Of a DNA stretch of 64,000 nucleotides, positions 1 through 64,000 are shown one piece after another. The notes under the pieces are model-generated. The model did no database searches and had not been told where the DNA came from. It worked only from the letters and a program-made list of their open reading frames with translations. Source of the stretch: Liolophura sinensis (taxonomy: Eukaryota > Mollusca > Polyplacophora > Chitonida > Chitonidae). Numbering within the stretch: the stretch's first letter is position 1; the number at the start of each line of letters is the position of its first letter. The stretch lies in the NCBI RefSeq assembly GCF_032854445.1, contig NC_088295.1, forward strand, positions 50,517,385-50,581,384. The letters are read 5' to 3'. The translations under genes and the position numbers were made by a program.

Positions 1-17
1 TGCTGCAGTATTTTTTT

Positions 18-196
18 TTTAGCAAATTGGTTAGTGTTTTGTTGAACTTTAGCAAATATGTGAGTGCTCTTTTCCATCAGCCTGTAGCAAAGTGGTGAGT
101 GTTCAGTCAGCCGGTAGCAAATAGATGAGTGCTTTGTCAGCCTGTTGCCAATTAGTGAGTGCTTTGTTAGCTTGTAGCAAATTGGCGAGTGCTCTG
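18..196. repeat. degenerate tandem repeat, about 40-bp unit
   Basis: Four to five diverged units share the core tagcaaattggtgagtgct and lie in the ROS1 intron upstream of the first visible exon. No coding potential is seen. Confidence 0.6.
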
Positions 197-220
197 AAAG
201 TCCATAATGTTCTGCATTAG

Positions 221-412
221 ATTTATTTATTTATTTGATTGGTGTTTTACGCCGTACTCAAGAATATTTCACTTACACGACGGTGGCCAGCATTATGGTG
301 GGTGGAAACCGGGCAGAGCCCAGGGGAAACACGTGACCATCCGCAGGTTGCCAGCAGACCTTCCCACTTACAGCCGGAGAGGAAGCCAGCATGAGCTGTA
401 CTTGAACTCACA
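221..412 (-). mobile_element. SINE copy, 5'-truncated, minus orientation, with target-site duplication
   Basis: This is the body and ATTT-rich tail of the tRNA-derived SINE seen complete at 48742-49016, in reverse orientation and without the tRNA-like head. The direct repeat ttctgcattaga flanks it (210-221 and 413-424), a target-site duplication that shows genuine retroposition into the ROS1 intron. Confidence 0.9.
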
Positions 413-572
413 TTCTGCATTAGAAAAATGATACATGAACTTGCTGAAGTAGATGGCGTTGTGTCCTTTTAAGCTTAAAACGTTTTCTGTAGGCTAACTC
501 TTTATTGCCAATTTGAATATTACCATGTATGGTGTAGGTTAAAGTTGTGGCCATTTTATTTGACTGAATCAG

Positions 573-714
573 GAGACATACAGGGATGTTATAACAGTGG
601 ACAAGCTCAAGCCTTACACACATTACCTGTTCCAAGTGGCCGTCAGTAACTACTACACAGAGTACTTGTCAGAGGAGATGGGACCAGCCATGATCTACCA
701 GACCAAAGTTGGCA
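573..714 (+). CDS. ROS1: ROS1 exon: end of a fibronectin-III module
   Basis: The acceptor is at 571-572 and the donor gtaagt at 715. The exon encodes residues 1-47 of the visible product, with the FN3-typical core [14 protein letters not shown] followed by the linker to the next module. It ends in phase 1 and joins the next exon through an Ile codon. Confidence 0.85.
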
Positions 715-3700
715 GTAAGTTTTCAATCTGCATAAAATGCTAATTGTAGTTCAGTGAAGAAAAAGGGTCAAATAGATCTCGTCATACTTGATATATACCG
801 AGTTAAAATATTAAAGAAACTGGGTACTTTGTATGTTGGATTAAAAACATGTACTACGCATCCCTTCACTTAAATGTTTAAAAACATCATCCAAAAGACG
901 AAAAAATTCTTGAATATTATCCAAATATCCAGTTCATTGGCAGAATTGATATTGGGCTAAACAAAGAGAGATCTATAAAGCCCTGATACAGAAAGATACC
1001 ATGTTGTGTTTTATGCATTTTTGTTTGTTGTCACATTGTGGAGGATTTTAATCACAAAAGAATGGAATGGAATTAAACTAAATGTTATGAAAAAAAAAAT
1101 TGGTCAAAGTTTAATATAATTCATTTCTACAGTGACTTTGTAGGTCTTCACTTTCAGATATGACACTTGCCGTGGTGGTGTGAAGCCATAATCTTTCATT
1201 CATTCAGATATGACGCTCTTACTTGTATATGTGTTATAAAGAGGATGCACCTGTATTTCAGTACCACCTCTGTATATGAGATGATAACATTTTAGATCAT
1301 GGGATTCAATGCACAAAGCTATTTTTGATCTAGAAGAGGTTGATATTGTGATTCATTTTATCCTGACATAACACTTGTGATGTGTTCCCAATTGTGACTC
1401 AAATGGATACAAATGTAATCATTTAAATCATATTTTACATTTTGACTTAGGTCTAAACTGGATTTGTGGAATTGATTTTGTTGATTTGAAATAAAGACAT
1501 TTCTCCAATTTTTGTCTTTCAGTTCCCTCTCCTGTAGAGAATGTGACAGCATCTGCAGTGTTACCAGGGAAGATTAAGGTGGAGTTTGATGTGCCCCTCA
1601 TAGCTAATGGCCCCCAGGACTCTATCTACTATGTAGTTAAGTGGATGACTGCCACATCGGAAAATGGGGTGCTGGAGGGACAGACAGCCGGGGAACAGAA
1701 TCACAACAAACGGCACAGAGTAGGGCGTGTGGTGCCCAACCTCAAACCTGAGACAACCTACCGGATCAAGGTACAGGAAAAAGTTGTAACATTACAAGTA
1801 CAGAATCAGTTGTAACACTGCAAGTTCAGTGTCAGTTGTAACACTGCAAGCACAGTATCAGTTGTAACACTGCAAAGCACAATATCAGTTGTAACACTGG
1901 AAGTACAGTGTCAGTTGTAACACTGCAAGCATAGTATCAGTTGTAACACTGCAAGCACAGTAACAGTTGTAACACTGCAAGTACAGTGTCAGTTGTAACA
2001 CTGCAAGCACAGTATCAGTTGTAACGCTGCAAGCACAGTAACAGTTGTAACACTGCAAGTACAGTGTCAGTTGTAACACTGCAAGCACAGTGTCAGTTAT
2101 AACACTGCAAGCACAATATCAGTTGTAACACTGCAAGCACAGCATCATCACCATTTATATAAATTCCTATCATACTGACTGAAAAATGTCCAGAAATAGT
2201 TTATGGTTTCCAGTGAAGGTAAAGACGTTACTGATTAGCGTATCTATTATAAGACTTTGACATCTGTGTAAAGAACTGTCTAGTTGAATTCATTTTTTTA
2301 CAAAACATCCACTTTGTCTTCAAGGAAACAACAGGGTGAACTTAGTCTCATGGAGAAAGAGTTTATTGATATTCATTGCTGTTGCTATTTAGATTTGGTT
2401 TTCATGTAACCTTCTGTAGCAGAACACTTATCCCAAGTAGAAAAACGACGACAAGACTTCAGACCTTCAACCTTTTCACATGTTTACAAGGAGTTTATTC
2501 AAGCATTTTCAGAGGGAATTATTCTGTGTAGGCTGAAATTGATTATGCTTTTTCTGAAAATATACTCATGTACATGTGTAATAATTATACATATATCACT
2601 CATTTAAATTATACTTTTTGTTGTCCCCCAAAATCCGAATCAAAATGGCCGAGGCAGTTAGAGTACCAGCACAGCCTCTCACCAATGTGGTCCCAGTGAG
2701 TTCAAGTCCAGCTCATGTTGGCTTGTGATATATGCCAGCATGAGCTGCGGATGGTTATTGGTTTCTCCCGGGTTCTACCCGGTTTCCTCCCACTAAAATG
2801 CTGGCTGCTGTCATGTAAGTGAAATATTCTTCAGTACTGCATAAAACACCAATTAAATAAATAGATAAAATAAAGCAAATTAAATAGGTTGCATAAAGGT
2901 TGAATACTTAGGGAATCTTTAGTTCTTTTAACGCTCTCTGTGACTTCGTTTAGGTTTTGGCCTATGAGGAGAGCCAGCAGTATTACAGTGAGAGTAAACC
3001 TGTGAAGGTCACGACCTTTGCCTTCCCTGGGTTGATCAACTGTACTGGTGTCACAGAGACAACAATCAACATCACCTGGATGTCACCTAAGGATGATAGC
3101 ATCCACTCCCACAATTTCTTCATCAAAAAGGTAAACTTTTTGTATTTTGAACATAGTATTTCAGTAAGAGAAAAGAAATCAAGAAATAGATTGAAGTCCT
3201 GATTTGGCCTTTACTAATTAAACCTTCTAACACACAGTTTTGTCAATTCATTGTCCGAGCGTAAAATGACCTTGCTGCTTTATGGCGTTGTAGAGGTACT
3301 TGCCTATGTTTTAGCATGATGGTATTCAAGTATAGATTTAACTATTAACAAGCTATCAATATTTTTTTTTAATACTTGAAACCCCAGCCCACCAGGGGAA
3401 CATATTTCCTGTGTTGTATAGTTGTGTTGTGCTGTATAGTGATGACATTGATAAACAATGGCATGCCTGTCTCTTGTGATAACATTTTCTCTCAAAACCT
3501 GCATATTAAGTGAGAACTGCCATGCTGGGATGGATGAAAGGTGGGTGTAAACCCATGGCTTGAAGTCCATTCCCATGAGGCTGTAACCTCTGTACATGTT
3601 TTGACGTTCTAGCAGCATTGTAGGATGTAAAAGTTAGGAAACACTGGATTTACCAGAATATTTTGGAGTGAAATTTGCAGGGAATGGACTTTTCAATGAA

Positions 3701-6700
3701 TGATGAGAACACAGCAGTTTGAGAATGCCTGGACTGGATTGTCTCCAACCTTTCCGCATGTTTACAAGGTGTTCATTCAAGCATATTCTGAGGCATTATT
3801 CTGTGTAGACACTTAGAAAATTATATCTTTTATGAAGCCCTGAATTTGACCAACCCAACCAATGCATATTTTGTCTCCAGACTTAAATTACAAGGTGCAT
3901 AATCACACTGATAGTTGGTCTTTATTATGTGAAAAGATTAAAGAATTAAAGTAGTTGTTTTGAAGTAACCTAATGTGAAGTTTGAATTGATTGGAGCAGT
4001 ATGTTCCTGATGAGGGAATGGCTGAGGGTGACTGGCAGCCACTGAGACTGACACGGACGGAAAACAACACACAGTACAACGAGACATTCACGGACCTGGA
4101 GCCCGGCACGCGCTATGTTTTCAGGGTGACTGTGGTGTACAGGTCCTCCGTGGTCCTAGCCTGGCCAACAGACCCAATCTTTATCTTTGAGACTCAGTGT
4201 AAGTTTTCTTAAACTAAGGTGTATTAAAGTTATAATGATTGTGCGATGTACCAATTATGATTTCAGGAAGGAAGGTCACAGCTTGTAAATGTATCCAAGG
4301 TCAACGCTTTGAGCAGAATCCATGTTCAATTCCCTTAAATTATGGAAATGAAGGCTTGACACCAAGACTAAACCATAATCTTCACAACAATTTGAATTAG
4401 CATATTTTAAAAAAAAAGATCACAGTATAGCCTTATTTAAGTAAATCCAGATGTTGAAACAGAAATTTGAAGAACTAAACCTGTATTTTGTGGAATGTTT
4501 TTTTTTTGCTTGACAAAAGGTATCGTAGCTCCAGATCTCATTGGCACAGTATACTTGGTGGTCAACATGAGGAATGGAACAGAGAGATATGAGACCTTGA
4601 TTGAAATGTGGTATGCCTAATATTGTTGGAAATATGTATATGTACATATAGGGATAACTGGTACACCGAATCATGGTTCATGATAATAAATAAAAATTGT
4701 GTTAAATCACAACAGATGGACCCATGAGAGCTGTTGGGGAGGACAACACCCTGGTGGTTGCAGTGACACTGGCAGTCATCGCTGTCATCTTCATGCTCGG
4801 CCTGGCCATATGCTTTTGTAAGTAATACAGCTTTCCTGATGTCGTAAAAAGAAGCTAATATCGGTAGCCTTTAATACATTAGAGAATTTCTCTCAGCTAA
4901 TGAACCAAGATTCAAGGGTGGGATGAATCTGAGAATGAGCTGAGCTAATGGTTGAGTATCTGTATGTGTTCTGTTAGACCAGGTACCTTGTACGTTTTAA
5001 TCAAAAGGTCAACAGACAAGATTGATGTGGCGTACAGCTTTACATTTTGATGGGATCAAACATTTATTCCTGCCCACGGCCAGATATTTTCCTTTGTAAA
5101 GCAGAATATATCAAACGTAAATAAGTTAAATTGTTTTATGTACACCAAAATTAAAAGGAGTGTTCTTGAAAATTCTCAGATATCTTGCCACTTTGAAGTG
5201 CAAGTCCAGATTTACCTTCCATAGTGTGCTATCAGCATCCCAAAATGGAGGCCTATAGCTGATGGTGGTAGAGGAGAGAAGGGATATATGGAGTTGATTA
5301 GTCCAAAAATCTAACAGAACGCTTCTCCAGATGTCTGAAATCTGAGAATGGGTTCCCCTTACCCATAAAGAATCATGAAAGCCAAATAATTTTGTTAACT
5401 AGAACTTTATGTAACATGAAATGAATGAATATGTTCATGCATGTGTACAGTGTTACACAAAAATGTCATAATGTTATGATCTGGTTCTGTCAGTGGTGAA
5501 ATGTAGGAGGCTTGACAAGAAAAGAAAACCCAGTCACTTTGTGAATGGTGCTAGAGGACCGGATACTGAGCTGGCCATTCTACGAGAGTTACCTCATACA
5601 ACTGTCCAGCAGAACAACACTCTCTATGCTATTAGGTAGGTTGTATGTCTGTCAGCCATTCTGCGAGAGTTACCTCATACAACTGTCCAGCAGAACAACA
5701 CTCTCTGTGCTGTTAGGTAGGTTGTATGTCTGTCAGCCATTCTACGAGAGTTACCTCATACAACTGTCCAGTAGAACAACACTCTCTATGCTATTAGGTA
5801 GGTTGTATATCTGTCAGCCATTCTACGAGAGTTACCTCATATGACTGTCCAGCAGAACAACACTCTCTATGCTGTTAGGTAGGTTGTATGTCTGTCAGCC
5901 ATTCTACGAGAGTTACCTCATACAACTGTCCAGCAGAACAACACTCTCTATGCTGTTAGGTAGGTTGTATGTCTGTCAGCCATTCTACGAGAGTTACCTC
6001 ATACAACTGTCCAGCAGAACAACACTCTCTATGCTATTAGGTAGGTTGTATGTCTGTCAGCCATTCTACGAGAGTTACCTCATACGACTGTCCAGCAGGA
6101 CAGCACTGTCTATGCTATTAGGTAGGTTGTATGTCTGTCAGCCATTCTATGAGAGTTACCTCACACAACTGTCCAGCAGAACAACACTGTCTATGCTATT
6201 AGGTAGGTTGTATGTCTGTCAGCCATTCTACGAGAGTTACCTCATACGACTGTCCAGCAGGACAGCACTGTCTATGCTATTAGGTAGGTTGTATGTCTGT
6301 CAGCCATTCTACGAGAGTTACCTCATACGACTGTCCAGCAGGACAGCACTGTCTATGCTATTAGGTAGGTTGTATGTCTGTCAACTGCTACATGTAGCAG
6401 CAATTTCCTGACTGAATTCATCATAGACAACTCTTTTTGGAAAATATTTGATTGAAAGTCTTATGATTTGAATGATAACGTCATTTGCATCCTCGTTTAG
6501 TCTCTAACAAACACAAGTTAAAGCTCATAGAATTGCCTCATTGATTTTGCACAAAAACTTGGTACTGTAGAATGTTGGTTATATCTCAGTAGAATTGAAA
6601 AACCCAAGTCTAAGACTCTATAACATACCCACTGCTTTACCAAGCTTTATGAAGCTTGCTTGTGAGGGTCCTCGTACTATGAATATCTACATAGGCTATG

Positions 6701-9700
6701 ATCACAAGACTTTACCACTACATGTGCAGGTTTTTTTCGTAAAGCAAATATCGTTACTGTCAGGAAAAACATTAACAACATTTTGGGTTTTCAGTATCAT
6801 TCCTACAGATGAAGATATAGAAGCCTTACCTCACTTCAGTCGTGACCAACTTAATTTGACAAAGTTCTTAGGCTCAGGGGCGTTTGGGGAAGTGTTTGAA
6901 GGCGTGGCTAAAGATATCCTGGGCAGTGAATCTGGGGATACCAAAGTGGCTGTTAAGGTAAGAGTTCATTGGCTAGGCATCATGTGATATATGTTAGTAC
7001 ATTATGTTTCATTTTGTCTAATTGTGAAAACATAATGTACCATAAATCTGGTAGGACAATATATGCGTACTGTATATTGTTTTGGTGAGGCTTATCTTCA
7101 TGGCAATAGCTCAAGAACAAAGTGTTGGAGAACAACAATGACCAGTTTTGTAGATGTTGTGTGTCTAATAAAACAAAGGAAGCTTCTCAAAAAGCAAAAT
7201 TTTCAGTTGAGGAGTTATGCCCCTATTCAACATTTTTCCATAATGCAAATGAATCAGGTACAGATTTAGGCCTTGAATATTTTGAATATGTGGAATTCAG
7301 AGGAGCCAATTCAAGCACAGTGTTTTCAGTTTATAACTTACACAATTCAGAGGTTCCTGGGATCAGTTTTACGTCTTAAAAAGATTAAAGGTAATCCCAA
7401 GTACTGAAGTGATCTTCTGTCTGTATTTCGGTCATTATTTTTATTCCTTCATCAGTTAAGTAAACACAATAAGGTGTATATAGGTGTGTAATCATGGAAA
7501 TAATTCTGTACCTCTGTACTGTGGTAAGCCTAAATATTTGTGTGTTGTAGACACTAAGGAAGAGCGCCTCTGACCAGGAGAAAGAAGAATTCCTTAAGGA
7601 AGCGCTCCTCATGAGTAACTTTAAACATGAACATATATTAAGTCTGCTGGGGGTCTGTCTGGACAATGACCCACAGTTCATCATCCTGGAGCTGATGGAG
7701 GGAGGAGATTTGTTGTCATTTCTCAGGAACAGCCGGCCAAGTGTAGTAAGTTACTGAACAGCTGATAAATTTTTGATTATAAAGTATAGGATAGAATTAA
7801 TCATGAAATGTATTTCCGATTATGCTGGCAGAGCTTTACTATGCCTGAGAATAGTCGCACACATTTTTCATAATGAGATTTATTTGATGCAGATGTCTGA
7901 TTGGCTATGGACTTGTCAATCAATCAATGTCTGCGATTGACAGGTTGGCCTGTGGTTTTGTGGATCTGCCCCATATGTCCATGTAAAGACCATCTCTTCA
8001 GTAAAAACATTATTTCTTAATTAAAGTCTGTGATTGGCTTACAAAATATGCATGTAGCCCAATCTGTCTTCTAAAACCATTAACACAACTTGGACTTCAG
8101 TACTGTTTATACATGCACATTCTTGGCGTTAAAGAAATTTTTGGACATGCTCTAAAAGTTATATTTCCTCTTCCATCAGTGACTGTGTTAACTACCATAG
8201 ATCTGTAGGGCTGGCTTAGATCAAGCTGACAAATCTGAGCCTGTCTAGGTGGACTTTGTGAGCATTAAATACACATTTTGGATAATTAAAATAAACAGTG
8301 TCAAAAATCTGTGTTCATGTTAAAAACATTGTGTATATTTTACCCCTTAACATTAAGATCTTTAAACATAAACATAGGAATTTTGTCAAGTGGGTTTGAA
8401 TCCCTAACATGCACAATACATCTCCTCACAGTGTATTATGTGAATATTTTGTCTCCTAGTGTAATCCCCCACTCTTGAACCTCTCTGATCTGGTCAAGAT
8501 CTGTCTACATGTGGCCAGAGGCTGTGGGTATTTAGAAAACATGCACTTCGTTCACAGGTGAGTATTAAAGAGTTTGCTCGTTTTCTGATTTATGCGTTTT
8601 AGCAGGGCTTGTGTTTTTCAGATTGACTTTGTTAGAATCAACAATATACATGTACCGTACCTTTTATACAGAATAGTCTGACGTATGTAATGGTAAGCAT
8701 ATGCATACTGATCAATTTTTTGTTTGAATGTTGTTTCCCAAAAAAAAGCCATGTATAAACTTTAAACTGTGTATAGAGGCGAGAATTGCAATGATATGTA
8801 CATTTATAAATTAGTCAGTGTCATTTTGGAGGAAACTTTTAATTGTGTGTGCTTTGGAAGGGGAACATAGCTCATTGTTTGTCTGAATTTTCTGTACAGA
8901 GATTTAGCTGCCAGGAATTGCCTGGTCTCCTCCAAAGACCCATCCTTAATGTCCGTGAAAATTGGGGACTTTGGTCTGGCCAGGGACATCTATAAGAATG
9001 ATTACTACAGGAAGGAGGGGGAAGGGCTGTTACCTGTACGTTGGATGTCCCCTGAGTCACTGGTGGATGGTGTCTTCACCACACAGTCTGATATCTGGTA
9101 GGCTTGTCAAGAAAATCATGGAAAATTTCAGTCATCGCCATGTTAACCAAGGGTCATGCATGTGTGTATGTACTAAGTCTCTCACAAACAGGAAGGAATT
9201 GAAAACAATTAAGCACATTGTGTCCATGTTTGTTAATGAGCAAAATGGCCAGAGCTTCCTCAGCCTACAATTATGTTGACTACCACGGAAGATCTAGGTC
9301 ATGATGGCAGTTAAACATCACTCTCACAGCTGTTTCAAGTGACTTTCAAGTAACGTAGAGTTGTCAAAATGATTGTAAACGCTGATGACAGTTCATTTCT
9401 AGACAAGGTTATTCTGTTCTATTTGTTCAGAATTAACTCAAGGTAAACAAATTTGTAACGACTTTGAATATTTTAACAAATACAATATCTATTTCACTTC
9501 AAATTAGTTCATGTGTATGCTACTTTGATTCGAAGTTGAATCACATGAACAAAATAATCCTATTTGATCATCCTACATGTAGAAACTGTTCTGGTTACCA
9601 GGGCTTTTGGTGTTCTGGTGTGGGAAGTGATAACCCTGGGGCAGCAGCCTTATCCCGCCCGCACTAACATAGAAGTTTTACATTACGTGAGGGCAGGTGG

Positions 9701-12700
9701 CAGGCTTGACCGACCAGAGAACTGTCCAGATGACTTGTGAGTACAACACACTACTCCCTCCCCTCACCCAGTGTTAACCCTGAAGCTTACACAGCGCTGA
9801 AAAAAAAGTCGCCTTACTATATATTTATTGATCTCTCCAGGAACACCCTTCATATAATACTCCCTAGTATTCATGGATATAAATATTGTCATGTTATCAG
9901 AAAGCTGACATTTTCCACTGCAAGAGCATCATCCAAAATTCATCACATCACCAAGCAACTTGTATCTATCTAACTGTTGTTTGGGACTATCTTAATTGTT
10001 TGGGAATTCTACCTTACCTGAATTGTCCAGTTTCATACAGTGCCTGTGTAGATATGACCTGAGTCCTGTTCTGTTTGTGTAGATAAGATCTTTGTCTTGT
10101 TCTGTTTCTGTAGATATATGACCTATTTCCTATTTTGTTTCTGTAGAAACGTGTGACTTGTTGTCCTGTTCTGTTTCTGCAGATATGACCTGTGTCCTGT
10201 TCAGTTTGTTTGGATAAGACCTGTTGTCCTGTTCTGTTTCTTTTTTCTGTAGATATGACCTGTATCCTATTCTGTTTCTCTAGATGTGACCTGTATCCTG
10301 TTCTCTTTGTGTAGAGATGGCCTGTATCCTCTTTCTCTTCCTGTAGATGTGACCTGTATTCTTTCCTGTTTTTGTAGATATGACCAGTATCCTGTTTTGT
10401 TTCGGTAGATATGACCCGTATCCTGTTCTGTTTCTGTAGATATGACCTGTATCCTGTTCTGTTTTTGTAGATATGACCTTTGTCCTGTTCTGTTTCTGTA
10501 GATATGACTTGTGTCGTGTTCTGTTTCTGTAGATATCACCTGTGTCCTGTTCTGTTTCTATAGATATGACCTGGTAACCCAGTGTTGGAGCTGCCCACCA
10601 GAAGACAGGCCATGTTTTGCTACAATCCACAACCAACTGGAAGAGTTTTATGAAAAATCACTGGATGAGCACAGTGAATTCTCAGCTCTCTGGTCCAAGC
10701 ATGTGACAAATGGTATGTCTCTTTCCACATTCATGAATTATTATAATTACGTAATTTTATTGTCTTCGTCCAACAGTTTTCCTGTATGTTTGCCTGCTGT
10801 TGTACAACCCACAACCAGCGGTATATCAGATCCTGTACAACCTGTGTCCAACTTTGTCCCATTCCTGTAGTTATGTATTAAAACAGTTAGACTAATCCCC
10901 ACAAACACTGACCATAAACAGCTTGCTGTCTTTCCATGTGGCCAATATTCTTTATCAGCTTTGCTTATTGTCAAATCCTAACACAATGAAATTACCCAGA
11001 TTTTTATTTATTTTTTGTCCAATTTTTTGTGGCCTGAACAGTATGTTTATAAACCATTGCAGCTGCTGTTTTGCTCATTGCATCACATTTGTTTGACAGA
11101 AATTTAATGTTTGCCATTTTCTATTTTGAATATGTCAAAAATTTATTGTAACACATTTAAATGCAGTATAAATCCCCTTTTCTTTAATAGTGGTTTACTC
11201 CAGGCACTCTTCTTTCCTCCACACGTAAAACTGACTGGTGAAAAAATTTTGAGTATGGTCTTAAACAACAATCAAATAAATTATTAAGTAAATCATAGAT
11301 AGTGGGTTGCTGTCCATTGCTTGTTCAGTGACCACACTCAGTGGTTGCTGTCCATGGCTTGTTCAGTGACCACACTCAGTGGTTGCTGTCCATGGCTTGT
11401 TCAGTGACCACACTCAGTGGTTGCTTTCCATGGCTTGTTCAGTGACCACACTCAGTGGTTGCTGTCCATGGCTGGTTCAGTGACCACACTCAGTGGTTGC
11501 TGTCCATGGCTTGTTCAGTGACCACACTCAGTGGTTGCTGTCCATGGCTTGTTCAGTGACCACACTCAGTGGTTGCTGTTCATAGCTTGTTCAGTGACCA
11601 CACTCGGTGGTTGCTATCCATGGCTTGTTCAGTGACCACACTCAGTGGTTGCTGTTCATGGCTTGTTCAGTGACCACACTCAGTGGTTGCTTTCTCGTCT
11701 GATTGTTTATTTCTTCCTGATGTAAGGTAAATATTCTTGAATACGTCATGTAATAACAGTCAAACAAGTAAATCTGGGATAGAGTTGTGGTGTATTAGCG
11801 GGCTTTAAGGAAACCTTAAACTCTTGACCAAGGAGAGGCACATTTGAATACAGTTCTTGTGTATGGATATGTGGCTTTGCAACCAGTACCATGGTTACCT
11901 CCAGGATGGGTGAAGATTTCTTAACCAATAAACCTGATAACAGCCGACGTAGTTTAAGAAATCTTGACCGCAGCAATGAAATAATTATATTCAGTGAATA
12001 GGTTTCTGTTTGTACTGTGCAGTGTAGTTGTTGTACGTGAAGAATTGTGAAGAGAAAAGATCCAAATTTGTGAAACATGTCTGAGTGGTTAAGCTGTGAT
12101 GTGATTGACACAAGTGCATGGTTTTAAATTACACATTTCATTAATTGTAAATATTGCTTTTTTTGAGTTTTGACCATGATTAAATTTTAAGTATATTTAT
12201 TCAGCTCTGTTGGGAGTTGTAAAGAAGTAAATATCAGACATATTCATGTCAATACCATGTTGATTCCCAGGAGTTCAAAATGTTCTATTAACAATTCTGG
12301 CAGCAAATAACACACTGGCTCCACTTTCCTAAGTCTCAGTGTGATTTCAGTGTAGTTTTTCCTAAATTATCTGATTAACCATTTAACAGTTAAAACCAAA
12401 CTCTGCTGGTGTCAGAGGTCCAGTGAAAGTGGTGCCTGTTTTTGTTAGCAGTCTTTGAATCACCTAAGGCTCCTTAATCTACCACCCGTCCACATGGATG
12501 CACTGCCAACATGCTCTGGGTACCTTTTCTCACTCAGCGGCCATACAGTTTCAAACTGAAATGTGAACACTTTCATGTCATCTTGCATGACTTTCTTGCT
12601 GTTAACATATTGAAGCCTTTTAGGCAGGGCCCTACAAACTCTGATGCATTCTTGATGTGGTCATGGATTACTTGAGAAGCATTTTTTTTTACATATCTGG

Positions 12701-15700
12701 AACAAATTTCTCCCTGGAAAATTATAATTGAAAACTAAGTTAGAAATCATGCTGCAGCAAAATCTATGATAAATTTTTTGGTTTACCATTAACTCAAGAC
12801 TGTGGTTTTATTAGTCATTGAACCACACTGAAATTTAGATTACATTACCAAGTACTGCTGAAGATCAAAACTCACATGTAAACATGATCATGGCATTTTG
12901 ACTGCTTTGATACATAGAAACAGAGAGGAAAATTGGAATGTGTTTGTTTGCTTAATTGAAGAGGTGATTCCAAGACTGCTGAGCAGTTGATAAGAATGAT
13001 AAACCTTGTGCATGTTGAGTAACACTTGTGCTGTTTTTCCCTCTTTCTCTCTGACTTAGCCACTAGAACTGGGTATGTATTGGGCCCTGCCTCTAAGTTT
13101 TTACACCTCTGTATCACTTACTTTATTAGTGAAAATGAGGCATGGAATATCACTTGTAGAACAGGTATCCACATACTTGACAAATCAATGGAAACTGTTT
13201 TCATTTTGATACTGAAAGTATTTTTTTTTAAGATTAAAAGTCTTTATGAGAAGATAGTTGAGGCTTTCATGAAACTGTTAAAATGAAGTCATCTGAATTG
13301 TATGACACTGTAGATGTGTCTTATTTGTAGAGAAAAAAATGAATAAACAAAGAAGTTACTGAATCAATAAATTGTTCATATCTTCTCTAAAGCATTAATT
13401 AATTATTGCGGTCACATTTGTTGTAATGTGGGAACCTTTACAGTTAAATATTATGTACATGAAAGTGTTCAGATATGATATGTTACTGTTGTTTAGGTGT
13501 GTTGTTTCTGCTAATTTGGCTTGCCCGTTGGTATTGTCTTATTGTTATGTTGAAATGTGGATACTCCAACTATTTATTTGCCCAAACACCCATCCCCTCC
13601 TGCACTGCCAAGTTTATAATATTTTCTAAAGCAATTATAAAAGAACTTTTACAATAAGAATAAATAATATTTGTCTTTAAATTTTGTATTGTCATTCGTA
13701 AAATGGCAAATCAGATATAGAAATATTTATTTTTTAACTTAGACATGAATTTTGGTGAATTTGCATCCTGTGAAAACAACCTTATGCTAGAAGCACACAT
13801 GTTCACACATTGCTCTTATTGTCATCAAATCCCAACCCTTACTGTATCCATTTTGACCGGCTGATTTGTATTCAGTTCGTGGTGAAGTAAATCTGACATG
13901 GTGTCCTAAAATTGAAATTGTAGCACTATGTGTCATGTAGCACTATGTGTCATGTAGCATTATGTGTTATGTAGCACTATGTGTCATGTAGCACTATGTG
14001 TCATGTAGCACTATTGTTTTGTTTCCACAGTTTCTTCACAGCTGCACACGTAGCTGAGTTGTTTGATATTGATAAGCTGGCATGTTGGTTTTATGTCAGT
14101 TTCCCTTCTACCATACAGGTTAAGTGTTTATTAATATCAGTAATTTAGTTCAGGCCCATAAAGTGCACGAAGTGTTGGGGGGTGGGGATCAGGGATCCAT
14201 CCCCCAGTTTGTACCTTAGCTCTCATAGTCTTTAATATTTTTCAAGTAGTTGGCTCTGTTCACATTTACACATACTTATATTGATTGAAAAGGAATTTAA
14301 AATGAGCCACATCTATAATTGGCTGGAATAGTCCACTGGGTACATTCTGGTTACGTACCTGTAGTTAGGTTATGCCTATGTTTTAATTCTTTTTTTTTTG
14401 TTAATTTTCTTGAGAATAATAACTTGTTTATATGTTGACATTATAGTCTGTTGCACTTGTTCTCCAGTAGTGCACCAAACTTTAACATCGTACCAAGTAT
14501 TTACTTCTCCATGCAGCTTGTCAATTCTGAAGTCATGTGTTTGTCAAAACCCATCCATAGTACATTGCATGACAAGATGCTGAAGTTATGTGTTTGTCAA
14601 AACCCATCCATAGTACATTGCATGACAAGATGCTGAAGTCATGCGTTTGTCAAAAACCATCCATAGTACATTGCATGACAAGATGCTGAAGTCATGTGTT
14701 TGTCAAAACCCATCCACAGTACATTGCATGACAAGATGGTTTTGTGGTGAGAAAAGGTGGCTTAGTTTCAGTTGCACAATTTTGACCAAAAGATGTTGAA
14801 CAGTTCTTTAGTAATCAAGAAACAATTTCAGCTGCCTTTTCTTTTTTTAATTGATTTTTAATTGTGTCAGTATATCATAACTTGTAGTCCGTGACATAGA
14901 TATGGATTCGGTCACTCATGCTTGTCTTCTGATGGGCAACAAAATGTGACTATATTTGCAGTTGTTTCCTTCATTGTATACGTCTTCACCCTTGTTTTAA
15001 GCAGTCCCTAATGGGGTTTTGTTTGTTTTTGTACCTTTTTTTGTGATTGTCCATTGGGGTATATTATATCCTGCTGATATGTTTACCTGTCTACCCTAGT
15101 GGCTGCTATATTTAGACCTACGTGTATGTTGTGTATTGATCGTTGATATATGTATATGTATTGATGTCTGAACTCATCATATGAATGTTTTCACCCCGAC
15201 TCACCCTCATGGTAAAGTTGCTCATGAGATAACTGTATCTTTTTGATGATGTCTCAATTCTTGGATAGTTTTTTACATTTGCAGTAACTGCACCTATAGA
15301 TATCGTCACTCTGTTGATAACTTTGCCCTGACCATGTGTGGTGTACCCGCATGGTATCTTTAATATCATGGTAAATTTGCCCTTGCAATGACTGTTCCTT
15401 GTGGTATGTCCACCCTCATGATAATTCCACTCGAATGATATCTGGTCCTCACTGATAAATTTACTGTAGAGATAATTCCTTCATTGTAATATGTTCACCT
15501 ATTGAAAACTCCATCATACATTTACCTCTCCTGATGGTATCACCATCAACCTAAGGATAACTGTTATTCTCACCCTATTGATAACTTTACCCAAAGGATA
15601 TTTGCATGCTCCCTTGTCTTATCTTCACTTCCTTGTCATATCTTTACACTGTACCCTAATGATAACTGTTCCCTTGTGGTGCAAGTATCTTTACCCTCGT

Positions 15701-17367
15701 GATAACTTTACCCTAATGGTATCTGTTCCCTTGTGGTACAAGTATCTTCACCCTGGTGATAAATTTACCCTAATGGTATCTGTTCCCTTGTGGTACAAGT
15801 ATCTTCACCCTGGTGATAAATTTACCCTAATGGTATCTGTTCCCTTGTGGTACAAGTATCTTCACCCTGGTGATAAATTTACCCTAATGGTATCTGTTCC
15901 CTTGTGGTACAAGTATCTTCACCGTCTTGATAACTTTACCCTAATGGTATCTGTTCCCTTGTGGTACAAGTATCTTCACCGTCTTGATAACTTTACCCTA
16001 ATGGTATCTGTTCCCTTGTGGTACAAGTATCTTCACCGTCTTGATAACTTTACCCTAATGGTATCTGTTCCCTTGTGGTACAAGTATCTTCACCGTCTTG
16101 ATAACTTTACCCTAATGGTGTCTTCATCCTGGTGATAAATTTGCCAAAGGATAACTGCTCCTGTGCTAGTGATTGCTGTTTTACTTTCCTTCTTGTGATT
16201 TCTTGAACTTGCGATAACTCCATCGTTGTAGTGTGAGTAGCAAGCATTTACATTTGTGGGAACGATTCCTTACTGCTTCCTCCATTCATTTGAACTATAC
16301 CCTTGTAGTTCCTTTACTTGGTGGATAACACCATGTATCCTGGATCATGTATGCCTCAACTTCTTTGATAACTGTTCCTTGTTGTGCCTTTATTTTTAAC
16401 TGATGTTATATTTTAACCATTGAGATGTACATACATGCCCTTGTGGCATCATTGAACTGGAGGTATATTTTCCCTCATGTTGTACCTTTGAGCCCTTGTA
16501 ACCAGTGTGTTTGTTGATGATCCTTGTGTCTTCATTATCTTGACTGTTACCAGACATTATTCATCTGTTGTACTGCCAGGCGATATCCTAACTATAAACA
16601 AATTTTGATAATTAATCAAGTTAAGGTAGATTCTTCTTCAAACTGAAGGAGTGGTAAAGAGAGTGCATGTTCAACGCGGCTAGACACTGGAAGCTTGAAC
16701 ATGGTTATTACGCTGACTGTAATATACTTGATTGATATCAGTGCAGAAAAGAAATAATGGAAATGAAATTTTCTTCATTATTACCAAAGTTGCAGGTTTT
16801 GTGTGTTCGGGATTTATTTATTTATTTATTTGATTGGTGTTTTACGCCGTACTCAAGAATATTTCACTTATACGATGGCGGTCAGCATTATGGTGGGTGG
16901 AATCCGGGCAGAGCCCGGGAGAAACCCACGACCATCCGCAGGTTGCTGCAGACCTTCCCACGGACGTGTATTCGGGATTGTTCTTTCATGATCCTATTGA
17001 AGTTAATTTAGTAGTTATATGTAAATGACAGAGTTGTTTCGAAAAGTGAAGATTGATGTTCTCTTGAGGTTCTGGAAAATTGTCTTGCTCCTTGTGCTCT
17101 TGGTGGACACAGTTTCACCAGTGGCATTTGACAGAGACTTCCGTGGTCAAATGGCAATCCTATTGTGGCATGTACATGTCATCCATTGGTCGTTTCCAAG
17201 TTGTTTTCCCAGCATGTTATCCGTTCATTGCGAGTTTAGTACGAGTTATTTGTCATCGTTTAATGCTTTCTGTACAGTACATAGGTGTTACTAGTAGAAT
17301 TCTGTCAGCCTGTTTTTGTTGAAGTTTGTATGACAACAGATGACAAAATGCTGCTGTGAGATCCATC

Positions 17368-17398
<31 letters not shown>

Positions 17399-20300
17399 GG
17401 ATAGATAAATATATTATCTTATCTTCTTGTCTGATTTATAGTGTATAAAGCATGGCTCAGTAGATAGGTACTTGTAGTACATGAGGGTTTTTATAGCATG
17501 GTATACGACATTAGCAAGTGACTTATCTCGTCTTCTGGTGTGTCCACTTTTATATACCCCCCTTGTTGCATGGCATCCAAATAGTGGTACTGATGACAAT
17601 TTCCTATTTGATGTCGAGCTAGCAGGAGACAACAAGGGGGGCGAAGCAGGCGAAACCGACGCTGTACTAAAGACATCCACCCCTCTTACCCCAAAGTCAT
17701 CAGAGATCAAAGGTGTGTGGCCTAGCTCAGTCCAGCTCAACTGTTGTATCATTATACATCTGACCAGTCATTATACACCTGACCAGTCATTATACACCTG
17801 ACCAAACATTATACATCTGACCAGTCATTATACACCTGGCCAGTCATTATACACCTGGCCAATCATTATACACCTGACCAGTCATTATACACCTGACCAG
17901 TCATTATACACCTGGCCAGTCATTATACACCTGACCAGACATTATACACCTGACCAAACATTATACATCTGACCAGTCATTATACACCTGGCCAATCATT
18001 ATACACCTGACCAATCATTATACACCTGACCAGTCATTATACACCTGACCAAACATTATACATCTGACCAGTCATTATACACCTGGCCAATCATTATACA
18101 CCTGACCAATCATTATACACCTGACCAGTCATTATACACCTGACCAATCATTATACACCTGACCAAACATTATACATCTGACAAGTCATTATACACCTGA
18201 CCAATCATTATACACCTGACCAAACATTATACACCTGACCAGTCATTATACACCTGGCCAATCATTATACACCTGACCAGTCATTATACACCTGACCAAA
18301 CATTATACATCTGACCAGTCATTATACACCTGGCCAGTCATTATACACCTGGCCAATCATTATACACCTGACCAAACATTATACATCTGACCAGTCATTA
18401 TACACCTGGCCAATCATTATACACCTGACCAAACATTATACATCTGACAAGTCATTATACACCTGACCAATCATTATACACCTGACCAGACATTATACAC
18501 CTGGTCAGTCATTATACGTGTGACCAGTCATTGTACCAAATCAGCCATCAAACACTTAAGCCAGTCACTGTATTAAACCAGTCATTATACATCTGATAGA
18601 TTACTCCATCAAACCAGTCATTGTACTCAACTGTTCAATGTAAACAGGGAGTAACTATTTTCACAAGTTCCCAGCCATTGTGTATGTGTACCAAACTGTT
18701 CATTGTAAGCAGGGTGTAACCATCTTCAGATGTCATCGTGTCATACCCCTAACACTTGTATGCCATTGTGGTTTGAATTCTGTTTTTGTAATTTCATCAA
18801 TGGTATTTCATCAATGTGTTGAACTGTTGAAAAATGGTTTAATGCATATCATTCTTAAATTTATTTTAGACTTACACAAGTGTGGGGAGGGTAGAATTCC
18901 TTTTTTTTTTTTTTTTGTTGGCATTTCTTGCCGTAATTTTAAACATGTAGATAATAGCAAAATTGGCATCACGGTAATCACCCAAAATTGGCACCATGGT
19001 AATCACCCAAAACTGGCATCAGGGTAATCACCCAAAATTGGCATCAGGGTAATCACCCAACAGTGGCATCAGGGTAATCACCCAAAATTGGCATCAGGGT
19101 AATCACCCAAAATTGGCATCAGGGTAATCACCCAACAGTGGCATCACGGTAATCACCCAAAATTGGCATCATGGTAATCACCCAAAACTGGCATCAGGGT
19201 AATCACCCAACAGTGGCATCAGGGTAATCACCCAAAATTGGCATCAGGGTAATCACCCAAAATTGGCATCAGGGTAATCACCCAACAGTGGCATCAGGGT
19301 AATCACCCAAAATTGGCATCAGGGTAATCACCCAACAGTGGCATCATGGTAAACACCCAAAATTGGCATCAGGGTAATCACCCAAAATTGGCATCAGGGT
19401 AATCACCCAAAACTGGCATCAGGGTAATCACCCAAAATTGGCATCAGGGTAAACACCCAAAACTGGCATCAGGGTAATCACCCAACAGTGGCATCAGATT
19501 GCTTTCATCAAATGATACCACTGTCTAAAGGAATGTGGAGGACGAAAGGTGGGATTCGCTTCCAACTATCAGTCAGATGAAAGGTAGCTTTGTATGTGTA
19601 CAAGGTAATGTTTGTACATATGTATACATGCATACTATACATGTACATATGTACAAAAATACTGCATGTGTCCATATTTAACTTAGCTTTTGCTTATCAT
19701 CAGTACTAACCCCAGGCCATCTGAATGTATATATGCTGTCATGTTAAATAATCATCAGATGTGATCTTCAGATGTGGGCATATTATTTGATCTAGCTTAC
19801 AAAGGGTATAAAGAAGTTCCAATATGTTTTTGTTTTTTTTAATCAAGTCATCAGTGGTCTTTGTTCATAGCAACACATATTGTCACTTCACAAAGTGAGT
19901 TGTTGTGTCTTGCCTTTGTCTTGTTCACTTCTATCACCAGAAGAGATAATATTTTTACAAGTGTACATTTTTAGTAAGAAAATTTTTTTCGAAAAAGTCT
20001 TTAGTTAGTCATAGGGCAGGGGTGTTTGGTCAGAAGTTACAGACTTTCTATAGATATGGGAAGGATTAGTAAAGAAAGTTAGTGTATTAACCATTTGATC
20101 ATCCATGATGAAATGTTCTGTGCTTAAATGTGCATGAATGTTGTGTCATTTATCCTAAACCCTCTTGAGCCTCATCAGCCTGTCAATTCACATGTCACTC
20201 ATGTAGCTGTAAGTTCAATGCACTTGTACTTCATATTGGGATCTTAGTTCACATTGATATTGAAGCTTTAGGTGGCATTGCTAAATACAGTTGATCTTGG

Positions 20301-21996
20301 GGCTTTCCGTGGCTTTGTCAAATACAATAGATATTAGGGTTTGGGTGGCATTGCTAAATACAGTTGATCTTGGGGTTTTCCGTGGCATTGTCAAATACAA
20401 TAGATATTTGGGTTTGGGTGGCATTGCTAAATACAATTGATATTAGGACTTTGGATGGCATTGTCAAATACAGCTGATATTGGGTTTACATGGCACTTCC
20501 AGATACAGTTGATATTGTAACTTAAAATGGTATTGCCAAATACAGATGATGTTGGAGCTTAAGGAGACATTGCAAAATACAAATGATATTGGGATTTAGA
20601 TGGACGTATCAAATACAGTTCTTATTGGGGCTTTGAATGACATTGCCAAATACAGTTCTTATTGGGGCTTTTGGATGACATTGCTAACTACAGTTCATAT
20701 TGGGGCTTTGAATGACATTGCCAAATACAGTTCATATTGGGGCTTTCAATGACATTGCCAAATACAGTTCATATTGCTGGTTAAGAAAACATTACCAAAT
20801 ACTTTAATATTGGGACTATGGATGACTGCCATATACAATTCATAATGGGATGATCAGGTACAGGATGATGAATACAGGAAATCTTGAGAGTTGACATTGT
20901 AGGCTCTATATGGTTCTTTCTTGCTGCAGAGGCTGGATCCGTGAGGCAGAGTCCAACAAATCCCGACTGCCTGAGACAGTGGAGCTCATTGGCTGGAGCT
21001 GAAAACTACACTCCCTCTCCTGACAAGGTGAATTAGCAAGTGATGTTGAGGTGTCACAGTATTGGTATATACTATCCGTAATTTTGGTAATTATGAAAAA
21101 GATTTAAATGATGAATATAATTAAATAATGTAAAGATAAAAAATGAATGGAATACAAATGAATGACATCTGTTATCAGTCTGATGAAAATTAGCTCGCAG
21201 AAATCATTCTTCAGTTGAAGAAAAATTTTGTTCAATGTGTTTTCTTTTTCCCCAGGAGCTGAACAACAACCACCGAGGTTCTAAACTGCCTTCGTCTTCA
21301 CCTCAGTCCCCCTGCGATACAGCAGCCTTTTCTGGTTACCTTCAGCCCAAGAGTCAGGAGCTTCACAAATATCTGGAACTGATCAGTGACCCCTCAGACA
21401 CCCCCGTTATCAGTGTGCCTTCTGGGGGAGCAAGGCCCAAAAACGGCAGTTATCGCTCTCCCGATTCCCACAGCCCACCCAGATACCCCAAAACAAATTA
21501 TGCTCAAATCAGTGCCCCAGTAGTCTCGGGACAGGGTTCAGCCCTTCCCCTATCTGCATGTAAAACAGCTCCCAGTGTCAAGCAGAGCAGCAAGCCAGGA
21601 ATACATTATGCTAAGCTTGCCAGCTTTGATGGCGATGAGGTTTCTTCTGATTCTGATTTTGAGGGTCGTTCCTCGGATTCATTAGAAAATTTACCTCTCG
21701 CACCAACCCTGGCAGATAACCAAGGCAGGTTTAAACGGCCTGGATCCTTCTCACAAGTCCACCCCATGACCCCACCAATTGCCCAGTATATGATCCCAGT
21801 GTCCACCCCTAACAGCCCTGAGAGTATAAACCCCAGTGCAGCCTCAAGCACCCCTCCTGGACCCTCTGTTAGAAAAGACTATGTTAACATGGACAGAGGA
21901 GACAACTCGATCCCACCAAGCAGCACCCAGACTTCTGCCAATCCTGAGATGATGTGGGGGAGTGGTGTGCTAGATACCATGGGAACCATGTGCTGA
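573..21996 (+). CDS. ROS1: ROS1/Sevenless-like receptor tyrosine kinase, 3' part (14 exons, 5' end outside window)
   Basis: This is a single-pass receptor tyrosine kinase of the ROS1/Sevenless family. Exons: 573-714, 1523-1770, 2954-3130, 4000-4198, 4716-4817, 5494-5635, 6795-6957, 7551-7745, 8460-8557, 8900-9097, 9602-9736, 10564-10712, 20930-21027, 21256-21996. All have AG/GT borders and join in one frame to 928 codons plus stop. Visible order: fibronectin-III modules (about 1-255), transmembrane helix (about 267-289), juxtamembrane (290-357), kinase (about 358-640), tail (to 928). Kinase landmarks are GSGAFG (363-368), Lys391, Glu408, HRDLAARN (Asp490), DFG (512-514) and the activation loop YKNDYY (Tyr520/524/525). 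The loop and the DILG segment after the glycine loop are typical of ROS1. In this family the extracellular part senses a ligand (Boss for fly Sevenless, NELL2 for vertebrate ROS1). The protein is partial because its N-terminal half lies upstream. Possible cassette exon: 17626-17712. Confidence 0.93.
1523..1770 (+). CDS. ROS1: ROS1 exon: fibronectin-III module
   Basis: The acceptor follows tttgtctttcag and the donor is caag|gtacag at 1771. It encodes an FN3 module opening with [10 protein letters not shown] and ending [10 protein letters not shown], whose last strand continues in the next exon. The last four bases of this exon seed the downstream tandem array. Confidence 0.9.
1767..2146. repeat. 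26-bp minisatellite starting on a ROS1 5' splice site
   Basis: About fourteen units of caag-tacag-(g/a)atcagttgtaacactg follow each other directly. The first, 28-bp unit contains the real exon end and donor (caag|gtacag). Later units have lost one G, so they read caagtacag. The stretch from 2147 to 2640 holds only AT-rich intron sequence. Confidence 0.9.
2660..2871 (+). mobile_element. diverged SINE copy, plus orientation
   Basis: It matches the local tRNA-derived SINE from the box-B region (gtgagttcaagtcc) to the tail (ataaaacaccaattaaataaa). Many substitutions and an internal deletion/rearrangement show an old copy in a ROS1 intron. No clear target duplication was found. Confidence 0.8.
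2954..3130 (+). CDS. ROS1: ROS1 exon: FN3 end and start of the membrane-proximal FN3
   Basis: This phase 0-0 exon of 59 codons starts after cgtttag and ends at aaaaag|gtaaac. It completes one FN3 module ([17 protein letters not shown]) and begins the next ([10 protein letters not shown]). NIT is an N-glycosylation sequon. Confidence 0.92.
4000..4198 (+). CDS. ROS1: ROS1 exon: membrane-proximal FN3 module
   Basis: The acceptor is ttggagcag and the donor gtaagt at 4199. The exon encodes the second half of the last FN3, with the signature [15 protein letters not shown] and two potential N-glycosylation sequons (NNT, NET). It ends in phase 1. Confidence 0.93.
4716..4817 (+). CDS. ROS1: ROS1 exon: transmembrane helix
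   Basis: The acceptor is cacaacag and the donor gtaagt at 4818. It encodes a short acidic linker, then about 22 hydrophobic residues (core [19 protein letters not shown]). The next exon opens with the basic stop-transfer [10 protein letters not shown], which fixes the topology as extracellular N-terminus and cytoplasmic kinase. Confidence 0.93.
5494..5635 (+). CDS. ROS1: ROS1 exon: juxtamembrane segment
   Basis: The acceptor is ttctgtcag and the donor attag|gtaggt at 5636. The encoded segment, [10 protein letters not shown]...NTLYAI, aligns with the ROS1 juxtamembrane pattern (ELAELRGL...CYAI). Its last 61 nt are repeated ten times in the array that begins inside this exon. The first donor is the only one giving an open junction to the next exon (AG|T, Ser). 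Confidence 0.9.
5573..6382. repeat. 81-bp minisatellite made of the ROS1 exon tail plus its 5' splice site
   Basis: Ten near-identical 81-bp units run from 5573 to 6382. Each contains the last 61 nt of the juxtamembrane exon, the donor attag|gtaggt, and a 20-nt spacer ending in tgtctgtcag, which looks like a 3' splice site. The first unit is the real exon end. In the ROS1 frame each unit boundary reads ATT AGG TAG, a stop. Open frames across the array are in another frame and arise because 81 is 27 codons. Confidence 0.96.
6795..6957 (+). CDS. ROS1: ROS1 exon: kinase glycine loop and catalytic lysine
   Basis: The acceptor is gggttttcag and the donor ttaag|gtaaga. It encodes the pre-kinase segment [12 protein letters not shown], then [12 protein letters not shown], the ROS1-like insert [11 protein letters not shown], and VAVK with the ATP-binding lysine as the last residue. 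Confidence 0.96.
7551..7745 (+). CDS. ROS1: ROS1 exon: kinase N-lobe, helix C and hinge
   Basis: The exon starts after tgttgtag and ends at gta|gtaagt, 65 codons in phase 0. It carries the helix-C glutamate in [10 protein letters not shown] and the hinge [16 protein letters not shown], nearly the ROS1 consensus. Confidence 0.95.
7746..8459 (+). other. ROS1 intron, no additional feature seen
   Basis: This is AT-rich intron sequence between the hinge exon and the helix-E exon. I saw no coding segment, array or SINE in it. Confidence 0.7.
8460..8557 (+). CDS. ROS1: ROS1 exon: kinase helix E to the catalytic-loop histidine
   Basis: The acceptor is gtctcctag and the donor cacag|gtgagt. It encodes [23 protein letters not shown], and the junction falls inside the Arg codon of HRD. 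Confidence 0.95.
8900..9097 (+). CDS. ROS1: ROS1 exon: catalytic loop, DFG and activation loop
   Basis: The acceptor is tctgtacag and the donor tctg|gtaggc. It carries [26 protein letters not shown] and [12 protein letters not shown]. The three activation-loop tyrosines of the ROS1/ALK/insulin-receptor type are all present, so the kinase looks active. Confidence 0.97.
9602..9736 (+). CDS. ROS1: ROS1 exon: kinase C-lobe
   Basis: The acceptor is ggttaccag and the donor gactt|gtgagt. It encodes [18 protein letters not shown] and [14 protein letters not shown], the standard C-lobe of receptor tyrosine kinases. Confidence 0.96.
10051..10563. repeat. 31-bp minisatellite iterating a ROS1 3' splice site
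   Basis: Sixteen units of about 31 bp (consensus gatatgacctgt..cctgttctgtttctgta) lead directly into the exon at 10564. Each unit contains a pyrimidine tract, TAG (once CAG) and bases like the first ten of the real exon (atatgacctg), so nearly every unit is a potential acceptor. Using any upstream one would meet the in-frame TAG of the following unit. Confidence 0.95.
10564..10712 (+). CDS. ROS1: ROS1 exon: end of kinase domain
   Basis: The acceptor is ttctatag, the last of the repeat series. The donor is aatg|gtatgt. It encodes [18 protein letters not shown] and the final helix [13 protein letters not shown], then the start of the tail, ending in phase 1. Confidence 0.94.
11302..11694. repeat. 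38-bp minisatellite, about 10 units
   Basis: Units of gtggttgctgtccatggctt plus gttcagtgaccacactca repeat with very few differences, so the array is young or homogenised. It is intronic in ROS1. Confidence 0.95.
13921..14014. repeat. 17-bp minisatellite, 5 units
   Basis: The unit tagcactatgtgtcatg occurs five times plus a partial unit. Intronic. Confidence 0.95.
14528..14738. repeat. 53-bp tandem repeat, 4 units
   Basis: Units begin at 14528, 14581, 14634 and 14687 with the shared start tgaagtcatgtgtttgtcaa. Intronic. Confidence 0.95.
15658..16117. repeat. 57-bp minisatellite, 8 units, with diverged flanks
   Basis: Eight units (core ggtatctgttcccttgtggt, then acaagtatcttcaccctggt) lie within a wider zone, about 15180-16500, of older, degenerate relatives with gataac and accct motifs. 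The open frame through it reflects 57 being 19 codons. Confidence 0.93.
16813..16966 (-). mobile_element. SINE copy, truncated, minus orientation, with target-site duplication
   Basis: It is the tail and body of the local SINE in reverse, cut at the gaccttccca position. The direct repeat gtgttcggga (16803-16812) / gtattcggga (16967-16976) flanks it. Confidence 0.88.
17626..17712 (+). CDS. candidate cassette exon of ROS1 tail
   Basis: A segment with coding character, [21 protein letters not shown] and following residues to SSEIK, sits between a possible acceptor (gagctagcag, pyrimidine patch upstream) and a donor (aaag|gtgtgt). It is 87 nt, phase 1-1, exactly the phase of the junction between 10712 and 20930. 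Including it would add 29 residues to the tail without a shift. The acceptor is weak, so it may be alternative or not an exon at all. Confidence 0.4.
17750..18530. repeat. 19-bp minisatellite, about 40 units
   Basis: The unit cattatacacctgaccagt occurs about forty times with variants at ag/aa/gg positions arranged in higher-order blocks. It starts shortly after the candidate exon at 17626-17712. Confidence 0.96.
18961..19497. repeat. 25-bp minisatellite, 21 units
   Basis: The unit aattggcatcagggtaatca plus cccaa repeats 21 times, alternating between aattggc and cagtggc variants. A poly-T tract lies just upstream at about 18901-18916. Confidence 0.96.
20252..20850. repeat. degenerate tandem repeat, about 37-bp unit
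   Basis: About sixteen diverged units share the core gcattgccaaatacagttga followed by tattggggcttt. This is the oldest-looking array of the gene and ends just before the exon at 20930. Confidence 0.85.
20930..21027 (+). CDS. ROS1: ROS1 exon: cytoplasmic tail
   Basis: The acceptor is cttgctgcag and the donor acaag|gtgaat. It encodes a short Ser/Pro-containing tail segment ending ENYTPSPDK. Phases 1 and 0 match both neighbours. Confidence 0.85.
21256..21996 (+). CDS. ROS1: ROS1 terminal exon: tyrosine-rich C-terminal tail
   Basis: The acceptor is ctttttccccag and the stop is TGA at 21994-21996. It encodes 246 residues of disordered Ser/Pro-rich tail carrying spaced tyrosines: GYLQP, KYLEL, NYAQI, HYAKL, QYMIP and DYVNM (Tyr about 891). 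YVNM fits both the YxxM consensus for PI3K p85 SH2 domains and the YxN consensus for Grb2. This is a docking tail by inference from motif rules only. Confidence 0.92.
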   Translation, partial: ELNNNHRGSKLPSSSPQSPCDTAAFSGYLQPKSQELHKYLELISDPSDTPVISVPSGGARPKNGSYRSPDSHSPPRYPKTNYAQISAPVVSGQGSALPLSACKTAPSVKQSSKPGIHYAKLASFDGDEVSSDSDFEGRSSDSLENLPLAPTLADNQGRFKRPGSFSQVHPMTPPIAQYMIPVSTPNSPESINPSAASSTPPGPSVRKDYVNMDRGDNSIPPSSTQTSANPEMMWGSGVLDTMGTMC

Positions 21997-24350
21997 CATC
22001 ACATCTTACTCAGCCAATCAACTTGACACATTTCATAAACTTGAAGACTAAGTGATCCAGGTTGGATTTTAAACAGTGTGACATGTGAAGCATGCTCATA
22101 ATATGTGTTCAATTTCAGGGAGCGAAAACGACCAGTGTGAAGAACTTTGGATATGTATTAGAGCTAGGTTCAGGTAAATATATTTCAACTGCTTGCAAAC
22201 GAGTAAAAAAAAAGTTCATGAAACATATTGAAAGCTTTGTGGAAAGACAAACCATTCTGAGGCCAATTCTTCAAAAGCTTAGATCGAGTCAGCTCTGATA
22301 CAAGCTTTGACTTGCGTTCCTAGTTTTATGTAGTCTTACCATTAAGCAGATATTCATTTGATACTGCATGTTGACCAATCAGCTGCAGGAAATTAGGATA
22401 ATAGTGTATGTTTGAGCATTGAAGTTAACTCATGAAGTTAACTCCAGCATATTCCATCTTGACTGACATGACACATCATGGGCCAGTTTTTCAAAAGTGT
22501 ATTAAAAATTAAGCCCGGCTGAAATCATAATACCTGTATTGTCCTACTACAAAAACTGGCTACTGGGACTTCAGTCAAGATTACACTTAATACCAGTCTT
22601 ACCTGCTAATACAGTTTTGAACAAGTGGTCTCACCTGCAATGGACACAGTTTGATTAAGTCAGAAGTTTGTTGAGTTCAATATAACACTTATGTTAATAA
22701 TGTATCAACCGCTTGCCTTTTTGAGTAGGATGTTTTGTACAATTGTATTTCTTGCATCAAAATGGGTGTCCCTCTATACCCTTGCTCTGTACTTTCATTG
22801 CCTTACAACTGCTAGTATAGCATTCATGATATCACACTTTGGCCATTTGGAAACGTTTAAAATAATTATTTTGATGCTGGTTCATGAAGGCATGGAGATA
22901 TGAGATTTCTAAGTGCTATTGGACATGCAACTAGTTTGGAGTGGCTTTTCATTGGATCCATCAGAAAAATTGAGGAAAAGTTTGGAAGAAAATTATAATT
23001 TGGGCAGCTTCCATTAACCCCGGTATACACCAAGATGATGCTCTCATCTTTGTGTACCCTTTGTCTGAACAATCTATATTTTCCTGTCTACAATCTAAAT
23101 TGGAAAAAGTAAATTATAAGCTATTTCCATCGTATGAGACAATGCATTTTCAGCATAATCCCTGGCTTTTTGAAAAGTTTCTTGTTAGACAGATATTTGC
23201 AAAAATATATTTTAGTGCAACTGTGAAGAGAAATAGCCTTCGTGATCTAAGGCTCTAAAGCATGTCGACCTGAGAGGTGATTGTATGATTGGTCAGTGCT
23301 GCAGTACTCTTCAACGAAGCAACTGACATTCTTCATAAACATAAACCCTGGTGCTCAAAAGCGTCCATGTTGTTGTGATTTTACCAAGCAACTACCTGTA
23401 TAAAACACATTGTCATTATGATGAGATTCACGCATGTACATTGTACCAAAATGATTGATAATGTTCATATCAGAATATATTTGTTTTGTTGATGTTGTTG
23501 TATTAGATAAAATGTACAAGTAACCCTTTCTCAAAATATGCATGTGCTGTACTTGTCATGGAATTTATTTTGATATTTTCCACAGTGTCAACAAATTTTA
23601 ATTCATGTGCCGATACAACATGCTTTGTGAGGGTATTCAAAGGGGTTTGGTGTTGACAAGAGTTACTGTCAAGAGTTTATTGCTGGACTATGTATCAGAT
23701 ATCCAGCTTGTTGCTGGAATATGTGTCAGATATCCAGCTTATGGCTGGAATATGTGTCAGATATCCAGCAACAGTAGATCAGTACAATCCAGTTGGTAGT
23801 ACCCTAATTGTATATGCAACATTATTGTTGGATTATGGTTGCAATGTGAACATGATGAAGTTCACACATCCTGTTGGAAGCCTTATTTTAACCAGAAATA
23901 CAACATTGTTTCTATACACATGTTGCAATCAGAACTACAAGCCAGGACAAGAAATTGAAGTTGAGCTCCAGTCTTGGAATTCATTTCTAATATAAAATGA
24001 AAATGTACTTAAAAGTGTAGCGTGAAAACAGCCATCAACAATTGTGAATCCTGTTTCACTGATTTACTTGAATATCAAATTTAAAGGGTGTTTTCAACAA
24101 GAACACAGTGCTGATTAAGGCAGAATCAGTGACATGGATTCCCAAAACACTGACTGCACTTATATTTATGTTTTTTGTAATATTGTAGCCTGCAGCTTTT
24201 CTTCAAATTCTTTTGAGTTGTATTGTTCATGGAAAAATTTTGTTAAGAAGTTGAAGAATTGTAAAGGTTTAGAATAACTTGTGAATAATTGTACATATTA
24301 TTGGATTATGAAAACTGTTATATACAGTGTGAATAAAAAGGATATTTTTA
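21997..24350 (+). other. ROS1 3' untranslated region, with polyadenylation signals
   Basis: There is no long coding segment after the stop. AATAAA occurs at 24332-24337 and again at 24905-24910, so either could end the transcript. A short triplication (about 30-bp unit, ggaatatgtgtcagatatcc) lies at 23681-23770. Small open frames here look like chance. Confidence 0.6.
23681..23770. repeat. 30-bp tandem triplication in the 3' UTR
   Basis: Three units share tatgtgtcagatatccagct with small changes. Confidence 0.85.
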
Positions 24351-26800
24351 TTTGTCCATTTTAAGATTTGTAATATGTATATAATGATATTTGGCCCCCT
24401 GGGGAAGTGAAGCATGATGTTCTTGTCGTAATGAGTGGAATTTTACAATCTGTGGTTTGATGCGAACAAAAAAAGACGGGACTGTTAAAGGCATCGATGA
24501 ATTGAAAATCAATTGTTATGAAAATATTACTGTTGACTATTTTTATATTGTCTTGTTACCCATATTACTGGAGCTTTGTACATAAACGTCCTCATGACTA
24601 TTTTTGTGTGTGTGGAAATAGAAGTTGACGAAAATAATAATGGCATACATCATCCCTCAGACGGAATCCGTAGGCTATAAAAGCTAGTTAGTTGTTAGGC
24701 TGGACATGTTCGTTAATTTTAATCACTGTGGCCCATTTTTTTATCACTTGTTCATGTCACCATTACCACAGTCTGGTTTGTACATAGATCTCTGTATATT
24801 ACCGAGTACACTAACAACATTATTATCACACTTATCTCATCAGACACATTGTATGTCAGTGTTTCATCATTAAGTATCCTTATCCAAGTACAATATTTGT
24901 AAATAATAAAGATTATCCTTGTAGTTTATTCCAAGTTTATTGGGTATTCCATTGACGTCCAAGTTTTAATACCAAAGTATTTTGTTTTCTCCCTCCACTT
25001 TGACTTAAATGCAGGCTTGCTTGGAAATTTTTCTTTACTGATTTTGGATGTAATTTTACCATTTCCAGATTTTTAACAGTCCTCAGATTTCATCTCAATG
25101 AAACAAATAAACAAAATAAAATTATATTAACATTATTTCATTATGTTGTCACTATATGGTTGAACTGTGTGTTGCTTTTAGCTCTTTAGACCCCTTCCAA
25201 ATGGAAAAAAAAAATCAGTAAATATCAGTCTGCTATCTGTACTATTTATAGTGTAAATACGATTCTCAAGTTTAAAAAATTTATTATGCAACCCACATTA
25301 TTAATTTCGGGAACTTCATTTACAATTGTGCATGGTGGCTCTTTCACAGACAACGCTGATATGTTGCAAAAGACAATTACTTGCACTATTCCTAAAATAG
25401 CAAACCTTTGAATGCGCTCATTGATTTTTTGCCAAAATCACTGGTATTGCCTCTTTAATATTAAGAGCTGCAACTTGTACTCAAGTATAGATTTACTTTA
25501 ACTATGTTAAGCAGGGAACAAATGGCATTTTTGCAATTACAGTAGTCAATCAAGTAAATATAATTTTCATTTCCAGTTTTATGTAAGCTGACCAGAAAAT
25601 TATTTTAAAAAATTACCTGTTCTTGCATTTTAATCTCCGACACCCCACATCGCTACGACTTCCAAAACAAAATGTTTCAGTACAAGCCCCAAATAAATGT
25701 ATGTTTTTATTTTATCTCGTATCACTTTGATTTTTGTTGTTAAATAAGTATATCCTTGTCTAGATACATTGTACTGTTACTGAAAAGTTATCACAATATT
25801 TCGTACAGATCAGTTGCTTTGAATGGAGTAAAATGGCCTGTTTGTCTACGGCCAAAAAGCCTCTCTTTCACAGTCTCCTCAATAACAAACATACGTCAGA
25901 TAAATGTACATGAGAATATGTCTTCTTTCATGCTGTTGTTTAGAGACGTGGTGCTTAGCCTAGAGGTGATTCAGTTTAGTAACAAGGTTACCTATTGACA
26001 GGATACGCAAGTAATTGTGTTGAGTGCCGTAACGTTCATATTGCCTAAGATGGCCCGGTAGTGTAGTCACGTGTAATGAAATTATCCCGCAGAGACTGAT
26101 TAATTAAGCACAGAGTATGGACATTGCCATGTGGATTAATGATTTATGTTATCTAGGTTACTTAACCTATAGGTATAAATGTCAGTGCAAATGCCCTCAA
26201 GATTGCAGTTTTGTATAAGCATTTGATACTCTCATTGCCCATATGTCTTATCATTGCCAGAATGAATGAAGTGGTTCTTATCTGGAGATCAGAAAGTTCG
26301 AGATTTTCACTATTGATGTGTTTGAATTGTTCACCATTACTGTTATGGACACTGTCTCTGTTGTTGTCATTCCCATGTCTCGACTTCCATAATCCATTTA
26401 TTTGCCATGATATTCATCATTCACAATTAAAATGGCTACTAACTATTTAGTTATTTATCAAGACTAGTTTGCTCTTATGTTTTTAGCCTTGCAGCAATAA
26501 AAACCTGATGTTAATGCAAATGAATTCTGTTTCAATGTATTTTAGTTACCTAACCCCTCTTTCTTTTTAAATGGATTATCCCAACGTGGAAGCCTCCTTT
26601 TCCGCCAAACTAAAGTGAATAAACAATGTCAGTATCCAATAATCTGTTTCCTGCTTTTATTTTTCATCACATCTGTAAATTTGGAACACATCTGTCTGTC
26701 ACAAAGTGGACTGATGATTTTAAAGAGGAACATTATGACCGAAAGCATGTTTATGCAAAAATAACACAAGATAACCATAAGCATTAGTGACATTGTCAGA

Positions 26801-26870
26801 ACCTGGGGGAAACCCAGGACCATCTGCAGGTTCCTGGCATTGCTGGCGTGCTAACCACTCAGCCTCTAGA
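26801..26870 (-). mobile_element. SINE fragment, minus orientation
   Basis: The segments cctgggggaaacccaggacc and gcgtgctaaccactcagcct match parts of the reverse SINE body and the tRNA-like head. It is short and rearranged. Confidence 0.6.
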
Positions 26871-27841
26871 TGGCGCTATTGTCAAACAGTATAACGATGT
26901 GGCATGTCAGCTGCCAGCTCTCTAACATTACAAAGGGTTTTCACTGCGTGACAACACAAGTCAAAAATAAGTCAAATGGAGGCGAATTGGCCCAAGGTGA
27001 AAATTCCACATCGTTATTTGAAACTGTATACTTGTGTTTGAGGAAAGTTCTTGCTGGTGATTTAGTCAACACAAATGTACCTGTTGGTGGCTTGTACGGT
27101 TTTAGAAATCGTGATATTGTTCCTCCCAAAGCCCCTTTAGTAGAGCTTGGTGTAAGCCTACATAAGTTCAGAGTTCAATCTTGGGTTTTGACTACTATGT
27201 TACTAATGTTTATTGTTTTCCCACTCTATGGTAGAGCATGTAGAATGAAAGGGCTGGTTTTAGTCTCACTTTTAATGGATGTCCAGTCTGGCCCATTTAA
27301 TCTTCTTCATGCTGCATGTGTACATGTGTATGCATCTTGAAATATGTGACCTGTTGTTATAACTGGGTCCCTCAGTGGCTCAGATGGTTTATAAGGCATT
27401 GGCTCAGCTGACATCAGTTGAAATTTTTGTTTTATGAGCAGAATGAATGAGAATCTTTTTTCAATGTCATCAAAAGTTCTAAGAAAAAAAAAACACCTGA
27501 GAAAAAAAAGCACCTAAGAAAAAAAAATCTAAGAAAAAATCATCTAATCTGTTGGAAATATGGCCTATTCCAGCAATTGTGTCTGTTACAGATTCAGTAA
27601 TGCAACTGAAAAGCCTTGAAACACTAGAATATCATAATAAATATTATGATCAGAGAAAATAAAAGGTTTTAGTTTTATTTTTATTCCATTTATGATTTTT
27701 GGATGTTTGTAGTATCGGTTTGTTTGTAAAACACAAAATAAAATTGCTGTTGCCTTACTGCTTTTATGAGGTTAGGAGTGAAGACCGTTGGGTTATTCTG
27801 GGCTGTCTTTTTCCATTCATATTCTGGTGAACTCGGACTAA

Positions 27842-27855
27842 TATAACAATCTATA

Positions 27856-27902
<47 letters not shown>

Positions 27903-27910
27903 TTGTTATA
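27842..27910. repeat. AT-rich perfect palindrome (cruciform-prone)
   Basis: The arms tataacaatctatata and tatatagattgttata enclose a long alternating TA core. The palindrome directly abuts a SINE fragment on its right. Confidence 0.9.
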
Positions 27911-28015
27911 GCACGCTATCACAGCATAATGATCCAGGAGCCTCTCACCAATGCAGTCGTTGTGAGTTCAAGTCCAGCTCATGCCAGCAACCTGCAGATG
28001 GTCATGGGTTTCCCC
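27909..28015 (+). mobile_element. SINE fragment, plus orientation
   Basis: It matches the tRNA-like head from agcgcgctagcgcagcg through box B (gtgagttcaagtcc) to the gatggtcatgggtttcc part of the body. It starts exactly at the AT palindrome. Confidence 0.8.
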
Positions 28016-30715
28016 ATCATACACATCCCAATGCTGCTGTAATGCAGGTTTGGAGAGATAACGTTGTGACAGAGTGATATGACGTCGTCGCTTTACCGCA
28101 CCGTAGGGCCAGTCTGGTAGTTTTAACCTCTGACTATTGTACATAATAGTCCCAGTTTTAACATAGGATAGGCTATAGAAAACTAATCAAAAAGGATTAG
28201 ACCGATCTTCTGAATTATGTTCTCGGGTGGATTTGAGTTCTGCCGGTACTTTGATCTAAACACTATCACTGACACGTTATAAGACAGGCAAGTACCTTCA
28301 CTGTGCCTTAAAGTGGCGACGTCACTTTGCACCACAACGACGTAACTCGAAAACCGCATATTCTGCTTCCATGCCTGAACTTTTTTTTTTTTCTTTTAAT
28401 TAATCTTTTCCTTTGGAAAGAGAACCTCTATGTACAGTAATGGAGACAAGATAATTTCATTTGGTTTACAAGACCTTGCCCGAAAGTTGGTTAGCTAGCA
28501 CATGTATAATAATGAGTTCTCACTCAAGAAAGATGGTATGCGTTTTCACATTTGTAGTTTACCTGCGATTTGCAATGGAATTACCCACAAGCAGGTGATG
28601 GTATCTTTCTTCTGATTGGCTGAAAAGTTTGGAGCCTGCACACAGAAGCGGGAAGAAAGGCAGGCTAGCATACTGTGCAATGAAAATCAGCACCATGATG
28701 TTCCTAAGAATTACAACATCTCCATGGGAAGCCCTCGTGAAACCAGAGAAGATTCCGTAATTTCGGCAACGTCGAAAAAAGAGGTGCGTATGAGTAATGA
28801 TTCCCACAACTCTCTAGTTCTAGTTAGCCCTAGAACCAGAAAGCACGCATTTAGCACGACAGTCAACCGAGAACTTGTGTCGAGGTTGGAACAACAACAA
28901 CAAGTTACATTTTGAATCCCCGAAATTAAACAGTCAGGTTTCCAAGATGTTCATTGTTGAAAGCCTGTTCTACAATGAATTAAAGTAGCAGTATTAATGG
29001 GTTTGAGAGTGTTTACCTGGCTGAAAGGTATTACATAACCAGCAACAAACAAAAAAAAAGGTCACGTGGTCAGTTACAGGCGCATCCTTTGGCACCTGGC
29101 CTCAAATGCAGGTGGGGCTGGAAAACAGGTAGGTTGGATAAGCTTACACTACGCACAATAACGCAGCGCGAAGCACCTGTGACATAGGCTGTACAGGACT
29201 ATGTTGGATACAAGTTCTCGGGAGTTCTTGCACATATACCGGAAGTTAGAGTTAGAAAATGTACCATTCAGCCAATGCTAATAGGCGAAGGCCGTGTACA
29301 GCAAGGGTTCTAACCTCAACTTACTGTATATGTGCAATGTCACCAAAAATTACAGCTCGAACCCTGCCTTACATTTGACATGCACTGATTTGCCGAGTCA
29401 ACTAAGTTGTATTTATGCGTCAAAATTTTTTTTTCTTCTCAAAATTGCACATCGGTGTTCTGAGAGAGCATCTGAACAATGAAAGATAAATAGAATGCTG
29501 GAATTCATCAATAGAAATGTAGGATGCTAAATATTTTATAGGCCTACTGTTCAGTGTAGACTAGTAGCCCTGGATTCTCCAGATAGCGAGCATCGGTACA
29601 AATATGAAAGAGCAGAGTATAGCCATCCAGAACTGTAGTAGACCAGCATGCAAATTCAATGTTGTAGTTGTTTTTGAAGTTGTATTTTTACTTTGATACT
29701 GCCAACATTGAAGTTTGCAATGCATTTTATAGGAATACCTGACAAGTACTTTATTATTTTTTATTTAGCTGACCTTGGGCTTATTTCTGTTATTTGGGTC
29801 ATTTTGCTTCTAGAAAAGAGCTCAGAGTAGGCTTTTTATGGTTCATTATTTAAGTTTGCATTTGCCGCTGTGAACAGAAATTTGTCAGACACGTCATCAT
29901 AGTGACTGTTTGTGGCGGTACAGATGGCGGTGTGGCGACATCTGTACGCACCACTTTATGGCAATGTTTATGACATTTACAATCACATGGGGCAGTCTGA
30001 TCACTTTCGAGAGACAGTGGCCATGAAAAGTTGCCAAACGATTGCTAATTTACTGCCCATCCACGAATTATGAATAAAGCTGTCTTGATTTTGGAGTACC
30101 AGGCGCATGAAAATTTCATGTCTGACATGGCGCTTCAAGCTAGTGCTCGGTACGATTGCCGCCCATCATGGTGATGAGGTATGAAACCATAATCATTCAT
30201 TCCTTGAAGTGATGGCTTAAGGAATGAGCTACTGCCATGAGTTAATGAATGATTTTTCATATCCTGTTTATTAGGCTCAGAAAAAAGCTTGATAGAATAT
30301 TTATGGCAAGTTGAACACACAGTGTATTTAATCAGATCGTTTTATTGTTGACATAGTGTAGTGCGAGTGCTTGTGACCACATGCGATCTGGTTGGTTCCC
30401 TCCGTGAAGTCTGGTAGTGCTAATGGCTTCAGCCTCATTCAGAGCAAGTGGGATACGTCTGCAAACTAGACTTTCATTACTAAGTTTCAAGTAAATGAAC
30501 ATTTACTAGCCTACATCAATTTATGAGCTAGATAGGCATGTTTTTTGTTTGAAGATAGCTGACAGGGCTAGTTCACTAGTTTGAGAGCCATCCATAATTG
30601 TGGAACAAGTGACAAGCCCGTGTCCTGGATACATAACCATTAACGCTAGTAGTGTATTTTACCTCACCAAATATGTAGCCTCTGTCGTTACAGATCAGTT
30701 TTGTGTGACTGTCAT

Positions 30716-31175
30716 CAGGCCTCGGACCCCCATTAATTTTTCCATAAGCGACAATGTTAACGTCTAGCGCTGTAGCTCAGTCCCAAACATTCCGTGGCCA
30801 ATAAGCCTTGGTGCATACCTGGCCCAGCCTGTGAGAAAGAAGCCATAAAAATCTTGACATAGGTTGACCGTCAAAATCTGGACCTTTCCATGCCGGCAGC
30901 TGGGAGGCATGCCTAGCAAAGCCAAGGGGACGTCACTCTCAGCCTCATCACTACCTTACACCTTGTGCCCTCTCACCCAGAATTTCAAACTTTCATCAAC
31001 AAAGCTCATACCTCCTCAAAGTTTAGACATTTCCAGCATTTTAATACCAAGCATGCACCTGTGCACCAAAAATGGACGCCTGGGAGCAAAAAAAGACTTT
31101 ACACCCTAAAATTCACAGAACTACAATCGTCCCTACCGAAAAACGGAAGTTGTAATGGGGGTCTGTGTCCTATCA
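30716..31175 (+). repeat. long direct repeat, left copy, flanking a transposase pseudogene
   Basis: This 460-bp segment starts at caggcctcggacccccatta and ends at gtctgtgtcctatca. It recurs at 34861-35286 with small indels and one deletion of about 39 bp in the right copy. It has no coding potential. Confidence 0.95.
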
Positions 31176-32253
31176 CACCAGCCAACTTTTTTCAAAATCA
31201 ATAATTTTTGCACCACATAATTCCTGACACTTCTGAACCTCACAGGCAAAATTAGGGCTTGATACATGCAGAAACTTTGGAGTTGGATGAATTCAAGTTG
31301 GGGTACCCCCCATCTTGGACATGTGTCTTTTTTTCAGGGTAAAAAAACTCTGCAGGGTAAACTTTGAAGCTTTGCAGTGCATATACCGTTCGAGATATCT
31401 CCATCAGGTCAACTGCTTTGGAAAGACAAGATGTTTATCTGCAAGAAAAGTTAAAAAAAATCACATTGACAGAGCACTTTAGACTTTTCAAAAGCAACCA
31501 GTTAGAGAAATATACATTTTTAAGAGACTTTTCTACTCAGAGCAACTTTAAATATCAAAGTTACAAGCCAAAAGTGTCAAAGCATACATCAAAATATAGG
31601 CAATTTATCTGACAATTAAATGTCAAAATATGAGACATTTACTTCAGCAACTATGTGAAAAAAATTGACTGACAGTGTGGTAGGGGTTATCAAAGCGGAT
31701 TGTCACAATTTCGGAACAATCATTTGTGACCGAAATCAAAGCAAGAATAATGCCTCAAGGTGATGAAGACTTACTCACAGGCACTTTTTCAGTGGACAGG
31801 ACTTAAGAAAAGACTAGTATCCCAGTTCCCCACTGAATAACATGATGAAACCCTTTAAAAGACCACCCAGCCAGGCCCCCCCCCCCCCCCCCACCCCCAC
31901 CCCCACCCCCCACCCTGCCCTCCTCCCCCACGACTGCTGATTGGCTGACCAGCTCACCATGCAAAAACCTCCCTGCACCATTGCTGTTGTCTCACAGCAG
32001 GTTATTACTCAGCACAGTCACATCAAAGGGTGTCACATTGGCATCTACAACATATAAACAGAGAGGAAAAATATGAATTTAACATTTCCAATCAGGCAGC
32101 CACCAAGTACACCTATATTGGTCAGTCTGACAGTTAACAAGGCAAACAATCTACCCAAAACACCACGAAGGGAGACAGAGAAAGAGGAAACAGTCTAGAT
32201 TTCAAGCTGGAAAGGCCCAGGATCGCTCAAATAACCTGTCAGCAGTTACAGAC
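31176..32253. other. non-coding stretch inside the transposon-like unit
   Basis: No gene is visible. It contains a C-rich tract at 31878-31920 and AT-rich sequence upstream of the transposase pseudogene. Confidence 0.6.
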
Positions 32254-34119
32254 ATGCTGAATCCTCTGCCTGGGTGTTCCTTGATGGACACAGATTTCCA
32301 GCCCAATCACGAGGCTGTAAGAACACACCAGCCTGACACAAATAGAATACAGCGGCCAAGACGGTGCAAGGTAGATTCCACGGCTGGATTAGACAGAGAT
32401 ACACATGAGCGGGAATGGGCTGCTGAAGGAATGCGACTCATAGATATACAGAAAATGGTGTGTATATGGAACAAAGTTATGCTTGAGCACAGTGAGACCA
32501 AGGACCACTGTCCACTGCCCAGGTTAGAGATAGCTGCAGAGAAAAAGTGGGGTTTAGCCTGGGCGTTCAGTTTTAAGTGCTGTGACTGTGACTATGTATC
32601 TGGCTTCCACAAATTCTACAAAGAGGTAGAATGCAACAGACCTGGCCAAAAAGCTGCGGCGGTGAACCGAGCTCTTCAAGTAGGCCTCCAGGACACACCA
32701 ATGGGGAACACCCGAGCCAGACTCCTATTTGCAGCGATGGACGTGCCACCTGCCACTCGTAGGAACATGCATCACACTGCAAACCATGTCGCATCTGCAA
32801 TCGCAAAGCTGAACAGAGAGGATATGGCAAATAATGTGGAAGAGGTAAAGGCATACAAAAGGCAAAGAGGAGAGGATGACAGCACAATAGATCTGGCCAC
32901 AGACACTCGCTACAACAGCATTACCATAACCAGTCCCAAGAAACCAGGCCAGAATGCTTCGCAAGCCATTTCCCTGGCTGTGGAGACATCAACAGACAAG
33001 CAATACATTGTCTCCGCAGCACTGAAGAATAAATTGTGTTGGACTGGGTCCTGGCTGAGAGGAAAAGGCTTCCAAGTAAAGTGCCCTGGAGGACACGAGG
33101 AGTGCACAGCGAACACAAACCCACATGCCCCCTGGTCCGAGTATAATATGGGGAATGAGATTGGCGAGGCAAGGTGTTTTAGCCAAACACGTAACCACGG
33201 ACGGCGATTCCAGGTCAGCCAAGGGAGTGGAGGACGGCATCTGACTGGTCGAGCCACTGTGGGAGGTCGAACGGTTAGCAGACCCCACGCACCTTGGTAG
33301 ATCCCAGTTCAAGAAATGTAACCAGGCTAAGTTCAGCGATGCCATGTTCGAAGGACAGGGTCCGAACGAGGGAAGCCAGGAAGAAAGCACAGAAGGTGTT
33401 GAGTCAGGATGTTAAGGCCAGGTGTAGCTTGATATTTTCTCAACTTATGTCTGAGCACATTGGTGACATGAAGAAAAATAAAAACTTACCTACCCAGAGT
33501 TGTGGATGCAACGGTCAGGTGTTACGGTGGGGACTGTTCCAAATGCCGCAGGAACAGTGTGGTTTGCTCCGGAGGGGAAACCAGCAGCTGGTGGGAGAGG
33601 TCCCTGTTTTTATCCACCAGTAAACTCTGCCCTTTTAACATGGATGACAATGACAGGAAACTATTGACCGAAGTACTGCACATGAGGTTGAGCGAGACAG
33701 CCGTCACCAGTCTCCGGATGAACACCAGCACTCAAAAGTGCGAAGCTGTCAACAGATCACTCAGCGTCTCCTTGCCCAAGAATGTAAACTACAGCAGAAA
33801 TATGGAGGGAAGGGCGGCGTCCACAATCCACAGACTTAACAATGGCCAGGACAAGTCCACGGCTGCCAAACTCCAAGCTGTTGGCGCCAGTATTTCACCA
33901 AGGAGCGAGAAAACAGTACAACAGATTGAAAGGGTGAACCAGTACCACAAGCTTTATAAGAAGCGACAGACAGTTAAGGGGAGATCACTCTGCAATACAG
34001 CCAGAAAACTTCGAGAGCACATTGAGTACAGGCTTTCAAATCCAGAAGAGAAAACTGACTATGCCAAGGGACAACTGGACAAAACTCCAACAGATCACAC
34101 ATACACTAGATATTTGTAA
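32254..34119 (+). pseudogene. broken Mutator-like DDE transposase gene
   Basis: Pieces of one protein lie in shifted frames: 32254 to about 33175, then about 33172-33414 with an in-frame stop, then about 33365-33520, then 33502-34119. Recognisable in order are an N-terminal CDC zinc-like segment; LATDTRYNS with a candidate first catalytic Asp; CWTGSWL and a CPGGHEECTAN zinc-like motif; HVTTDGDSRSAKG with a candidate second Asp; and CSKCRRNSVVC. NTSTQKCEAVNRSLSVSLPK near the end is typical of the Mutator-like transposase family common in molluscs. The frameshifts and stop make it non-functional. Family assignment is from memory of the motif pattern. Confidence 0.7.
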
Positions 34120-34860
34120 CCACCAGTTTTGTATATAATTTGTCACTGCTGTTGTTGCTTATGAAGAAATTAAAAAATGATAACAGAAATTGAGCAAAAA
34201 TCTGAAACAATCTGTTATTTATTATTTTTAATGAGCGGAAACAACCTGCTCAGTCTTAAATGCAGCATGCCCCTTGTATACTGCCCATGGCCGAGACAGC
34301 GCTCTACGTTGCAACAGCGCTGCCTGTTATTGTTAACACAATGCGGTTTCAAGCTTATGTGGTCCACAGCGTGTGTTGTGGCACACGTGTGAACAATCAA
34401 GCTTGGGATCTAAATGTGACAGCCCTGTCTGGCCATATAAACAAGTCTACTAATGTGTTTCTTCTTCCATCGATGTGTGACGGGGTCTTTGTAGGAGGCA
34501 AGGCCATATCGACCATCCCTCGTCAATGGTCCAGTCCACACTCGACAGGCTCCGTTTTCACTATAAACACTGTAAACTTTCAATTTCTGCTCTGAACGTC
34601 TCCATTTTCAAGCGTAGGAATACTAGAACGTTGCATGTTGTTCATTTCAGGATGCCTATACACTTCTACCCTACACTGAACAGCATTTTACCGATTTTTC
34701 ATCAAAATGGATATTTTCATAAAATAAATAGCCCCAAGAAGCTATAAAACGGCTCAATCAATGCAAAACACATCACAGACATACCCACCAAAAATTATCA
34801 GGCTGCTGCGAAATCTAAGCGCATAGTGACATTTTTCACATTTTGGTGACTTCGTCAGTA

Positions 34861-35286
34861 CAGGCCTCGGACCCCCATTAATTTTCCATAAGCGACAATG
34901 TTAACGTCTAGCGCTGTAGCTCAGTCCCAAACATTCCGTGGCCAAATAAGCCTTGGTGCATACCTGGCCCAGCCTGTGAGAAAGAAGCCATAAAAATCTT
35001 GACATAGGTTGACCGTCAAAATCTGGACCTTTCCATGCCGGCAGCTAGAAGGCGTGCCTAGCAAAGCCAAGGGGACGTCACTCGCAGCCTCATCACTACC
35101 TTACACCTTGGTGTCCTCTCACCCAGAATTTCCAAACTTTCATCAATAAAGCTCATACCTCCTTCAAAGTTTAGACAGTTTCCAGCATTTTAATACAAGC
35201 ATGCACCTGTGCACCAAAAATTCACAGAACTACAATGCGTCCCTACCAAAAAAACGGAAGTTGTAATGGGGGTCTGTGTCCTATCA
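34861..35286 (+). repeat. long direct repeat, right copy
   Basis: Second copy of the 30716-31175 segment in the same orientation, 426 bp, lacking about 39 bp between caccaaaaa and ttcacagaac. The preceding 34120-34860 holds no recognisable gene. Confidence 0.95.
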
Positions 35287-36250
35287 TGAACTGTTTTTAG
35301 CTGATCTGGCTTATCAATGCTGCACCAGTGAGTGTGATATTCCATCATAGGTTCTGTGTGTACGTATTAAATACCACAAATTTGCTGAATTCCTGACTTA
35401 TTAAACAAAAATGTTAGGGGTGGTGTCTTAAAAAGTACAGCATGTACCGGTATTGACCTGAAGGTTTACATGCATATAAAGCTCAATAACACAAGGGGAT
35501 GTTCCATCACTTATGCTCTGTGTGCATATTAATTTGGCCTAAAAAGAATATGTTGAGTTTCCGGCCAACCGAACCGACCCTATTTTTTCCTCCCGATTCT
35601 AATTATTTTATAAAATTATTTTATTTGAAAGTTTTGTCCCATTCCTTTGCCGTCTGATCTGTGTTGTGGAAATACGCGAATATCGCTTCGGTGAAGTCCG
35701 TAATATCCTCTCACTTCCGGAGAGAAAAGTCTCAGACTTTTAAAGAGCTGATACAAACACTTCATGATCCGGAAGTTTTCATCGGTGTCTTGTTCATGGT
35801 CCGTGGATCGACATAGTTTATCTTACAACTCCGGTGTTGTCAGCTGTCATTGTCTTCAACATACAGTTTATACACTTTAAGTGTACTTGCAACGACGCAC
35901 CTGAAAATACAGACGCATCAGAGGTTTAGAACGGCGTTTGATGTTCTGATGGACAAAGAAAAAAGGCTCCCTTCTGCAAAAGTTTCCAGGTACTGGTAGG
36001 CCCACACTATTTTATTCCTGAACATTTTAGACTTCATTCCTGTCCTCATCGTATCCACGCTTCTATCTGTTGCAGTTTTCTTGTCTAAGTGTCACCAGTT
36101 CACAAAATACTCGATTTCACCTTTTATTTATATATTGCTTTCGTTTGATTGAACATTTGGATCATGTTGTTCGAAAATTCATTTACTAGACTTACATTCT
36201 TGTGGTATTTTTAATTGATTTTTTTATTTTTTTTTTATTTTTTGTCTGTT
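35287..36250. other. no gene recognised; upstream region of a transposon-like pseudogene
   Basis: AT-rich sequence with a patch at about 35560-35610 (ccgaaccgaccctatttttt) that resembles ccaacctaccctaatttttt at about 39721. The two may be remnants of one element's edges. No coding segment is clear. Confidence 0.4.
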
Positions 36251-36254
36251 AAGC

Positions 36255-38815
36255 TGTGGGATGACCAGCGGAAAATTATCAGATAAGGACAGATTGTTTA
36301 ATGATGTAACTGAATTGGACAGACAAGAAGGATGTAGTTTCTCAAAACTGATTCAGAAGGTGGTTACATAACCCAGGTTTGTTCCAAGTTCTGCTCGTTT
36401 TTGTACACAAAAATTGTTTGTTAGCCTGTGTTTTTGTTTATTTCTCTTTATTCTTCTGAAGTCATCATCAGTTTCTGGTATCAAGTCGGGAATCTTTGCG
36501 TTCAATGTAGTCTGCCAGACAGATATTTTAACGTGCTGTTTAGATGCCTGATATGAACTTGCTATTTATATAGATTGATTTATTCATTCTCGGTGTACTT
36601 TGTTTGTTTTGTTTTATTTCAAGCTATACCTCTGCAGGGTTAGTGTCAATTTTAAGCGCCGAAAGAGTGATGAAGTAATTCATATGAGTAATTTCTACTA
36701 TACACTGGGCACATGTTGAGTTTTATATCGCAATTCTTGATTTTTTTGTTTTGCAGGTGCTCACCAATGCCTTATGGTATGTTACAAATCACCATGACAC
36801 CATCAGATGTGCCTCATTGAAGAGGAGTGAGATTTGTCCAGTTCCACCCATATTTGAGAAATTTCAGGGATTTGATGATACAAAAAGAAAGAAGGAAGAA
36901 AAATCCACCCTTGTCAAGCAATAACTTGAAAAGTCAAGCTGAGGCTCTTTACAGCATTTCCCTCAGACCCAGTGTATCAACTCCAGCATGGGCAGTTATG
37001 AATGCAGGAATAAAAAATCTGGCAAAGTGTTTTCAGTCGTATGCTCAATATTTACATATGCAACTAGAACAACAGACTAGAAGGCAAAAACTGGATCACC
37101 CAGTCAGGGAAGTTTCTGAAAATATCTCTGTGGAACATCGATCTGCAGCAGTTTATACTCCTGAAAAGAGATGACCTGCTTGATAAATCTGTTGAAGAAG
37201 CTGGACTGAATAAGCCGATAGCATTTGATGAAAGCCAACACTTGCTGTCACCACTTCAATCAAGTATGCAAAGACTCAGATACTTGGAACACCTTCAATT
37301 GTCTGTCCCAGTGAATCTGTTCAAGTATGCTCCCTGTGGCTCTCACACAACAGTGGCAGTTATTGTACAGGTCCAGCCAAAGTGAACTACAGAAGAAATT
37401 TTGACTGATACAGCCAGAGCCCTGTCACAGATCAAATCCCTGTTTCCAGTTTTTCACACTCGTCAAATGAAAGCCAATTTCCAACAGAAGTTCCAAAATG
37501 TTGCTTTTCTTTCACCTAGCATTGTTCAATTTCTTTACGAGGAGCTCCCTTTGGATGCCTCAGTCGCAGAACACCCAAACACTGGACAAAGACTGAGACT
37601 AATAATTTTGGAAGAGAAAGTTCTTCTGCCAGATCTAAGAAAACTCAATGGTGGACGCCCGTCAATAATGTTCGATACAGTTTGGGAAAAGTTATGAAGC
37701 ATTATCGAGCAGGTCACAGCAGCTGACGAAAGACGTCACAACGTCGGCCATCTTTCCCAGTGGATTTTATTGAAAGATTTGATACATCAAACCAAGGTCG
37801 TATGTCCAGAGGGAACAGAAATACCATCCTCTGCCCTGGTTCGCCTTCAGTTCACTCCAAGGAACGCCTATGTACACTCAGCTTTAAACTTCACAGGGGG
37901 TTTTGATGTTCAGTATAAAATACAGAGAAGGCAGTTGCGTGCCCATCATCCAGACGACCATTATTGCGCTGCTCTTTTGAAGTATATGAAATGTCTGTCT
38001 GTTCTTTGGGAGATCTGTGTGTTTTTGACAGCTGTGACGACAAGGCAAAGATTCCACTTGGGGAGCCAGCTTTACCACTGTCGACGCGGGTCAAGGCAAA
38101 AATACTCTGGCGCCAGTCAGTACCACAATATCTGCACTGGACCATGGTGTGAACCACAAAGGCACCAAACTTGGCACAGTGGAGTCGGCACCAAAGATTT
38201 TACTCAAGTTTTCAGATGGTGGAACAGATCAAAGAAATAATTTAGAAAGTGTAAAGTGCTCACTTATTTATCTGTTCACAAAGTTGGACTTATACATGCT
38301 CATTGGGGCAAGGTGTGCACCAGGACAAAGCTGGACAAATATGGCAGAACGCATCATGTCAATCTTAAATTTGGGCCTCCAGAATTGTGCTCTAGAGCAC
38401 GAAAACAGCTCTCAAGAAATGGAAGCGACAGTTGGTAGATGTGGAAATGTGAACGATATAAGGGACATAGAACACAATGTTTCGGGTCTGAAAGAAGCCT
38501 GGACAAACAGCACCAGGTCCTGTAAAGAAACTATAGAAGGTCGCTTTCACAGAAGCTGTCCTTCAAAGGGAAGCCTATCAATGTTCAGCAGCCTGTAGAA
38601 GATGCTGCAATTCAAGAGGCTAAACTGCATGTTGAGGGTTTGTTCCCAAGACTAAATGCTTCAAAAGTGTTGTTTCTGCGGGACAGATAAAGGAACAGTA
38701 GACACTGAGCTTAAGAAACAATACAAGACAGTTTTACCCGTGTGTGCAGCGTGTTCAGCTCTGGAGCATGAGGCTCCTTGTTTAAGGTCCTATGGCAAGC
38801 ATGTGTGACATGACT
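36255..38815 (+). pseudogene. decayed multi-exon transposon-like gene (uncharacterised invertebrate family)
   Basis: Fragments of one protein follow each other in shifting frames: ELDRQEGCSFSKLIQK up to about 36359, then an intron (gtggtt...ttgcag), then VLTNALWYVTNHHDTIRC from 36757. Next come DDLLDKSVEEAGL...FKYAPCGSH (about 37172-37383), NTGQRLRLIILEEKVLLPDL (to 37697), SALNFTGGFDVQYKIQRRQL, DDKAKIPLGEPALPLSTR (about 38036) and ARCAPGQSWTNMAERIMSIL (about 38310-38370). The last motif recalls a family of transposon-like proteins common in corals and molluscs. Many stops and frameshifts are present. An AATAAA lies at 38865-38870. Confidence 0.6.
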
Positions 38816-39034
38816 TTACCGAAGTTAAAGTCTTGCTAAATGCTGGGCATTAAAATGTATGTCAAATAAAATGTATAAATAATGTAAAGAATTTTGTTTC
38901 CTCTGAATTCTCAGTTTTGGAGCCAGTGATCTAGTGGGTATCACAAAAGATTGCTGATCTGGGTTAGATTTCCATAGGATTGCAGGGAATTTCCTCATTT
39001 CACTGCAGGTAGTTGAGTGGTTAATTTTAAGGGT

Positions 39035-39150
39035 CTGCTAGCAACCTGCGGATGGTCGTGGGTTGAGCCCGGTTTCGTCCCACGCTGATGCTTGCTGCCG
39101 TCGTATGAGTGAAATATTCTTGTACGGCACAAAACACCAATTAAATAAAT
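39035..39150 (+). mobile_element. SINE fragment, plus orientation
   Basis: It matches the SINE body from agcaacctgcggatggtcgt to the tail acaaaacaccaattaaataa, with an internal deletion. The head is missing. Confidence 0.8.
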
Positions 39151-39954
39151 TTCAAGGGGTCTTGGTGTCAAGTGGACAATGACGCTATTAGAGAAAGAGG
39201 CTTTATTTTTTTGGAGACCTGCCCTTCACCACTGTATAATTCAAATGGGGGAGGTGTTACAGACTTGCCAATGATCAGTGGTTTTGTATTAATGTGACTG
39301 GCTCGGGTAACGGTAGATCCTGGATTAATCCTGGGTTGGGTCACAACCAAGACTTTAAAAGAGGGAGTTATAACTTCCTCGCTTGGTATTCAGCGTGAAA
39401 GGGATGGCGCAACGACTGTTTGACCCATATCAGTGTAATAGCTTGGGCTTGCCTTCGGTAAGTCGTCTCAGGGTAGCAGCACTAGTCAAAAGAGGGGTGG
39501 AAATCCGTCCTGCAACAAGGAGGCACATTACATACACCTTAACGATTCCTTCATCATCATAAGACTGAAAAATTGTTGAGTACGACGTTAAACCCCAAGC
39601 ACGCACGCACTCACTGTATTTAAGTGAAATACCCTTGACTACAGCATAAAACAAGTTAGATTTATCAGTTCCCATTTGCCTGTACGCCTTCCGCTGAGAT
39701 GTAAAAAAAAAAAAAAATCCCTACCAACCTACCCTAATTTTTTGAACCCATGTTACCGGAAACACAACATATTTTTTTTGGGCCTTACCGTAAATTACCA
39801 AATTCTCAACTTTACTTTATGTATTGAAATGAAGTTTTGCATTCTTGTGCTTTTAAAGGCCAGCTTTGTGGTAGCCTTTCAAAGCTTTTTTTTTAACTTG
39901 AACTGGGCATCTCTGAGGCGTAAATACGCCTTTTATCTGGAGCGCTGCAGTTCA

Positions 39955-40310
39955 CGATTTGCATATTAAACACTGTGACAAGTTTGTGCACAAACTCCCC
40001 ACAGTGACATCTTACCACAGCAATGATTTTCATCTATTAACAATGAAATCATTGCTCTGCAATCTTTCGTCACTCCCATAAAAGGTCATATTTGTGGGGT
40101 AAAATTTTGGCCTTTCTCGTTCATTTAATGACAAGATTTTAGCACTAACTTATTAGAGAATAATGTCTGTGTATGACAATGTCATTCTGCTTTACTTTGG
40201 TTTAGAGGTCAGTATTTGAATGTATCAGCGGAAGTTACTGTGATATAGTCTTGCGAACTGCTCATCAATCAGGTGAGCTACCGGTGTTCTCAGAATGCCT
40301 TTTTAGAAAA
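39955..40310 (+). repeat. diverged duplicated block, copy 1
   Basis: It shares ordered similarity with 41150-41475: gatttgcatat, ccccacagtg, cactgctctgcaatc-like, taatgtctgtgtatgaca, tttggtttagaggtcagtat and cggtgttctcagaatgc. No open frame is conserved. Confidence 0.8.
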
Positions 40311-41149
40311 ATAAATCAAAGCTGAGTGGCTAGGACCCTCAAATATCAATTTCTGGCCAATAACTTGGAGAGGAGATGGGAGTCAGTACAAGACTGAAGG
40401 CTTGTCCAAAGAGGGATTCCATGAACTCCTGCTAAACTGCAGTGATACAGTTTCATGCAGTCAGACCACGAAGCTTCCATGTTGAGTACATGTAGATGAG
40501 GGGTCATCAGTGACTGTAGCCTGTGATAATTATCAAATAGAAGTTTTGGATGATTTTGCATAGATTGGATATGGATTGAAATAGATGCATACACATGTAT
40601 TAATGTATAGTCAGCTTTACCAAGTTATTCATGTTGTGTGATCGCAGTAATACATTGGAGGCTACCAAGCTTGCCCCATGAATAACTTTTTACTTGGCAA
40701 AGCTGGAAGTACATTTTATTCATATACATCAATTTCAATTGAGCGCCAATCAGCAATGTAACAATACAAAAAATTGTCTACAATACTGAAATAGCGGCGA
40801 CCTATAAAAGCTAATCGTAAATGTATGTGGTCAAAGCCTAGTGAACATAAGGATTTGAACTTGGTTGAAACTGCAAGGCGTTGAGTGGTGGATTTAGTTC
40901 TGAAGATAAGTGAAAAGAAAAACAATACATCGTGCTAAGATGCCTATGCTCTGGCAATACCAGATTGGCATTACCGTACATTTACTGCCTTGATTGTTGA
41001 CAGAAAGCTGGTTCCGTGTATTGTTTTATGTTGCAGTCATTACCTGATGACTTGGTACTTTGATTCAGTCTTACACGAAGCACTTCTATTAAGCAGATGC
41101 AGATGAGAAGCCTTTGTTTTGAAAATGTTGTTTAGAGCTAGTCATTGGT

Positions 41150-41475
41150 AGCGATTTGCATATCAGAGAGCATGAAAGCCTAAATTTGTGGACTAAATCC
41201 CCACAGTGTCTTTCCACCACCATGATTTACATCTCCATAACACATGAAGTCACTGCTCTGCAATCCTTACGAATACCTTGTGACAGTAGAATAATTTTGA
41301 CCTTCCTTATTTATTTAATGGCAAGATCTTAGAACTATATAATAGGATAATATCTGTGTATGACAGTGTCAATCGTTCTACTTTTTTGGTTTAGAGGTCA
41401 ATATTTGAATGTATCACATGACTAGAGCATTATGTTTTACAAACAGCTGAAACCTGCGATCTATCGGTGTTCTCT
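41150..41475 (+). repeat. diverged duplicated block, copy 2
   Basis: Second copy of 39955-40310, about 1.2 kb downstream in the same orientation, with many substitutions and indels. Confidence 0.8.
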
Positions 41476-42101
41476 GAATGCAGTGTTAAATTTTAGCTCA
41501 CCTGTATAGCTGGAGCTTGTGTCAGAGTGTTTGTGTACAGTATATATGGTAATTTTATAGTAATATGGATAGTTTTTTGACTATGCTTATGTACTGTGTA
41601 ATTTTGTCATTGAATTACTTATGTGGATGTAGCAATTTCTAAAATTCAGAGAAAGGATATTCAAAGATTTTTGCCTGATTTATTTGATTTGTGATTCAAC
41701 ATTGAATGTTCAGTCGTGGTCTATTCAATGTTCAGATAAATATTCCAGGCTGTATTAAAAAGCACTTCATGTATTGAGGTCAGGTTTTGCATACTTTTAA
41801 AATCCAATAACATAAAGAGGATGTTTATTCATGGCTTCGTCTCTTGTATGGAGTATAATGTAGTAAGTCGGTCAATGTTCATTAAAGATCGTGTGTATTT
41901 TGTGAAAATTGGTGTTGATTCTATCAATGGACATATACATACACTGTATATGTATTTAAAATTGCAGTTTATATTAAGTACATGCAACAGGACTGCTGAT
42001 TATCAGTGTAATTACCTGCTGGAGTTTCGTGCAATTTTAATCTCGATTCAAAATTGAATTAACTCATCATGTTTTTTTTTTTTTGTTCCCCCTTAGTAAC
42101 T

Positions 42102-45100
42102 ATGGATGGCAGTTCCCCAGAAACTGATGCAGCAACCCTGAACATGCCCACTAGCGCTGTTCCTTCTGGTGTGACAGAAGAGGACGTCACCATTACTGCC
42201 CTTGATGCAGATGTCAGAAGCTTGAGCAGCTCTCTCTTATGTGTGACTGACGATTTGCGGGTTGTCCGCTGCTCATCAGTTTGTGATGAGAAAATCCCCA
42301 AGACGCTCACAGATAAACCTCAGGTAGACAGTATATTCACAGATTATCTGTTCGACCCAAGACTGTCGCCTATTCGCCCTATTGAAGCTAAACCTCTGGG
42401 TGGTGACCATGGACAAGAGGAGAAATGCTGGCTGGAGGTGGGCGAGAAGACGTATGAGGAGCTGGTTTCGGGAATATCAGCCATGTGTGAAACTAACCAT
42501 GAAGATGACTCTGTGTTTGAGAAAGACTTGGATTTACCAGCCAAGCTTCACAGCAGCTGCACAGTTGTCTCTTCAACTCCTGATCTCGAAATGCTTAAGA
42601 AGGACAAATTCAAAACATTATTTGATGTCAAGGATAGTGAAAAATATCCAGGGCACAGACATTTACCATTTGCTGATGTGGACTTCTCTGGGAGAGGTTC
42701 AAGACGAGCTTCTGCAAGTTGTCCACCTAGTTTCATTGCATCTTCTTCGCACTCTGTCATCATTGGTCAGCCTGGTAGATTTAAGGATGTTGATGTGAGC
42801 AGAGTGACTGATACAGATGCTACCATATTGGAGGAAATCAGTGATACAGGACCGGATGTTTTGGGTTTGGATGAGTTCACCACCATTGTAGACTCAGAGG
42901 ATGAAGACATGTTACTTATGACTATTGATGAATGGCAAACTGTACTCCATAACTCCAAAGAATGTAGCAAAATCTTAGAAGGTAAACTTGCCAAAGAGAG
43001 TGTCAGTGAGGACATTGAAAAGGGGAAGAAGAGAAAACCTTCAGAAGCATTTGTCATAGATCTGCAAAAAAACTTTAATGAGGTCCAAGAGTTTATGGTC
43101 AGTGAAACTGTTCTGGATGTTGGAAAACAGATGAGCTCTTCTAATCTGAGTAAGAAACAGAAAACAGAAACTACATTGTGTGAAACTACAGCAGGTGAAG
43201 ATGATATACGAGCGATTGTAAGAAAACAAATTGCTGATATGGTCAGAGAAGTGTCCCAGATAAATGATGCAGAAAAGTTAAAGTTGACTGATGAATATTT
43301 ACAAAGGGAACAAACGGATGCTCCTCCAGAAGTTGCCTCATCAGATGCAGTAAAGCCTTCTCCAAAGAAATGTGTTTTCGGCAAAGAAGGAGAGACGACA
43401 ACCTCACAGGATTCTCACACAAGTGAGGACGACAGCCAGTACAAAGTGTCTTTACAAGTATTAGAAGATGACAGTAATGCTCGTGTTCACGCCAGTGAAT
43501 GCGCTGATTCACTACTAATACAACAGTCAGGATCTGTCAGCCTAGAAAGGCAACAGACAGGACAGGGAATCAAGGTTCTTCTTTCAAATGATCGAGCACC
43601 AGCCTCGTCCACACTTGTGCTGCCAGCTACTCCTACTACTGAAGTTTCAGTCATTCCTGTCTTATTTTCTCCTGGGGCAACAATACCCTGTTTGGATGTG
43701 TCTTTGCAGTCAATCCCTCTTCCGCCATCACCCAACAAGGACGCAGTCACTGGTTCTCACATGGATCAAGTGAATTCTATTGAAAGCACCAGCAATACTG
43801 TGTTGTCTGCTGTGCACAATGAAAGCACTTCAGGCTCTGCACCCATTCCAGTTATTGTCTCACCTGCCCAGAAACCTGAATTGAATGAAGAACAACCTAT
43901 TCTCCCTGACCCTTTTCAAAGTAACGCTCTTTCACCAGCTAACAAAACAAAGCCACCACCTAAGGCTTGTGGAAAGATTGTCGAATTGTCTGAACAAAAT
44001 GAGGAATGCAGAGGGAATAGTAATCTGGTTAATGAGGTAAGACCATCAGATCAGTCGAGCAGACAAGTCGGTACAGTAGACGTTTCAAATGAAAAGTCTA
44101 GGAAGACTCTCGGTGTACCTAACAAGCCTCTGTCTGAGCTTTCAAATTTACCACGCAAATCCGCTGAACAAAATTCAGGTTTTTTATCAGAGGATAAGGC
44201 AGCCCATATCCTACCCAAGGTTCAAAGTTCACCTCTTAAACAGATAGCAAATCTTGACATTGAAAATATAGTTGAAAAGTTGTCACCCCTAAAAAGAAAA
44301 GCCAGCCCAAGTAAGGTGGTTAGTTCAATTCTGAATGTGTCTAGTCAAAGAGCCAAAGTGTTCAAATCTAGTGATGATGCAGGTCATACTTTGACTACAG
44401 ATAAGACACAAGGACCCAAAATTATGAGCCCTGCATATAAAGTTGATACTGGCCCACACGTGTGTGCCAGCAAAGATTCATCTCCTAAAGTTACTTCTCT
44501 TATCTCATTAAGTACCTCAGTACTAACCAGTGCACTTTCAAAGCAGAGTTCAACTGATCTCAGAAACCTCGACCAGTCTGTTGACCCAAAAGGTAAGATT
44601 TCGACCTCCACTGCAACATCAGTTACTAAAGGTAGTCTTATTTCAACATCTCTAACTGAGCCTAAAACCGTTAATGCTGGCAAAATGGTAGCATCAAAAG
44701 TTAATGCTAGCACCTTGTCGGCTGTACTAGTAAAAACTAATGCTCTTTCTGTCAACAAACTCACTGCACCACTAACTTCATCTTTAGGGAAGGACCTCAT
44801 GCAGCCTTTAGCTCCAGTAAATTGTAACCTTGCTGGCAAAACGTCGGCAATTCCGGTATCTTCTACTTCAGGAAAAGGTGTCTTCAAGCGTAAAACCACC
44901 GTGAATAAGACACCAGTGTCGGCAGTTAAGACCTCTCTCATAACCTCAAACTTGGCAAAGAGTGACGGGCAAGTTACAAAGGTTGCGGATTCCGCAAAAT
45001 TAGTAGATGTAGGCTCTAGTCCAGATGTGGCAGAAAGTTCTTCTGATAAGCAGAAGAATTTTGAGCTAAATAAGGGCGAGCTTTCTTTCGCATCGGATAA

Positions 45101-46316
45101 AAAGAATGGTAAATCACTTTCTAGACAAACAGTAACCCGTAATCCTGATGCAATCTCTGGGGGTGCAACTAAAGCTGATAAGCTTTCCCCTGTAGCTTCT
45201 ACTGCGAAGGTTGTCTGTAAAACTGCTGATAAGATTACCTCTCAGCGCCAAATTAGTTTGGATAGTGCTATTCCGAAAAAAGGGTCTAAACCAACAATCC
45301 AACGGCAGGTTAGTTTAGACAATACCGTGGAGACGACAGTAGACAGGCCCACTTCCAGTCACCAGCTAAAATCGGTTGCTGTTGTGTCCAAAGCCGATGA
45401 ACTGGGTCCCCTAACAAGGAGTGCGCCTCAGTACTTGACAGAGGACAACGCACTTATTCAGCAGGTTAAAAAGCGCTGGGATTGCAAAGCCATACCATCT
45501 CCAGAAACCAATCTAACATGTGCAAACTACTGGAGAAGAAATCAAGCAACGGGCCTGCGGCCACGAAACGCATTACTTGAGGGAGATTTCCGATTCTCGC
45601 CATTAATAGAGAGAATGAAGTCAAAGCAACCGGTTCCACCGACTGCCGTGAGGAGCAATAAGCGAAAACGTCCGGACAATGACCTATACCTAAATCCATC
45701 GGACGGCTACATGTGGGACGGAAAGCGTGCCAGGTATGATCAGCATGTGGAATTTACCGGTGAAGTATCGGCCAGTATAAAGTTTCAAATCGAGAAGCTG
45801 GAGCAGAACTTTCGGGAGCGTTGTAGGGAGATTTTTTATCAAGAGGAAAGGATGAGAAATGAGTTGAGCCTGAAACATGAACTGCAGATGGAGAAGGTTT
45901 CCACTCAGCAGAGGGAGGAGATGGAGGCACTATACGTACGTAGCTATGACCACCGTACTCTTCATAGGTCCCTTATGTGGCTACGCCAGCAACATCAGCT
46001 CTATATAAATGAGTTGCATGATTTGTACTATTGTAACGTACAGAGACTTACAGAAGAGACGAAACAGCAGATTTCTCATGAAAGGAAAAACTATTTCGAG
46101 ATAGCTGAACAACTGGAACAACTAATGAACAAAGAGAAGACGAAATCTTATCAACACACTGGCCAAAATGTTACCTACAAAATGATCCATTTGGTGAAAG
46201 CCCCTTGTCGCTCAAACAACCAGAAAAAAAGCTGGGTTAAAGTTTATCTACCAGCGGACGTTGGATCGTCCATCATTCGGGAGGACCTTATATATGACGC
46301 ATTCTATGTGTACTAG
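42102..46316 (+). CDS. large Ser-rich protein with C-terminal coiled coil, family not recognised
   Basis: One uninterrupted exon encodes about 1,404 residues. I chose ATG 42102 because a pyrimidine tract and AG (ending 42096) directly precede it, so the upstream in-frame ATG at 42069 lies in an intron. The frame stays open from that acceptor, so upstream coding exons are possible. Residues 1-1170 are low-complexity, Ser/Thr/Lys-rich and probably disordered. Basic nuclear-localisation-like motifs are GKKRKPS (about 307), PLKRKASPSK (about 728), NKRKRPD (about 1187) and GKRARYD. Two close RQ(I/V)SLD motifs near 1050-1070 fit basophilic-kinase or 14-3-3 consensus. Residues about 1223-1350 form a long charged coiled coil, followed by a compact C-terminus ending DAFYVY. 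A nuclear role is inference. AATAAA lies at 46956-46961. Confidence 0.88.
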   Translation: MDGSSPETDAATLNMPTSAVPSGVTEEDVTITALDADVRSLSSSLLCVTDDLRVVRCSSVCDEKIPKTLTDKPQVDSIFTDYLFDPRLSPIRPIEAKPLGGDHGQEEKCWLEVGEKTYEELVSGISAMCETNHEDDSVFEKDLDLPAKLHSSCTVVSSTPDLEMLKKDKFKTLFDVKDSEKYPGHRHLPFADVDFSGRGSRRASASCPPSFIASSSHSVIIGQPGRFKDVDVSRVTDTDATILEEISDTGPDVLGLDEFTTIVDSEDEDMLLMTIDEWQTVLHNSKECSKILEGKLAKESVSEDIEKGKKRKPSEAFVIDLQKNFNEVQEFMVSETVLDVGKQMSSSNLSKKQKTETTLCETTAGEDDIRAIVRKQIADMVREVSQINDAEKLKLTDEYLQREQTDAPPEVASSDAVKPSPKKCVFGKEGETTTSQDSHTSEDDSQYKVSLQVLEDDSNARVHASECADSLLIQQSGSVSLERQQTGQGIKVLLSNDRAPASSTLVLPATPTTEVSVIPVLFSPGATIPCLDVSLQSIPLPPSPNKDAVTGSHMDQVNSIESTSNTVLSAVHNESTSGSAPIPVIVSPAQKPELNEEQPILPDPFQSNALSPANKTKPPPKACGKIVELSEQNEECRGNSNLVNEVRPSDQSSRQVGTVDVSNEKSRKTLGVPNKPLSELSNLPRKSAEQNSGFLSEDKAAHILPKVQSSPLKQIANLDIENIVEKLSPLKRKASPSKVVSSILNVSSQRAKVFKSSDDAGHTLTTDKTQGPKIMSPAYKVDTGPHVCASKDSSPKVTSLISLSTSVLTSALSKQSSTDLRNLDQSVDPKGKISTSTATSVTKGSLISTSLTEPKTVNAGKMVASKVNASTLSAVLVKTNALSVNKLTAPLTSSLGKDLMQPLAPVNCNLAGKTSAIPVSSTSGKGVFKRKTTVNKTPVSAVKTSLITSNLAKSDGQVTKVADSAKLVDVGSSPDVAESSSDKQKNFELNKGELSFASDKKNGKSLSRQTVTRNPDAISGGATKADKLSPVASTAKVVCKTADKITSQRQISLDSAIPKKGSKPTIQRQVSLDNTVETTVDRPTSSHQLKSVAVVSKADELGPLTRSAPQYLTEDNALIQQVKKRWDCKAIPSPETNLTCANYWRRNQATGLRPRNALLEGDFRFSPLIERMKSKQPVPPTAVRSNKRKRPDNDLYLNPSDGYMWDGKRARYDQHVEFTGEVSASIKFQIEKLEQNFRERCREIFYQEERMRNELSLKHELQMEKVSTQQREEMEALYVRSYDHRTLHRSLMWLRQQHQLYINELHDLYYCNVQRLTEETKQQISHERKNYFEIAEQLEQLMNKEKTKSYQHTGQNVTYKMIHLVKAPCRSNNQKKSWVKVYLPADVGSSIIREDLIYDAFYVY

Positions 46317-48728
46317 GGTTTGTTTACAAATCCTATTATATAAACAGGCTAAGAAGCTGAAAACGTACGTTAAGATATGTTTAAATGAACTTCTGCTTTC
46401 GTTGTCTGAATGTTAAGACTTTTACCCACGGGAAACCCATATACATTCAACCTATTAAGCTTAGAGAAATCTGTGATGGACCATCTTAAAAAAGTGGTGT
46501 GCAACCCGACAAGCAAGGTAATACTAGCCTTCAGTTTGTGTTAAAAATACTACGGCAAAATTCTGAAAAACTCTTGCATGTAAGGGCATGTAGCTTTTTG
46601 TTAACGGAGACGATCGAATTTGTGCCTTTGAGTATGAAGTCTATCGAACAACGATTGTTTGTGCTAGCACTGGCCAGTGGGCATTGCCATCGGTATTCGA
46701 TTTCTTGCCAGTAACTTCACTACTCAAGTTCTCAGCAGACATATCAGTATTACAGAACTACATTGTTAGCACACCCATTTCTGTCCCATTTTTTCACAAG
46801 TTTCTGGCCCTTCAGAATTAAGCCTCCATATTTGGTCGAAAATGAGGTTCGATATACAAAATCTCTTCTGGAACAACGCCGAAAATTAAACAGTCCCTAT
46901 AATCTTTCAAACTAATGTTACATTAAGCAAAAAAAGCGGTGTTTATGAGTTTCTGAATAAAGTTATAAACGATAAATTTAGTGCCCGTATGAAAACTCGC
47001 TTGTCTACAACGTCACCTGGTGGTGGTTAGTGCCTGGCAGTTTTAGTATTAAGGAGTTATTAGTTACCAGTGAGAGTGCAGAGTAGTGCTATTAAATGCC
47101 ATGTTCATGTGTTGCTATTTCAGAAGAACTGATCATACTTCAACAACTTAATGGAAAGCAAAGGAAACGTGTGTAACTAAAGCCCATCAAATAACAATAT
47201 ATGTATGCTCGGGGCTTTACGTCGATAGCAACATTAATCAATTGGCATAGCCTTTTTTTCTCTTCAAAGGTGAGGTGGTATGAGTGTTCCGCCATAGAAA
47301 TGGCTGTTTCACTGGAGCCATTTCGAACATGTTTTCAGAGGGGTAGAGAAGCCAAGTGATCCAGAAATAGCCTGAATACACGTAAATGTGTATTCAGACG
47401 ACGTATAGTGCTGTACACGTCCAGGAAGATGTAAAAATGTGGTACGAGTTGGAGAAAGCGGTACAAAAAGGATGTTTTTCTTGTAATTTTTAGTTTCCAC
47501 ATCTTTGGATTTTTTTTTGTTTTTTTTTTTCTTCAGAAAATTGAAGGTATGATTCAACTCTATGGGCTAGCGTTAGGAAACCTTCACACCGCGTTTATGC
47601 TGAGGTTACATCACTACATGCTTATGTTTCTCTATTCTTTGTGAGTTATCGCTAGTTTGCATTTTGCAAATCTTAACATACTCGGTTGTTTTCTTATCTT
47701 TCTGAGTGTAATTTTATGTCAGATCTATGTTAGTTTTAAAACTTTTGAAACCTACAGGTGTGAAATAAATGATTATTAACATTTTTATAGGTCGTTTCTG
47801 TGTTCAGGTTAATGGCGCATTGTCTCTGTTGTTGGCAGTGCTGAACGGAGTTAAAGACAGATGTCATGCTGTGTTCACAACGGGATATGAACTAGCGTAA
47901 TATGGTTTTATAGAGTTAAAACTACACACGTGTTTACCCAGTATTTTCTGCTTTCCCGCACCTTTTGATGATGAACGTAATGGAAACGAACTGTTGTGCA
48001 TATGATGGAGCGTGCCGTGGCCAAGAGGGTTTTTTTCAATCACAAGGACACTGAGGTGCTCCTTCAATCCCAGTCTCGTACATTAATTTCCAGATTCCCG
48101 CTCCTATAACTGATCGTGGGACTTGTGTGATAATAAGCGGTTGACGATGCCCATGTGGTGGTTCGCGCTGTTGGAGCTAATGTTCACAGACGACCACCTG
48201 TCTTACACCATTATGGTGAGCATGGTCACGCTCACGTGATAAAATCTGTCGGTGACTTGTCAAAGGCTGTTCGTTTAACATGGGCGCGTCGGTTACTTTC
48301 ATTCGAGCTGGACGTCATTGTATAGGAAAGAAATTCCTGAGTATGGTATTAAACAACTGGAAACGGCTTACACCGGTCTCACGTTTCATAACCGAATTTC
48401 GTGTATGCATTCATAGTATTTTGCTGGTTTGTGTTGAATTATGTGATGAAAAGAGGTCTTGCGGTTATTGGCGTGGATCGTGCAGTATTGGTGAATGATT
48501 GATCTACGACGCATAGTATTCAAGTGACATTTAATACAGCTCAATCAACTGGTCAAATAATCCACCGAATATAAGGTACACAGAAAAGTTTGACATTGTA
48601 AGACCATCACATGGACAAGGACAAGCAGATTTTAAAATTCGAAAATTGAACGAGGTTTACCCAAGTTAATGTTTGATTGCAGTTCTGCCCAGTGGTCACT
48701 GTGATAAGATAGCATTGAGCGTGCGTAG
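46317..48728. other. 3' UTR of the 1,404-aa gene and intergenic sequence
   Basis: AATAAA at 46956-46961 is the likely end of the preceding transcript. The remainder is AT-rich with no supported gene or array, except a T-rich run at 47511-47532. Confidence 0.6.
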
Positions 48729-48741
48729 CAAATATGACGTC

Positions 48742-49016
48742 GAGGGGCCTCCGTGGCTCAGTCGGTTAGCGCGCTAGCGCAGCGTAGTGACCCAGAAGCC
48801 TCTCACCAATGCGGTCGCTGTGAGTTCAAGATCAGCTCATGCTGGCTTCCTCTCCGGCCGTACGTGGGAAGGTCTGCCAGCAACCTGCGGATGGTCGTGG
48901 GTTTCCGCCGGGCTGTGCCCGGTTTCCACCCACCATAATGCTGGCCGCCGTCGTATAAGTGAAATATTCTTGAGTACGGCGTAAAACACCAATCAAAAAA
49001 AAAAAAAAAAAAAAAT
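48742..49016 (+). mobile_element. full-length tRNA-derived SINE with target-site duplication
   Basis: The tRNA-like head carries box A (tggctcagtcgg, 48754-48765) and box B (gagttcaagatc, 48822-48833) of an internal RNA polymerase III promoter. A body of about 150 bp and a poly-A tail follow. The direct repeat caaatatgacgtc flanks it at 48729-48741 and 49017-49029. It is the reference copy for the other SINE fragments here and lies immediately before the CRYL1 duplication. Confidence 0.95.
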
Positions 49017-50499
49017 CAAATATGACGTCAGTTTTTAAAACTCGAGCAACCATCATTAGTGAGGGATAGGACCATCTCCCCCTTCCCCTTTCTTCGGATA
49101 TCTTTCGGAGACAGTGGCTGATCAGAATGAAAAATCTTTCCACACCTTACTAAACGATCTTGTCATACTCAGGCATGTTGTCATCACACTGCTCGTCCCA
49201 ATCATGCATCACAGCAGTCTCTTGCGAAGTGGGTAACTCGTCGAGTAACGCAGTTGGGAAAGTTACGGAGGGAAACGGTCCTGAGACCGGACATGAGTTC
49301 CGGATTGATGATAATGAACATCTAGCACTGTTCACACGCGCATTTAAACTATCCTAAATCGACGTAAGCCGTATGGTCTCTGTAATTAACTAACTTCTTG
49401 TGAAACTACCAAAATGCTGCATGGCAATCACGTCTGTTAAAAAATAATCTCATTTTCCGAACCTATACCATAGCAGTTAGTGAGCTCGCCTCCATCATTA
49501 ACAAGACTGACCTTGAGGTCATGGCCTTTATCAGCCTATATGCAGATTGACGGGAGGCCAATTCCTAGGGGTTCCCCCCTTCAATAACATTTTGAGTGCC
49601 CACATCGGTCACGAGAAATAAGACAACAAGATCGAAACTGCGGCCGCAGTCAGGTAGACCCTGGAAATCTCCTATTTTGTCAATTTCTGTTATTGTCATG
49701 GACCATTGTTGGTTATGCTAATCTGAGAACACGGACCGATTCCACGAGGCCATTTCTGACTGAAGGCAGTATTTTAAAATGTTTCACAATGCTTTGTTGA
49801 AATTTGGAAACATTTGTATTTAGACAATATTGACGAGTTATACAAAATTTTGATTTGCAAAAGCGAAAAGTAAATTTTAAGATCGTATTTCAAATTTTGA
49901 CTTAAGTAGAAAATGGCTATGTGGACTCGGGCCCAGGTTAGTTAATTTGTAGAAAGATTCACTTGACGTCGATTTATGGTAAGGAAGTTTTAATGAGCGT
50001 GTGACCAGCGGTAAATGTTCCTAACCGATATCTGACATATTTGGGGCCGTTTCCCTCCGTGACTCTCGCAAGTGCGTTACTCGATGAGAGTTATCCCACG
50101 CCGCGACTATAGTCCAGATACATGACTCGATTGACATGTCAGGTCGAGTACCCATCTTCGCCATTGCTTCAGAGGTAGCTTACTTAAAATTATTGGCTGT
50201 TGAAATATGTTTACATGCGTGGGCCCTATATATGTATTTTGCAAACAAATTTGCTGATGTCTGACCTGTAATTTCTTAGTTGGCCCAACTCCAAGTAAGG
50301 GTTTTCAATTGTTTGGATAGCCCTTGTTAAGCTTCCTTGTTTTCGTCTATATTTTAATTTCCAGTATGTGCACGCACTAGTCAAGTGCTACGTCTAGGTA
50401 TGCGGTGTGTACGTCTAGAGCTAGAGTTATCTCCCTGTACATGATATCTTTAGAATACCAGTGCTTGGACGAAATCGGTGTCAAACCAACCTAAGCCGT

Positions 50500-50612
50500 A
50501 CACTTTGCCCCGGCTTAAAGTTCAGAATATATCCCTGTAGGAGACGTCGTTTTACTTGTTATTCGTTTTGTCTCTGTGTATGAAACGCTGCACAGAGGCC
50601 TACAGCAGTACC
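50500..50612 (+). promoter_or_regulatory. candidate CRYL1 proximal promoter / 5' UTR
   Basis: The segment ccccggcttaaagttcagaa and the following atatatccctgtaggagacgtcg lie just upstream of the ATG. They are kept almost unchanged at the same place before the second copy (about 61613-61718). An acgtc core is present. The conservation could simply reflect the recent duplication. Confidence 0.3.
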
Positions 50613-50668
50613 ATGGCGGAAACGAGCTCACCACTCTCGAACAAGACACGAGTATCCATCGTTGGAAG
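50613..50668 (+). CDS. CRYL1: CRYL1 copy 1 exon 1
   Basis: Encodes MAETSSPLSNKTRVSIVG and two bases of the next codon. Donor ggaag|gtaatg. AG|C across the junction completes Ser of the GSGLIG nucleotide-binding loop. Confidence 0.93.
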
Positions 50669-53600
50669 GTAATGCATTTCGCCGAAGTGGGTGGTGCGAG
50701 AGCCACGCGAAGCTTGCAAGCATTGACTCACTGGTCATTTATAGTAAATTGCTGTACATTTACATGTGATATGTAGGTCAACATTGGGTAGTGGAATAGG
50801 CTGGCTGAATGTGACGGCTGGGGGCCTTTCCATCCCACTATCCCAGCATATTTGCAGTATATATAAATTGGCTTGTCTATCTGTCTGTCTGTCTGTTTGA
50901 CTGACCATCTTTTCAACACGTAACCCCGTCTTGCAGTTTTGCACGCTTGTCTGCATGACCAAGACATCTCGTATAGAAAGGCTCAGCAGAAACGCATTTG
51001 TCCTAACGCTTTTTATCCCCTACTCGAATGTTTATAATGGGAATGCAGATCTCAGTATATCTTTTATTTAAATAAATTATCATTACAATTGATATACGTA
51101 CAGCGGCATGATCAATATATCTCCTACGGAAGAACTGTAGCTCTTATATCTAACGGTCTCAGCTCTGCATGATATATTTTGTATAAACAAGTCTTGAAGC
51201 TCTTATATCTAATCGGTTCCCTAGTCTGTGTGATCAATACTTCTCGAACAGACAGGTCCTGTAGCCACAATATCTGTTGGCCCCCGGTCAGCATGATCAA
51301 TACATCTCATACACACAGGTCCTGTGGCTCCTGTATCTAATCGCTCCCTAGTCTGCATGATTAATACGTCTCGTACAGACAGGCCCTGTAGCCCCGATAT
51401 CTGTTGGCCCCCGGTCTGCATGATCAATACATCTCGTACACACAGCTCCTGTAGCTCCTGTAGCTCCTGTATCTAATCGCTCCCTCACCAATGCGGTCGA
51501 TGTGAGTTCAAGTCCAGCTCATGCTGGCTTCCTCTCCGGCTGTAAGTAGGAGTCTGGCAGAAACCTGCGGATGGTCGTGGGTTTCCCCCGGGATCTGCCC
51601 GGTTTCCACCCACCATAATACTGGCCGCCGTCGTATAAGTGAAATATTGTGAGTACGGCGTAAAACACCAATCCAATAAATAAATAAATAAATAATCGCT
51701 CCCTAGTCAGCATGATCAATACATCTCGTATACACAAGTTATATAGAAACGCATATCTTGTAATGCATTTTGTCCTCTGCTGGAATGTATATAATGAAAA
51801 TGCAGACGTAAATATAATTTTTAAGATAAGTTTTCTTTACAACTGATATACGTACAGCGGTTTAATCGGGCGGAGTTGGGCGATGCTCTTCGCCAGTGCT
51901 GGGTTCGAGGTTTGCATGTTTGACGTCGACAAGTCCCAGTTAGAACAAGCCAAGACAGCCGTCCTAGGGCAGCTGAAGGACCTGGAGTCTCAAGGCTTGC
52001 TGCGGGGAGCGCTCTCTGTTCAGCAGCAGTACGACAGCATTGTAACAACCTCCAGTTTGGCAGACTGTGTGAAAGGCGCTGTCCACGTCCAGGTATTTTG
52101 TCAAATAAAATAAAGTATTGTACGGGAGGCCGTTTCGATCCCGGGTATATATCGCCAAAAATGATAGTCTGTTTGTACATGTTTGTACATAGTTGGCGGG
52201 AACAGAAGTTTCAGTTCACCATCGACCTTTGGTAAAGGCTGTGGTTGAATCTGCCATCACATATATTAGTCCCAACCTATATAATCACTAAAATAAGGTG
52301 AACTTTTTGGATGCAGCGTCACCTGCTGAAAGGATACGTTTAATAGAGCTGCGCGATGTACAGTGTCGGGATTTGACAGATAGAATGTACCCATTTCTCC
52401 CGGATATATGCCCGGTTTACTCCGCCTATGCTTATATCGGTTAGCTGTCACATACATGGGTGAAATATAGTCTTCTGTTCGACACAAAGCGGAGTGAAAT
52501 CCCAATACGTATTTTATTCATTTGATTGCTGATTATACGGCGTACCGAAGATTATTTTGCTAGCGATGAGATTTATTGGAGGAGGAAAGCTTGGACAGAC
52601 CCCATACGTGAACAGACCCCATACCTGGACTGACCCCCTATCTGGACAGACCCCATACGTGTATGGACAGACCCATATACGTGTTCTTAACTATTCATAC
52701 ATGGTGTAAAACGCAAATCATGACTTGACGTTCAGTATAACAGGAATATGGGCCGGCTCGGTATGAGCATGATGTGACTGGGTTGAGGCATCCCGTCTGC
52801 TGATCATTGGTGTCTTCGGCATGGCATTTCAGTGAGACAGCGCAATAAATATGCCGGAATAGATCCGGCCTGTTAAACGACACCGTCATAACATGGCCGA
52901 AATAAGGCTGAAAGCGACAAACAAAAGAAATAAAGGTACTGTTTGTGGTCTTCTCCTGATTAATGGTGAATCAATTTCAGGAATGTGTTCCAGAGACAGT
53001 AGACATGAAGAGGAAAGTGTTCACACAGCTAGACAGTCTGGCGGATGACCAAGTCATACTCTGCAGTTCTTCTAGTGCCATTGTCCCGTCCAAGTTCACA
53101 GAACATCTTAAACATAGGACAAAATGTCTTGTTGCCCACCCAGTAAGTTCTTATATGGTATGGTTTATAGTTTAATTTAATGTCACTTTGCAACATGGCT
53201 GGAGATTATATGATGGCGCTGAGGCTTGGTGAACTTTTAGTGTACGTTCCTGTATACCGACGCTTGCAGATCTAGTGTTTGAATGGGGTTCTCCGCTAAA
53301 GGCCATTATCCCTTAGCTACTTAGTTAGGTTCACCATATATATACCTGACGGAAAGCAACGGTTTCTCCCTCTCTCTGCCCATGTGTGAGAAGGTTTACC
53401 ATATATACCAGATGAGATACAGCGGTTTTTCCATCTTTCTGCCCGTGAGTCAAAAGGTTTGTAATATATATATATATAAACCTTCATGAGTCAGAAGGTT
53501 TACCATATATACCTGACGAGAGGCAAATTTTTTCATGAACCGTTGTCAGCTTACGTGTAGGCCTACATTACTTTCGATTGCAAACGTACTCCTGGCAATA

Positions 53601-56600
53601 AAACCCGCCCAGATTAATCTCAAAGAAAATACTTTAAGCGGTAAATGTAGGCTTACTTCTGACAGTGAAAGGCCGTCCTACAGAGCGTAGTTGCAAACAG
53701 GGCATGGACGTATAAATATCTACATGTTGTTTTTCTTTGTTTTACTGCTAGCTACTTATTTGTGCCATCAGCCATATGTGCTTATTTTATACGATCATAT
53801 TGTGACATCGTCCTGTTATACGGGTCCTATAATTAAGTATACGGTTCCAAATGCTGTTTTAAACATGAAGGAACGCTATCATTGAATGTGTCCCTTTCCA
53901 GTCAATAACCTTGTACTTGTAGATTAATCCTCCATTTTACTGCCGACTGGTGGAATTAGTACCGGCTCCATGGACGGACCTGGAAGCTGTGCAGACGACA
54001 AGGGACCTCATGACGTCAATTGGACAGGCACCAATCACACTGAAGAAGGAGATCACAGGTTTCATACAACCGCGTATACAGCACGCTATTCTAGCCGAAT
54101 GCTGCAGGCTTGTTCAGGTATAGAGACTAAACTCACTAAATTACAAACTCCAAATATTTGATAGATTGTGTTACTTTAGTCGATACAAATAAGGAATTAT
54201 CACCCTTTACCACTTCCTTGTTGGTTTATGTAGTTGCCATAGGAATGACATCGAGTGTCTTACGGTTATCAGGGCAACTCAGAATATGCGTTATGATATA
54301 TGTTAAAACATGGCTGAGGATCCATGGTATTTCATGTTTATGGAGCTTTGTGAACTTGGATGGTGTATGCTCGGACCTACACAGCGATTACTGGACAGCT
54401 GCAGTAATCAACCCATACATTGACTTCGTCAGTGTCACTTCCTCATTCCGTCAAAGTGCAAATCCCTAGGAGCATACGTCACAGCTCAGTGCTTTAGCTG
54501 TTGTCACAGATTTACTTTTCGCTTAAACATACGGGTATGCATGCTTGCTAAAGCGTGTATTTATACTCCAAAGCATCTATGATAACGAGCTGTTCCCTAA
54601 AAAGGTTCAGTATTCACACTAGAAGGTAAATACATAACACACAAGCAACGCCCTAACTCAGTATTATGTTGCTAACATTTGTTCGTAACCATATTCATCC
54701 CATAAATGTGACCCAGAACATGGGATAAAAGGTGTGGGATAAATATCGTTTCCGATATCTTTTTGTGAACAGTTTTAAGATTGATTGGTTTGTGACATTT
54801 CATTGATAAAATCAACCAATCAAAAGCTAAACACGCGCTGAACTACTTTGTTGCACTACGTGACTTTGTCGTCTGTATTGAGTACAAACGTCCAACATAT
54901 GTTGACTGTACGTATAGTCGTAGATTCTTTGGAAATTCCTTTATTTTTTAACGTTTTGAATGTTCTTGTCTGTGTTATGCTTAGGCGCATTTCAGCCGGC
55001 GTTCTCACACACGTAGATATGCACGCCCCGCACTCGTGCAGTCCTCACTGGTTTTCCCGTGACTCCTCGATACAGTCTTCTTTTGTCAGTCATGTTCCTT
55101 GCTCTGATTTACAACTTATTTTTGTTATATAATGATGGTCCTTCAGCTGCTCTAGGACGGCTGTCTTGGCTTGTTCTAACTGGGACTTGTCGACGTCAAA
55201 CATGCAAACCTCGAACCCAGCACTGGCGAAGAGCATCGCCCAACTCAGCATACGTCACAGCTCAGTGCTTTAGCTGTTGTCACAGATTTACTTTTCGCTT
55301 AAACATACGGGTATGCATGCTTGCTAAAGCGTGTATTTACACCCTAAAGCAGCTTTTATAAGGAGCTGTTCCCTAAAAATGGTTCAATATTCACGCTAGA
55401 AGGTATATATACATAACACATAAACAACGTCCGAACTCAGTGTTATGTTGTTAACATTTGTTCGTAACCATATTCAACCGATGAGTGTGACCCTGAACAT
55501 GGGATAAAGGGTGAGGGATAAATATCGTTTCCAAAGTCTTTTGTGAACAGTGTTAAGATTGATTGGTTTATGACATTTCATTGATAAAATCAACCAATCA
55601 AAAGCTAAACACGCGCCGAACTACTTTGCTGCACTACGTGACTTTGTGGTCTGCATTGAGTACAAACGTCCAACATATGTTGACTGTTCGTATAGTCGTA
55701 GATGCTTTGGAAATTCCTTTATCATTTAACGTTTTGAATGTTCTTGTCTGTGTTATGCTTAGGCGCATTTCAGCCGGCGTTCTCACACACGTGGATATGC
55801 ACGCCCCGCACTCGTGTAGTCGTCACTGGTTTTCCCGTGACTCCTCGATACAGTCTTCTTTTGTCAATCATGTTCATAAACTGAAAACAGTCATCTACTA
55901 CTAAGTTTTGATTGTGAAGATGATAATGAAAAATATTCATCCAAATTGTGGTCAATAAAGGCAGGTCTGAAGTTGAACTCTTTTGTGTGGCGTATGTTTC
56001 ATCCTGAGCAGAAATGTTGCGCTTTGGTCTGAGGACGAATGACTGACATCACAAACAGAACCTCCAACTCGTGACCTTGCAGTATCAAATTTATTAAACT
56101 ACAGGCAAAAATTTCGTTTGTTTCTCGCCAGAGGCTCGATAAACTTGTTACTACAGGATCACTAGATGGAGATCCTCTATTTTTGTCACAGAAGTACAAA
56201 ATATAACAAGATATTAAATTATGATCTGAATAAAAATTTAAAAAATACCGCACCTAGTCAGCTGCCTCCGGTCCATTCTTTTTTTATTATTACAGCTTCA
56301 CAGAAAGAACCAAGAGCTATAAGTAGTGTATTGTTGTACTGAGAGTTGTTGGTTTTGTGCTATAGTCTGTTAGAGAGTCGCCTAAATTCAGCCGTGTGTA
56401 AAATCAGTCACACTCGCTACCAAAATTGGCTTTAGTCAGTGTCACGTAATAACCCAAGCTTTACACATTGATACGTTAGACGTCCATATGGCAAAGAAAA
56501 TGCAGTTAGAACCCTTTTTCTAATTCATAATGTTAAAGTCCGTATGATCTGTTTCGGCGGCAAGAACCAATTCCCTCGGTGACGTCATAATTATTAAAAA

Positions 56601-57938
56601 AAAAACAACAGTGGACTGCTGGATATGGTGCGGAGCTCAACATGTTTTGAAGGAGGGTAACACCTGAACTGCTGTTGACTTTACTGTAAACCCTGTTTCC
56701 TGACACTGCCATGTTTGAAACTGTTTACATTTTTTGTGTAATATAACCTTAATAATTGAATTTTACTTTATCTCTAGTAGTATATGATCTCACCGCTGTA
56801 TGGTTTTAGAGGATGGATATTAGGAAATTAACCGCTCGTTGATGCAGCCATTGTAAAACAAATCACTCTCCACTCTCCACGTCCATTGTCCAGCATGCAA
56901 CTTGCTTTTGAATAATTATAATCACCCGAGGCAATGAGTTCTTGGTGTACAAACTGAGCTTAAGGAGTTTAACATTACGAATTAGAAAAAGTATTCCAAC
57001 TGCAATTTGTTTGTGATAATATAGATACCTAACGTATCAATGTGTAGAGCTTTTATTGTTAAAAGCTAAAGGTAATTTTGGTAGCGAGTGTGACTGATTT
57101 TACACAGAGCTGAATATAGGCGACTCTCTAAAAGAAATAGACTACAGAGGTAAACAGCACATCTTGAATCCGTTACCACCCGTATAAATCCCCGAACATC
57201 GCTAGTTCCCATATGTTGAATTTGCGTGTGTCTCTCTGTGTACATTCATGATGACGCGTGTATCTTAACCTTCTACATTCAGGACGAGGTAATCAGTGTT
57301 GCTGACGTAGAAACAGCCGTTATTGAGGGTCTGGCTCCACGTTACGCTTTCATGGGCCCTTTCGAGACATGCCATCTGAACGCCAACGGTAAGCGCTGAA
57401 CCATGCATGCCCGCAGTGAGAAAACAAAGTGTCCACTTATTGCGATATACGACCAGCATTTTCATCCTACTAAACATGGGAAGTAGATGGAATTGGTAAT
57501 TATACATCATTACTAAGCAACACATAAGTTGTAAGTCAGAGCTGATCCTTACCCCATATCTGAAACTTATAGAGTGCATAGCCATGAACTACAAAAAGAT
57601 TATGATTTAGTAACTGTAATGCAAGGAATCATTCATGTTTGTAAATCATTTGTTTTCAAATACTGTTACTTTTTCACGCATTCAGTATTTTAGTTCCAGC
57701 AAACATGTTGTTTGCAGGTCTAAAAGACTACTTTGACCGTTTCGGACAGACCATATACGATGTTCAGAAGTCGTTTAACGTCCCACACCCAATGCAGGGC
57801 GCGAAAGCAGAGGAAGCGGAGCGAGAGGTTACCCAGTGGGTTCCGTTAGAGGCCTTACCCCAGAGGCGTCAGTGGAGGGACAGAAGACTAGCTGCTCTTG
57901 CCAAACTTAAAAACGAGCTTGACAATTCATCAAAGTGA
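50613..57938 (+). CDS. CRYL1: lambda-crystallin / L-gulonate 3-dehydrogenase-like protein, copy 1 (6 exons)
   Basis: CRYL1 proteins are cytosolic NAD-dependent dehydrogenases that oxidise L-gulonate in the uronate cycle. Exons: 50613-50668, 51858-52092, 52981-53142, 53923-54117, 57283-57388, 57718-57938. They join to 324 codons plus stop (human 319 aa). Seen in the product: Rossmann motif VSIVGSGLIGRSWA with Asp in MFDVDK for NAD; CSSSSAIVPSKF with Ser129; VAHPINPPFYCRLVELVP with His150 and Glu162; and the C-terminal RQWRDRRLAALAKLK. By alignment the fourth active-site residue of the hydroxyacyl-CoA dehydrogenase fold, Asn in GF.LNR, is Pro201 here (GFIQPRIQ). The enzyme may therefore be altered or inactive. 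A possible poly-A signal ATTAAA is at 58109-58114. Confidence 0.95.
51190..51735. repeat. degenerate tandem repeat of about 66 bp in CRYL1 intron 1
   Basis: Units combine tctgcatgatcaatacatct, cgtacagacaggtcctgtag and ctatctaatcgctccctag-like blocks. A SINE interrupts the array. The same array occurs at about 62830-63060 in the second copy and traces remain near 59700 in the relic. Confidence 0.85.
51486..51692 (+). mobile_element. SINE inserted in only one CRYL1 duplicate, with target-site duplication
   Basis: A 5'-truncated SINE starts at caccaatgcggtcgatgtga and ends in a (taaa)n tail. The direct repeat taatcgctccct flanks it at 51474-51485 and 51693-51704. The second copy has the empty site, ctgtatctaatcgctcccta at about 62990-63010. 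Confidence 0.95.
51858..52092 (+). CDS. CRYL1: CRYL1 copy 1 exon 2
   Basis: The acceptor is acgtacag and the donor gtccag|gtattt. It encodes GLIGRSWAMLFASAGFEVCM through CVKGAVHVQ, the rest of the Rossmann nucleotide-binding unit. Confidence 0.95.
52981..53142 (+). CDS. CRYL1: CRYL1 copy 1 exon 3
   Basis: Phase 0-0 exon from ECVPETVDMKRKVFTQLD to LVAHP. It includes Ser129 and His150 of the active site. Confidence 0.95.
53330..53530. repeat. degenerate 67-bp tandem repeat in CRYL1 intron 3
   Basis: Three to four units share aaggtttaccatatatacct followed by a gacg/gatg block and tttctgcccgtgagtcag. Confidence 0.75.
53923..54117 (+). CDS. CRYL1: CRYL1 copy 1 exon 4, with active-site Asn replaced by Pro
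   Basis: 65 codons, phase 0-0, acceptor cttgtacttgtag and donor gttcag|gtatag. It encodes INPPFYCRLVELVPAPWTD to ECCRLVQ. The codon at 54070-54072 is CCG (Pro) where the family has Asn. Confidence 0.93.
54471..55097 (+). repeat. 627-bp direct duplication in CRYL1 intron 4, copy A
   Basis: From agcatacgtcacagctcagt to cttttgtcagtcatgttc. About 95% alike to 55247-55875 by eye. Confidence 0.93.
55137..55246 (-). pseudogene. antisense fragment of CRYL1 exon 2 inside intron 4
   Basis: About 110 bp is the reverse complement of exon 2, from gagttgggcgatgctcttcg to aaggacc. It carries gccag like copy 1 and tctag (Glu codon) like copy 2, so it is a mosaic or comes from an ancestral copy. It lies exactly between the two arms of the direct duplication. 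Confidence 0.95.
55247..55875 (+). repeat. 627-bp direct duplication in CRYL1 intron 4, copy B
   Basis: Starts at agcatacgtcacagctcagt immediately after the antisense exon-2 fragment and ends at tttgtcaatcatgttc. Confidence 0.93.
56360..57147. mobile_element. non-autonomous element with about 120-bp terminal inverted repeats
   Basis: The left arm 56360-56479 (ctatagtctgttagagagtc ... gatacgttag) is the imperfect reverse complement of the right arm 57029-57147 (ctaacgtatc ... agactacag). The 550-bp interior has no coding potential. No obvious target duplication is seen. It lies in CRYL1 intron 4. Confidence 0.85.
57283..57388 (+). CDS. CRYL1: CRYL1 copy 1 exon 5
   Basis: The acceptor is ttctacattcag and the donor caacg|gtaagc. 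It encodes DEVISVADVETAVIEGLAPR and YAFMGPFETCHLNAN, the C-terminal dimerisation-domain core of the family. Confidence 0.95.
57718..57938 (+). CDS. CRYL1: CRYL1 copy 1 exon 6 (terminal)
   Basis: The acceptor is gttgtttgcag. It completes Gly and encodes LKDYFDRFGQTIYDVQ through RQWRDRRLAALAKLK, with TGA at 57936-57938. Confidence 0.95.
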
Positions 57939-58806
57939 AGTTGAAAGCTTTCCATCATATGTTTTTTTTGAATTCTAATTGAACATTTAACTCTACCAGT
58001 AGAGTTGCAGTATATGTCTATGGTGCATATTTGTACTTATGCTCTGAAGTATGTGGGAAAGAAAATGTGGCCAAGGCCTCTTCAGTCAGCCATTTGACCA
58101 GTTGTGTGATTAAAGCTGCATATCCGAACATCACAGCGCTTCTTTAAAAATTTTGTTATCGTTCTTTTTTGTCTGTTCGTGAGTATGAATTAGTGCTATA
58201 CACTGCAAATATTAACGACGCATGACATGTATTTATAAAAACACACGCATTAATGTGCATACGTCTTTTCCAGAAACGCGTTACATGTATATGGTGGGAC
58301 TATTCACGCATACGTTTTTGTTAAAAAATGGCCGGAATCCTTTTGTGTAACATTGACGTTTTCAGTAAATCGTTTCAACGTATTCTCCAAAACATTGGTG
58401 TTTTATAGAAAAGATGTGACATGTCTAGTAGGGTGGTCAAATAACCGTTTTTGTTTTAACATGTATATTCCTATCAGTTTTGGTTAGGTATTACATTTTA
58501 TTATTTTGAATAATTTCAAATGACGACAATAATTTGATTAACCTTGTGAATAGTATGGAATGCCGTGGTAAAAGAGCGTACATCTAGGTTTCGTGATACA
58601 TATGTATACGTACTGTATCAGTGAAAGGGTCCAGGCTAGAGGAGGGGACTAATAAATGCCTTACAGACTGTGTACATTAACTTCAAACCGAGAAAGCGGG
58701 ATACTTAAAATATACAGCTGGTGAAAGACACACTTTTAGAATCAAAAATGGCTCACAAGGACAATATCCAGAAGCCTGCGATCGTTTACTAACAATCAAA
58801 TGTACG
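57939..58806. other. CRYL1 3' UTR and spacer
   Basis: ATTAAA at 58109-58114 is a possible cleavage signal. Beyond it the sequence is AT-rich with no gene. Confidence 0.6.
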
Positions 58807-58863
58807 ATGGCGGAGACGAGCTCAACCAGGGGGACGAAATGCCAAAGTATACATCGTTGGAAG
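58807..58863 (+). pseudogene. frameshifted CRYL1 exon 1 relic
   Basis: It begins atggcggagacgagctcaac and ends catcgttggaag|gtactg like exon 1. It is 57 nt instead of 56, so the Rossmann frame is lost. About 400 bp of intron-1-like sequence follows, including catatttgcgggtgatatat and the gtctgtctgtctgactgacc block, then a SINE and more intron-1-like pieces to about 59760. No exon 2 is seen after it. Confidence 0.85.
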
Positions 58864-59330
58864 GTACTGGTTTAGTTGAAAACGACGTGTGCTGTACCAG
58901 AGCCTTGTTGGCCATACGAGCCACGAATCCCAGGGAGAGCCACGTGTAGCTGCAGAGCTTTGACTTACTAGTGATTGATTTGTAGCAAAATGCCCTACAT
59001 TTATATATAATGTGTAGGTGAATGTTGGAGTCTGCAATTAGACGAACTGCATGTGTGACGGTCTTCCACCCTCCACCCCACCCCTAGTTCTTGCATATTT
59101 GCGGGTGATATATCCATGTACTGATAAAAAAGGCTTGTCTCTCCGTCTGTCTGTCTGACTGACCTTCTGTTTATCCCATGTAACCCTCTTACATTTTTCC
59201 CTCTATGCAGAGATGCAATCTCCTATTTTAAAATAAAATGAGAGCTTGTCAATGCTTTTCTCTTTAGAACTTTCAATAGATTCCTTGTTTTGCAGTCAGT
59301 GCATTTAGACTTCCATTGTACATTGACACC

Positions 59331-59598
59331 TGGGGCCTCCATGGCACAGTTGGTTAGCGCGCTAGCGCAGCGTAATGACCCAGGGGCCTCTCACCAACGC
59401 GGTCGCTGTGAGTTCAAGTCCAGCTCATGCTGGCTTCCTCCCCGATCGAACGTGGGAAGGTTTTCCAGCAACCTGCGGATGGTCGTGGGTTTCCTCCGGG
59501 CTCTGCCCTGTTTCCACCTACTATAATGCTGGCCGCCGTCATATAAGTGAAATATTGTTGAGTACGGCGTAAAACGCCAATCAAATAAATAAATAAAT
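59331..59598 (+). mobile_element. full-length tRNA-derived SINE with target-site duplication
   Basis: Head with box A-like tggcacagttgg and box B gagttcaagtcc, body and (aaat)n tail. The flanking repeats acattgacacc (59320-59330) and acactgacgcc (59599-59609) are slightly diverged, so this is an older insertion into the relic's intron. Confidence 0.93.
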
Positions 59599-61718
59599 AC
59601 ACTGACGCCTTAAAGACCCGCCCAAAGGTCTGCACTGGGAATTAACGGTACATGAGATACGAATCGACTGTCCGCATTAAACAAGTCCTATAGCCCTAAT
59701 ATCTCATTTTCCCAGGTCTGCATGATCAATACATCTGGTATAGACAGGCTCCAATATAACATCATATTAACATCTAAGCTATGTAACGACTGATTTCTGC
59801 GCGCTGTATTAAGTGCCAAAAGTGTCACTGGCTGAAAAGAAAGTAATTTTACCTCAATTTAGTTTGCTTCATCCAATAAACCCCAGAAAAAGAGCATCCA
59901 TAGGGTGAGATCCGTCCGTCTCGTGATCATTATTTAGAATATCACTGGTTGAAAGGGAAATTCTGGCCTAATTTAACCATGTTCACAAAGCATAAACGTT
60001 TAAGAACCTTAATCACAGAAGCACGAATGTTATCAAGGCTTTCGTGAGAAAACTTACTCCCTGTCTGAGGCACACGGCGTACTGTTTTAGGATGCAAGAC
60101 CACAAGGATTCAGTAGTTGCTGCGTTGGCGGGAGCTCTCATGGATAATCTGTCAACATCGCCATCGCCGTTGGATACCAGGACTGTGAGGGCTAGAGACA
60201 TCTCCCCTTTCCCCTTTTCTTCGGATATCTTCCGGAGACAGTGGCTGATCAGACGGAAAAATCTTTCCATACCTTTTAAACGATGTGGTCATACCCCGGC
60301 ATGTTGTCATCACACTGCTCTCCCTAATCATACATCTTAGCAGTCTCACTTCCGGAGTGGGGTAACTCATAGAGCAACGCAATTGGGAAAGTTGCAGAGG
60401 GAAACGGTCCCACTTGAGTACTGTATTGATGGCAATGGACATTTACCACTGTTCACACGCGCATTAAAACTATCATAAACCGACGTCAGCCGTATGGCCT
60501 CTGTACTTAACTAACCTCTTTTGAAACTACCAAAAGGCTTCATGGCAAATCACGTCTGTTAAAAAATAATCTCATTTTCCGAACCTATACCATAGCAGTT
60601 AGTGAGCTCGCCTCCGCCATGCTGCATTAACGAGACTGACGTTGACGTCATGACCTTTATCAGCCTATATGCAGACAGACGGGAGGCCGATTCCAGGATT
60701 TTTCCTCTTCAATAACATTTTGAGTGCCCACATCGGTCACGAGGTTAAGACAACAAGATCGAAACTGCGGCCGCAGTGAGGTAGACCCTGGAAATCTCCT
60801 ATTTTGTCAATTTCTGTTATTGTCATGGACCATTGTTGGTTATACTAATCTGAGAACACGGATTCCACGAGGCCATTTCTGATTGAAGGCAGTATTTAAA
60901 GACGTTTTACAATGCTTAGTTGAAATTGTGATACATTTGTATTTAGACAATATTGATGAGTTATACAAAATTTTGATTTGTAAAAGCGAAAAGTAAATTT
61001 TAAGATCGTATTTCAAAGTTTGACTTAAGTAGAAAATGGCTATGTGGACTCGGGCCCAGGTTAGTTAATTTGTAGAAAGATTCAGTTGACGTCGATTTAT
61101 GGTAAGGAAGTTTTAATGAGCGTGTGACCAGCGGTAAATGTTCCTTACCGTATCTGACACATTTGGGGCCGTTTCCCTCCGTGACTTTCGCAAGTGCGTT
61201 ACTCGATGAGAGTTGATGAGATTGAGAAGTCAGGTCGAGTACACATCTTCGCCATTGCTTCTGAGGTAGCTTTCTTAAATTATTGGCTGTTGAAATATGT
61301 TTACATGCGTGGGCCTTGTATATGTATTTTGCAAGCAAATTTGCTGATGTCTGACCTGTAATTTGCTGATGTCTGACCTGTTGGCCTAACCCCAAGTAAG
61401 AGTTTTCAATTATTTGAATAGCAATTGTTAAGTTTTATTGTTTTCGTCTATATTTTAATTTCCAGTGTAAGCATGCACTGGTCAAGTGCTATGTACAGGT
61501 ATGTAATGAGTACGTTTGCTTACAGCGCAGGAGTTATCTCCCTGTACATGATATCATAGAACACCGGTGCTTGGGGGAAATCGGTGTCAAACCAACCTGA
61601 GCCGTACACTTTGCCCCGGCTTAAAGTTCAGAATATATCCCTGTAGGAGACGTCGTTTTACTTGTAATTCCCTTTTTCCCTGTGTATGTTATTCTGCACA
61701 GAGGCCTACAGCAGTACT

Positions 61719-63396
61719 ATGGCGGAGACCAGCTCATCATCCTCGAAAAAGACACGAGTATCCATCGTTGGAAGGTAATGCGTTTCGCCGAAGTGAGCGG
61801 TACGAGAACCACGCGTAGCCTGCAAGCATTGAGTCACTGGTCATTTGTAGTAAATTGCCATACATTTACATGTGATATGTAGGTTCACACTGGGTAGTGG
61901 AATAGGCTGACTGCATGCTGGGGGCCTTTTCATCCCACTCTCCCCAGCATATTTGCAGTATATATAAATGGGCTTGTCTGTCTGTTTGATTGACCTTCTT
62001 TTCAACACGTAACCCCATCTTGCAGTTTTAAATGCATGCATAGTTCTGAAAGTTGATGTTGTGGTGACCATCTGATCAAGTGTATTGTTCTTGACGCCTT
62101 GCCGGCTCGTGGAAAAAACTGCACTGGGAATTAACGTTACATGAGATAGGAATAGACTGTCAATATCAAACAAGATGACAAAGATTTGCGTCACTGCACA
62201 TGTCTCGTTCCCGAATGCAAATCCTATCGAGAAACATCTCCATTTTCATTTGAAATGATCACAGCAGATTTTCTTTTTGTCGTGTTTTATTTTCTATTTG
62301 AGTGTGTCGTAGAAAGGGTTTGGTGTGAATCGTGGGTCAAAAAGATAACAACTGACGTTCTGAATCAGAACGTATACCGGTATGTGTTAAAGAACGTCTA
62401 GCTGATGGATGAGCCTCGTACAATCAATTCCCCCCCCCCCCCCCCCCCCCATCCCTCACCCCCACAATGGTCCCAGGTTTACATGATGTAAACACCTGGT
62501 ACAGAGAAGTTCCGTATCTCCTATACTTAATGGTCCCAGGTTTACATGATCATTACATCTGGTACAGACAAGTCAGGACGTAATCTCTACATCTAATGTT
62601 CACTTGTCTGCATGACCAAGACATCTCGTATAGAAAAGCTCAGCAGAAACGCATTTGCCCTAACGCTTTTTATCCCTTGCTCGAATGTTTATAATGGGAA
62701 TGCAGATTTAAATATATCTTTTATTTAAATAAATTATCATTACAATTGATATACGTACAGCGGCATGATGAATATATCTCCTACGGAAGAACTGTAGCTC
62801 CTATATCTAACGGTCTCAGCTCTGCATGATGTATTTTGTATAAACAAGTCTTGAAGCTCTTATATCTAATCGGTTCCCTAGTCTGCATGATCAATACTTC
62901 TCGAACAGACAGGTCCTGTAGCCACAATATCTGTTGGCCCCCCGGTCAGCATGATCAATACATTGCGTACAGACAGGTCCTGTGGCTCCTGTATCTAATC
63001 GCTCCCTAGTCTGCATGATCAATACATCTCGTATACACAAGTTCAGTAGAAACGCATGTGTTCTAATGCATTTTGTCCTCTAATGGAATGTATGTAATGA
63101 AAATGCAGACGTAAATATAATTTTTTAAAATAGGTTTTCTTTACAATTGATATCCGTACAGCGGTTTAATCGGGCGGAGTTGGGCGATGCTCTTCGGCAG
63201 TGCTGGGTTCGAGGTTTGCATGTTTGACGTCGACAAGTCCCAGTTAGAACAAGCCAAGACAGCCGTCCTAGAGCAGCTGAAGGACCTGGAGTCTCAAGGC
63301 TTGCTGCGTGGAACGCTCTCTGTTCAGCAGCAGTACGACAGCATTGTAACCACCTCCAGTTTGGCAGACTGTGTGAAAGGCGCTGTCCACGTCCAG
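61719..63396 (+). CDS. CRYL1: CRYL1 copy 2, exons 1-2 (3' part outside window)
   Basis: Exon 1 is 61719-61774 (MAETSSSSSKKTRVSIVG) and exon 2 is 63162-63396, with the same splice sites and phases as copy 1. The joined frame is open and carries the GSGLIGRSWA loop and the NAD-selecting Asp in MFDVDK. Exon 2 differs from copy 1 by three amino acids (Ala to Gly, Gly to Glu, Ala to Thr), so the paralogue looks intact over the visible part. Exons 3-6, including the active-site Asn position, lie beyond the end of the window. Confidence 0.9.
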
Positions 63397-64000
63397 GTAT
63401 ATTGTCAAATAAAATAAAGTATTGTACGGGAGGCCGTTTCGATCCCGGGTATATATCGCCAAAAATGATAGTCTGTTTGTACATGTTTGTACATGGTTGG
63501 CGGGAACAGAAGTTTCAGTTCACCATCGACCTTTGGTAAAGGCTGTGGTTGAATCTGCCATCACATATATTAGTCCCAACCTATATAATCACCAAAATAA
63601 GGTGAACTTTTTGGATGCAGCGTCACCTGCTGAAATGACAACGTTTAATAGAGCTGCGCGGTGTACAGTGTCGGGATTTGACAGATAGAATGTGCCCATT
63701 TCTCCTGGGATATGTGCCCGGTTTACTCCGCTTATGCATATATCGGTTAGCTGTCACATATATGGGTGAAATATAGTCTTCTGTTCGACACAATGCGGAG
63801 TTAAATCCCAATACGTATTTTATTTATTTGATTGCTGATTATACGGCGTACAGAAGATTATTTTGCTAAAATATAATTAACAGCGATGAGATTTATTGGA
63901 GGAGGAAACCTTGGACAGACGTACGTGAACAGACCCCATACCTGGACTGACCCCCTATCTGGACAGACCCCATACGTGTATGGACAGACCCATATACGTG
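63397..64000 (+). other. intron 2 of CRYL1 copy 2
   Basis: It matches 52093-52690 of copy 1, including the short cagaccccatacgtg-type tandem repeat at the end (63910-64000; copy 1 at 52595-52690). No gene is seen. Confidence 0.85.

Follow-up and report, generated by a model that had tools for sequence, protein, structure and literature searches.

Ten tandem splice donors at the juxtamembrane exon of a chiton ROS1-like gene: a probable neutral minisatellite

Introduction

Minisatellite-like arrays that copy an exon–intron border, called mirages, have been described in the lancelet genes Adh3, BflGb6 and BflGb9 (globins), troponin C and PGBD5 (PMC3087553, PMC3902484). According to these papers, splicing is normal, array length differs between haplotypes, the Adh3 array is somatically unstable, and mirages have been proposed as a source of new introns. 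The arrays described here, found in a ROS1-like gene of a chiton and elsewhere in its genome, resemble them in being minisatellite-like copies of the exon–intron border at 5′ or 3′ boundaries, with many signals and the gene itself intact. Within the ROS1-like gene alone, one array lies at a 5′ boundary (array B) and another at a 3′ boundary (array C); the unit of array B spans the exon–intron boundary and its authentic junction, placed by protein only, lies at the exon edge. The chiton arrays differ in that their host is a mollusc, in that some have 10 to about 43 copies and in that 7 of 85 surveyed donors are affected; moreover, whereas splicing and length instability were tested in the lancelet, the chiton arrays are described from the genome sequence.

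A short repeat unit makes up the minisatellite of the human gene IFI6 (6-16). As in the chiton, its units supply several donors, but the downstream ones are used and give rise to several mRNAs (Turri 1995, cited in PMC4526556). The VNTR in intron 18 of human ABCA7 is similar in that the first two bases of its 25-bp unit are the exon 18 donor, repeated into the intron, and different in that the unit begins at the donor, without an exon tail, and that an effect of length on splicing has been shown (PMC5954066). In potato RdRp, under the tandem genomic duplication model of intron gain (PMC4974935), and at the dual-specific AGGT sites of UBC (PMC10809524), a duplicated segment likewise supplies splice sites; a new intron arises there, whereas in the chiton an old intron is merely lengthened.

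Among molluscs, the abalone TSSK1 gene has a 27-bp minisatellite within an intron, with copy numbers that vary among individuals, and the accessible part of that paper makes no mention that we found of a splice site within it (PMC6905558). No splice-site arrays were found in the available sections of papers on Lucina haemoglobin and Conus gene structure, and work on minisatellites and alternative splicing in C. elegans was rejected as a precedent because the part available concerns other motifs (PMC4039745). We found no report of splice-site arrays in molluscs in the literature searched, which covers subscription journals thinly and in part only.

Materials and methods

The window, i.e. the whole 64-kb stretch of DNA analysed, corresponds to C1:50517385-50581384 of a haplotype-purged assembly of 609,464,459 bases in 632 contigs; the published Liolophura japonica assembly has a reported N50 of 37.34 Mb, and RNA-seq sets from five tissues are public (SAMN35319765 to SAMN35319769; PMC11068029). 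In the model of the ROS1-like gene, exons 1–12 were joined in one frame and the acceptor of exon 13 was set at 17626 so that the frame continues. Tandem arrays were delimited with Tandem Repeats Finder (TRF).

Junctions for a wider survey came from searches of the chiton's own genome for a kinase family (152 matches) and the myosin head (81 matches). Exons were surveyed at 74 of the kinase and 47 of the myosin matches, selected for coordinates with several clustered exons or for being among the 30 best kinase matches; one locus (L052) was taken once its array was known from L007, itself one of those 30. The junction caller, whose splice matrix is a rough consensus, returned 50 donors and 60 acceptors for the kinases and 35 donors and 46 acceptors for the myosins. 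At one locus (L042) it took the second copy, and the true donor, 40 nt upstream, was restored by reading the sequence; this check by eye covered the junctions with arrays. A junction scored positive in the automatic test when the 28-mer crossing it had at least two further copies within 1.5 kb. TRF and inspection added the L042 donor and an acceptor in L045 that has two copies only.

Results and discussion

The first 22 kb of the window hold most of a ROS1 orthologue. The model (573..21996, forward strand) has 15 exons encoding 957 aa without a stop codon, is incomplete at its 5′ end, and is ordered as fn3, a transmembrane segment (by inspection), a juxtamembrane segment, a tyrosine kinase and a tail; Pfam recognises the tyrosine kinase domain and fn3. 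Its top PDB match is 9oyz (2311 residues, 458 bits), which carries only the name 'Tyrosine-protein kinase receptor'; the following three matches are all named ROS (442, 438 and 434 bits), and ALK scores lower (317 bits). The peptide across the exon 6/7 junction, YAISIIPT, aligns to YAVSTLPS of 9oyz. With a kinase closest to ROS1, fn3 and the putative transmembrane segment, orthology to ROS1 holds as judged from sequence, in agreement with the original prediction, which had also placed the array in the exon that encodes the segment next to the kinase. This is exon 6 (5494..5635, forward strand, 142 nt), the juxtamembrane exon, and the next, exon 7 (6795..6957, forward strand), opens the kinase domain; the two are joined as ATTAG/TATC (..YAI-S-IIPT..; here and below, a slash marks the exon border).

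Other parts of the window contain a single 1417-aa open frame (42063-46316), representing a long uninterrupted coding exon or gene, and two near-identical open frames (51821-52235 and 63125-63539) with similar tandem repeats nearby (51198-51462 and 62862-63028). The pair is probably a dispersed repeat or a duplication.

Array B lies at 5574..6383 on the forward strand (TRF period 81, 10.0 copies, 95% matches, no indels, score 1452), one base later than the 5573-6382 initially given for its ten 81-bp units. Each unit consists of an exon tail and 19 nt of intron. The tail, predicted to be 61 nt of the real exon end, is present in every unit and counts 62 nt: the array starts 62 nt inside exon 6, so that unit 1 takes its exon part from the real exon end, and extends into intron 6. 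Units depart from the consensus at 0–4 of 81 positions, with units 1 and 6 identical to each other, as are units 7, 9 and 10, and the DNA search found a single place in the assembly. All ten donors read TAG/GTAGGT, the same over nine bases, from donor 1 (GTAGGT, 5636..5641, forward strand) in 81-bp steps to the tenth, which begins at 6365. The acceptor-like site that had been noted as tgtctgtcag is present, as 'tctgtcag', at the nine unit joints. Its AG arises only where two units meet (intron '...gtca' followed by exon 'g...'), since the intron past the last unit reads 'gtcaact'. A 61-nt mini-exon between these sites is possible on paper.

When each donor was joined to exon 7 in turn, donor 1 gave the full 957 residues, the only one of the ten to keep the frame, and donors 2–10 led to a stop at model residue 338, the protein ending '...TLYAIR' ahead of the kinase. 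Both the claim that later donors hit a stop and the truncated, kinase-less protein predicted from them are thus reproduced by the model. Units 3 and 8 contain additional in-frame stops, which argues that the extra copies are not kept as coding sequence.

The same gene carries an array at an acceptor. Array C (10047..10573, forward strand; 31-bp units, 16.5 copies by TRF) repeats a pyrimidine tract and TAG together with the opening 10 nt of the kinase C-lobe exon behind it (10564..10712, forward strand). Of its 16 extra 3′ splice-site copies, 15 have an intact AG and 11 score at least as high as the real one; among 18 acceptors joined in turn, full-length protein came from the last alone, the exon's own. 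Two further arrays on the forward strand follow donors: array A (1782..2147, 26-bp units x14) starts 11 nt past the donor of exon 1523-1770, and array D (17749..18536, 19-bp units x41.5) starts 36 nt past the donor at 17712. By inspection, array A looks like a degenerate duplicate of the donor region (CAAGGTACAG versus CAAGTACAG).

We consider it likely that array B is a neutral 'mirage' minisatellite that crosses the junction, with its exon-proximal copy used through exon definition. A short stretch of the exon–intron border would have been duplicated in tandem and the array would have grown by slippage or unequal exchange, one junction always staying joined to the exon. The spliceosome would take the exon-proximal donor 1, leaving the other nine donors as part of intron 6, most likely because exon definition pairs donor 1 with the upstream 3′ splice site across the short 142-nt exon. 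We infer this proximal use solely from the frame that the protein needs, which points to the first copy in donor array B and to the last copy in acceptor array C. A shortest-intron rule would select the wrong copy in both arrays, and a first-transcribed rule would select the wrong copy in array C; exon-proximal choice fits both and is favoured. Exon definition is expected where exons are short and introns long, and the ROS1-like gene has a median exon of 149 nt and a median intron of 761 nt.

Tandem copies across junctions recur beyond this gene. The automatic test was positive at 6/85 donors and 2/106 acceptors of the kinase and myosin loci, and together with TRF and inspection by eye, 7/85 donors (in L042, L044, L052, L058, L062 and L066) and 3/106 acceptors (in L045, L060 and L065) lie in arrays. 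Including the ROS1 junctions, from which the search started, the counts are 8/99 and 4/120, a non-significant difference between donors and acceptors (P=0.14). Copy number ranges from 2 to about 43. A tyrosine-kinase exon ending HRDLAARNILLQSKRQ has its donor in 16 units of 67 bp (L044), and an exon that is FGFR-like by inspection has its donor in 7.7 units of the same length (L052). Two donors of the myosin gene L062 (C12:678100-687200) each have their own array, one of 31 bp x18, in which 16/17 extra donors score below the coding GTGAGT, and one of 66 bp x7 that opens a longer array. In L060, a myosin gene on C2, about 43 copies of the 3′ splice site, the real one included, lie upstream of the P-loop exon FERNQSIIVSGESGAGKT (L060:1646-3006). 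This array ends at a run of exactly 200 N, which we take to be a gap left by scaffolding, and is possibly longer than visible. In a motif scan, the true L060 acceptor had no branch-point-like T-N-A-Y within 40 nt, which counts against the neutral mirage reading.

In the survey locus L055, 6.8 units of 28 bp resemble a branch point plus pyrimidine tract and stop 4 nt before the exon (acceptor at 416), the extra units having no AG. In L058, the neighbouring exons at C1:26642195 and 26643291 match the same myosin-head segment (about 118-152) and are presumably the mutually exclusive exons expected of molluscan muscle myosin. Arrays with a period of at least 10 cover 7.4% and 15.6% of the sampled loci, the samples being non-random; for Liolophura japonica, the category 'Other (simple repeat, microsatellite, RNA)' is reported at 0.08% and unclassified repeats at 14.04% (PMC11068029).

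The frame consequences of array B could also be read as a copy-number switch, whereby extra donors would be spliced in proportion to array length and yield either a kinase-less, membrane-anchored receptor or nonsense-mediated decay. Donors 2–10 equal donor 1 over nine bases and all lead to one stop, at 338, after the juxtamembrane segment; in human, the exon 18 donor array of ABCA7 produces an isoform retaining one unit and its length affects splicing (PMC5954066), and two downstream repeat units of IFI6 act as donors (cited in PMC4526556). By analogy with ABCA7 the idea would not be absurd, and the later-unit donors of these two human genes count against the neutral mirage reading. However, like arrays occur at donors and acceptors of unrelated kinase and myosin genes, and the lancelet arrays are described as harmless to mRNA (PMC3087553, PMC3902484). 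The unit lengths are also without bias to frame: among donor arrays of 81, 67, 67, 40, 31, 66, 31 and 140 bp (from TRF, 66 from spacing) and acceptor arrays of 31, 32, 95 and 68 bp (TRF), only 2/12 are divisible by 3, and selection on frame was not supported. We found no support for array length as a regulator of receptor versus kinase-less protein and regard a copy-number switch as improbable. Its extension, in which chiton junction arrays would form a genome-wide, length-variable control of splicing and a kinase-less, membrane-anchored ROS1 decoy would track copy number, appears distinctly improbable.

Just as doubtful is a self-correcting arrangement of dual-specific sites, in which use of donor k would leave a GT...AG segment of 81 x (k-1) that further splicing between donor 1 and the unit k AG would remove, restoring the same mRNA. 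The sequence allows it, since every array B unit has an AGGT motif of the UBC-like dual-specific type, placing AG/GT at a period of 81 bp, and the AG is preceded by a brief run rich in pyrimidines (ctctctatgctattag in unit 1). Yet AG/GT is not enriched at array donors (5/8 versus 48/91 elsewhere, P=0.72), and the three array donors in L052 (TGG/GT), L058 (TTG/GT) and L042 (GTT/GT) have no AG.

It is very unlikely that the row of donors is a selected redundancy that raises U1 recruitment and rescues a weak site, although the extra sites are well preserved. Decay of extra donors was not supported: 65/70 retain GT, 38/70 equal or exceed the score of the coding copy (eight arrays), and in 6/8 arrays conservation is slightly higher in the nine donor columns than next to them, a hint that extra donors could be used. 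The power to see decay is low, because intact copies are favoured when copies are collected by similarity, and because arrays homogenise. At extra acceptors, AG is kept in 58/61 and 49/61 score at least as high as the real site (four arrays). Competing use of the extra sites is therefore quite possible, and site choice within arrays cannot depend on strength alone. Against redundancy, array donors are not weaker, the seven surveyed ones having a mean score of 5.1 versus 4.8 for the others, and weak-donor rescue was not supported.

Nor are arrays significantly commoner at junctions than in introns. In the ROS1-like gene, 2/10 arrays cross a junction where permutation gives 1.27 on average (P=0.37), with no significant excess within 15 nt (P=0.18) or 40 nt (4/10, P=0.10) of one. 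Junction 28-mers with at least two further copies occur at 2/50 donors and 0/60 acceptors of the kinase loci, compared with 7.9% of all positions, and at 4/35 donors and 2/46 acceptors of the myosin loci, compared with 15%. Array starts number 9 per 75 nt on the exon side and a mean of 5 in the neighbouring intron (ROS1 left out; binomial P 0.11), a count in which some arrays are entered twice, once per end, and which hints weakly that arrays may be seeded at junctions. Repeats inside exons occur at 1/110 positions, tested 40 nt inside kinase exons. Rare exon repeats without a junction excess would be expected of neutral growth, if duplication of a junction is costless and that of an exon costly.

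An assembly artefact is the least likely explanation, for although there is a single assembly with 14x HiFi coverage and the L060 array abuts its run of 200 N, the 810 bp of array B are well within HiFi reads of reported mean length 8,347 bp (PMC11068029), its units have distinct variants, and eleven more cases of tandem copies across junctions were seen.

The chiton junction arrays are probably mirages, in a phylum for which we found no report of them in the literature searched, and suggest that minisatellites at splice sites occur more widely than in lancelets and a scatter of human genes. About one surveyed chiton donor in twelve sits in such a minisatellite, and it is this frequency of junction arrays in the genome that is worth following. 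The arrays are natural experiments in which the spliceosome is offered between 2 and about 43 similar sites side by side, and because the required copy is the first in donor arrays and the last in acceptor arrays, 'first transcribed', 'shortest intron' and 'exon-proximal' rules could be separated. They are also a trap for gene annotation, and a candidate raw material for the growth and gain of introns.
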